45,574 nt of DNA from positions 1 through 45,574 of the forward strand of contig JAHISJ010000016.1 of assembly GCA_018818205.1 (NCBI GenBank), given 5' to 3'. Shown here piece by piece: positions 1-45,574 of this stretch. The translations under genes and the position numbers were made by a program. This stretch comes from Patescibacteria group bacterium (GTDB lineage: Bacteria; Patescibacteriota; JABMPQ01; JAHIRA01). The first letter of the stretch is position 1, and every line of letters starts with the position of its first letter. Under the pieces are notes generated by a model. The model was not told the DNA's origin, did no database searches, and saw only the letters and a list, made by a program, of their open reading frames with translations.

Positions 1-108
1 AAAGAAACACCACATTCAGAGAAAGCACATGCAACTCAGTATTGTCAGATACTACCTAGAAAAGATACACTCTGAGATTATCCTTACAGTGGAAGGGAGG
101 TATATGGT

Positions 109-177
109 ATGAGGGTTATTGGAAGTGCAGGCGGGTCAGGCCCCTACGGGGTTGACAAAACAAACAAATACCTCTAG
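109..177 (+). CDS. putative 22-aa micro-ORF (MRVIGSAGGSGPYGVDKTNKYL)
   Basis: ATG 8 nt downstream of a GGAGG ribosome-binding site (96-100), ends TAG at 175-177; too short for firm coding support. Confidence 0.2.
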   Translation: MRVIGSAGGSGPYGVDKTNKYL

Positions 178-189
178 AATACAAGGCCA

Positions 190-227
190 GTTACGTAGAG
201 ACGCAAGATTTTGCGTCTCTACGTAAC
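190..227. repeat. perfect 17-bp inverted repeat GTTACGTAGAGACGCAA-gatt-TTGCGTCTCTACGTAAC (REP/MITE-like palindrome)
   Basis: direct reading of arms 190-206 and 211-227. Confidence 0.85.
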
Positions 228-262
228 GTTTTGCATTTTTTCACAACAAAAGGAGGAATCTG

Positions 263-2398
263 TTGGAAAAAACAGTAGGCCAAAAGGGCCAAGATCATTT
301 TGTGACCGGCGGCGTAGCCCCCGGTTCTTCAAAGATTTCTGGTGTAGACCATTTTATGACCGGCGGCGCATTGCCAACTGGTCAAATGATTCCAAAGGGA
401 ACGATTCTTTGTGGAAAATATGAAATTTTAAGACTTCTTGGTGAAGGCTCATTTTCTAGTGTGTATGAAGCAGTTTCTGGGGAAAAATTGACTCGACTTG
501 TGTGGGCTATTAAAGTTTTTAACCAAGGTGATCCTGCTCAAATTAAGGCTGAGTACGATATTCAAAAAGCAATCAATCCAAATGGATGCCCAGAATTGGC
601 GTACGCAGTATGCATTGACGAAGATCCAGAACATGGACCATGTATTCTTATGAATTATGTTCATGGGTTGTCTCTTGAGGAAGTTGTTGCCCAAGACTTA
701 CATTTCAAGTGGTCAGATGAATGGGAGCGACTCATTTATGACGTTTTTTTTGGACTGGAGCTTATTCATAAAAGAAAAGCACTTCATAGAGACTTAAAGC
801 CCCGACACATAATGTTCAGAGAAGCTGGCCCTCCACGAAATCATCTGTTTACTATCCTTGACTTTGGCATTGCGCAAGAAATGCGAGCACAATTTGCAAC
901 ACAGGTTCAGGCAGGCGCCGGAACACCCTTTTTTATGGCTCCAGAAGTGTTGCGCGGTGATCGCGTTAGTATTTCTTCTGATATTTACTCACTTGCGGCA
1001 ACGTTTTACTATTTGTTTGTTGGCGAACCGCCAATAGGAATAATCGGTCCAGATGATTTTTTGAGGTCACGTGACCGTTTTAAAGTAGTATTCGACGTTA
1101 AAGAACTTGCAGCGTTGATTTGCAGAAACCTTGCACGTGTTCCGTCTAAACGAATGCAAACAGTTGTTGAATTCAGAGAAGCACTTCTCTCTTGCATGAC
1201 GCATATGTCGCAGACACAGAAAAACTTTGAAGGATATGCCACGACGCTCAAATCGAGACCAAATGAACTTGCTTCTGACGGAGAACTTGCGTTTAGATTT
1301 GAGTGTGCTCAGGAGCTTTCTGGTAATGACGCTTACAAACACTTGGTGCAACAAGATCCTGAACTGCAAGCGATTGTGGATTACGTGCTTTCTGAGAAGG
1401 AATTTACTACAAGGAGTAGCACTCATACGGATTTTGAAAAGCGAAAACGCAAGATATTGATGGAGGAGTGTGATCCTGAGAATCCAGTTCCCTGGAGTCT
1501 CAGGATGGGGAATGCAATGGATATTGTGAGACGCCCGCTCTTTAAAACGGTTACTGGAAAGCAGCGGAAAATTTTGCTTAGAATGTTTCATGCTCAGTGG
1601 AGCCCAGATCTTACTGAGGACATTGAGCGTATGACCGCCGAAGAGATTGATGCTTCTGAAGAGCCATTTGAACTCACAGAAGAGCTGGCGGATGAGTTGA
1701 CGGGAGTATTGAGTGGAATGTGTTCTGACACTCTCCCGGTTGCATCCGATAAACTTGGCGATGATCAGAAAGAGAGTGGGTTCGCGAGAGCCTTAAAAAG
1801 GACTTATCGATTTTCCAGAGAAGAGGAAGTTGCGCTACTTAAAAGAAAGCCAAAGCTTTCTAATGCTCAGACAGCACTTCCAGAAATTTCTGAAGTTCTT
1901 GAGAGGGACCTTTTAAAAAGAGAAAGTTCAACGGAACAGACAGACGATCGGCCGGTCTATGTGCCGAGCCAAGAAGATGAATTTGATTCTGAGCAGAAAA
2001 TTACTCCAGACATTTTTTCTCCAGATAATCCTTTGTCTACAAAAGAAAAGGTTCGTGCCTACTCAGAAGCTAAAATTGTTGAGATTACTCCAAGGCCAAA
2101 AAAGAAGGAGATTGTAGAGTCTAAGTTCAGTCTCCGTACAGTATTGTTTATTTGTGGAATACAGTTTCTTATTTTAATGGGCGCCCTTGTTATCAAGAGT
2201 CCAGAAATGGTTATAATTGGTGTACTTATGGGTGTTCCACTTTCACTTGTTGCTGATTTTGCAAAGGGTAGTCTTAAACATACCCCAAAGCCAAAATTCA
2301 TTTACTTTACAACATACACCTATACAGCAATTTATATTGAATTTATGGGAGTGTTTTTTGCGATTGTATGGATTATTGTAAAAATTCTGACTTCTTAA
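263..2398 (+). CDS. Ser/Thr protein kinase-like protein with C-terminal transmembrane segments
   Basis: TTG start after AGGAGG (251-256); kinase motifs LGEGSFSSVY, WAIKVF, HRDLKPRHIMF, LDFGIA, FMAPEVL, SDIYSLA; hydrophobic C-terminus. Confidence 0.85.
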   Translation: MEKTVGQKGQDHFVTGGVAPGSSKISGVDHFMTGGALPTGQMIPKGTILCGKYEILRLLGEGSFSSVYEAVSGEKLTRLVWAIKVFNQGDPAQIKAEYDIQKAINPNGCPELAYAVCIDEDPEHGPCILMNYVHGLSLEEVVAQDLHFKWSDEWERLIYDVFFGLELIHKRKALHRDLKPRHIMFREAGPPRNHLFTILDFGIAQEMRAQFATQVQAGAGTPFFMAPEVLRGDRVSISSDIYSLAATFYYLFVGEPPIGIIGPDDFLRSRDRFKVVFDVKELAALICRNLARVPSKRMQTVVEFREALLSCMTHMSQTQKNFEGYATTLKSRPNELASDGELAFRFECAQELSGNDAYKHLVQQDPELQAIVDYVLSEKEFTTRSSTHTDFEKRKRKILMEECDPENPVPWSLRMGNAMDIVRRPLFKTVTGKQRKILLRMFHAQWSPDLTEDIERMTAEEIDASEEPFELTEELADELTGVLSGMCSDTLPVASDKLGDDQKESGFARALKRTYRFSREEEVALLKRKPKLSNAQTALPEISEVLERDLLKRESSTEQTDDRPVYVPSQEDEFDSEQKITPDIFSPDNPLSTKEKVRAYSEAKIVEITPRPKKKEIVESKFSLRTVLFICGIQFLILMGALVIKSPEMVIIGVLMGVPLSLVADFAKGSLKHTPKPKFIYFTTYTYTAIYIEFMGVFFAIVWIIVKILTS

Positions 2399-2423
2399 AG
2401 ACATGACATGAAAAAAATTTAGT

Positions 2424-2456
2424 TAGGCACCGTGATTCTCACTGTGCCTTTTTTGT
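2424..2456 (+). terminator. rho-independent terminator after kinase gene
   Basis: AGGCACcGTG-attct-CACtGTGCCT followed by T-run. Confidence 0.7.
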
Positions 2457-2616
2457 TTTGTTTGAGAGATCTAACAAAGTTATGCACAAAGTAACCCTTG
2501 AAATTTTGGTTAAGACCTGCTACAATGGAAGCTCCAAGAAATGGAAGAGAAAGAAATTTAGAAAAATAATTACAAAAATCGAGAAACGATAACAAAAGGA
2601 CATCGGGGAAAAAAAT

Positions 2617-5376
2617 ATGCAAAAGAATAGTTGGCGATATGCCAGACTCTTTTTTTTAGCGCTCATTTCGCTCACAATTGGATTTTTTACTGTAAAAATC
2701 GCTCAAGCAGCGGTATATACTGAACCTATTTCATCTGATGCAAGAACGGGCTATGATCTTTCTGTGTCAGAAAAGAAAGACGGTGCACCACATGCGTTGT
2801 ACGTGGACAAAAAGTCAAACACATTGTTCAGTGCGTATTTGCATGATGGTGCATGGGTTAAAACTACACTCGACACAGGAGTCAGTGGAGTAACATCACA
2901 AGTGTATGAGGTGCGGTATGATATCTCTGGCAACTTGGTAAAAGATCACTTGGTGATTAGTTACATTAAGGCTGGATCAGTGTACAGCATGATCTCTAAA
3001 GACGATGGCAAGACATTTGAACATCTTACCGAAGTAGCAAATGGAAGCAACGGTGAACCAGTCTTTGATCAAAAACTGGTCTATGACTCAGCACATCAAA
3101 GAGTATACGTAGTATTTACTAAGCTTGATATCAATACCGGAAAGAAGAAGCTTATGTGGCGCTATGGTGTTATTGTAAACGATACCGTTGCATGGCAAAG
3201 CTTTGATGTTGAGACTACGAGTAATGTGAGTTCGTTTACTGCGGCGTACCGTGAAGCAAGTGGTACGGTAGGACTTGCGTATTACACAGATGAGTCAAGA
3301 ACGCTGCATCATTCAGAGAATATTGAAACACGGGCAGATAACTACGAAAACGTATTTGCGTTTAAACCGGCAGGTGATAGTGCGGGCATGAATGCCGCTC
3401 TTGCATATAAAAGCGATGGTTCACCCTTTATTGCATCTCAGTACAAAGAGTTTTCTGGAAACACTTCACTCAGACTCGCTTATAAAAAAGCAGCAAGTTG
3501 GAACTATGAAGACATAGATCCAAGTGTTTCCAGTGGTTCATACGATAGAGGATATAACAATACTTTGATTGTTGATGAAAAGTCAGGTGAAGAACGAATT
3601 GTTACCTTTAGCAAAGATCAAAAAGAAGCAAAGCGTATTACACGTATTCAAGGGACGTATTCAGAAGAGAAATTGTTTAATACACTCGCAGCATCAACTG
3701 AGCTTGCGTATGTATACAGTCCGTCGCTGCAGAGTGATCATATAGTGTTTCAAGACACCAGAAACTCACTGTCTGATCAGTTTGCATCGTATCTGTACAT
3801 TGATGAAGTGCAACCAGAGATAGTTATTGATGGTGCGCCAGATGAGTCATCCTGGTATAACGGTACAGACAACACTCCTGGCATTGCAGTTTCCGGTACA
3901 GACAATATTGCCGATGGTATCAAAAATACTATCTGGGTGAATGGTGAAAAAAAGGTAGAAGTTTTTGCACCCGAGAAGGCAGCAATTGATGAATCTGCAT
4001 TTGTTGATGGTGACAATACGGTTAAATGCGCGGTAACGGATAAAGCGGGGAATGAGACATCAAAGACGTTTACTGTCCATTTTGATTCAAAAAACCCAGA
4101 GATTTCTGCAAGTGTTGATCCCGCTCAAAGTGATGGAGATGATGGCTATTATCGATTTATAAATCCAACCATTACTATTACTGCAACTGATGAGCACTCC
4201 GGCATTGCTAAGACGTATTACAAAGTTGGCACAGAAAACGCTTTTGAGTCAGTAGCAAGTGACTCGGTTGAGCTGAGTACGTTTAATCCAGGGAGTGTTT
4301 TAATTTCATTTTACAGCGAGGACCGTGTAGGTAATGTATCTGAAGTAAAATCTATTGAGATTAAACTTGATCCGCAGGAGCCACTCCTTGATGTGAACAC
4401 TGACGAGAGAACACTTAAACTTAAGTGTGAAGACTCAATTTCTGGTTGTGGAAACATTTATTATTCACTAGATGGCAAAGATCCGGAAGAAAACAAAGTG
4501 ATCTATTCGCTGCCAACAGAGCTTTCTGGAAATACAACCATTAAGGCGGTGGCGTACGACAAAGCAGGAAATAAGACCTATCAAGAAGTAGCGTATTCAG
4601 CACCACCGGAACCGGCACAAACACCAGTGACTTCAACTATTCCGGGTACTATTCCAAATACTTCAGGAACCAATTCGACACAAAATGGTACGGGAAGTAA
4701 TGGTTCAGGTGGAACAGATGGGGCAACAAATACAGGCAGTACCGACACTTCTTCTGATGAAATACTCCCTGGCGGCAAAGGTGGCTATCGCTGTGGGGTC
4801 CAAAACAAGCTTCCCAAACAAAAGATTGAGGAACTTGCGTACTCATTAAATAGAGAACTTAAAGGGGCGACAACAACTCTTGGCGCTGCAGGCATTACTG
4901 CAAATAACTGGGAAGAGTACGTTGAACTCTATGCCTACTGTAAGTACCCAATAGATGCGCTTCTTAAGAATCACTTCTTTGAAGACGTCATTGATCAAGA
5001 GACGCATTGGACTGTTTATAGAAATACCAAGCAGTATAAAAAGAATATCTTTAGGACCATTCCAAATGAAAAGGAAGTAATCGGTAAGGAATATCTCTCA
5101 TACTATGCGCAGCATAGGTTGGAACTTTCTAAAGAAAAAGAGGCAGCAAAGGACCTTCGTGCAGAGCTTGAGGCAAAGTATGATATGAACAAGCTCAAGA
5201 TTAACGCACACAACTGGGCAAAGGTGGTTAATGGCTACTTGTACGGTGGCTACTCAGTTGATGATGTAGCACGAGTGATCAGATACTCTGGAAAGGTTGT
5301 ACATCCGTGGATGCCTCATTCATTATTTAAGCAAGCAGCAGATTATAAGAAATACAGTAGTATGCCAGCAGAGTAA
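2617..5376 (+). CDS. large secreted protein: signal peptide, sialidase/beta-propeller-like N-terminal part, Ig-like repeats, chitobiase-C-like domain, Ser/Thr/Gly linker, helical C-terminus
   Basis: N-terminal hydrophobic signal, Ig-like repeats (NTVKCAVTDKAGNETSKTFTVHFD), YYSLDGKDPEENKVIYSLPTELSGNTTIKAVAYDKAGNKT motif, linker TSTIPGTIPNTSGTNSTQNGTGSNGSGG. Confidence 0.7.
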   Translation: MQKNSWRYARLFFLALISLTIGFFTVKIAQAAVYTEPISSDARTGYDLSVSEKKDGAPHALYVDKKSNTLFSAYLHDGAWVKTTLDTGVSGVTSQVYEVRYDISGNLVKDHLVISYIKAGSVYSMISKDDGKTFEHLTEVANGSNGEPVFDQKLVYDSAHQRVYVVFTKLDINTGKKKLMWRYGVIVNDTVAWQSFDVETTSNVSSFTAAYREASGTVGLAYYTDESRTLHHSENIETRADNYENVFAFKPAGDSAGMNAALAYKSDGSPFIASQYKEFSGNTSLRLAYKKAASWNYEDIDPSVSSGSYDRGYNNTLIVDEKSGEERIVTFSKDQKEAKRITRIQGTYSEEKLFNTLAASTELAYVYSPSLQSDHIVFQDTRNSLSDQFASYLYIDEVQPEIVIDGAPDESSWYNGTDNTPGIAVSGTDNIADGIKNTIWVNGEKKVEVFAPEKAAIDESAFVDGDNTVKCAVTDKAGNETSKTFTVHFDSKNPEISASVDPAQSDGDDGYYRFINPTITITATDEHSGIAKTYYKVGTENAFESVASDSVELSTFNPGSVLISFYSEDRVGNVSEVKSIEIKLDPQEPLLDVNTDERTLKLKCEDSISGCGNIYYSLDGKDPEENKVIYSLPTELSGNTTIKAVAYDKAGNKTYQEVAYSAPPEPAQTPVTSTIPGTIPNTSGTNSTQNGTGSNGSGGTDGATNTGSTDTSSDEILPGGKGGYRCGVQNKLPKQKIEELAYSLNRELKGATTTLGAAGITANNWEEYVELYAYCKYPIDALLKNHFFEDVIDQETHWTVYRNTKQYKKNIFRTIPNEKEVIGKEYLSYYAQHRLELSKEKEAAKDLRAELEAKYDMNKLKINAHNWAKVVNGYLYGGYSVDDVARVIRYSGKVVHPWMPHSLFKQAADYKKYSSMPAE

Positions 5377-5446
5377 GAAAAAGAAAAACAAAAAGGAGAT
5401 GTGTGATCTTCTGTAAAACAAAAACACACGGACGCATTTAAGTAAA

Positions 5447-5468
5447 CCCTACACCATGTGGTGTAGGG
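5447..5468. repeat. perfect 22-nt palindrome CCCTACACCATGTGGTGTAGGG
   Basis: direct reading; no T-run follows, so role uncertain. Confidence 0.6.
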
Positions 5469-5517
5469 CTCGGGGAGAGGGAATATTAACCCTCATATAT
5501 ATTTTACAAAAATGCGC

Positions 5518-5546
5518 TTGATACGTAAATAGTTTTGTACTATACT
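5518..5546 (+). promoter_or_regulatory. sigma70-type promoter TTGATA-N17-TATACT for dtxR-feoAB
   Basis: -35 at 5518-5523, -10 at 5541-5546, 17-bp spacer, immediately upstream of operator palindrome. Confidence 0.7.
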
Positions 5547-5564
5547 AGTTAGGTATACCTAACT
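5547..5564. promoter_or_regulatory. DtxR/IdeR-type operator palindrome AGTTAGGTATACCTAACT
   Basis: perfect 18-bp palindrome resembling the TTAGGnTAnCCTAA-type iron box, abutting the -10 of the dtxR-feoAB promoter. Confidence 0.75.
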
Positions 5565-5571
5565 TTTCTCT

Positions 5572-5979
5572 ATGAGAAGTAGAAACCAAGAGGATTATCT
5601 GCGGGCAATATATTGTCTGTACGAGGAAAAAAAGACGGGAGTTAAGTCGTCTGATATTAGCAAGTATCTTGAGGTATCTCGAGCATCTGTTTCTGAGATG
5701 TTAAAAAAATTATCAGGGAAACAACTTGTTATTTGTGAGCCCTATTCCCTCGTAATCCTCACTAAAAAAGGATACGATGAATCGTTGGAATTGACCTATA
5801 AACACCGTATTATTGAGGTGTTTTTGGAAGATGTGCTTAAATGTCCCGATGATACCATTCATGAAGAGGCGCATGCGCTAGAGCACGCGTTTAGTCTTGA
5901 TGCAGTGAAGCGTTTAGAGAAACTGCTCAAGAATCCCGTTATCTGCCCTGACGGGAAGCATATACCTAAATTTAAGTAA
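5572..5979 (+). CDS. DtxR/MntR-family metal-dependent transcriptional regulator
   Basis: N-terminal wHTH (SSDISKYLEVSRASVSEMLKKLSGKQLV) and metal/dimer domain HEEAHALEHAFS; adjacent to feoAB. Confidence 0.9.
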   Translation: MRSRNQEDYLRAIYCLYEEKKTGVKSSDISKYLEVSRASVSEMLKKLSGKQLVICEPYSLVILTKKGYDESLELTYKHRIIEVFLEDVLKCPDDTIHEEAHALEHAFSLDAVKRLEKLLKNPVICPDGKHIPKFK

Positions 5980-5981
5980 GC

Positions 5982-6209
5982 ATGGGAAAGTCACTTATTA
6001 CATTTAATGTTGGTGAGACGGTGAGCATACGTTGCGTTAGGTGTGGACGTAATTTTACAAAGAGACTTTCTGATCTTGGTCTTTTTGATGGTGCGTTAGT
6101 AACCATACTCAAAAATGATTCGTTTGGTCCGATAATACTCAAGGTGCTTGGCTCTAAAATCGCACTTGGGCGTGGCGAGGCAGAGAAAATATATGGTGAG
6201 ACGAAATAA
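5982..6209 (+). CDS. feoA: FeoA ferrous iron transport protein A
   Basis: SH3-like FeoA fold, 75 aa, between dtxR-like gene and feoB. Confidence 0.85.
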   Translation: MGKSLITFNVGETVSIRCVRCGRNFTKRLSDLGLFDGALVTILKNDSFGPIILKVLGSKIALGRGEAEKIYGETK

Positions 6210-8238
6210 CGTGCTAGTTGGTCTTGCCGGAAACCCAAATGTGGGCAAGACAACGCTCTTTAATGCACTAACAGGCTCAAAACAACACGTTGGCAATTGG
6301 CCAGGGAAAACAGTAGAAAAAAAGGAGGGTACATTTACCTACGGTGATGTACAATGCGTGCTTGTTGATTTGCCAGGAACGTATAGTTTAACCGCGTATA
6401 CCGAAGAAGAGGCAGTGACCTCTGATTTTATTTTGGACGAAAACCCAGACGTGATCATTCACATTGTTGATGCGGGGAATCTTGAGAGAAATCTTTTTAT
6501 TACCGTACAGCTTTTGGAGCTTGGTGCACCGGTAGTTCTTGCATTAAACATGGTAAGTCAGGCGCAAAGCGAGGGAATCACTATTAATCAAAAGCTACTT
6601 TCTGAGCTGCTTAATATTCCGGTTGTAATGATTGACGCTAAGAGACAAGGTGGTTTTAAAAAGCTTTTAGACGAGACAAATACTGTTGCAAAACTTCACA
6701 AAAAGCCTGACTTAAAACTTACGTATGGTAGAGAGGTAAATAGAACCCTAAAAAGAATAAAAGACTTTCTTATTGACCACGATACGTTTACTGAGCAGGA
6801 GCAAGAGTGGCTAGCGATTAAACTGCTTGAAGATGATGTGCGCTCTAAAAAAATCATCAGACAAAAGGACTATGCACGAGATCTTGAACGACTAGTGAGA
6901 GAAAACGTTGTACAGCTTGAAAATATATATGGAAAAGATATTCATGCGTTGCTTGCGAGTACACGTTTTGCGTTTATTAGAGGACTTACAAGAGAGGTAG
7001 TCCATGAGCGGAAAGATAAAAACGTAAGCTTTTCTGATACCGTCGATAGGTATTTAACAAACAAGTTTTTAGGGGTTCCGCTCTTTTTGGGAGTCATTTT
7101 TTTGATTTTTGAGGCGACGTTTTATCTTTCAAACCCAATTATCCGGTTCTTTGAATCGACTATTGCTTTTTTTGGGCATTCTTTGGCGCTCGTGCTAGTA
7201 AAATATGGAGCACCTGCTTGGGTTGAGTCGTTACTAATTGATGGGGTGGTTGGTGGCGTCGGTAGTATTGTTGCATTTGTTCCCATTATTGGCGTGCTTT
7301 TTTTCTTTATGGCATTTCTTGAAGATTCAGGGTACATGGCACGGGTAGCGTACGTTATGGATAAATTCATGCACGCATTTGGGCTTCACGGAAAAGCGTT
7401 TATCCCCTTTGTCCTTGGTTTTGGCTGCAATGTACCCGGGATTATGGCGACACGGACACTGCAAACTAAGAAGGATAGACTCCTTACCATGCTGGTAATT
7501 CCTTTTGTTACCTGTGGTGCGAGACTTCCCGTCTATATGCTTTTTGTCGGGGTGTTTTTCCCTGAGCATAGGGGGGTGGTTATTTTTTCTATCTATCTCA
7601 CGAGTATTATCATTTCAATGCTCTCCGGCTTAGTGTTAAAGAAAATACTCGGGAATAGCTTGGCATCTCCCTTTGTCATTGAACTTCCTCGTTATAGAGT
7701 ACCGAGCATTAAAGGGATGCTTATACATGCATGGGAGCGGGTATGGATTTTTATAAAAAAAGCAGGAACGATTATCTTGGTTTTTTCTATGATTATCTGG
7801 TTTTTGGCATCATTTCCGTTTGGTGTGGAATACGGATCAGAACAGAGCTTGGTTGGGGCTATTGGAAAAACGGTGGCTCCCTTGCTTGCGCCTTTGGGGT
7901 TTGGCCACTGGCGAGCTGCAGTGGCACTTATGTTTGGGTTTGTGGCAAAAGAGGTGATTGTGAGTACATTTGGTACACTGTACGGAATTGATATGACCGT
8001 AGTAAGTAATTCTGTTACATCAATTGCACATTCATTTCAGACAGATTTTACACCGCTTTCTGCGTATTCATTTATGCTTTTTGTTCTTTTGTATGTGCCA
8101 TGTATTGCTGTTGTTGCAGTGATAAAGCGTGAGACCCACTCATACAAATGGCCGTTGTTTCTTATTGTCTACACTACTGCTATTGCATGGAGTGTCAGTT
8201 TTATGGTGTTTCAAATAGGATCTTTACTTGGATTTTAG
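6193..8238 (+). CDS. feoB: FeoB ferrous iron transporter (GTPase + permease)
   Basis: GNPNVGKTTLFNALTG G1 motif, DLPGTYSL G3, Gate/membrane core; start likely ATG 6193, overlapping feoA by 17 nt (ORF track starts at 6148). Confidence 0.95.
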   Translation: MVRRNNVLVGLAGNPNVGKTTLFNALTGSKQHVGNWPGKTVEKKEGTFTYGDVQCVLVDLPGTYSLTAYTEEEAVTSDFILDENPDVIIHIVDAGNLERNLFITVQLLELGAPVVLALNMVSQAQSEGITINQKLLSELLNIPVVMIDAKRQGGFKKLLDETNTVAKLHKKPDLKLTYGREVNRTLKRIKDFLIDHDTFTEQEQEWLAIKLLEDDVRSKKIIRQKDYARDLERLVRENVVQLENIYGKDIHALLASTRFAFIRGLTREVVHERKDKNVSFSDTVDRYLTNKFLGVPLFLGVIFLIFEATFYLSNPIIRFFESTIAFFGHSLALVLVKYGAPAWVESLLIDGVVGGVGSIVAFVPIIGVLFFFMAFLEDSGYMARVAYVMDKFMHAFGLHGKAFIPFVLGFGCNVPGIMATRTLQTKKDRLLTMLVIPFVTCGARLPVYMLFVGVFFPEHRGVVIFSIYLTSIIISMLSGLVLKKILGNSLASPFVIELPRYRVPSIKGMLIHAWERVWIFIKKAGTIILVFSMIIWFLASFPFGVEYGSEQSLVGAIGKTVAPLLAPLGFGHWRAAVALMFGFVAKEVIVSTFGTLYGIDMTVVSNSVTSIAHSFQTDFTPLSAYSFMLFVLLYVPCIAVVAVIKRETHSYKWPLFLIVYTTAIAWSVSFMVFQIGSLLGF

Positions 8239-8285
8239 GTAAAAAGACTTTTTTCGTTTTTTCACCAGTTGTCCACGGAAGAATC

Positions 8286-8315
8286 TTGACAACGGTAGGC
8301 ATTTTGGTTTACTAT
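8286..8315 (+). promoter_or_regulatory. groESL promoter TTGACA-N18-TACTAT
   Basis: -35 at 8286-8291, -10 at 8310-8315, directly upstream of CIRCE. Confidence 0.6.
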
Positions 8316-8322
8316 AGAGTAT

Positions 8323-8349
8323 CTAGCACTCGAGGTTCGAGAGTGCTAA
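8323..8349. promoter_or_regulatory. CIRCE element (HrcA operator)
   Basis: CTAGCACTC-N9-GAGTGCTAA, one mismatch to TTAGCACTC-N9-GAGTGCTAA, upstream of groES. Confidence 0.92.
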
Positions 8350-8431
8350 CTCATGAACCAAGAGAGGCTTCGGTTCATGGCAAGCCCATTATTGGGGCAC
8401 AAGTATTTAATAATAAGTAAGGAATAAAGCA

Positions 8432-8725
8432 ATGGCGAATTTAAAACCGCTTGCAGATAAGGTGATATTAAAGCCTATCAAAGAGGATGAAGTAACTAAG
8501 TCAGGAATCGTTCTTCCTGATACGGTAGATAAAGAAAAGCCAGAGAAGGCCGAAGTTATTGCAGTTGGTCCGGGAAAAACACTTTCAAATGGTCAAAAAA
8601 GTGACATGTCGGTTCAAGTTGGTGACAAAGTTATGTTTACCAAATATGGCCCAACAGAAGTTAAGGTAGATGATCAAGAATTGTTAGTCGCTGGCATTGA
8701 TGATATTTTGGCGATTATTGAGTAG
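8432..8725 (+). CDS. groES: co-chaperonin GroES
   Basis: canonical GroES sequence, adjacent to groEL. Confidence 0.97.
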   Translation: MANLKPLADKVILKPIKEDEVTKSGIVLPDTVDKEKPEKAEVIAVGPGKTLSNGQKSDMSVQVGDKVMFTKYGPTEVKVDDQELLVAGIDDILAIIE

Positions 8726-8745
8726 AGTCGCAAAATCTTGCGACT
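8726..8745. repeat. short palindrome AGTCGCAA-aatc-TTGCGACT related to the 190-227 palindrome
   Basis: core CGCAAAATCTTGCG is the reverse complement of CGCAAGATTTTGCG at 202-215. Confidence 0.65.
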
Positions 8746-8775
8746 ATATAAAACAGGTAGAAATATATTAATTAA

Positions 8776-10446
<1,671 letters not shown>

Positions 10447-10464
10447 GAGTATTTTGGGAAAGAG

Positions 10465-10500
10465 AAAAGCCGTCCTTCGCGGGGCGGCTTTTTATTTTTC
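10465..10500 (+). terminator. groEL terminator
   Basis: AAAGCCGtCC-ttcgcg-GGgCGGCTTTTT followed by T-rich tract. Confidence 0.8.
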
Positions 10501-10505
10501 TCAGT

Positions 10506-10781
10506 TTAGTCATCAAATAGAATTACTTCCAAATCACCACAACAAGCAATAATCGCTTTTTTACCGTTGGGCAAAAATCTGTCGGTTGCCTTAAAAACTC
10601 GAGTACAAGCATTAATATGCTCGAGCCTTACAGGGATAATAAAGTCTGATAACATAACAAAATAGGGGAGTTTCAAAAGGGTGCGTGACGTTTTGATGCC
10701 AATCCGGCGTAATGCTTTCTCGTCCTTTTCTTGAAACGTAAAAACATCTTCGTGAGTTAGCTCAGATATTTTCTTAATCAT
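10506..10781 (-). CDS. small hypothetical protein
   Basis: ORF on minus strand; probable start MIKKISEL at 10781, overlapping the upstream gene end (10774). Confidence 0.5.
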   Translation of the reverse strand: MIKKISELTHEDVFTFQEKDEKALRRIGIKTSRTLLKLPYFVMLSDFIIPVRLEHINACTRVFKATDRFLPNGKKAIIACCGDLEVILFDD

Positions 10782-11820
10782 CGTAACGACTTGCTTTATC
10801 ATACGCATTCACAAGGAACGTTTTGTCGTGCATTCGTTTTGCAAGTTCAAGACACACGGCAATCCCCGCGCGCGTGCTTCTACCGAATTCTAAGCCGGAA
10901 AGAAAGCCAGCATCCCATGAGGGCAATTTAACAGGCATGATTTCCCCGGTTACCAGCAAGTATTTTGCGTTCATTATTCTGTCAGTTACCAAAAATGAAT
11001 CAGTAACAAGCCCTTCTGCAACTGCCGAGTCAATATGAGGGAAATCAATACCATTGTAACTGGTTCCACGTAACTTGTGTTTGGGTAAATAACCTGGATC
11101 AATGCTAAAAATACTTCGGTATCTTCCTGGATACAACCTCTCAAACATAACCGCAGACTGAACTGACTCAAACGTAACAATATGTACTGGATTATTAAGA
11201 AGTCCTTGTTCCTTGAGCCACCTGACCGGCCCTAAAATGCTAGATCCATTGCCAACGGCAGGGACGTAATAATCAATACCGGACATATCAATTTCAGAAA
11301 CAATTCTTGCCATAGCTTTGAGTGTGACCGGATTTTCTGAAAAACCCGGACCTCCTTTTTTTCTTTTACCCATTGAATGATTGAGAAAGAAAATATCGGG
11401 GTGGTTTGGTAGAAAGCTACGTAAAAACGTTGGGAACCCATTAACATAATCTGCTTCTGGAGTAAACTCAACCTTTTTTGCGTTGTGTTTAAGTTGATTA
11501 ATAACAACGGCGTCGATTCCTTTTGGGACGACAATGTGACAATGATAACCTAAAAAGTTTCCAATCATCACAAAAGAAATGGCTGCTGTGCCGGAAGAGG
11601 TTTCAAGGACAGTGTCTCCAGGAGTAATCAGGCCTTGTTCTTCAAAATGTTTAAAAAGCGCTAAATAGACATAGTCATAATGACTGCCAAAAGGGTTTTG
11701 GCATACGGCATTAAGTAAGATGGTGCAATTATTTGGTACCTGTCCTTCATAAGGAATGAGAGGCACGTTTCCAATTCTTTTCTCTAACGCACGGTACTTA
11801 AGCTGTCTTAGTTCGTTCAT
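10774..11820 (-). CDS. PLP fold-type II (cysteine synthase-like) protein, probably lacking the Schiff-base lysine
   Basis: alignable to CysK-like proteins (GNVPLIP; QNPFGSHYDYVYL; GDTVLETSSGTAAIS; AVGNGSSILG). Confidence 0.7.
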   Translation of the reverse strand: MNELRQLKYRALEKRIGNVPLIPYEGQVPNNCTILLNAVCQNPFGSHYDYVYLALFKHFEEQGLITPGDTVLETSSGTAAISFVMIGNFLGYHCHIVVPKGIDAVVINQLKHNAKKVEFTPEADYVNGFPTFLRSFLPNHPDIFFLNHSMGKRKKGGPGFSENPVTLKAMARIVSEIDMSGIDYYVPAVGNGSSILGPVRWLKEQGLLNNPVHIVTFESVQSAVMFERLYPGRYRSIFSIDPGYLPKHKLRGTSYNGIDFPHIDSAVAEGLVTDSFLVTDRIMNAKYLLVTGEIMPVKLPSWDAGFLSGLEFGRSTRAGIAVCLELAKRMHDKTFLVNAYDKASRYDD

Positions 11821-11976
11821 TTCCCAGTGTCCTCCTTTTCCAAAGTGTGCTCTTTAGAATAGCCAAAAAAGGGGGTATAGTCAACACAAAACCTTTACAA
11901 ATTATAACTTACGTGTTATTATATATTGCCAGTCATAGACTGACCTTGCGATCGTTTACTATAGAAGGAGGACGTT

Positions 11977-12837
11977 TTGAGAATTTCTTTTAAACTAATT
12001 TTTGTTATTGTGCTGTGTGTATTTGCTGCATCTTGCGGCAAAAAACGTAGGAATTATTGCTCAAGCTCAAATGAGTGCTCAACTGGGATGATCTGCAAAA
12101 ACGGCGATTGCCAGTATTGCACAGAAGACTCAGATTGTGGTGAAGGTAAATCATGTGTTGATGATGCTTGCCAAGACGTTGAACGTTGTAAAAACGGCAC
12201 CTGCTCTGGTGGCAAAATATGCGTTGGTGAGTTTTGTGTACATTGCAATCGTCACTCGGATTGTCCATTGGATAAAGCATGCGTTAAGGGGCTTTGTGAA
12301 ATAGTAAAATGCAAAGATCAAACAGATTGTTTGAATGGGCAAGTGTGTGTTAAAGGGGAATGCACAGTGCCAAAACCTGAATGCAAAGACTCAAGAGATT
12401 GCAAGGCAGATCAGGCTTGTCACGATAAAAAGTGTGTTGATTCCACTAAATGTACGTGTACTTCTGACAGTGAATGCAGAGGTTACATTTGCGATTGCGA
12501 TTGCAGAAAATGCGAAAGCGATTTAGAATGTGGTCAAGACAAGTTTTGTGGCGAGCGTGGTATTTGTCACGTAGATTGGACGCAGTGCGAAGGTTGTGGT
12601 GTTATTTACAAAGATGCCAAAGGCCAGCGTGTCTGTGATCGCTGTGGATGCATGCCTTCTGGTGCAGAGTGTGACAAAGATTGTATGTGCTATTCTGGGG
12701 TTTGTGTTTTTGACAGTGAGCAAGGCAAGAAAGTTTGTTCTCATTGTCGAAACAATAAGGAATGCGGCACAGAAGACTATCACTATTGCAGTTCTAGCGC
12801 AACATGCAGAATTGATGAACGACGGGTTATTCCCTAG
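11977..12837 (+). CDS. Cys-rich repeat lipoprotein
   Basis: TTG start after AGGAGG; lipobox FAASC; repeated C-x-(D/E)-x-D/E-C-x-x-G-x-x-C modules. Confidence 0.75.
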   Translation: MRISFKLIFVIVLCVFAASCGKKRRNYCSSSNECSTGMICKNGDCQYCTEDSDCGEGKSCVDDACQDVERCKNGTCSGGKICVGEFCVHCNRHSDCPLDKACVKGLCEIVKCKDQTDCLNGQVCVKGECTVPKPECKDSRDCKADQACHDKKCVDSTKCTCTSDSECRGYICDCDCRKCESDLECGQDKFCGERGICHVDWTQCEGCGVIYKDAKGQRVCDRCGCMPSGAECDKDCMCYSGVCVFDSEQGKKVCSHCRNNKECGTEDYHYCSSSATCRIDERRVIP

Positions 12838-12880
12838 ATAGTAGTTGGCTAAAATTATTGATATTCAAAAAAAAGGTAAA

Positions 12881-12914
12881 AGGGCTCTAGGTAGAAACCT
12901 ACGAGCCTTTTTTG
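12881..12914 (+). terminator. rho-independent terminator
   Basis: GGCTC-TAGGT-agaa-ACCTA-c-GAGCC followed by TTTTTT. Confidence 0.8.
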
Positions 12915-13018
12915 TTTCAAAAAAAGTCCACCTTGTCCCATTGATATCTTTTCTGTATAATACACTTGTTTACAGAGTAATTTAAAACATAAAAAAAATA
13001 TGAAGGGAGGTGAGTAGC

Positions 13019-13348
13019 ATGGCAGAAGGAATGCAATCACATACGCCAGACCCAAAGGATCTTGAGGAAAACAAAGGTATCACGTTCCTCAGTTACATTG
13101 GAATCTTGTGTCTTATTCCTCTTCTTGCAAAAAAGGAGAGTAAATATGCACAATTTCATGCAAAGCAGGGTCTTGTCCTCTTTGGATTTGAAGTATTATC
13201 TTCAATCTTAGTTCCAGTTTTTGGTCTTGGCTTTATTATTTGGCTCATTGCGATTATCTTTGCGATCATTGGTCTTATCAATGTCTCAAAGGGTGAAATG
13301 AAATCGTTACCACTCATTGGTTCTATTGGTGAAAAAATCAATCTCTAG
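13019..13348 (+). CDS. DUF4870-type small membrane protein (paralog of 17532-17894)
   Basis: DLEENKGITFLSYIGILCLIPLLAKKESKYAQFHAKQG; ATG after GGGAGG. Confidence 0.8.
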   Translation: MAEGMQSHTPDPKDLEENKGITFLSYIGILCLIPLLAKKESKYAQFHAKQGLVLFGFEVLSSILVPVFGLGFIIWLIAIIFAIIGLINVSKGEMKSLPLIGSIGEKINL

Positions 13349-13465
13349 TTTGTGTATAGTGTATACATTCTTAAGAATCGAGCACCTGGAAATACATTTC
13401 CGTGCTCTTCTTAAGGATGTTTCTGTATATACAAAAACATCTACAAGCAACATAACAAAAAGAAA

Positions 13466-14917
13466 ATGAGGCAGACAAAAATTGTATGCACCCTTGGGCC
13501 TTCATCGGAAAGCAACAGTATGGTAAGGCGAATGATACAGGCGGGCATGAACGTTGCGAGGCTCAACTTTTCTCACGGGACGTTTACAAGTCACAAACGT
13601 CTTATGCAGACAATAAAAAAAGAGGCAAAGGAGCTGGGCAAGACCGTTGCGATACTTCAAGATTTGCAAGGACCTAAGATCAGAATAGGTGATCTGCCGG
13701 AAGAAGGTATAGAGGTAGGGGCAAAAGAGGAAGTTATTTTGCATCCCATAGATAAGCCATGTATTCCAACAAAAAAGAAAAAATGTCTTCCTGTGGGATA
13801 CAGTGATTTGTATTGTCTCGTAAAAAAAGGTGATCGCATATTTATAGACGATGGACTTTATGAAATAGAAGTAACCAAAGTAAGTGGTAAAATCATTTAC
13901 ACGCGTGTCGTAAATGGGGGAACAATAACGGGCCATAAGGGGATCAATCTTCCTGATGCTACTAAAGTAGTGTCATCTTTGACGGATAAAGATAAAAATG
14001 ATCTGGAATTTGGGATAAAAAGTAATGTTGATTTTGTCGCGCTTTCTTTTGTTCAAACGGCAGAAGATATAAAGGAATTAAAGAAACTCATAGTAAAGCA
14101 TGAAAAGAAGCATGGAACAAATCGAAAAACAGGTACGAAAATTATCGCAAAAATAGAAAAGAGGCAGGCGATAGAAAACATCGATGCGATTTTGGAAGAA
14201 ACGGACGGAATTATGGTTGCACGGGGAGATTTAGGGATAGAAACGCCGCTTCAAGATGTGCCGCTACTTCAAAAAGAGATTATAGAAAAATGCTTAAACG
14301 CGTCAAAACCGGTAATAACCGCAACGCAGATGTTAAACTCCATGATAGAAAACCCTCGGCCAACTCGAGCGGAGGTGAGCGATGTTGCCAATGCGGTTAT
14401 TGATCATACTGACGCTGTTATGCTCTCTGCTGAAAGCGCGAGTGGCAGGTATCCGGTTGAATCAGTACAAACAATGAAAACTATTATCCAAGACACTGAA
14501 GAATCACCGTATGATGATTTGTCACTCAATAGTCTAAATAGAACCAATTTGCCGATTGATGTTGCGGTGAGTAATAGCGCGGTGAGACTTGCAAAAAATG
14601 CATCGGCACATGCGATTTTAATTGCAACGCTCTCCGGGCATACGGCTCGTATTGTCTCAAGCTACAGACCGGAGCTTCCCATTATTGTAACCGCTCACGA
14701 TGACAAAGTAATTCGTCAGCTTATGCTCAGTTGGGGGATTGTGCCGCAAAGAATCCCGTATTGCAAATCAGTTGATGAACTTATTGACAAAGCGGTAAAA
14801 GAAGCACTTAAAACAAAACGAGTTAAAAAGAATGAACGACTCATTATTATTGGTGGTCAGCCGGTTGGTAAATCGGGGAATGTGAACTTGATTAAGGTGC
14901 ATGAGGTAGAAGAATGA
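13466..14917 (+). CDS. pyk: pyruvate kinase
   Basis: MRQTKIVCTLGPSS; IIAKIEKRQAIENIDAILEETDGIMVARGDLGIE; ITATQMLNSMIENPRPTRAEVSDVANAV. Confidence 0.96.
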   Translation: MRQTKIVCTLGPSSESNSMVRRMIQAGMNVARLNFSHGTFTSHKRLMQTIKKEAKELGKTVAILQDLQGPKIRIGDLPEEGIEVGAKEEVILHPIDKPCIPTKKKKCLPVGYSDLYCLVKKGDRIFIDDGLYEIEVTKVSGKIIYTRVVNGGTITGHKGINLPDATKVVSSLTDKDKNDLEFGIKSNVDFVALSFVQTAEDIKELKKLIVKHEKKHGTNRKTGTKIIAKIEKRQAIENIDAILEETDGIMVARGDLGIETPLQDVPLLQKEIIEKCLNASKPVITATQMLNSMIENPRPTRAEVSDVANAVIDHTDAVMLSAESASGRYPVESVQTMKTIIQDTEESPYDDLSLNSLNRTNLPIDVAVSNSAVRLAKNASAHAILIATLSGHTARIVSSYRPELPIIVTAHDDKVIRQLMLSWGIVPQRIPYCKSVDELIDKAVKEALKTKRVKKNERLIIIGGQPVGKSGNVNLIKVHEVEE

Positions 14918-14975
14918 GGAAGTATCAATTTCTATTAAATGATAATGTTTACAGAAGGAATGTTGATGAGAGGTT

Positions 14976-14999
14976 CCTCCCCCTTTACTAAGGGGGAGG
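14976..14999. repeat. perfect hairpin CCTCCCCCTT-tact-AAGGGGGAGG between pyk and ppsA
   Basis: direct reading; common type of intergenic palindrome. Confidence 0.7.
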
Positions 15000-15046
15000 T
15001 TAGGAGGGGGTGTCTTTCCTTAGCAAAATAATACAAACAATATCAA

Positions 15047-17497
15047 ATGCAAAAAAAAGAAAAAAACATTCTCTGGCTGAGTGAAGTTGTCAACAAAGAC
15101 GTTCTCCTTGTTGGTGGTAAGAACGCATCAATGGGAGAGATGTATCAAAAGCTTACCAAAAAAGGAATCACTATCCCAAACGCGTTTGCGGTTACCGCAC
15201 GAGCGTATAGAACATTTATTGAACATGCGGGGATTAAAGAGAAGATGGAAGAGGCACTGCAAGGGCTGGACACGCATGACATGGATAATCTTTCTACCAG
15301 GGGAAGGGCGGTACGAAACTTAATTTTAGAAAGCGACTTTCCTAAAAAGCTTGAAGTAGAGATTATTAAAGCATACGATGTACTTTCAAAAGAGTACAAA
15401 AAACGGTCTGTTGATGTGGCAGTACGTTCAAGCGCAACCGCAGAAGATTTACCGGACGCCTCGTTTGCAGGTCAGCAAGAAACGTATCTTAATATTACCG
15501 GACAGTATCAGCTGCTACAGTCGGTAAAAAAATGCATGGCGTCACTTTTTACCAATCGTGCTATCTCATATAGAGTGGACAAAGGATTTGATCACTTCTC
15601 TGTAGAACTTTCTGTGCTGATACAAAAAATGGTTCGAAGTGATGTTGGGGCAAGCGGCGTGCTCTTTACGATTGATACCGAGTCGGGATTTGAAAATGCA
15701 ATTGTAATTAATGCGGGGTATGGGCTTGGTGAAAATATCGTGAAAGGAGTCATAAATCCTGACACTTATTACGTCTTTAAGCCAACTCTGTGCGATGGGT
15801 ATAGGGCAAAAGCGAGGAAAAACAAGTTTGACTATAGGCCCATTCTTTCTAAATCTATCGGCACCAAAGAGCTCAGGATGGTGTACAGTCCTGAGGGGAC
15901 TAGTCCTACTAAAAATGAAAAGGTTCCCAAGGATGAACAAGAAAAGTGTTCACTAACTGACGACGAGATTTTGCAGCTTTCATATTGGGCATGTTTGATT
16001 GAGAAGCACTACAAACGGCCAATGGATATTGAGTGGGCGAAAGATGGCAAAGAAGACGCACTGTATATTGTGCAGGCGAGACCGGAAACAGTTCATACAC
16101 AGACAGAAGAAGGAATGCTCACCGAGTACTCTCTTTCTAAAAAAGGATCGGTTCTTGTGTCAGGTGAGAGCATTGGCTCAAAGATTGGACAAGGTAGAGT
16201 GCGGGTGATTGAGGACGTGTCTAAGATCCATACCTTTAAAGAAGGCGAGGTTTTGGTTACAGAAATCACCGACCCAGACTGGGAGCCAATTATGAAGATT
16301 GCGGCAGCTATTGTAACCAATAGTGGAGGAAGAACCTCACATGCGGCGATTGTTTCTCGTGAACTGGGGACGCCGTGTATTGTCGGAACGGGAAACGCGA
16401 CATCTATTCTTAAAAATGGTCAGGAAATAACGGTATCGTGTGCCGAGGGGATGGAAGGAATGGTTTTTGCAGGGATGCTCCCCTACAAAGAAACAAAAAT
16501 CGATTTAAAGAAAATCCCTAAAACCAAAACTGACATCATGATGAACGTGGGGACGCCGGACAAAGCGTTTGATTTTGCGATGCTTCCTCATGACGGGGTA
16601 GGGCTTGCGCGTATTGAGCATATTCTCATTAATTCGGTTAAAGTGCATCCAAATGCGTTGATTTACTATAGTGGCATACAGGAGGAATCGGTTAAAAATG
16701 AAATTGACGAAATAACAAAAGGCTTTAAAAACAAAGAAGAGTTTTTTGTAGAAAAGCTAGCCGAGGGAGTTGCCATGATTGCCGCTGCGTTTTATCCTGA
16801 GGATGTCATTGTACGGCTTACCGATTTAAAGACCAACGAGTACTCGACTATGGTTGGGGGAAAGGATTTTGAACCACATGAAGAAAACCCTATGCTTGGG
16901 TGGCGTGGCGCGTCGCGCTATTATAGTGATGAGTATAAAAAGGCATTTGAGCTTGAATGTAAGGCAATAAAAAAGGTGCGCGATGGCATGGGACTGTATA
17001 ACCTTAAAGTGATGGTGCCGTTTTGCAGGACTCCCGAGGAAGGAAAAAAAGTAATTGATCTACTTGCGCAAAATGGACTAAAAAGAAAACGAGTAGGTAC
17101 GCGCAAAGGAGCAAAAGACTTAGATATTTATGTTATGTGTGAGATCCCGTCTAATGTAGTGCTCGCTAAAGAGTTTGCAAAGATATTTGATGGGTTTTCT
17201 ATTGGGAGTAATGACTTAACACAGTTGACGTTGGGTCTCGACAGAGATTCTAGCCTCGTGTCTCACCTGTTTGATGAACGAAACGAAGCGGTAAAGAGCC
17301 TTATTGCTGAGGTCATTAAGACAGCACATGCATGTAAGAGAAAGATTGGTATTTGCGGACAGGGGCCATCTGACTTCCCTGACTTTGCAGCGTTTCTGGT
17401 TGAGGCGGGGATTGATAGTATGTCGCTTACACCGGATACGGTTATAAAAACACGGATTGCGGTTGCTAAAAAAGAAGGAGAGCTTAGAAAAAAATGA
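15047..17497 (+). CDS. ppsA: phosphoenolpyruvate synthase
   Basis: VGGKNASMGEM; SGGRTSHAAIVSRELG phospho-His motif; FSIGSNDLTQLTLGLDRDS; GICGQGPSDFPDFAAFLVEAGIDSMSLTPD. Confidence 0.96.
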   Translation: MQKKEKNILWLSEVVNKDVLLVGGKNASMGEMYQKLTKKGITIPNAFAVTARAYRTFIEHAGIKEKMEEALQGLDTHDMDNLSTRGRAVRNLILESDFPKKLEVEIIKAYDVLSKEYKKRSVDVAVRSSATAEDLPDASFAGQQETYLNITGQYQLLQSVKKCMASLFTNRAISYRVDKGFDHFSVELSVLIQKMVRSDVGASGVLFTIDTESGFENAIVINAGYGLGENIVKGVINPDTYYVFKPTLCDGYRAKARKNKFDYRPILSKSIGTKELRMVYSPEGTSPTKNEKVPKDEQEKCSLTDDEILQLSYWACLIEKHYKRPMDIEWAKDGKEDALYIVQARPETVHTQTEEGMLTEYSLSKKGSVLVSGESIGSKIGQGRVRVIEDVSKIHTFKEGEVLVTEITDPDWEPIMKIAAAIVTNSGGRTSHAAIVSRELGTPCIVGTGNATSILKNGQEITVSCAEGMEGMVFAGMLPYKETKIDLKKIPKTKTDIMMNVGTPDKAFDFAMLPHDGVGLARIEHILINSVKVHPNALIYYSGIQEESVKNEIDEITKGFKNKEEFFVEKLAEGVAMIAAAFYPEDVIVRLTDLKTNEYSTMVGGKDFEPHEENPMLGWRGASRYYSDEYKKAFELECKAIKKVRDGMGLYNLKVMVPFCRTPEEGKKVIDLLAQNGLKRKRVGTRKGAKDLDIYVMCEIPSNVVLAKEFAKIFDGFSIGSNDLTQLTLGLDRDSSLVSHLFDERNEAVKSLIAEVIKTAHACKRKIGICGQGPSDFPDFAAFLVEAGIDSMSLTPDTVIKTRIAVAKKEGELRKK

Positions 17498-17531
17498 TTT
17501 TACATTTGATTTTTGAAGGGAGGTGATTGTT

Positions 17532-17894
17532 ATGGAACAAGAAACGATTAAAACACCAGATGCAAAAGATGTAGAGGAAAACCAAGGACTTTCTTACCTA
17601 AGCTACATCAGTATTTTCTTTTTGATTCCACTTCTTGCAAAAAAGGATAGTCCTTTTGCACAGTTCCATGCAAAACAGGGGATGACACTGGTGATTATGG
17701 TTATCGCAGTATTTATTGGGATCATGATTGTTGGGTTTGTTCCCTTCATTGGTCCGATTATTAGTTTTCTTACCTGGTTTGCAACAATTATTTTTGCGAT
17801 TGTTTGTGTGATAATGGGGTTGGTAAACGTCTCAAAAGGTGTGATGAAGCCGCTTCCGCTTATTGGACAGTTTGCGGAGAAGATTAAGTTTTAG
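17532..17894 (+). CDS. DUF4870-type small membrane protein
   Basis: DVEENQGLSYLSYISIFFLIPLLAKKDSPFAQFHAKQGM; RBS context GAAGGGAGGTGATTGTT ATG. Confidence 0.8.
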   Translation: MEQETIKTPDAKDVEENQGLSYLSYISIFFLIPLLAKKDSPFAQFHAKQGMTLVIMVIAVFIGIMIVGFVPFIGPIISFLTWFATIIFAIVCVIMGLVNVSKGVMKPLPLIGQFAEKIKF

Positions 17895-18787
17895 TGAATA
17901 CAGTCAGTACGTTATCGCTACAGGAACATGTGTTTGTGTTTAATAATTTTGCTATGTCATGTAGTAATCGATTTATAGTGCTAAGCTGTGCACGCTCAGG
18001 GTCAACCTACTTAATGAGCTTGCTCCAAAGTAATCCTGCTATAAAGATGCAAGGAGAACTTTTTAATTTGAGCGTTCTCTCAAGTATACTACTTGACTTA
18101 ACAGTTTCTGATCCAAAAAAATACGTTGAAGATTCATTGTCTTCTGAAGACCAATATGTTACATCCTGTGGATTTAAACTTTTTTATGGACATGCTACAC
18201 TCCAAAATTTTCTTGGGGATGTGAGTGCTTTACGATTTAAGGACGAAGCGCATCCAAATTTAGTTAAGAAAATGCAAAATCAAAGCGAATATTTATTGAA
18301 GCGGTATTCAAAAAAGGACCTTAAGAAAGCGAGTAAGACTTTAAGGAAGTATCTAAAAAGGAACACGGAATTTAAAATAGTACATTTGATGCGTCGAAAT
18401 AAATTAAAAAGACTTTTGTCGCTCAAAAAAGCATATGTTACCGATGTATGGGACTCATCACAAAAAACGCCAGAATTCTACAACAAGACTATTCGACTTT
18501 CATACGATGAATGTGTTCAAGATTTTAAGAAGACCAAGCAGTATCAAAAAAAGTATAGATCATTTTTTAGCAAACATGAACAACTTGATATATACTACGA
18601 AGATCTAGCCAAAGATGTTGAAAATGTTATGGATACTATTCAAAAATTCATTGGAGTTCAGCCAGTCACTTTACGTTCAGATCTAAAAAAACAAGGATCG
18701 ATGCCATTAAGCAAGGCCATAGAGAATTATGACGAGCTAAAAGCTCAGTTCGAGGGAAGACCTGAAAATGTCTATTTTGAGGATTGA
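17894..18787 (+). CDS. sulfotransferase-like protein (Stf0-type)
   Basis: PAPS-loop-like NRFIVLSCARSGSTYLMSLLQSNPAIKMQGELFN; LDIYYEDLAKD; possible internal start at 17954. Confidence 0.65.
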   Translation: MNTVSTLSLQEHVFVFNNFAMSCSNRFIVLSCARSGSTYLMSLLQSNPAIKMQGELFNLSVLSSILLDLTVSDPKKYVEDSLSSEDQYVTSCGFKLFYGHATLQNFLGDVSALRFKDEAHPNLVKKMQNQSEYLLKRYSKKDLKKASKTLRKYLKRNTEFKIVHLMRRNKLKRLLSLKKAYVTDVWDSSQKTPEFYNKTIRLSYDECVQDFKKTKQYQKKYRSFFSKHEQLDIYYEDLAKDVENVMDTIQKFIGVQPVTLRSDLKKQGSMPLSKAIENYDELKAQFEGRPENVYFED

Positions 18788-18875
18788 TAAGTCGAAAAAC
18801 TCTTTATTAGTAGGTGAGAAAGTGGTAGAGTTTTTTTAGTTCTACGGATATTTTGAACGTACGTGTACATTTAGT

Positions 18876-18980
18876 GTCATTCCGGACAGCCATTCTTATG
18901 GCTGAGCCGGAATCTCGTTTCTATTCTCCTGTAAACTGTGAGATCCCGGATAATCATTCAGAAATGATTTCGGGGATGAC
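18876..18980. repeat. tandem hairpins of the GTCATTCCGG...CCGGAAT / ATCCCGG...CGGGGATGAC type
   Basis: ATTCCGG/CCGGAAT with CAGCCAT/ATGGCTG inner stem; ATCCCGG/CGGGGAT with AATCATT/AATGATT inner stem; outer GTCAT/ATGAC. Confidence 0.7.
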
Positions 18981-19001
18981 AAATCTGTTGTGGGGAGAAG
19001 G

Positions 19002-19069
19002 AACAACATGGAAGCCTGCGCGGATCCCGAAGGCTTTGCGAAGGGACTCACGAAAGCAGGGATGTTGTT
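19002..19069 (+). repeat. structured element copy 1 (multi-stem hairpin, apex GAAGGCTTTGCGAA)
   Basis: AACAACAT/ATGTTGTT, CCTGC/GCAGG, TCCC/GGGA stems around conserved apex. Confidence 0.65.
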
Positions 19070-19119
19070 TAGGAAACGGAGGGGTCCCCATTAAATTCTG
19101 ATTTCATGGGGAAGAGGAG

Positions 19120-19189
19120 AAACATTCCGGAAGCTGGAGTGGGCTCCGAAGGCTTTGTGAAGGAGCACACGGAAGCTGGAAGAATGTTT
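19120..19189 (+). repeat. structured element copy 2 (covarying stems, apex GAAGGCTTTGTGAA)
   Basis: AAACATTC/GAATGTTT, AGCT/AGCT, GCTCC/GGAGC stems around conserved apex. Confidence 0.65.
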
Positions 19190-19195
19190 AGACGA

Positions 19196-19285
19196 GGAGA
19201 GGTCGCATAGTGGTCTAGTGCGCACGCTTGGAAAGCGTGTATCCCTTTACCGGGATCGAGGGTTCGAATCCCTCCCTCTCCGCCA
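19196..19285 (+). tRNA. tRNA-Ser (anticodon GGA), CCA encoded
   Basis: acceptor GGAGAGG/CCTCTCC, anticodon arm cgcttGGAaagcg, long variable arm, GGTTCGAATCC T-arm, terminal gCCA. Confidence 0.95.
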
Positions 19286-19344
19286 CGCTATGTCTAAAGA
19301 TATTTAGCAATGCAGAAAAGATCAATCTGTGGTCTATTAAAAAC

Positions 19345-19851
19345 ATGACATACAAAAAGAAAACCTGGATAGAAAAACTTGAAGATGAAGACAAAAAGAA
19401 AAAGTATCCAAAGTTTTTAACATTTGACCCTACATTTCCATGTGGCCCTGCACTTACTAAAATGGGTGCGAAGAAGGGAGATAAAGTTGTAATTACCCTC
19501 CCAACGGAAGTCGATGAGATTATGAAAAAGGTGCCAAAGGGAAAGGTGATTACGTTAAAAGAGATTAGTAGGAAGCTTGCCAAAAAGCATAACGTTGATT
19601 ATTGTTGTACGTTGACTGGTGGATTTTTTGTAACAACTGCGGCAAACGCGGCAAAAGAATATGAAAAGAAGGGCAAGAAGAGAATCACTCCGTATTGGCG
19701 CACACTCAAAATGAACGGATATTTGAACGAAAAATATCCCGGAGGACTTGAAGCACACAGGAAGCTTTTGGAAAAGGAAGGGTTTAATATAGTAAAAAAA
19801 GGCAAGAACAAGTATTTTGTTCAAGACTTTGAGAAGTATTTGGTGACGTGA
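19345..19851 (+). CDS. MGMT/ATL-like DNA-binding-domain protein
   Basis: VPKGKVITLKEISRKLAKKHNVDYCCTLTGGFFV...ITPYWRTLKMNGYLNEKYPGGLEAHRKLLEKEGFNI; start at M40 of the listed ORF, since the ORF 5' part overlaps the tRNA. Confidence 0.65.
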   Translation: MTYKKKTWIEKLEDEDKKKKYPKFLTFDPTFPCGPALTKMGAKKGDKVVITLPTEVDEIMKKVPKGKVITLKEISRKLAKKHNVDYCCTLTGGFFVTTAANAAKEYEKKGKKRITPYWRTLKMNGYLNEKYPGGLEAHRKLLEKEGFNIVKKGKNKYFVQDFEKYLVT

Positions 19852-19902
19852 GAAAAAATCCTATTAGCTTCCATGTCTTTTAAGTAGGTTACTTAGAATG
19901 AA

Positions 19903-19955
19903 AAAGGCTTTCGGTCGTGGTTTATGCACCACACATGGCGGAAAGCCTTTTTTGT
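19903..19955 (+). terminator. terminator with long loop
   Basis: AAAGGCTTTC ... GAAAGCCTTT followed by T-run. Confidence 0.7.
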
Positions 19956-19985
19956 ATCTATTGGTAGTATTTCATTCTAATTTTT

Positions 19986-20961
19986 TTACAGTGGACTTTT
20001 AATTTTTTTTAAACTTGGATTTGTAACTCTTGTATATCGCTCTGTCGTTTTAATATTAGATATGTCCAAGTAAAACTTGAACATATCTAATATCAACACC
20101 ATTTTCTAGGAGGTGAGTGGCAAAGCTATGACGCAGCGAATGAAACGGCGCGTCTTTTTTGATACCTGATTTTTTGAGAGCGTTTTTGAAGATTTTTTGA
20201 ATCGTTCTGGTGTGTAATTTTCCACCTCTTTCACTTTCAAAAAGAACATCATTTTTATCTTTACATGCCATGCATTGTTTAAGACGAGAGAGTATTTTTT
20301 CTGAAATAATGGAGATTCTGTCTTTATTACCTTTTGCTTCATTTATGCGTATTACTTGTTCGTCTAAATCAATATCTTTGATTTTAATATTTTTAACTTC
20401 GCTAACTCTAAGGCCCGCACTATAGGCTAGAGCAAGAATAAGTGTATGTTTATGGTTATTGCTTGAATCAATAATCTTTCTTATTTCTTTTTTTGAAAAA
20501 ACCACGGGAAGCTTCTTGGATTTTTTAGCATGTTGAATGGTGATTCTTTCTTTTACCTTTAGCACCTCGTGAAAAAAGAATTTTATGGCGTTAAGGTTTT
20601 GACTTATTGTTTGAGAAGAAAGTCCTTTTCTCTGTATTGTTTCCAAGTATGCTCTTACCGCTTCAATTTTATGTATACTTGGATTTCTGTTAACAAACTC
20701 AAGGTATTGTTTAATGCATCGCAAATAATTTTTTCTAGTTGATGGACTATAGTTTCTAATTCTAAGCTCGTTTTCTGTTTTAATAAGGTATTGTTGGATC
20801 ATATGTTTTTTGGTTACAATAAAAAAAGCGGCACTAGTGTCCTTGAAGGACATTTTCTCCGCTTGCCTGTATAGTATCAATACGTCGGGTATATTACAAG
20901 TGTTGGTAGTGTATCGGTAAAGAGTTCGGGTATACGCTAGTTGTGTGAAATTGAAAATCAA
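19986..20961 (-). pseudogene. XerC/D-like tyrosine recombinase, frameshifted just before the catalytic Tyr
   Basis: ORF 20056-20961 ends ...[27 protein letters not shown]; one extra base near 20061 separates it from the continuation [24 protein letters not shown] (stop 19986-19988; Tyr codon 20034-20036). Confidence 0.85.
20053..20093. repeat. 18-bp inverted repeat with one mismatch, spanning the frameshift
   Basis: ATATTAGATATGTCCAAG-taaaa-CTTGAACATATCTAATAT. Confidence 0.85.
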
Positions 20962-20977
20962 TGTTCTTTGAGCAATG

Positions 20978-21349
20978 CTATTTTCCTAGATCCTCAATTT
21001 CGATCGCATTTTTTGTATAGTCTCTGTTAATCTTGCTTCTACCTGGTTTTGCTGGTCCATCATATTGATCGAAGGGGTAGATTGTCATAGCACCTTTGAA
21101 CATCAAAGGATCAAGAATCCATTTCTTCCCTCCAAGCTCAAAATAATCAGGTCCAATAATACCAGCACCAGAAGTGTAAGAAATTATCATTTTTTCATCT
21201 TCAGCTTTAAGCTCATAATCAGCGTATACAAAAGGTATTTGAGGCCCTCTTGTTACCTTATATCTTCCTAAATAAGTAATTGTGAAATCAGGTAAATTAA
21301 AAGAATCAGATTCTTGAAAATCAAGTCTCTCGCTATAATTTTTTTGCAT
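20978..21349 (-). CDS. hypothetical protein, minus strand, between recombinase and first attC-like site
   Basis: 123-aa ORF with plausible composition ([29 protein letters not shown]). Confidence 0.5.
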
Positions 21350-21457
21350 ATTTGTTACTATTACTTTGAAGATTTCTACTTATAGTATAGCACAATCACT
21401 AAAAATCTATATCTTTACAGCTTATTTTTATATCTCTCAATGTAAGTTCTGTAACTT

Positions 21458-21528
21458 CACACAACAAAGAATATCAGAAATTCATTCCGCTGCGCTCCAT
21501 GAACTTCTGATATTCTTGAACGTTATAC
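21458..21528 (+). repeat. attC-like site A
   Basis: cACACAAC..AAGAATATCAGAA[A]TTCAT...ATGAA[C]TTCTGATATTCTT gaacGTTATAC; 13+5 bp stem with extrahelical A/C. Confidence 0.75.
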
Positions 21529-21589
21529 GCCATTTTGGACTTGCCTAGTGCAAATAACAACGAATTTATAAAAGTTTTTTTCTAAAGTT

Positions 21590-22177
21590 ATGGCGAAAAT
21601 AAAAGTTTTAATCGAAGGATACGCAAAGCCGCTTGATAAAGGATGGAAGGCTAGTTGTACCACTTGTCTGATTACCACTAACGACAAAAAAATCATAACT
21701 GATCCCGGCTGTAATCGTGTAAAATTACTTGAGGCTTTAGCAGCAGAAGATTTAAATATAGGTGATATTGATTATGTTTTTTTGTCGCATCGACATCCAG
21801 ATCATATTTTGCTTGCTGGTCTTTTTGAGAATGCAAAGTACGTCACTTTTGATGGAAATATGATGTACAATAAAGATGTTCTGTTAGAGTTTGATAAACA
21901 TTGTCTTGGTTCTGATATTGAAATTGTTGCTACCCCAGGTCATGTCAATGAACATCTTTCTCTTATCGTTGATACATCTGAAGGTAAAGTTGCAATAGCC
22001 GGTGACGTAATTTGGTGGCTAGACAGCGAGGAACAAAACTTTGATTTGCATCAAAAAGACCATAATCAAGCAGTTGATTTAAATATGGACACTCTAGTAG
22101 AAAGCCGGAAAAAACTTTTAAAAATGGCGGACTATATAATTCCTGGTCATGGAAAAAGATTTAAGGTGGATAAATGA
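21590..22177 (+). CDS. metallo-beta-lactamase-fold hydrolase (cassette gene)
   Basis: SHRHPDHILL, GHVNEHLSLIV, AGDVIWWLD, IIPGHGKRF. Confidence 0.85.
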   Translation: MAKIKVLIEGYAKPLDKGWKASCTTCLITTNDKKIITDPGCNRVKLLEALAAEDLNIGDIDYVFLSHRHPDHILLAGLFENAKYVTFDGNMMYNKDVLLEFDKHCLGSDIEIVATPGHVNEHLSLIVDTSEGKVAIAGDVIWWLDSEEQNFDLHQKDHNQAVDLNMDTLVESRKKLLKMADYIIPGHGKRFKVDK

Positions 22178-22200
22178 GGACGGCAAGTCCAAAATAGCAA

Positions 22201-22395
22201 GTATAACAGCTTGTATGCGGTTCAGTAAAAATGACTCTTTTGAATTTTAATGGAATGTCATTTTTACTGCACCCACATTTTGCACCTCTAAATATACTCG
22301 ACTGAAAGTCTTCAAATAATAGGACGAAACTGCTAAAATCAAAGCATGTACCAATAAAACCGGTGCAAAACGTCGCATACAAATAAACGTTATGC
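22201..22395 (+). repeat. attC-like site B (long, VCR-length)
   Basis: GTATAAC..TTGTATGCG ... CGCATACAAataaacGTTATGC, with internal perfect hairpin CAGTAAAAATGAC/GTCATTTTTACTG. Confidence 0.7.
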
Positions 22396-22412
22396 GAAAT
22401 CAAATTGCTTAA

Positions 22413-22865
22413 ATGACTATTAGAAAGTTCAAAAAATCAGATACTACTGAATTGTCGAAGTTGATGATCGACACAGTATTAGAATCTAACATCAAGGACT
22501 ATACAAAAGAGGCTGTTAATCATCTGTGCGAAGAATACACATCCGAGAAAATCCTTATAGATTCTAAGAAAATGTCTATCTTTTTAGCAGTCGAAGAATC
22601 CAAATTATTAGGCACTATCGCCCTTGATGATGATTTGATACTTAGAATGTTTGTTCTTCCGAAGTATCAGGGCAAAAAAATTGGTAAAAAGCTTGTTCAC
22701 CATATTGAAGATATTGCTAGAAAAAGGGCTATCGAAAAATTGAAGTTGCGTGCAAGTATAACCGCGTATGGTTTTTATAAGAAACATGGTTACAAAAAGA
22801 TCAAGGAAACCGACATAAAAGGCATTGGTAAAATAATTTGGATGGAAAAAGATTTAAGCATTTGA
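22413..22865 (+). CDS. GNAT-family N-acetyltransferase (cassette gene)
   Basis: LILRMFVLPKYQGKKIGKKLVHHIEDIARKRAIEKLKLRASITAYGFYKKHGYKK. Confidence 0.9.
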   Translation: MTIRKFKKSDTTELSKLMIDTVLESNIKDYTKEAVNHLCEEYTSEKILIDSKKMSIFLAVEESKLLGTIALDDDLILRMFVLPKYQGKKIGKKLVHHIEDIARKRAIEKLKLRASITAYGFYKKHGYKKIKETDIKGIGKIIWMEKDLSI

Positions 22866-22875
22866 AAAGAGACTT

Positions 22876-22948
22876 CACATAACAATGAGTAACAGAAATT
22901 TATCTTCGCTTCGCTACGATAAACTTCTGTTACTCTCAAACGTTAGCT
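22876..22948 (+). repeat. attC-like site C
   Basis: CACATAAC..GAGTAACAGAA[A]TTTA...TAAA[C]TTCTGTTACTC tcaaacGTTAGCT. Confidence 0.75.
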
Positions 22949-22980
22949 GAAATTAATTTTGGATACTATATAATCAATAT

Positions 22981-23403
22981 ATGAATAAAAAAACTTGTTC
23001 CTTTTGCGGTTTTGATGACAAAGCAGTCACTGTATATGAAGACGAAGTGTGCTTTGCAATAGTGAGTGAGAATCCCATTAACAAGCATCATGTTTTGGTC
23101 ATCCCTAAAAAGCATTATGAATCTTTTATAGAGCTTCCGGATAAATTAGCCGTGCATATCTTTCTAGTTGCCAAAAAACTTTCCAAGGCGGTAAGAGAAG
23201 CATGCAATCCAGATGCTATAACTCATTTATTTGACGATGATGTCTCAAAAAGTGGTTACAACATGGTTCCACATTACAAATTTCATATTATTCCAAGGTT
23301 TAAGAAAGATATGCACATGATTGACTGGGGGCAACTAAGAACTGATCAAAACTATGATGATTGTTGTAAGTACGCAAAAGGCATTAAGGATAAATTAAGA
23401 TAA
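22981..23403 (+). CDS. HIT-family protein with altered active site (cassette gene)
   Basis: CSFCGFDDKAVTVYEDEVCFAIVSENPINKHHVLVIPKKHYESF...VPHYKFHIIPRF. Confidence 0.75.
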   Translation: MNKKTCSFCGFDDKAVTVYEDEVCFAIVSENPINKHHVLVIPKKHYESFIELPDKLAVHIFLVAKKLSKAVREACNPDAITHLFDDDVSKSGYNMVPHYKFHIIPRFKKDMHMIDWGQLRTDQNYDDCCKYAKGIKDKLR

Positions 23404-23422
23404 TCTATCCAAAATTAACAAC

Positions 23423-23527
23423 ACCTAACAGCGTGTATGCGGTTCCGTTCGTCGTCATACCTCCTACTCATATTACCGCTTCGCGATATTATACAGTCAG
23501 CAAACATCGCATACGTAGACGTTATGT
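23423..23527 (+). repeat. attC-like site D
   Basis: ACCTAAC (fits RYYYAAC)..GTATGCG ... CGCATACgtagacGTTATGT. Confidence 0.75.
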
Positions 23528-23568
23528 GATATAACAAAATTTAATGCAATCATCTATCTATAGAGTTT

Positions 23569-24318
23569 ATGGCCACCATAGAAACCGGTAAACAATTTCA
23601 GAAAATCGTTGAAGAAATAAAAAAGGATCAAAATGTCTTAGCTTTTTGGATTGATGGAGCGAGAGGAAAAGGAATGGAAACAGAAAACTCTGATTATGAC
23701 GCGAGAATGATTGTAAAAGACAATGTTGTTAATCAGTATAAAGAGAAATATGGAAGCAAGAAGAATCCTGAAATTGAAATCAGCATAATGACATTTGATG
23801 AATTAAAAGAGCATGCAAAATACGGCTCGGAAATGTCCTGGGATAGATATAATTTTGCCCACCTTAAGGTGATGTTTGATCGAACCGGTGAAATTCAAGT
23901 AATAATTGATTCTAAGTCTATGTTATCTAAAAAAGACCAAGACTTGATTATTAAAGATGTTTTAGGTGCTTTTATTAATCAAGTTTATCGTTTAGAAAAA
24001 AATGCAAGAGATGGTAATTTGATAGCCGCAAAATTTGATGCGATCGAGGCAATTCCGTTCCTTCTTGAAGCCATATTTGCACTTGAAGGCAATGTGAGAC
24101 CTTATAATAAATATTTGGTGTGGGAATTAGATAACTATCCTCTCGAAAAATTCCCTTGGAAGAGAGGTGAGCTAGTTTCGAATCTAACCTCAGTTATTGA
24201 TGGAGGTCAATTACACAAGTTGCTTGATATTTTGCTTACTATTAGACCGATATTTAAAGACGAAGGATATTCAGAAGAATTTGATGAGTGGAAAGGCTAC
24301 TATAAAGTTGGAGAATAG
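23569..24318 (+). CDS. nucleotidyltransferase-domain protein, aminoglycoside adenylyltransferase-like (cassette gene)
   Basis: FWIDGARGKGMETENSDYDARMIV nucleotidyltransferase motif; downstream helical domain. Confidence 0.65.
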   Translation: MATIETGKQFQKIVEEIKKDQNVLAFWIDGARGKGMETENSDYDARMIVKDNVVNQYKEKYGSKKNPEIEISIMTFDELKEHAKYGSEMSWDRYNFAHLKVMFDRTGEIQVIIDSKSMLSKKDQDLIIKDVLGAFINQVYRLEKNARDGNLIAAKFDAIEAIPFLLEAIFALEGNVRPYNKYLVWELDNYPLEKFPWKRGELVSNLTSVIDGGQLHKLLDILLTIRPIFKDEGYSEEFDEWKGYYKVGE

Positions 24319-24370
24319 TCGATTCAGTGATCTCAGTATATCGCTCGCGGAGATATTAAATTTTGTTACA

Positions 24371-24441
24371 TCACATAACAAAGGCTATCAGAAATTCACT
24401 TCACTTTGCTCCGTGAACTTCTGATAGACACGAACGCACTA
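24371..24441 (+). repeat. attC-like site E (3' core box degraded)
   Basis: CACATAACaaaggCTATCAGAA[A]TTCAC...GTGAA[C]TTCTGATAG acacgaacGCACTAG; the GTTA core is lost. Confidence 0.65.
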
Positions 24442-24523
24442 GTGTCGCGTTTAGATAATTTTTTTGTCTTTAATACTATCTTAAACATATCTGCTAGGGA
24501 AAAAAGAAAATTTGAGTTAGTAT

Positions 24524-24865
24524 TTGTATAAGCAATTAATAATAAAACATATGAGAAGCATTTTATTGTCTTTAGCCTTAGGTGCAGCAGCTGGTATAAT
24601 TGATGTTATTCCAATGATAATTCAGAAATTAGACAAATATGCATGCATATCTGCTTTTGTTCAATGGATCATAATTGGATTCATAGTTACACACATAAAA
24701 ATTCCAGGTGTTGAGGGTTGGTCTAAAGGCACAATCATTGCTGTTTTAATGGCACTACCAATAATTATAATTGTAATGAAAACTGACCTAAAATCAGTAC
24801 CTATTATTTTAATAACGTCAGCAATTCTTGGCGGATTAGTGGGATTTTTTAGCGATAAAATTTAG
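24524..24865 (+). CDS. small integral membrane protein (cassette gene)
   Basis: four hydrophobic segments; possible internal start MRSILLSLALG. Confidence 0.5.
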   Translation: MYKQLIIKHMRSILLSLALGAAAGIIDVIPMIIQKLDKYACISAFVQWIIIGFIVTHIKIPGVEGWSKGTIIAVLMALPIIIIVMKTDLKSVPIILITSAILGGLVGFFSDKI

Positions 24866-24885
24866 TGTTTCTTGCAAGGCTAAAA

Positions 24886-24925
24886 TTAAACTTTCTCCAT
24901 GTCTTCCAGCAGGGAGAAAGTTTAA
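24886..24925. repeat. perfect 13-bp inverted repeat TTAAACTTTCTCC...GGAGAAAGTTTAA
   Basis: direct reading, 3' of the 24524 ORF. Confidence 0.75.
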
Positions 24926-25011
24926 AATAGTTAAGAATAAGCCAAAAGCTCGAATAGTTTTTCATAATGACAAATGGGTTGAAAGCGGTACACTTATAAT
25001 GGAGTTATTAA

Positions 25012-25093
25012 GGGCTAACCCGTGAGTCACAGTTCAAACTTCGTCTAGCAGTGGCTATCCGAAATTGAAACTTCAGATAATGCGCAAACATTA
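25012..25093 (+). repeat. attC-like site F (degenerate)
   Basis: ggCTAAC ... gttcaaacttcg / cgaaattgaaac ... aaacATTATGT (G to A in the core). Confidence 0.4.
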
Positions 25094-25126
25094 TGTGCAA
25101 TTTATTCGATCAATAAACATTTAATA

Positions 25127-25537
25127 ATGAAAACGAGAGTAATAGTAAGTGCGGTAATTGAAGATGGTCATAAACTTCTCTTTGCCAAGAAAAAAGAAAA
25201 TGTTGGCCCATATCCAAATACTTGGCATCTAATTGGTGGAGGCATTGAGGAGGAAGAATCGTTAGAGGAGAGTATCAAAAGAGAAGTTCGAGAGGAAGCT
25301 AACATTGAAATTGAAATTATCGAAAGTGTAGGCTTTGATGATGATTTTGAACCTGATAAAAAAGGTGAGTTGACTCACTACATTTTTCTTGTTTACAAAG
25401 CTAAGTATATTTCTGGTGAAGCAAAAGCTGATGACGATGTAGTCGAACTGAGGTGGTTTTCAAAGAAGACTCTACCTGTGAAAATGTTTAATAGACCATC
25501 ATTGAAGCTTTTTAAAAGAATGGGTTATATCTCATAG
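25127..25537 (+). CDS. NUDIX hydrolase (cassette gene)
   Basis: Nudix box GGGIEEEESLEESIKREVREEANIEIE. Confidence 0.93.
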   Translation: MKTRVIVSAVIEDGHKLLFAKKKENVGPYPNTWHLIGGGIEEEESLEESIKREVREEANIEIEIIESVGFDDDFEPDKKGELTHYIFLVYKAKYISGEAKADDDVVELRWFSKKTLPVKMFNRPSLKLFKRMGYIS

Positions 25538-25550
25538 TCACGAAAACGGC

Positions 25551-25623
25551 ATATAACTCTGAGTATGCGACACCCCATTTTGCTATCGCTTCATGGGACG
25601 TCGCATGCTCAGAAACGTTAAGT
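25551..25623 (+). repeat. attC-like site G
   Basis: ATATAACt CTGAG-T-ATGCGAC ... GTCGCAT-G-CTCAG aaacGTTAAGT (fits GTTRRRY). Confidence 0.8.
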
Positions 25624-25947
25624 GAAGTAAGCCTGGCTAACGCTAATAAAATGACAAACATGTCCAGTTCATGGATTGATAATAGAATGCCTAGCAGTGC
25701 CCCAGCATAATAGCGAGTACTTACTGCTGGATGGTGAAAAAAGAGACCTCGGTGATTTTGATATAAACTGTGTTGAGAAAAATTGTGACATCCAGAAACA
25801 AACTGTAGAGTAGTATTTGATTCTAGGAAATTACAAAAACTTGACTTAATACATAAATACGTTAAACTCTAGCTAAGTTTAAAGTTATATTTGTATGAAA
25901 TACAGAAGACAATCTACATCAATGTCTATGCGGATGATAATGCTTTG

Positions 25948-26036
25948 CCTCGGGCTGAGTTAATCTTTGTGTAGTCAATTAACGCATGGCAACACAAATC
26001 AGCCCGAGGGGCTGATTTTTTTGTTATGCGTTAATT
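25948..26036 (+). promoter_or_regulatory. overlapping alternative hairpins (attenuator-like and/or attC-like site H)
   Basis: CCTCGGGCTGA (25948-25958) pairs with TCAGCCCGAGG (25999-26009), which overlaps terminator-like AATCAGCCC-gag-GGGCTGATT-TTTTT; nested in AATTAACGCAT...ATGCGTTAATT; contains GTTATGC. Confidence 0.6.
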
Positions 26037-26058
26037 TATTTCTCATTTTTAGATCAGT

Positions 26059-27054
26059 ATGAAAACAATTGCAAAACAATACGAAGAAATACTTAAGCGC
26101 CCAACACGTGGAATAGTTCACTTCAACGATGTGTTCTCCAAACGTGATGTTGATTTTGACGCAGAATTAACAGCAATTACACGTAATCTCGGTAATTTTT
26201 CAGATGTAACTTTCCCAATCGGTCAAGATCATAAGCTGGCAGATTATGGAGTAAATTTGTTGCATGATCTTATCGCAGAACAAAATAGAATAATAAATAG
26301 TATTCGAGATAGAGTCGGGAAAATGATACTCCAAAATTTTACAGAGAAGGTTGTTCTTTCGGTTGTGAATTGTGCTCCGCGAAATAGTAAGACAACAGCG
26401 AATGGGAGAAATGGTGAAGATTTTCACTTAGCAATTACCGACAATGGACTTGAAATTTACGCCGTTCCTCTTGCGATATTACAAGCGCTTGAAACACGCG
26501 ATAAAATACTTGCTCTGTATCGTATTCCGAATGAGAAATTAAAGGTAACTGACGGTCTTCATGAGCAATTTCGTTCTTCTATCATTGCCACAACGAGGTA
26601 TTTTCCAGAAATCTTGGAACCAATTTTTGAATATCAAGATAGAAATAGCTTGATAAACGCAAAATTATTAGGAAAACATCCTGATGTAATCCCAAAACAA
26701 AAAAAATTGGCAGAATTTGCATTTGCTGATACATTCGGAAATGTTCGTATTTCTGTTAAGGACACAGAAATATTTAAAAGTTATTTTGGAAGTGGTAATA
26801 TTGGAGATGTAGTAAAAATGAGAGTTGGAAAATCAAAATCTGTTGATGCTTATTACACAACCTCTTTAAAAGAAATCCCAGATGGTGAATTGGGTATTTA
26901 TCAAAATGTAGCAGATAATGATAATTCTAAGGCCAGTTATTGGGAAATTGTGAAGAAGTGGTCTGTTGGTACACTTTGGAGAGCGGAACAATCTTTAGAA
27001 GAATTAAACCCGAATTTTAGGAATGAAGAAATTGTGGTTACTGAGAAGCAGTAG
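26059..27054 (+). CDS. conserved hypothetical protein (orphan, 331 aa)
   Basis: long ORF with coding-like composition; no family confidently recognised. Confidence 0.7.
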   Translation: MKTIAKQYEEILKRPTRGIVHFNDVFSKRDVDFDAELTAITRNLGNFSDVTFPIGQDHKLADYGVNLLHDLIAEQNRIINSIRDRVGKMILQNFTEKVVLSVVNCAPRNSKTTANGRNGEDFHLAITDNGLEIYAVPLAILQALETRDKILALYRIPNEKLKVTDGLHEQFRSSIIATTRYFPEILEPIFEYQDRNSLINAKLLGKHPDVIPKQKKLAEFAFADTFGNVRISVKDTEIFKSYFGSGNIGDVVKMRVGKSKSVDAYYTTSLKEIPDGELGIYQNVADNDNSKASYWEIVKKWSVGTLWRAEQSLEELNPNFRNEEIVVTEKQ

Positions 27055-27101
27055 GAAAAAATGGATATTCAGGTAAAAATATTCATAATTAAAAACCATT
27101 T

Positions 27102-27509
27102 ATGACAAGATACATAATCGTTTGCCTATTCAGTGGGGTTTTGTTCGGTATAATCGATGGCATTATTAACGCAAACCCATTTGCAAAAAAGCTATTTGAA
27201 GTGTATAAGCCGCTAGCAAAAAAATCTGTTAACGTTCCTGTTGGAGTATTTATTGACCTGTTTTATGGTTTCGCAATGGGGGCAATCTTTTTGCTTACCT
27301 ATTCTTCTCTTCCCGGTGAAAGCGGGCTAACAAAAGGCATAGTCTTTGCTTTGATAGTATGGTTTCTAAGAGTTGTGATGAACGTTGCGTCGACATGGAT
27401 GACACTAGATGTTCCGAAGAAAACCTTATTCTATGTTTTAACAACCGGATTAATTGAAATGGTAATAATCGGAATTGTATATGGGATTTTTTTAAAACCA
27501 ATTATGTGA
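27102..27509 (+). CDS. small integral membrane protein
   Basis: hydrophobic segments; resembles 24524 ORF in GIID and KGxxxAL motifs. Confidence 0.6.
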   Translation: MTRYIIVCLFSGVLFGIIDGIINANPFAKKLFEVYKPLAKKSVNVPVGVFIDLFYGFAMGAIFLLTYSSLPGESGLTKGIVFALIVWFLRVVMNVASTWMTLDVPKKTLFYVLTTGLIEMVIIGIVYGIFLKPIM

Positions 27510-27524
27510 ATGAATCGGTGAATA

Positions 27525-27585
27525 CATCATACAATAAAGTCTATCAGAAATTCATTCCACTTGGTTATCTCAAACATTAATAATG
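27525..27585 (+). repeat. attC-like remnant I
   Basis: catcatacaataaagtCTATCAGAAATTCATTCCAC matches the 5' half of sites A/E; 3' arm missing. Confidence 0.5.
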
Positions 27586-27650
27586 ATTGTAATTTTCCGC
27601 AAAATCTAATAAAATAGAAACAGTTTTAAAATTTCTTTTTCGAATAGAAA

Positions 27651-29072
27651 ATGAATAAAAACAAAAAGAAAGCGCTGTCCATATTCTCATTAATGATCAT
27701 GAACATTGCGCTTATTGCTTCTCTGAGGGGATTGCCCACAATGGCTGAAGAGGGTCTTGCAATAGTCTTCTTCCTTATATTTGCAGCTATTGTTTTTCTA
27801 ATTCCCGTTTCTTTGGTTTCAGCCGAGTTAGCCACAGGCTGGCCCAAAGAAGGCGGTATTTACGCGTGGGTAAAAGAAGCTCTGGGTGAACGCTGGGGTT
27901 TTACGGTCATATGGACAGAATGGCTGCAAAATATGGTATTTTATCCCACGGCTCTTGCAGCGACAGCCGGAATAGTAGCCTATGGATTCAGTCCAGCCTT
28001 GGCAGAAAATAAATTGTATACGCTACTGGTTGTTGTTGCGGTTTATTGGGGTGCTACCTTTATTAATTTGCGCGGACTAAAATTATCAACGATTTTTACC
28101 AATGTTGGTATCATTGCTGGTTTGGCGGTACCTGGTTCTATTCTCATTATTGCGGGTATGTATTGGGTCTTTTCCGGCCAGCCCTTAGCCATTCCTCCTA
28201 CTTTCAGTAATTTCATTCCCGATCTTTCCAATGTCAAGACACTCGTTTTTTTGACCGGGGTATTTTTGTTTTTTTCCGGGATGGAGGTATCGGCCGTACA
28301 TGCACAGGAGGTCAAAAATCCTAAAAAGGATTATCCAAAGGCAATTTTCATGTCTGCCATAATAATCGTTTCGTTATTTATTCTTGGTTCTCTGACCATC
28401 GCCTTTATTATTCCGCAAAAGGAAATCAGCCTGACTGCTGGCATCATGGAAGCGTTCGATAAAATATTTAGTACTTTAGGGATCCACTGGTTTGTCCCTG
28501 TGCTGGGTGTACTAGTTGCCATTGGGTTGGTCGCTTCAATCCTGGCTTGGATAGCTGGCCCTTCGACAGGTATATTAGTTGCAGCCAAGAATGGCAATCT
28601 CCCGCCCTTTTTCCGCAAAACCAATAAAAATAACGTGCAGATCAATATCCTTTTGATTCAGGGAGCAGTTGTTACCCTGATCTCCCTGGTTATTCTGCTT
28701 ATGCCTACTGTTTCTTCCTCATTCTGGGTCCTAACTGTTCTTGCTGCCCAGCTGTATTTGTTGGTGTATGTCATGATGTTCATTTCCGCCATTGTTTTGA
28801 AATATAAAAAACCGAAAGTAGACAGACCGTATGCGGTACCAGGTGGCAAGCTTGGCATGTGGATCACCGCTGGCATTGGCACAGTGGCAGCAATTTTCGC
28901 CTTAGCTTTAGGGTTTTTCCCACCAGGTCAGCTTAAAACAGGAGACATCTTCCTTTTTGAAGGCTTTCTTATATTCGGACTAGTCATTGTAATCGGTCTG
29001 CCCCAGCTGATTTACACCTTTAGGAAAGAATCTTGGATAAAAAAAGAAAAAACAATAGAAATCAATAAATAA
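27651..29072 (+). CDS. APC-superfamily amino acid permease, GadC (glutamate/GABA antiporter)-like, copy 1
   Basis: RGLPTMAEEGLAIVFFLIFAAIVFLIPVSLVSAELATGWPKEGGIYAWVKEALGERWGF; WIAGPSTGILVAAKNGNLPPFFRKTNKN; RPYAVPGGKLGM; LGFFPPGQ. Confidence 0.9.
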   Translation: MNKNKKKALSIFSLMIMNIALIASLRGLPTMAEEGLAIVFFLIFAAIVFLIPVSLVSAELATGWPKEGGIYAWVKEALGERWGFTVIWTEWLQNMVFYPTALAATAGIVAYGFSPALAENKLYTLLVVVAVYWGATFINLRGLKLSTIFTNVGIIAGLAVPGSILIIAGMYWVFSGQPLAIPPTFSNFIPDLSNVKTLVFLTGVFLFFSGMEVSAVHAQEVKNPKKDYPKAIFMSAIIIVSLFILGSLTIAFIIPQKEISLTAGIMEAFDKIFSTLGIHWFVPVLGVLVAIGLVASILAWIAGPSTGILVAAKNGNLPPFFRKTNKNNVQINILLIQGAVVTLISLVILLMPTVSSSFWVLTVLAAQLYLLVYVMMFISAIVLKYKKPKVDRPYAVPGGKLGMWITAGIGTVAAIFALALGFFPPGQLKTGDIFLFEGFLIFGLVIVIGLPQLIYTFRKESWIKKEKTIEINK

Positions 29073-29080
29073 TAGAATAT

Positions 29081-30496
29081 ATGTCCAAACCTACAAAAAA
29101 AATGCTCACAGTTTTCTCCTTGGTCATGGTCAACATTTCCCTGATCGCGGCTCTGAGAGGATTACCAACTATGGCCGAATATGGCTTTAGTATTATTTTC
29201 TTTCTGATTCTTGCAGTAGTCATATTTTTAATCCCGGTTGCTCTGATTTCCGCAGAGCTTGCCACAGGGTGGCCGGAAAGCGGTGCAATTTATGTATGGG
29301 TAAAAGAAGCGCTTGGTGAGCGCTGGGGCTTTGTCGCTATTTGGACGCAATGGATACAGAATGTTGTTTTTTACCCTACCGCCCTTGCAGCCATCGCCGC
29401 CACAGCTGCATTTTTATATAAACCAGAATTGGCAACTAATCCATTATTTACCATAGTCATTATTTTTGTAGTGTATTGGGGAGCCACTTTTATAAATTTC
29501 CGTGGATTAAAAATTTCCACCATTTTTACTAATGTTGGCACTGTCCTCGGTGTTCTTGTGCCGGGTGTATTATTGATGGTTTGTGCTGCTATCTGGTTAG
29601 CTACCGGCCATTCCTCCGCGATCGAATTTAGTTGGGCTAGCTTTGTGCCAAATATGAGCAATCTCTCAAATATAGTGTTTTTAACGGGCGTGTTCCTATT
29701 TTTTGCTGGCATGGAAGTATCTGCTGTTCATGTCAAAGAAGTAGGGAACCCCAAAAAAGATTATCCAAAAGCCATCTTTATTTCATCAGTTATTATTGTT
29801 GCTATTTTCGCCCTAGGTTCTCTTGCTATCGCTATTATTACTCCCGCAAATGAAATCAGCCTAACAGCCGGTATTATGCAAACGTTCATGTCTGTTTTTA
29901 AAAGTTTGAATGTGTTGTGGTTAGTGCCGGTAATCGCCATAGTCGCCATACCAGGGATGATCGCTCAAATATTAAACTGGATTGCCGGTCCATCAAAGGC
30001 CCTTCTTGTTACCGCGAAAGATGGTTGCTTGCCGCCGTTTTTTCAGCATATAAATAAGCACGGTATGCAAACGCATATTTTTATTACTCAGGGAGTAGTT
30101 GTCTCAATTATCTCTCTTGTTTTTGTAATACTGCCCTCCGTTTCTAGCTCGTTCTGGATATTAACCGCGCTTGCCGCTCAAATGTATTTGATCGTGTATC
30201 TATTTATGTTTGTCTCAGCCATTGTTTTAAAATATAAAAGAGCGGATGTGAAAAGAGCATATACGGTTCCCGGAGGAAAAATCGGTATGTGGATTGTTGG
30301 CGGAGTTGGTATTGCGGCTGCTCTGTTTGCCTTTTTCCTTGGCTATGTCCCCCCGGCTGAACTGGAAACGGGTAGCATTTTCTTTTATGTCGGCTTCCTT
30401 GTAGTGAGTCTCTTGATTCTTGTCGGCGCTCCGCTTCTTATTTATGCTTTGAGAAAACCTAGTTGGGCAAAAAAAGTTGAATTAAAAGAAAAATAG
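29081..30496 (+). CDS. GadC-like antiporter, copy 2
   Basis: same motifs as copy 1. Confidence 0.9.
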   Translation: MSKPTKKMLTVFSLVMVNISLIAALRGLPTMAEYGFSIIFFLILAVVIFLIPVALISAELATGWPESGAIYVWVKEALGERWGFVAIWTQWIQNVVFYPTALAAIAATAAFLYKPELATNPLFTIVIIFVVYWGATFINFRGLKISTIFTNVGTVLGVLVPGVLLMVCAAIWLATGHSSAIEFSWASFVPNMSNLSNIVFLTGVFLFFAGMEVSAVHVKEVGNPKKDYPKAIFISSVIIVAIFALGSLAIAIITPANEISLTAGIMQTFMSVFKSLNVLWLVPVIAIVAIPGMIAQILNWIAGPSKALLVTAKDGCLPPFFQHINKHGMQTHIFITQGVVVSIISLVFVILPSVSSSFWILTALAAQMYLIVYLFMFVSAIVLKYKRADVKRAYTVPGGKIGMWIVGGVGIAAALFAFFLGYVPPAELETGSIFFYVGFLVVSLLILVGAPLLIYALRKPSWAKKVELKEK

Positions 30497-30521
30497 TAAA
30501 TAGATACAACAGAATATTTCT

Positions 30522-31997
30522 ATGAAAAACAAAAAAAAAGTAGTAAAAACACTAACATTGTCGGTTTTTGGTTTGGCTATGATGAATGTGGCTGCGATTA
30601 TGAGCTTGAGGGGCCTGCCCATGATGGCAGAAGAAGGTCTATCCCTTATCTTTTTTGTGGCTTTTGCAGCTATCTTCTTTTTATTGCCAGTTTCTTTAAT
30701 ATCAGCCGAGCTTGCTTCGGCTTTTTCTACTGGAAAAGGTGGAGTTTACCTTTGGGCAAAAGAAGCATTTGGTAATCGTTTTGGTTTTATTACCATATAT
30801 CTTCAATGGATCCAGAATGTTATTTGGTTTCCTACGGTCCTAGCGTTTTGTGCTGGAAGTCTGTCCTATGTGATGGTTTTATTCTGGGATCCAAATCAAG
30901 TGAGCATGCTTTCTCAAAATAATTATTTCATCGTCATAGTAATCCTAGTGGTATATTGGCTGGCTACCTTCAATTCATTTAGAGGAATAAAAGCGGCCAG
31001 TAAATTGAGCACGATTGGTGTAATAGCAGGTACTTTGGTTCCGGGTATTTTTATTATCATATTAGGTGCAATATGGGCTCTTACTGGCCATGATCTGGGA
31101 TTTATGCATGTTCCCGGTGGAGGACAAGCTCGTCTTCTTCCTGATTTTTCAAACTTTTCTAGCTTGGCATTTTTAGCTGGAATAGTCCTTTTATATGCTG
31201 GCATGGAAGTTGGTGCGGTACATGTTAAAGATTTAAAAAACCCTCAAAAAGAATTTCCAAAAGCAATTTTTGTATCAATGGCAATTATCATTGTGATCTT
31301 TTCTCTGGGGTCTCTGGCCGTTGCTTCAGTGTTATCTCCAAATGAGATCAATCTTAATTCCGGGCTCATGCAGGCCTTTCATGACATGATAGTAAAATTA
31401 GTCCCAGCAGGATTTGTAAACCCAATTATTGCAGTATTGGGCTTTCTTACGGCCTTAGGTGTTGTGGGTGGAGTTGCTGCCTGGATAGCAGGTCCTTCAA
31501 AGGGCTTGCTCGCAACAGCCAGCGAAGGAGACTTGCCTCCATTTTTGGCTAAGATGAACAAAAATAATATCCAAACAAATATCCTATGGATTCAGGGTGG
31601 GATAGTGACTTTACTGGCTTTATTGTTTATCCTTATTCCAAATGCAAGCGTTGTGTTTACACTTCTTACCGCCATTACTGCCATTCTTTATTTAACCATG
31701 TATTTGTTGCTTTATATCACTGCAATCAAGCTTCGTTATAGCCACCCGGATTTAAAAAGACCTTACAGAGTGCCAGGCGGAAATTTTGGAATGATAACAA
31801 TCTGTTCTACCGGTATACTTGCAGTTTTGTTTGCCCTGGTGCTTGGATTTTTCCCTCCTTCACAATTGCATTTAAAAAGTCCGGCCACGTATGTAGTATA
31901 CGTGGTAATTGGGGTTATCGTTTTCTTAGCTATTCCATTTATAATCAGTGCGCTTAAAAAGCCAAGCTGGGTTAAAAAACCAGATTCTAATAAATAA
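30522..31997 (+). CDS. GadC-like antiporter, copy 3
   Basis: same motifs; KRPYRVPGGNFGM. Confidence 0.9.
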   Translation: MKNKKKVVKTLTLSVFGLAMMNVAAIMSLRGLPMMAEEGLSLIFFVAFAAIFFLLPVSLISAELASAFSTGKGGVYLWAKEAFGNRFGFITIYLQWIQNVIWFPTVLAFCAGSLSYVMVLFWDPNQVSMLSQNNYFIVIVILVVYWLATFNSFRGIKAASKLSTIGVIAGTLVPGIFIIILGAIWALTGHDLGFMHVPGGGQARLLPDFSNFSSLAFLAGIVLLYAGMEVGAVHVKDLKNPQKEFPKAIFVSMAIIIVIFSLGSLAVASVLSPNEINLNSGLMQAFHDMIVKLVPAGFVNPIIAVLGFLTALGVVGGVAAWIAGPSKGLLATASEGDLPPFLAKMNKNNIQTNILWIQGGIVTLLALLFILIPNASVVFTLLTAITAILYLTMYLLLYITAIKLRYSHPDLKRPYRVPGGNFGMITICSTGILAVLFALVLGFFPPSQLHLKSPATYVVYVVIGVIVFLAIPFIISALKKPSWVKKPDSNK

Positions 31998-32002
31998 AAA
32001 AA

Positions 32003-33427
32003 ATGTCAATGATCGATATTACTCCGCCGAGTCTTAATAATAATCCTCAGCAGGATATTATTGTGACAAATCTACAACCTTTACTCACTTTTTTTAATAG
32101 TAAAGGCGGTGCTGGAAAGCTCAACTATGATATTCATCTTGATACTTCTCCAAGATTCAACACTAAAAATACAATCAAGTATAATCAAGTTAAACAAACA
32201 AACGATTTAGTCAGCAGTAAATTAATTGAAGAAAAAAATAAACTTAAAGATAACAAACACTATTTCTGGCGTGTTCGGGCAACAGATGAAAAAAGTAATA
32301 AAAGTGAGTGGGCGGAATCCAGGTTTTTTGTGGATACAAAATCAGATGACAAATTCATGGACATGACCCGTGTCCCAATCAAGAAAGTAGAGGCCTCTTC
32401 TGGCTTTAATGTAAAAAATATTATTGATTATGACGATCCGGGCGAAGGCAGCTTCTGGCAATCCACTCCGCCTGGCGATCTTGTTCATTGGGTCAAATTT
32501 GACCTCGGTAGAGCTAAAACTATCTCTCGTGTCTGGATGCTCTCCAACTTATCTGGTCCGGACAATTGGCTTAAGGACTTTGTCTGGCAAAAATCTTCTG
32601 ACGGTAAGCATTGGTCTGTCGTGGCTGGAACGGACGTGAAAAAGAACGATACGTACCGCAATATTTTGGACTTTAAACCAACCAAGGCGCGCTATTTCCG
32701 TTTAATGATCAAGGACTGGCATGGCTATGCTCCACAATTGAACGAGGTCATTCTCTATTCGCCGGGTGTGCCTAAAGCGCCAAAACCTCCAACGGGCAAG
32801 TATGTGTTGGTTGTCGGTAATCAGCACAACGGCTTTACTTTTTCTGAGCTTGCTCGCCATATAGAGCATACTGGATTGAGACTTAAAACCATGACCGTTC
32901 CTCGCTATGAAGTCTCTCTTGATATGCTAAATAAACTACAAAATAAACCCGTTGCCATTGTGCTTTCCGGAAACAACGCTGACTACCCAAACCAACCCAT
33001 GTTCGAATATAATGGCGAATTCGAAATCATCCGCGAATCAAATATCCCTATTTTGGGAATCTGTTGCGGCCATCAGATGCTCTGTGCCGCGTATGGTCAG
33101 ACCTATATTGGCTCAATGGGCTGGTCAGATATTTCCTCTTTGCGCCTTGAAGACCGTCTGCCTCTTTCTCACATAAAAATCAGAAAAAAGAATGACCCTA
33201 TATTCAAAGGTATTCCGGACAACTTCACCGCTCCGGAAGTGCATGGCTGGGCCGTATTGCACGTGCCAGACATGTACGAGGTTATTGCCGACTCCGGCTA
33301 TGTCCAGGCTATTAGGCACAAATCAAAATTGATCTACGGCAAACAGTTTCATGCGGAGATCAAAGCTTCTTACAATCAAGGGGTACCCTTTATTAAAAAC
33401 TTTCTCAAGCTAGCACTGGCCTTTTAG
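32003..33427 (+). CDS. Fn3-like + F5/8-type-C (discoidin-like) + class I glutamine amidotransferase fusion protein
   Basis: HYFWRVRATDEKSNKSEWAESRFFVDT (Fn3-like); FWQSTPPGDLVHWVKFDLGRAKTISRVWMLSN...RYFRLMIKDWHG (F5/8C); ILGICCGHQMLCAAYG and KQFHAEI (GATase nucleophile Cys and His/Glu). Confidence 0.75.
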   Translation: MSMIDITPPSLNNNPQQDIIVTNLQPLLTFFNSKGGAGKLNYDIHLDTSPRFNTKNTIKYNQVKQTNDLVSSKLIEEKNKLKDNKHYFWRVRATDEKSNKSEWAESRFFVDTKSDDKFMDMTRVPIKKVEASSGFNVKNIIDYDDPGEGSFWQSTPPGDLVHWVKFDLGRAKTISRVWMLSNLSGPDNWLKDFVWQKSSDGKHWSVVAGTDVKKNDTYRNILDFKPTKARYFRLMIKDWHGYAPQLNEVILYSPGVPKAPKPPTGKYVLVVGNQHNGFTFSELARHIEHTGLRLKTMTVPRYEVSLDMLNKLQNKPVAIVLSGNNADYPNQPMFEYNGEFEIIRESNIPILGICCGHQMLCAAYGQTYIGSMGWSDISSLRLEDRLPLSHIKIRKKNDPIFKGIPDNFTAPEVHGWAVLHVPDMYEVIADSGYVQAIRHKSKLIYGKQFHAEIKASYNQGVPFIKNFLKLALAF

Positions 33428-33497
33428 CTTCATTCTTCTTTGAACAGTGTCTCAAGTGCTGTATAAAATCTATATCTAGGGCGAATAATAAGGAAGT

Positions 33498-33605
33498 ATG
33501 GAAATCAAACTTGCCAAAAAAGGTGATAATAAAAACGTATCCGACCTCTTCAAGGCATTGGATATTGAAGCTTATACTTCATCCGATATCGAAAAAATCA
33601 ACTGA
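33498..33605 (+). pseudogene. 35-aa ORF, possible remnant of an acetyltransferase N-terminus
   Basis: MEIKLAKKGDNKNVSDLFKALDIEAYTSSDIEKIN*; family assignment weak. Confidence 0.25.
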
Positions 33606-33711
33606 GTATGGCTATAGTAGTAATAAACGGTGCTTCTCTAAACGGCGTTGACTTTTTTTGGTTAAGAGCGTACTCTTGAATGTTATAAAAAAATAGATTA
33701 TTATCTAGGCT

Positions 33712-34176
33712 ATGAAGTATTATCTTGAAGCATTTAAAAAGTACGCCGTTTTTACTGGACGAGCAGATAGAAAGCAATATTGGTATTTTGTGCTTTTTGA
33801 TGCCTTAATGAGTTACGCGTTGGCGTTTGTTGACGTTGGTATTTCTTTGGTCTTAGGTATTGGATTGGAAAATGGTTTTACTATATTGAGACCCCTTTAC
33901 TTCCTTGTTTCCTTGATTCCTGGCATAGCTGTTGGTGTAAGACGAATGCATGATGTTAATAAAAGTGGCTGGTATCTACTAATTCCCGTTTATAACTTTA
34001 TCCTAGCTTGCACAGATGGCACGCCAGGAAAAAATGACTATGGGGATGATCCAAAAGAAAGAGTAGCAGAAAATAAGCCACAAGACCCTGAGGCACAGTG
34101 GAATTGTCCAGATTGCAATGGAACAAATCATAATACAACATTTGTCTGTTCACATTGCGGATATAAGTTACAATAA
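33712..34176 (+). CDS. DUF805 membrane protein with C-terminal zinc ribbon
   Basis: GRADRKQYWYFVLFDAL...GVRRMHDVNKSGWYLLIPVYNFILACTDGTPGKNDYGDDPK; CPDCNGTNHNTTFVCSHCG. Confidence 0.85.
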   Translation: MKYYLEAFKKYAVFTGRADRKQYWYFVLFDALMSYALAFVDVGISLVLGIGLENGFTILRPLYFLVSLIPGIAVGVRRMHDVNKSGWYLLIPVYNFILACTDGTPGKNDYGDDPKERVAENKPQDPEAQWNCPDCNGTNHNTTFVCSHCGYKLQ

Positions 34177-34235
34177 GATAGTAGGTACTCACTACGGAGT
34201 GGCTTGGTTTAAGTTATTAACACGGTTATAAAAAT

Positions 34236-34775
34236 ATGACCAGACTTACTCAGGAGCAAAAAAAGAAAATCATAGCAGAGAAGAAAAGCTATTTTTATGC
34301 AGCACTAATAGTTTTTTTATTGTGCATACCAACAGCACTATTTTTATACATAATTTTTTATAGAATTGGACTTGGATTACAAGGCGTTTCAGAGGAGCAA
34401 GAGTTTATCATATATTTATCACCGATTTTTCCAGTAGTACTTGGGTTTATTTTTGCGTTTCTTATTGCAGGGTATGGGTATGTTAGTGCGCAGAAAAAGA
34501 TTTCAACATATGAGAAAGGGATAGAAGTCATTGGTAAAGTAACCCATCTTTCTTCAAAAAAAGAACCATTAATTCCGTTTTCTCGTGGTATTAAGAGTGT
34601 AGTCAAGAATCGGGTATATTATACGTTTCAAGACAATGAAGGTAAAACACATAAAAAATGCTCCGAAGTTTCAGCAGAAAAATTTCGGGAGCTAGAAGAA
34701 GGAGAGTCTGTTACCATTTTGTACCTTAAGCAAAATGGAACAGTAGATGTATGTGTTAGAGAAATACTGTGCTAG
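34236..34775 (+). CDS. DUF3592-like membrane protein
   Basis: two TM segments then GKVTHLSS...VYYTFQDNEGKTHKK...GESVTILYLKQNG. Confidence 0.6.
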   Translation: MTRLTQEQKKKIIAEKKSYFYAALIVFLLCIPTALFLYIIFYRIGLGLQGVSEEQEFIIYLSPIFPVVLGFIFAFLIAGYGYVSAQKKISTYEKGIEVIGKVTHLSSKKEPLIPFSRGIKSVVKNRVYYTFQDNEGKTHKKCSEVSAEKFRELEEGESVTILYLKQNGTVDVCVREILC

Positions 34776-34832
34776 ACAAGTTTTCTGTTGAGATGAATAG
34801 CACAAGATAAAAGAAAGCAGATATGCATTACC

Positions 34833-34868
34833 AAAAACCACCTTATTTCTTTTAGGTGGTTTTTGTAT
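34833..34868. terminator. bidirectional terminator
   Basis: AAAAACCACCT-tatttctttt-AGGTGGTTTTT between convergent genes. Confidence 0.85.
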
Positions 34869-34914
34869 CTTCTAAATTAGGGGCAAATAAAACTTCTCTT
34901 TCCAATAAGTAACC

Positions 34915-35916
34915 TTACGCCTTATTCTCTGATCCTAGAACGTATTTGACCTTATGAACGTAGAGCTCTCGTAGCGCTTCACGTGCGGGACCAAGGTACT
35001 TCCTTGGGTCAAATTCTTCCGGGTGCTCATTAAATACCTTGCGTATTGTCGCAGTCATGGCAAGTCGTCCGTCTGAATCAATATTGATTTTACATACTGC
35101 TGACTCAGCAGCTTTTTTTAGCTGTTCTTCTGGAATACCGACAGCATCTTTTAAGTCACCACCATTTTCATTGATGATTTTGACAAGATTCTGAGGCACG
35201 GAAGAAGAACCGTGGAGGACAATAGGAAAATCAGGAAGCTCTTTTTCAATAGCTTCTAAAATATCAAATCTGAGTGGCGGCGGGACCAATATGCCTTCCT
35301 CGTTTCTTTTACATTGTTTGGGAGTAAATTTATTTGCTCCATGTGAAGTGCCAATTGAAATAGCGAGCGAATCAACACCAGTCTTTTTGGTAAAATCAAC
35401 GACTTCTTCAGGCTGGGTGTATACTGACTTTTCTGCACTGACGTCATCTTCTATTCCAGAAAGGACTCCAAGTTCTCCCTCAACGCTCACATCATGTTCA
35501 TGGGCATACGCAACTACTTTTTTGGTGAGCTCAACGTTATCGTCGTATGGAAGATGAGATCCATCAATCATGACAGAAGAAAACCCAGTATCAATACAGC
35601 TTTTACATAAATCAAAACTGTCACCATGATCAAGATGGAGTGTAATGGGAATACCACTACCGTTCGTTAGCTCTTTTGCATACTGCACAGCACCGTGAGC
35701 CATATACTTGAGCAATGTTTGATTGGCATATTCCCTAGCTCCTTTTGATACCTGTAAAATAACGGGAGACTCAGTATCCGTGCATGCCATAATAATAGCT
35801 TGAAGCTGCTCCATATTGTTAAAGTTGAACCCAGGGACCGCATAGTCTTCCTTAAGAGCTCGAGAAAGCATTTCTTTAGTATTTACCAGTCCAAGGTCTT
35901 TGTAGTGTGTAGGCAT
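34915..35916 (-). CDS. fba: class II fructose-bisphosphate aldolase
   Basis: PITLHLDHGDSFDLCKSCIDTGFSSVMIDGSHLPYDDN; LAISIGTSHGANKF; IVLHGSSSVP; start probably MPTHYKDLG. Confidence 0.95.
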   Translation of the reverse strand: MPTHYKDLGLVNTKEMLSRALKEDYAVPGFNFNNMEQLQAIIMACTDTESPVILQVSKGAREYANQTLLKYMAHGAVQYAKELTNGSGIPITLHLDHGDSFDLCKSCIDTGFSSVMIDGSHLPYDDNVELTKKVVAYAHEHDVSVEGELGVLSGIEDDVSAEKSVYTQPEEVVDFTKKTGVDSLAISIGTSHGANKFTPKQCKRNEEGILVPPPLRFDILEAIEKELPDFPIVLHGSSSVPQNLVKIINENGGDLKDAVGIPEEQLKKAAESAVCKINIDSDGRLAMTATIRKVFNEHPEEFDPRKYLGPAREALRELYVHKVKYVLGSENKA

Positions 35917-36089
35917 GAGTATTTTTGTTAGTATAAATCTTTTTTTCATCATAGCTAACTATTTACGTTTCGACAAACGACTACATCCGGATAACGTGTT
36001 TGAGCCATTACAATTTGACCAAAATACATACTCTGTATACAATTGAAGTAGAGGTTTTTTATAAACAGTCACAAAAGTAAAATAAAAAA

Positions 36090-37820
36090 ATGAAAAAAGG
36101 TGTGATCAGTAAAATTGTCTATGTGTTTCTCGGTGCAATAGTGGTTCTTGCACTAGCATCGGTTGCTTTAAATAGTGCTGGCCAAAAAGAAGAGGTGCAG
36201 ATGAGTGTATCTGAAAACACCATAGGGAGTGACACAAAGGAAGATATCCTCAATGTATTATGGCTCTCAAAAGATGATGCATTACCGGAAGCAGTCCAGA
36301 AAAAGATGACTGAAAAACAAAACACTCCAGAGGGAATGGGGGAGGATATGGCTACAATGATAGAGGAGGTGGGAGCAAACCACGTGCCGCTCGTTTTGAA
36401 GTATCCAAAGAGGTATGATCAACTAAAAAGCACGGCTGAAAAAGGAATGAGCCCAAAGCAATCGTATAATCTTCCAGGATTTATGGGTCAGGATTACTTT
36501 AAGGGGTATGCAGATATGGACAGCATTAAGGAGCTCACGTTTCCAAAAGACCACAGTGCGCATGAAGATTTTCAATTTGGATGGTACTTTTTCTCAGGAA
36601 ACTATATGGATGCAAACAACAATCCTGTTGATGTCGTAGTTATCTTTTTTAGAAGGGCGCTGTATCCACCGGATATTGCTAAGGAAATGGGGCTTACAGA
36701 AATAGAAAATCAAGCTGTTGAAACAGTAGTAGGGGTTAGCCTAGGAGATAAAAACATTCATATTACCGGAAGTGAACCAGTCATCTCTGGAGCGTCAGGG
36801 CTGGTTACCTTAAATGCAAACCCACTGCTTGCTCAAGTAGGTAATAATAAAGCAGAGAGTCTTAAGGAAGATGAACTGTTTCCCATGAAGCTTGAGGTAC
36901 AAGATCCAGAAAAGGACTTAAAAATAGATCTCACGTTAGAGAAGGGAAATCCGGTATTACTTCAAGGAGATAACGGAAAAGCACCATCTATATTTGGCCT
37001 TGGCAGTTGGTACTACTCTATTCCAAATATTGAGTCAAAAGGTACAGTCTCATATGGTGATGACACACGTGAACTTACGGGAAAAATGTGGATGGATAAT
37101 CAATGGATGGCGGGAATTTCACCTCCGGGATATCCGAACACTATTTTTATTCAAGCACTATCCAATGTATCAAATGGGTACAAAGGAGAAGCGCCAAAGT
37201 CGTGGGGATGGGATTGGTCGGATGTACAGTTTGATGATAATACCGAGGTGACGTTTGCGAGTATGCATTCTACTCTCACAAAAGACCTAAAAAATAAAGG
37301 AGAAAATCCTCCGGAAAATGTGACCAGAGAAACATCAGGTAAGTACGTTCATGAAGACGGGACGTACGAAAATATTGATGGTACTATCACTATTACTAAG
37401 TGGATGAAAAGTTCAAAGTCTGAGGCCTGGTATCCCAATGGATGGGACGTTGAATTTCCGGGAAAGAATATCACGTTTACTATGACACCAACGGTTGATA
37501 ATCAATTTTTATATTCTGCAAGTGGAGAAATTCGTGAAGGAGGCGTAGAAGCAGAAGGAACTAAAGATGGGAAGAATATTCATGGGTTTGGTTTTGGTGA
37601 GGCAGTAGGATATTCTGGGCAAGACTATTACTTTCAGGAAAGCTTTAAGTTGCTTGGCATAGAGGACACGCCAGAAAATCGTGATCTCTTTACTGCAAAG
37701 CCACCGGGGGCATGGCTTGTTGTTCAAAGTATTGCCGTTCTTACTTCTCCTTTTGCGCTTATTATTTTGATGATTATGATTGTTGTTCACATGGTCAGAA
37801 AAAGAAAATCGAGGGCATAA
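36090..37820 (+). CDS. AttH/CrtC-like lipocalin-fold protein, membrane anchored at both ends
   Basis: HEDFQFGWYFFSGNYMD; GTVSYGDDTRELTGKMWMDNQW; N-terminal signal/TM and C-terminal TM + KRKSRA. Confidence 0.6.
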   Translation: MKKGVISKIVYVFLGAIVVLALASVALNSAGQKEEVQMSVSENTIGSDTKEDILNVLWLSKDDALPEAVQKKMTEKQNTPEGMGEDMATMIEEVGANHVPLVLKYPKRYDQLKSTAEKGMSPKQSYNLPGFMGQDYFKGYADMDSIKELTFPKDHSAHEDFQFGWYFFSGNYMDANNNPVDVVVIFFRRALYPPDIAKEMGLTEIENQAVETVVGVSLGDKNIHITGSEPVISGASGLVTLNANPLLAQVGNNKAESLKEDELFPMKLEVQDPEKDLKIDLTLEKGNPVLLQGDNGKAPSIFGLGSWYYSIPNIESKGTVSYGDDTRELTGKMWMDNQWMAGISPPGYPNTIFIQALSNVSNGYKGEAPKSWGWDWSDVQFDDNTEVTFASMHSTLTKDLKNKGENPPENVTRETSGKYVHEDGTYENIDGTITITKWMKSSKSEAWYPNGWDVEFPGKNITFTMTPTVDNQFLYSASGEIREGGVEAEGTKDGKNIHGFGFGEAVGYSGQDYYFQESFKLLGIEDTPENRDLFTAKPPGAWLVVQSIAVLTSPFALIILMIMIVVHMVRKRKSRA

Positions 37821-37914
37821 GTGTGCATCTTTGTAGATTATTATCCTATGAACAAAAGGGATAAAGGATTATACTTGTAAGTGGAGTATTCAAAAGCATA
37901 ACTAATTACTATCT

Positions 37915-39033
37915 ATGGGAAAAAAAGTTAAAGAAATTGCAGAAGGTCTTCTTGGGAAGGCAGACATCATTATTGATGGGAACAATCCGTGGGATATACG
38001 GGTTAAAAACGATCGTTTTTATGAACGTGTTATGGCTGAGGGCAATCTTGGTCTTGGAGAGTCATATATGGATGGATGGTGGGAATCAGATGCAATCGAT
38101 GAAATGATCACCCGAATTTTAAATGCAAGGCTTGATAAAGAAGTAAAAGTATCAGCGCGCATGGCATACGAGTACGCAAAGGCGAGAGTGGTAAATATGC
38201 AAGGCAAGACGCGTGCTTTTGAAATTGGGAAAAGACATTATGATATTGGGAACGATTTGTACGCAGCGATGCTTGATAGCCGCATGGTATACACGTGCGC
38301 GTATTGGAATGAGGCTCAGACACTCAATGAAGCACAAGAGGCAAAGCTCGATTTAGTGTGTAGGAAGATTGGTTTAAAAGCAGGTGATTCCGTTTTGGAT
38401 ATTGGATGTGGTTGGGGAGGCTTTGCGCAATACGCAGCGGAAAAGTATGGTGCACACGTTGTTGGCATTACCGTTTCAAAGGAACAAGCAGCTCTGGCTA
38501 GAAAAAGAGTAGAAGGACTTCCTGTAGAAATTCGGCTGCAAGACTACCGTGATGTAGATGAGCAGTTTGATCATATTATTTCGCTAGGGATGATTGAACA
38601 CGTAGGGTATAAAAACTATAGGACCTATATGGAGATAGTAAGTAAGTGTCTTAAAGATGGTGGATTCTTCTTAATACAAACAATTGGAGGGCTTAGGTCG
38701 GTAACGGCTACTGACGCATGGATCGAAAAATATATTTTTCCAAACTCTATGCTGCCATCAGTAAAACAGATCGCGGAGTCTATTGAGAAACTATTTGTGC
38801 TAGAAGATTTGCACAACTTTGGTGCCGATTATGACAAAACACTCATGGCGTGGTATAAAAATTTCAATGATGGATGGGGCAGCTTCAAACAAAACTACAG
38901 CGAGCAGTTTTATCGTATGTGGAAGTACTATCTTTTAAGTTGCGCTGGAACATTTAGATCCCGGTCAAACCAATTGTGGCAGCTTGTGCTATCTAAAAAT
39001 GGCGTACCGGGTGGATACACGGCAGTGCGGTAA
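37915..39033 (+). CDS. cfa: cyclopropane-fatty-acyl-phospholipid synthase-like methyltransferase
   Basis: RMVYTCAYW, VLDIGCGWGGFAQYAAEKYGAHVVGITVSKEQ, SLGMIEHVGYKNYRTYM. Confidence 0.93.
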   Translation: MGKKVKEIAEGLLGKADIIIDGNNPWDIRVKNDRFYERVMAEGNLGLGESYMDGWWESDAIDEMITRILNARLDKEVKVSARMAYEYAKARVVNMQGKTRAFEIGKRHYDIGNDLYAAMLDSRMVYTCAYWNEAQTLNEAQEAKLDLVCRKIGLKAGDSVLDIGCGWGGFAQYAAEKYGAHVVGITVSKEQAALARKRVEGLPVEIRLQDYRDVDEQFDHIISLGMIEHVGYKNYRTYMEIVSKCLKDGGFFLIQTIGGLRSVTATDAWIEKYIFPNSMLPSVKQIAESIEKLFVLEDLHNFGADYDKTLMAWYKNFNDGWGSFKQNYSEQFYRMWKYYLLSCAGTFRSRSNQLWQLVLSKNGVPGGYTAVR

Positions 39034-39198
39034 AAAAATAAAAATGAAGCATTTTGAATGCAGCCAGAATATTCAGTGAATACCAAGCAAATAGATTCTC
39101 AACATAAACACTATTTCACATTGGTTGATTTTCTTGAAGAATGGATAATCAATCATTTGGAGGGTTAGATAAAAAAGATACTAATTGTTTTAACGATC

Positions 39199-39750
39199 AT
39201 GGATTATATGAACAGTTTTACTATAAAGGCTCTCATTTTTTCTAGTGTTGCTCTGCTTATCTTTGTAGGATGTACAAATCCTTTTCAAAAAAACGAGGGT
39301 GAACAAGTACAACAAAAGGAAGAGGAAAAAGTAGTTGAAGTTGACAATGAGCAAGAAGCGCGTGATGCTCTGGTGAATTTTTTCAATCAAGCTCACGAGG
39401 GCTATTATGAAGAAGCGTGGGAGCGGTTTGATCCTGACAAGAAAGATTATGAGCTTATGGAATCTATGAGTGCGCCGGAGGAGCGTAGTGACAAAGTTAG
39501 GGTTCTTCAGAACTTTTGTGAAAAACTTGAGACGTGCCTTGAGGTGCGGATTGTAAACAGTAGAAAAGTATCAAGCGACGAATATATATTTGATATTCAG
39601 TTTATAAATGATGATGGAAGTATATACGTACTTGGTCCATGTTGTGCCGAGACTGAAGAAACAATGCCTTCAGAAGATCAATTTGCGTATCAAGTAAAAA
39701 AGAAGGATGGCCAGTTTAAGGTCATATCAACTCCATTGTATCATCCATAG
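39199..39750 (+). CDS. lipoprotein
   Basis: signal peptide with lipobox IFVGC; acidic soluble domain. Confidence 0.65.
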   Translation: MDYMNSFTIKALIFSSVALLIFVGCTNPFQKNEGEQVQQKEEEKVVEVDNEQEARDALVNFFNQAHEGYYEEAWERFDPDKKDYELMESMSAPEERSDKVRVLQNFCEKLETCLEVRIVNSRKVSSDEYIFDIQFINDDGSIYVLGPCCAETEETMPSEDQFAYQVKKKDGQFKVISTPLYHP

Positions 39751-39782
39751 CATATAAAACTGATTTTTGACCCTATCTCAAC

Positions 39783-40754
39783 ATGAGTACATTCAAAAGA
39801 GATCCGCTAAAACCACTTCTCGAATGCACAAATGATGCAGTACTGTTTTTTGTTAAGAGAGATGTGTTAGGAGAGAAAAGAAAAAGTGTTAAGGCCCTTT
39901 ATGATCTCCCTGACCCAAAGAAAATTTTACGAAGGCAAAAGAGAAATGGTAGGTGGAAGTACCCTGCTGCTAAGAAAGATATTAGAACTCAGCATAATTA
40001 TGATTTTCTTGAGACGCACCGACAGCTTCGTTTTTTGGTTGAACGGTACGGATTCAACAAAAAGCATGATGCTATTAAAAAAGCTGCACAGTTTATTTTT
40101 TCTTTTCAAACGTCGGAGGGTGATTTTAGGGGGATTTACGGAACACAACATTCGCCAAATTTTACCGCCGCAGTAACGGAACTGTTGATTAAAGCAGGAT
40201 ATCAAAACGATCAACATATTGAGAAAGTTATGAAGTGGCTTATTGATTATAGGCTTAATGATGGTGGGTGGGCTATTGCTCTGAGAACCAGAGGGGACAG
40301 TAGTCTTGAAGCAATAATGAATCCAAAAGCAAAGACGATTGAGCTTGATAAAACTAAAACCTTCTCACATTTGATTACCGGAATGGTCCTTAGAGCATTT
40401 GCGGCACATCCACGGTATAGAAAATCTGTCGAGGCACATAAAGCAGGTATTCTCTTAAAGTCACGATTTTTTAAAAAAGATGTGTATACTGATAGAAAAT
40501 CTGAACAATACTGGACAAAAATTCAGTTTCCCTATTTATGGACCGATATACTTTCATCGCTTTACGTTCTGGAGCGATGTGGGTTTTCAAAGGATGACCC
40601 AGACATTCAGAAAGTACTGCAGTGGTTTGTAGATAATCAACAAAAAAGCGGTTTATGGAAGGCAGCATACAAAACACGCAAAGATGCTGATGCAGATTTC
40701 TGGGTAACTATGGAGGCAAGCCGTGTGTTTAAACGGTGGGGTGTCATGGCTTAA
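39783..40754 (+). CDS. prenyltransferase/squalene-cyclase-like repeat (alpha-alpha toroid) protein
   Basis: RNGRWKYP..., FQTSEGDFRGIYGTQHSPNFTAAVTELL, YRLNDGGWAIALRTRGD, QKSGLWKAAYKTRKDADADFWVTMEASRVFKRW. Confidence 0.65.
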   Translation: MSTFKRDPLKPLLECTNDAVLFFVKRDVLGEKRKSVKALYDLPDPKKILRRQKRNGRWKYPAAKKDIRTQHNYDFLETHRQLRFLVERYGFNKKHDAIKKAAQFIFSFQTSEGDFRGIYGTQHSPNFTAAVTELLIKAGYQNDQHIEKVMKWLIDYRLNDGGWAIALRTRGDSSLEAIMNPKAKTIELDKTKTFSHLITGMVLRAFAAHPRYRKSVEAHKAGILLKSRFFKKDVYTDRKSEQYWTKIQFPYLWTDILSSLYVLERCGFSKDDPDIQKVLQWFVDNQQKSGLWKAAYKTRKDADADFWVTMEASRVFKRWGVMA

Positions 40755-40776
40755 AGAGGCGAGAAACAAAAGGAAT

Positions 40777-41775
40777 ATGACTCAAAACACAAAACAATTC
40801 GAAAAGAGCGTTTTAGTTCTTGGGGGTACGGGGTTTATTGGCTATCATGCAGTATTAGAATTCTTGAAAAAAGGATATGCAATTACGATTCTCTCTCTTC
40901 CGCCACTACCAAAGAAGGGATTGTTTCCACCCGAAGTTTCTATACGGTTAGCAGATCTAAACACACTATCTGACGAAGCGGTGGTCGAGCTTATGCAGGG
41001 GCATAGTGCAGCACTATTTGCAGCTGGTGCGGATGATCGCATTACCCCAAAAAAACCAGCGTATGATTTTTTCTATAAGGCAAACGTTGAGTCATCGGTA
41101 CGTTTTTTTAAGCTTGCGAAGAAAGCTGGAATAACGAGAGGAGTTATCTTGAGTTCATACTTTTTATTTTTTGATAGAACGTGGCCTGAGCTTAAACTGT
41201 CAGCGCATCATCCATATATCCGGAGTAGAAAAGAGCAGGCTAAAGAAGCAATCGCTTTTTCTAAGCCTGAACTTGATCTTATGATTTTAGAACTTCCCTA
41301 TATTTTTGGATCGATGCCAGGAAGAAAACCACTCTGGTGCCCACTTATTACATACATACAATCATTTCCTGTTTTACTCTATCCAAAAGGTGGAACTAAT
41401 ATGATAACTGTAGAACACGTTGCAGAAGCCATAGTTGGTGCAGTCGAGTATGGAAAGGGTGGTGAGCACTATACGATTGGTGACAAGAATATGTCGTGGA
41501 AAGCGTTTCTTAAGAAACTCTCACGGTGTCTTGGTAAGGAAAAAAGAGTAGTGTCGCTTCCCAATTTTTTAGTAACGATAGCTACGGTTCTTTTGAAGCT
41601 AAAACACAAGCTTCAAGGACGAGAAGGTGGTCTTGATCCTGTTGCCTTTACCAAAGTACAAACTGCCCAGACATTTTTTGATCCAGATAGTTCTCGTAGC
41701 GTATTACGATACGGAAGTGGAGGGCTCGATGATGCGTTTAAGAAAACAGTTGAGGCGTGTGTGAAAAAAGAATAA
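40777..41775 (+). CDS. NAD-dependent epimerase/dehydratase (SDR) family protein
   Basis: VLVLGGTGFIGYHAVLEFLKKGYAITIL; start probably MTQNTK at 40777 (ORF track 40723). Confidence 0.85.
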   Translation: MTQNTKQFEKSVLVLGGTGFIGYHAVLEFLKKGYAITILSLPPLPKKGLFPPEVSIRLADLNTLSDEAVVELMQGHSAALFAAGADDRITPKKPAYDFFYKANVESSVRFFKLAKKAGITRGVILSSYFLFFDRTWPELKLSAHHPYIRSRKEQAKEAIAFSKPELDLMILELPYIFGSMPGRKPLWCPLITYIQSFPVLLYPKGGTNMITVEHVAEAIVGAVEYGKGGEHYTIGDKNMSWKAFLKKLSRCLGKEKRVVSLPNFLVTIATVLLKLKHKLQGREGGLDPVAFTKVQTAQTFFDPDSSRSVLRYGSGGLDDAFKKTVEACVKKE

Positions 41776-41843
41776 GTCATATGTATACTGTTATGGAAAA
41801 ATAGACTGATTTGGTGTATAGTTAAGAAAACCTTTTTATTGAT

Positions 41844-42422
41844 ATGAAAAAACTAATACAAATAGCCTCTCGGTATCCGCTTCTTGCAGTCATTCCTTTT
41901 TTTATTGTGTGGTGTCTTGGCATTACATTAATTGCTGCATCTTTTCAAAAAGAAGAAAATTATAGTCATGTGTTACGACTTGAGATTGCTCAAAAGTACG
42001 GAAAGCCAGAGCTGACTCTTTTTGACATGACTGACATAACGCAGTTTGACTGGGAAGAATTTTGTATATTCACCAGGCATACACAATATGAAGAGATAGA
42101 AGAAACATTGGGATTTGTATGGCCGGAATTACAGAAAAAGAACATAGATATGAATGATGATGTAACACTCCTTGTGTTTGTCGATGGAAGTGATGTGGTT
42201 GAGTATTATGTCTTCCCGAAGATATATGGTGACTTTGACGATTCGCTCAATAAGCAATGTGTTACCCCTGAAGATGCTGTTTTTGAGGTTCAAGAACTTC
42301 CTGAACATGATCTTGTGGTCACAAAGTTTGGAAAAGAGCCAAACGTATCCATGAATGCATTAAAAACCATTAATTCATTAATACAGGCACTATGGCGTGG
42401 AAGAAGCCTTCTTGGCAACTAA
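41844..42422 (+). CDS. hypothetical protein with N-terminal TM segment
   Basis: 192-aa ORF, hydrophobic N-terminus. Confidence 0.6.
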   Translation: MKKLIQIASRYPLLAVIPFFIVWCLGITLIAASFQKEENYSHVLRLEIAQKYGKPELTLFDMTDITQFDWEEFCIFTRHTQYEEIEETLGFVWPELQKKNIDMNDDVTLLVFVDGSDVVEYYVFPKIYGDFDDSLNKQCVTPEDAVFEVQELPEHDLVVTKFGKEPNVSMNALKTINSLIQALWRGRSLLGN

Positions 42423-42469
42423 ATGAAACATTTTATAGTGTGCTTTTGTAAAAAATAAGGATCAACCCT

Positions 42470-42652
42470 ATGACCAAAAATGTGAAAAAAGGTATTATTA
42501 TGCTAACATCCGGGCTTGGCGTCGTTGTGTTGCTTGTTGGGCTCTTTACTAACCTGTATGGGTTTCTTCCGGGTCTCATTGGTGCAATAGCTATCTGGAT
42601 TGTTTCTGCGGCTCTTTCTACAATGCTTGGTGTTAAGAATGAAAAGAAGTAA
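42470..42652 (+). CDS. small two-TM membrane protein
   Basis: 60-aa ORF followed by terminator. Confidence 0.6.
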   Translation: MTKNVKKGIIMLTSGLGVVVLLVGLFTNLYGFLPGLIGAIAIWIVSAALSTMLGVKNEKK

Positions 42653-42675
42653 GGAAGAGGATTAAGAGAAAGGGT

Positions 42676-42702
42676 AAACCGTCTTCTAGACGGTTTTTTT
42701 GT
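42676..42702 (+). terminator. rho-independent terminator
   Basis: AAACCGTCT-tct-AGACGGTTTTTTT. Confidence 0.88.
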
Positions 42703-42770
42703 AGAATAAATATTTGAAATTCAAATCATTTTTAAGGTATACTTAAACAAAGTAATGTAACAGGTGATGT

Positions 42771-43208
42771 ATGAAAATAATGATTATCGGGAGTATGGCA
42801 TTTTCAAAAGAGATGCTTTCTGCAAAAGAGGAGCTTACAGACAAAGGATTTACTGTCTGGATACCGGACGATGCTCAAGTCCATGTAGATAATCCAGACC
42901 TTGCAGATGATTTTAAAGAAAACTTCAAACACGCAACTGAGACAGACATTATGTGGAAGTGTTTTGACAAGGTAGCAAAGAGTGATGCGGTGCTTGCACT
43001 CAATTATCCAAAGAACAATACCGAAGGCTACATTGGAACGTCAACCAGAATGGAAATTGCTCTTGCTTATTATTTTAAAAAGCACCTTTTTTTGCTTAAC
43101 AACTTTCCGTCCGAAGAAGAGTGCAGATGGGCACATGAAATTAAAATAATGAACCCAACAGTTCTTGATGGTTCTTTCGAGAAACTTGTATCACTATTAA
43201 ACTCATGA
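42771..43208 (+). CDS. nucleoside 2-deoxyribosyltransferase-like protein
   Basis: KIMIIGSMAF...DAVLALNYPKNNTEGYIGTSTRMEIALAYYFKKHLFLLN. Confidence 0.65.
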   Translation: MKIMIIGSMAFSKEMLSAKEELTDKGFTVWIPDDAQVHVDNPDLADDFKENFKHATETDIMWKCFDKVAKSDAVLALNYPKNNTEGYIGTSTRMEIALAYYFKKHLFLLNNFPSEEECRWAHEIKIMNPTVLDGSFEKLVSLLNS

Positions 43209-43861
43209 CTAAGGATAAGCAGCTTAAAAAAACACAGGAGTATGTAAGAAAGACCATGCACGGATGTGCGTCGTGTCACGACTTTTGGCATGTTTACCGA
43301 GTTCGTAAGATCGCGCTAAACATAGGAAAAGAAGAAGAAGCTGATTTGTATAGTGTAGAACTTGCAGCGCTTCTTCACGACATTGCGGATCACAAGTTTT
43401 ATAATGGTGATATGAGCGTAGGCCCTAAAAAGGCACGTGCGTTTCTAGAGAGTATAGATGTGGATGAGAAGGATGTTGATCATATGTGTGACATAATTGC
43501 TGGTCTTTCGTTTAAGGGTTCAGGGACTGAGTCTCCCATGAAAACGCTTGAAGGAAAGGTAGTACAAGATGCAGACAGACTTGATGCAATTGGAGCAACC
43601 GGTATCGCACGGACGTTTGCGTATGGAGGCTATAAAGGGAGAGAGATATATAATCCGAACACTAAGCCAGAAATGCATACTAATTTTGAGGAGTATAGCA
43701 AATCAGAAGGCTCAACCATAAATCACTTTCATGAGAAACTTCTCTTGCTAAAGGATAGAATGAATACTAATACAGGGAAAGAAATGGCAGAGAAGAGGCA
43801 TGCATTTTTGGAGGAGTATCTACATCAGTTTTACTTAGAGCAAAAGGAAAACGAGTTATAA
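43205..43861 (+). CDS. HD-domain phosphohydrolase
   Basis: SCHDFWHVYRVRKIAL, AALLHDIADHKF, VQDADRLDAIGATGIARTFAYGG. Confidence 0.93.
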   Translation: MTKDKQLKKTQEYVRKTMHGCASCHDFWHVYRVRKIALNIGKEEEADLYSVELAALLHDIADHKFYNGDMSVGPKKARAFLESIDVDEKDVDHMCDIIAGLSFKGSGTESPMKTLEGKVVQDADRLDAIGATGIARTFAYGGYKGREIYNPNTKPEMHTNFEEYSKSEGSTINHFHEKLLLLKDRMNTNTGKEMAEKRHAFLEEYLHQFYLEQKENEL

Positions 43862-43870
43862 TATACCACT

Positions 43871-44224
43871 ATGGGAATCGTTGTAGAATTTAATCCAGAC
43901 TTAGCCCTACGAAATATAACTGAATGCAAAGAGGGTAGAAGAAGAAAGGAAGAATGTATTCCAGAAAATCTAGAAAAAGGGTATACGTATTCCTTTCTAA
44001 AGAAAGATCAACGGAACTACTGGCTTTTTGGCGAGATTCCGCTTATTGAAACTAAGGGAAACCAAATACTTTCTAGGCCAAAAGCAAACATTCAAATTCT
44101 AGAAGCAACACATTTTGTAGAAAATGGTGAGATGTACACAAGAGGGACGTACACAGTAATAGAGGTGTTTAATGATGATGAAATCCACTTTGAATGTTTT
44201 GACAAAATAGGGGTACGAGATTAA
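43871..44224 (+). CDS. hypothetical protein
   Basis: 117-aa ORF embedded in a tightly packed operon. Confidence 0.55.
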   Translation: MGIVVEFNPDLALRNITECKEGRRRKEECIPENLEKGYTYSFLKKDQRNYWLFGEIPLIETKGNQILSRPKANIQILEATHFVENGEMYTRGTYTVIEVFNDDEIHFECFDKIGVRD

Positions 44225-44234
44225 CAAAAAGATA

Positions 44235-44630
44235 ATGATAAAAACAGTATCAGTGGTGGTGGAAAATGAAGTGGGAAAAATCCTCGCGCTTAAACGGAGT
44301 GCTCACAAAAAATGGTACCCGGGAAGATGGGACATCATCTCTGGGAAAATAGTAGATAATGAGAGTCCTTCAGAGTGTTTTTTCCGTGAGATTAAAGAGG
44401 AAATAGGGGGAACTGAGTTTATATCTGTCAGTGAGAAAGAGCCATATGTGTACCAAGAGGGTAGACATATATGGCACGTATATCCATTTTTAGCTGTAGT
44501 AAAAAACAATACTACCTTTGTACTCAATAAAGAGCATAGTGAATATCAGTGGGTGACTGTCCAAGAGTTGCTACAAAGAGAGTGTGCAAGTCCACTTACC
44601 TATGAACTGAACAAAATATATGTTCAATAA
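44235..44630 (+). CDS. NUDIX hydrolase
   Basis: GKIVDNESPSECFFREIKEEIG. Confidence 0.92.
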   Translation: MIKTVSVVVENEVGKILALKRSAHKKWYPGRWDIISGKIVDNESPSECFFREIKEEIGGTEFISVSEKEPYVYQEGRHIWHVYPFLAVVKNNTTFVLNKEHSEYQWVTVQELLQRECASPLTYELNKIYVQ

Positions 44631-45249
44631 AAAAAATAGCGTTTCATCCTTATTTGACTTTCTTGCTCAAGTAGAAAAGTTAAAAAGTACACTCAGGTAT
44701 TCTAAGACTACTTCTGGCAGAAAGGAGTCTACAGCAGAACATTCATGGCGTCTTGCCCTTATGACTTTTATGATAGCTGAAGAAAAGGAACTTGCTATTG
44801 ATGTACTCCATGCAGTGAAGATTGTATTGGTGCACGATATTGCAGAGGCAGTTATCGGAGACATGGATGCAATCAAGATTGCTGAAGGGAAGATATCTAA
44901 GAAAGAAAAAGAAAAGCAGGAAAAAGAGGCTATGATAGCACTTACGCGCATACTACCAAAAACTCAAAGGGAAGAAGTGTATACTCTTTGGGAAGAGTAT
45001 GAAAACGCACTCACCGATGAAGCAAAGTACGTTAAAGCACTCGACAAAATTGAAACACTTACGCAGTTAGTTGAATCAGGGTATAAGACGTATGACAAGC
45101 CTGAATTTATAGCAAACTATGCTGACAAAGCGGTGAGTGCATACCCCGCTCTTACTGATTTATTGCGGGAGATTAAGGTAAGACTTAAAGAGGAATTTAT
45201 ACAAGGTGATATAGAATGGAAACAAGAGTACGGTAAGATAAAGAGGTAA
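44620..45249 (+). CDS. HD-domain 5'-deoxynucleotidase-like (YfbR/YGK1-type)
   Basis: STAEHSWRLALMTFMIA, VLVHDIAEAVIGDM, KALDKIETLTQ. Confidence 0.88.
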   Translation: MFNKKNSVSSLFDFLAQVEKLKSTLRYSKTTSGRKESTAEHSWRLALMTFMIAEEKELAIDVLHAVKIVLVHDIAEAVIGDMDAIKIAEGKISKKEKEKQEKEAMIALTRILPKTQREEVYTLWEEYENALTDEAKYVKALDKIETLTQLVESGYKTYDKPEFIANYADKAVSAYPALTDLLREIKVRLKEEFIQGDIEWKQEYGKIKR

Positions 45250-45318
45250 AGGTGATTAGAAAAATAGCTAATGCTCTACCCATTTTGTGTAAGAAAAAAA
45301 ATGGGTGTCAAACCAATT

Positions 45319-45357
45319 TAGAAATGTCCTACTTTCTCCAAAATAGAAATGTCCTAC
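45319..45357. repeat. two direct copies of TAGAAATGTCCTAC, likely IS terminal sequence
   Basis: 45319-45332 and 45344-45357. Confidence 0.7.
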
Positions 45358-45381
45358 CCGGAAATTAATTAAGTACTGTTT

Positions 45382-45574
45382 TTAGACTTTCTTCTTCGCT
45401 TTGTGAACATGTAGTGTTGCTTTCCTCCAGGGGTGATTTATGGGAGGTTTCCACGTCGTCTTAGTTCGTGTGAGCGCGGTGACTTCTTTAAGATGTACTT
45501 TCTTTGGACGACCGGGAAGTGTGGTAAATATGAGATTCTTTCCTCTGAGAGAAATGGATACGTGACCGTTTGGT
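45382..45574 (-). mobile_element. C-terminal part of an integrase-core transposase, truncated by window edge
   Basis: minus-strand translation ends ...GHVSISLRGKNLIFTTLPGRPKKVHLKEVTALTRTKTTWKPPINHPWRKATLHVHKAKKKV*. Confidence 0.65.

Follow-up and report, generated by a model that had tools for sequence, protein, structure and literature searches.

What kind of system holds the row of small genes and palindromes found in the window (the whole stretch of DNA analysed, 45,574 nucleotides from a Patescibacteria group bacterium)? The sequence-only reading had described small co-oriented ORFs of varied function alternating with palindromes, which is what we also see, and had proposed an integron-type cassette array in Patescibacteria, a proposal now supported by an attC model, an attI site and an integrase. 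The row is a genuine gene-capture array in an ultra-small Patescibacteria bacterium. Judged from its sequence, the array is very probably a chromosomal integron of a type widespread in Patescibacteria, made up of an XerA/IntI-like recombinase without the IntI-specific insertion, an attI and attC cassettes. The literature searched, which took in few subscription journals and no preprints, yielded no description of integrons in Patescibacteria/CPR; this does not prove priority. The features are as follows.

19986..20802, minus strand: tyrosine recombinase (integrase) gene; PF00589, E 8e-39; XerA/IntI-like by NCBIfam
20922..20954, plus strand: attI GAGTTCGGGTATACGCTAGTTGTGTGAAATTGA; inferred crossover G|TT at 20940|20941
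20978..21349, minus strand: inverted ORF (123 aa) of cassette 1 (20941-21522); no Pfam/NCBIfam match
21459..21528, plus strand: attC S1; covariance model E 4e-8
21590..22177, plus strand: cassette 2 gene, metallo-beta-lactamase-fold hydrolase; PF00753, E 1e-15
22201..22395, plus strand: attC S2, long (~190 nt); scanner, inspection and fold; own-start match 4/4
22413..22865, plus strand: cassette 3 gene, GNAT acetyltransferase; PF13673, E 1e-19
22877..22948, plus strand: attC S3; covariance model E 4.5e-6
22981..23403, plus strand: cassette 4 gene, HIT-domain protein; PF01230, E 4e-17
23423..23527, plus strand: attC S4; covariance model 34.6 bits, one whole match under default filters, fragments in the unfiltered run
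23569..24318, plus strand: cassette 5 gene, nucleotidyltransferase-like (weak); PF18765, E 5e-4, below the curated cut-off
24373..24436, plus strand: attC S5, R' box lost; fitted by hand; junction GAACG|CACTAGTGT
24437..24450, no strand: probable insertion-sequence end remnant CACTAGTGTCGCGT; junction identical to an intact IS4-like element in L118
24524..24865, plus strand: hydrophobic (membrane) protein; no Pfam match
25013..25096, plus strand: degenerate attC-like S6, by inspection; CATTATGTG where GTTATGTG is expected; no covariance-model match
25127..25537, plus strand: NUDIX hydrolase gene; PF00293, E 1e-18
25551..25623, plus strand: attC S7; covariance model E 5e-5
25976..26040, no strand: terminator-like palindrome, by fold; no covariance-model match
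26059..27054, plus strand: orphan ORF, 331 aa; no Pfam/NCBIfam match
27102..27509, plus strand: DUF6789 membrane protein; PF20587, E 9e-7
27527..27579, plus strand: terminal degenerate attC-like S9; left half S5-like, right half lost; repeat family D1, 85% identity

The integrase gene lies directly upstream of the array, adjoins attI and is divergent from the cassettes, which are co-oriented apart from the inverted cassette 1 ORF. The recombinase gene, attI and this inverted ORF (20978-21349) had been absent from the sequence-only reading. The gene functions named there agree with the Pfam matches (metallo-beta-lactamase, GNAT, HIT, NUDIX and DUF6789), the nucleotidyltransferase being weak and below the cut-off. 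Using a motif built from 24 relatives with the window left out, attI was the top match in the window at 21.4 bits (next match 13.2, shuffled maximum 13.7); the family consensus is TTCGnATAnnAACGAG|TTRYRYGAAAT.

The attC-model search that had been suggested gave matches with a home-made covariance model (34 sites, all drawn from 16 genomes other than that of the window), which recovered four window sites (21459, 22877, 23423 and 25551), on the plus strand only at these scores. A hairpin criterion had served to pick the training sites, which makes the covariation count partly circular; with sites selected for pairing in this way, we do not rely mainly on the shuffle-based covariation of their alignment. 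A scan for [CT]AAC, a stem and GTT[AG] found sites in the window and zero in shuffled sequence, and an Rfam search returned no attC-like family. The attC sites are R''/L''/L'/R' hairpins bounded by AAC...GTT, with conserved pairing and variable length, and in S1 the R'' CACACAAC is exactly complementary to GTTGTGTG, the start on the attI side. The conserved extrahelical base described earlier is, in S1 and S3, an A.C mismatch on the top strand (a G.T wobble on the bottom) with no bulge. Among the nine attC-like sites first listed, the four at 21459, 22877, 23423 and 25551 held up by the model and those at 22201 and 24370 by hand, those at 25012 and 27525 are degenerate, and the one at 26000 is terminator-like; as an attC the last was rejected, having no model match and a G+C-rich stem followed by T's. 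S5 looks to have lost its GTT box to an insertion-sequence end, and together with the start of its own cassette at 23521 it forms a 25-nt inverted repeat.

We then considered whether the sites are ordinary intergenic palindromes (terminators or REP-like repeats) between operon genes. Some palindromes are terminators, as at 26000, but the orientation and AAC/GTT boxes of the sites, the matches they give to a model built on other genomes, and the pairing of a cassette start with an end hundreds of bases away are all unexpected of terminators. This explanation is refuted for S1-S5 and S7, and for the array it is extremely improbable.

The pairing of cassette ends defines the units of the integron-type array. 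R'' pairs with the start of its own cassette (the first bases after G|TT) at 4/4 positions in 39 of 64 cases, and with the adjacent R' in only 3 of 64; this pairing played no part in site selection. Since each R'' is complementary to the start of the cassette it belongs to and not to the array neighbour, the cassette units, each a gene with its own attC and a junction at G|TT, are established independently, the own-start match being absent from some array pairs. Complementarity of the cassette ends extends up to ~24 nt and then fades; the long hairpin is possible only in the excised form, and in most cases the excised form gives a far more stable hairpin than the integrated one (for example, -48.0 compared with -18.3 kcal/mol). 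In a cassette common to two arrays of the window genome, the shared sequence runs from G|TT to the R'' AAC, so that homology breakpoints coincide with sites. Nor is gene order constant: a 2.4-kb flank is 88% identical between two same-genus relatives, but the array parts compared have no detectable cassette in common, a result from one same-genus pair and a short array piece. None of the three refuting outcomes listed in the first reading was observed.

Xer/dif-type (p-dif-like) modules, in which genes between double-stranded dif-like sites are moved by housekeeping XerC/D, would agree with the XerA-like recombinase, the near-palindromic Xer-like core of attI and the presence on C21 of another tyrosine recombinase, taken as the housekeeping Xer. 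However, the sites are asymmetric hairpins with the R''/L''/L'/R' order, a variable loop and conserved AAC/GTT, the cassettes all point one way from a dedicated recombinase adjoining attI, and attC sites co-occur with this recombinase. We therefore consider such modules very unlikely.

A canonical IntI integron merely residing in an unusual phylum would share the attI, attC and array layout. The catalytic residues are invariant in the integrase family, and the top PDB match of the predicted structure is the integron integrase VchIntIA (2A3V); an alignment to 2A3V breaks at the site of the IntI-specific insertion. The Patescibacteria integrases have 27-30 residues where IntI have 68-70, the ~42-residue insertion being absent. 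With TIGR02249 (the IntI model) they scored 188-229 bits, compared with a cut-off of 265 and 508-523 for true IntI, and the main matched stretch covered only profile positions ~1-180, with no full-length match. NF040815 (XerA) was passed at its 220-bit cut-off by two of six intact relatives, and the window protein scored 212. In the tree, IntI formed their own clade (support 100/100) with the Patescibacteria integrases outside, but a tree with both as one clade was as likely as the free tree in the AU test (p-AU 0.55), so that a sister relation is not rejected. One exclusive clade of Patescibacteria and Bacteroidota integrases was rejected by the AU test (p-AU 0.02). Membership of the Patescibacteria integrases in IntI is refuted by insertion length, TIGR02249 score and the IntI clade, and a canonical IntI integron is accordingly highly improbable. 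The integron reading needs qualifying, since under the current definition this integrase does not count as an IntI.

In the window, the integrase gene carries a one-base frameshift ahead of the catalytic tyrosine: the frame is lost after ...VLLGHI at 20059, and a C-terminus matching the family (24 letters, with the catalytic Tyr) resumes in another frame, to 19986, the DNA similarity to a relative running through 19980. This copy may be inactive. If the frameshift is real and was not introduced in assembly, the window's own array has probably been silenced recently or is decaying slowly. Could this copy, as distinct from the family, be a CALIN-like fossil with a dead integrase, kept only for its useful genes? 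The frameshift, the degenerate S6 and S9, the IS remnant at S5 and the other attC clusters of the genome, on contigs where no second integrase copy was found, fit this explanation; those on C5 and C21 would fit the CALIN definition (two or more attC, no integrase). On the other hand, S1, S3, S4, S7 and attI are intact beside the degenerate sites, the remainder of the integrase gene is an open frame, one-base errors are common in metagenome assemblies (as all genomes compared are), and in the 46 other genomes with the gene the catalytic Tyr is in frame in nearly all. We give the fossil explanation somewhat less than even weight. The array is not merely CALIN-like, one of the two options first suggested, because an integrase gene (broken) and attI adjoin it.

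The recombinase was present in 47 of 381 Patescibacteria genomes, about one in eight sampled, and the same layout recurs. attC sites were detected in 34/47 integrase-positive compared with 19/334 integrase-negative genomes (p 2e-24), and in 18/31 compared with 19/334 without the 16 training genomes (p 1e-12); 13 of the 47 had no attC at threshold (incomplete contigs, strict filters). Near integrases, 88 of 89 covariance-model matches were upstream of the integrase and divergent, the exception being L034:2548-2579 (E 0.012). Weak recombinase matches in G054, G050 and G036 (33-35% identity) were left out of the clade count and tree; G050 has an attC-like site beside its match.

Archaeal XerA is a dif resolvase and is not known to be linked to cassette arrays; the archaeal XerA-like loci L143, L150 and L171 had no attC arrays above chance. 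XerA-type recombinases (NF040815; PDB 5HXY, 4A8E) provide the best or near-best family model for most Patescibacteria integrases and likewise lack the insertion. Sedentary chromosomal integrons (IntI, attI and attC arrays) share the divergent integrase, adjoining attI, G|TT junctions, co-oriented small-gene cassettes and hairpin attC whose in-array R' belongs to the next cassette, whereas the Patescibacteria integrase is without the IntI-specific insertion and its attC have asymmetric 1/4-nt R-L spacers and extended arms up to ~24 nt. Canonical integron loci (L187, L194, L206, L207 and L198) gave zero matches to model R1. An integrase lacking the IntI-specific domain is a departure from known integrons, as is the ~24-nt cassette-end complementarity. 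Archaeal integrons, likewise from metagenome genomes of uncultured lineages and with structured attC and attI, are reported to have IntIs carrying this domain, unlike the Patescibacteria integrases (PMC9668308). The domain serves to define and to find integrons and is described as necessary for integron recombination (PMC9668308). Standard integron searches could miss the array, because its recombinase is without the protein part now defining integron integrases. The Bacteroidota recombinases (L133, L135, L141, L168 and L172) also lack the insertion, and their attC-like sites pair with the start of their own cassette at G|TT, but their arrays are downstream of the integrase and co-directional (upstream and divergent in Patescibacteria), and their sites have other letters (TTGC...GCAAC) with a weak or no model R1 score. 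These arrays suggest that the gap in integron detection extends beyond one phylum.

On the mechanism suggested by these sequences, the recombinase of the array would recombine the adjoining attI with attC on circular gene cassettes, perhaps to the present day, with crossover between G and TT; integrated cassettes would all point the same way, divergently from the integrase, with the attC of each gene behind it. The attC would most likely be used as a folded single (bottom) strand, as in classical integrons, because conservation lies in pairing and not in letters, and since the cassette ends are complementary the excised circle could fold a hairpin much longer than the integrated site. Tentatively, and as a reading more likely wrong than right, we propose that a Patescibacteria integron lineage works without the IntI-specific domain (by a pre-IntI-domain split or a separate origin) and with cassette-specific arms, as long as ~24 bp, that pair only once the circle is excised, with a parallel lineage in Bacteroidota. 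If true, a free cassette would by virtue of its arms be a far better hairpin substrate than an integrated one, which would bias the system towards capture. If integrons with domain-less integrases do occur across the phylum, current counts would understate how widespread integrons are, and perhaps how old, and the evolution of single-strand attC recombination from Xer-type recombination would become directly testable. Bacteria that are ultra-small, gene-poor and host-dependent would then also possess a dedicated system for gene capture.

In the array region of the window, which is contig C26 of a Patescibacteria metagenome genome (1.41 Mb, 29 contigs), inspection of ORFs and palindromes bore out the sequence-only reading that palindromes alternate with small ORFs. 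Two positions lie upstream of the array:

19986–20802, divergent from the array: tyrosine-recombinase gene, immediately upstream of the array
20832: a further listed position of the IS4-like element described below

Sites fitting the pattern [CT]AAC, stem, GTT[AG] were present in the window and absent from dinucleotide-type shuffled control sequence, and scanning approximately 50 recombinase neighbourhoods of the phylum (637 kb) in the same way gave 100 hits against 12 expected. These hits had a common architecture: RYYYAAC, 1 nt, 11-bp L'', GGTTC..., ACATC, 11-bp L', 4 nt (RRAC) and GTTRRRY. As the earlier attC proposal had anticipated, R1, an attC covariance model trained on 34 phylum-scan sites and none from the window, matched four window sites with E-values of 4e-8 to 7e-4, all R1 E-values being rough. 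Further R1 matches in the same genome comprised clusters on contigs C21 and C5, each on a single strand, and one site on C10. Elsewhere, the L032 array (array-oriented 13000–19500) holds similar attC sites in tandem that carry ATT in place of GTT and form a local family of diverged sites, and locus L012 (G050:C5) has a divergent attC-like hairpin (17.9) beside a recombinase 33% identical to that of the window, possibly another lineage.

The attI site lies between the recombinase gene and the cassettes. A motif built from 24 relatives (consensus nAnTTCGnATAAAAACGAGTTATnTGAAATAnn), located 40–150 bases ahead of the point where the integrase alignment begins, had its best window match at 20922–20954 (21.4 bits; runner-up 13.2; highest score among five shuffled windows, 13.7). 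In the first cassette, the ORF (20978–21349) is in the opposite orientation to the array, and directly past the array (27651–31997) come three related genes in tandem with permease-like products of 473, 471 and 491 aa, genes 1 and 2 sharing 65% DNA identity across 1.2 kb.

Because the R' box of a site in an integron array is part of the following cassette, R'' is expected to pair with its own cassette start (after the previous G|TT) and not with the adjacent R', a pairing that played no part in site selection. Of 64 testable cassettes, 39 had a 4/4 match between the own start and the four bases preceding AAC, and 3 had such a match with the adjacent R' (random pairs, 5.6%). In the window, R'' of the first site (CACACAAC) is exactly complementary to the attI start (GTTGTGTG), and a 25-nt inverted repeat with 96% complementarity is common to sites S4 (23423–23527) and S5 (24373–24436). 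For a cassette present in two arrays of this genome (L118 and L119; 82.5%), homology begins at G|TT and stops at the R'' AAC. Two genomes of the same genus (G310 and G225) share 2.4 kb of flank (88%) and no cassettes within the 2.5 kb of array compared for the second genome. A duplicated cassette block in L100 (5143–5745 and 9619–10222, array-oriented; 92% identical) has the GTT of its attC as its right end.

Own-start complementarity reaches approximately 24 nt: at positions 5–24, 10.4/20 bases were complementary with the own start versus 6.0 with the adjacent one (p 8e-8). Positions 7–8 hold a conserved mismatch, and 15 or more of 20 arm positions matched in 16/62 cassettes. The excised circle was mimicked in silico by joining cassette end to start and folding the bottom strand. 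The joined ends formed one long hairpin, mostly far more stable than the array form (−48.0 versus −18.3 kcal/mol for L118 14167, −49.4 versus −31.1 for window S2 and −26.2 versus −18.7 for window cassette 1); a few degenerate cassettes showed no stability gain. Since the R boxes of classical attC pair over ~7 bp, the ~24-nt patescibacterial arms look distinctive.

An IS4-like insertion sequence (DDE_Tnp_1 and DUF4372 transposase; ends CACTAGTGTTGCGTC...GACGCAACGCTAGTG) occupies L118:11223–12555, exactly at an attC core with the junction GAACG|CACTAGTGT. The same GAACG| junction occurs at window 24437, whereby S5 has lost its R' box, and at L119:16588, at a contig end; the same element end follows ACAACGTTTAGCA at L120:5948. 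The element may target attC cores, and an attC-targeting IS1111 group is known.

The window recombinase is a XerA/IntI-like tyrosine recombinase. Two conserved motifs are 68–70 residues apart in IntI1 and other IntI; the spacing is 27 residues in 44/46 Patescibacterial proteins and 29–30 in the remaining two, and comparison with the VchIntIA crystal sequence (2A3V) showed the same gap. Patescibacterial members scored 188–229 bits and true IntI 508–523 with the integron-integrase model (cut-off 265 bits). The catalytic residues are invariant across the patescibacterial family, and the AlphaFold2 model of the intact L078 integrase (pLDDT 90.8) had VchIntIA as its top PDB structural match. In the tree, IntI formed one clade (100/100) and the window fell within a Patescibacterial clade of 21 rows (100/99). 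A tree constrained to unite Patescibacteria and IntI was equally likely (p-AU 0.55); a sister relationship is therefore possible. The window copy loses its frame just ahead of the catalytic Tyr segment, its missing C-terminus being readable in a different frame, and this frameshift could be either genuine or introduced by the assembly. For this copy alone, there is roughly an even chance that the array is a relic with a dead integrase, which is compatible with an integron explanation for the family.

Among 381 phylum genomes, the recombinase was found in 47 and attC (R1, E 1e-4) in 53, with both in 34 (p 2e-24; 1e-12 excluding training genomes); integrase-negative genomes with attC may be CALIN-like (attC clusters without integrase) or incomplete. 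R1 matches near integrases were upstream and divergent in 88/89. Many contigs break off no more than ~250 bases from the integrase start, as expected if variable cassettes there disrupt assembly, although this is only suggestive. In Bacteroidota, six loci (L133, L135, L141, L144, L168 and L172) encode recombinases that lack the IntI insertion. Downstream of these, in the same orientation, are attC-like arrays that show own-start pairing at G|TT; the loci may represent a parallel integron lineage that has gone unrecognised.

The integron reviews and surveys consulted name many phyla, Patescibacteria not among these, and no description of integrons in Patescibacteria was found in the literature, which was incompletely covered. 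The standard integron search requires the IntI-specific domain (PMC9668308). Judged from sequence, the patescibacterial system acts like an integron, yet its integrase lies outside the present definition of IntI.
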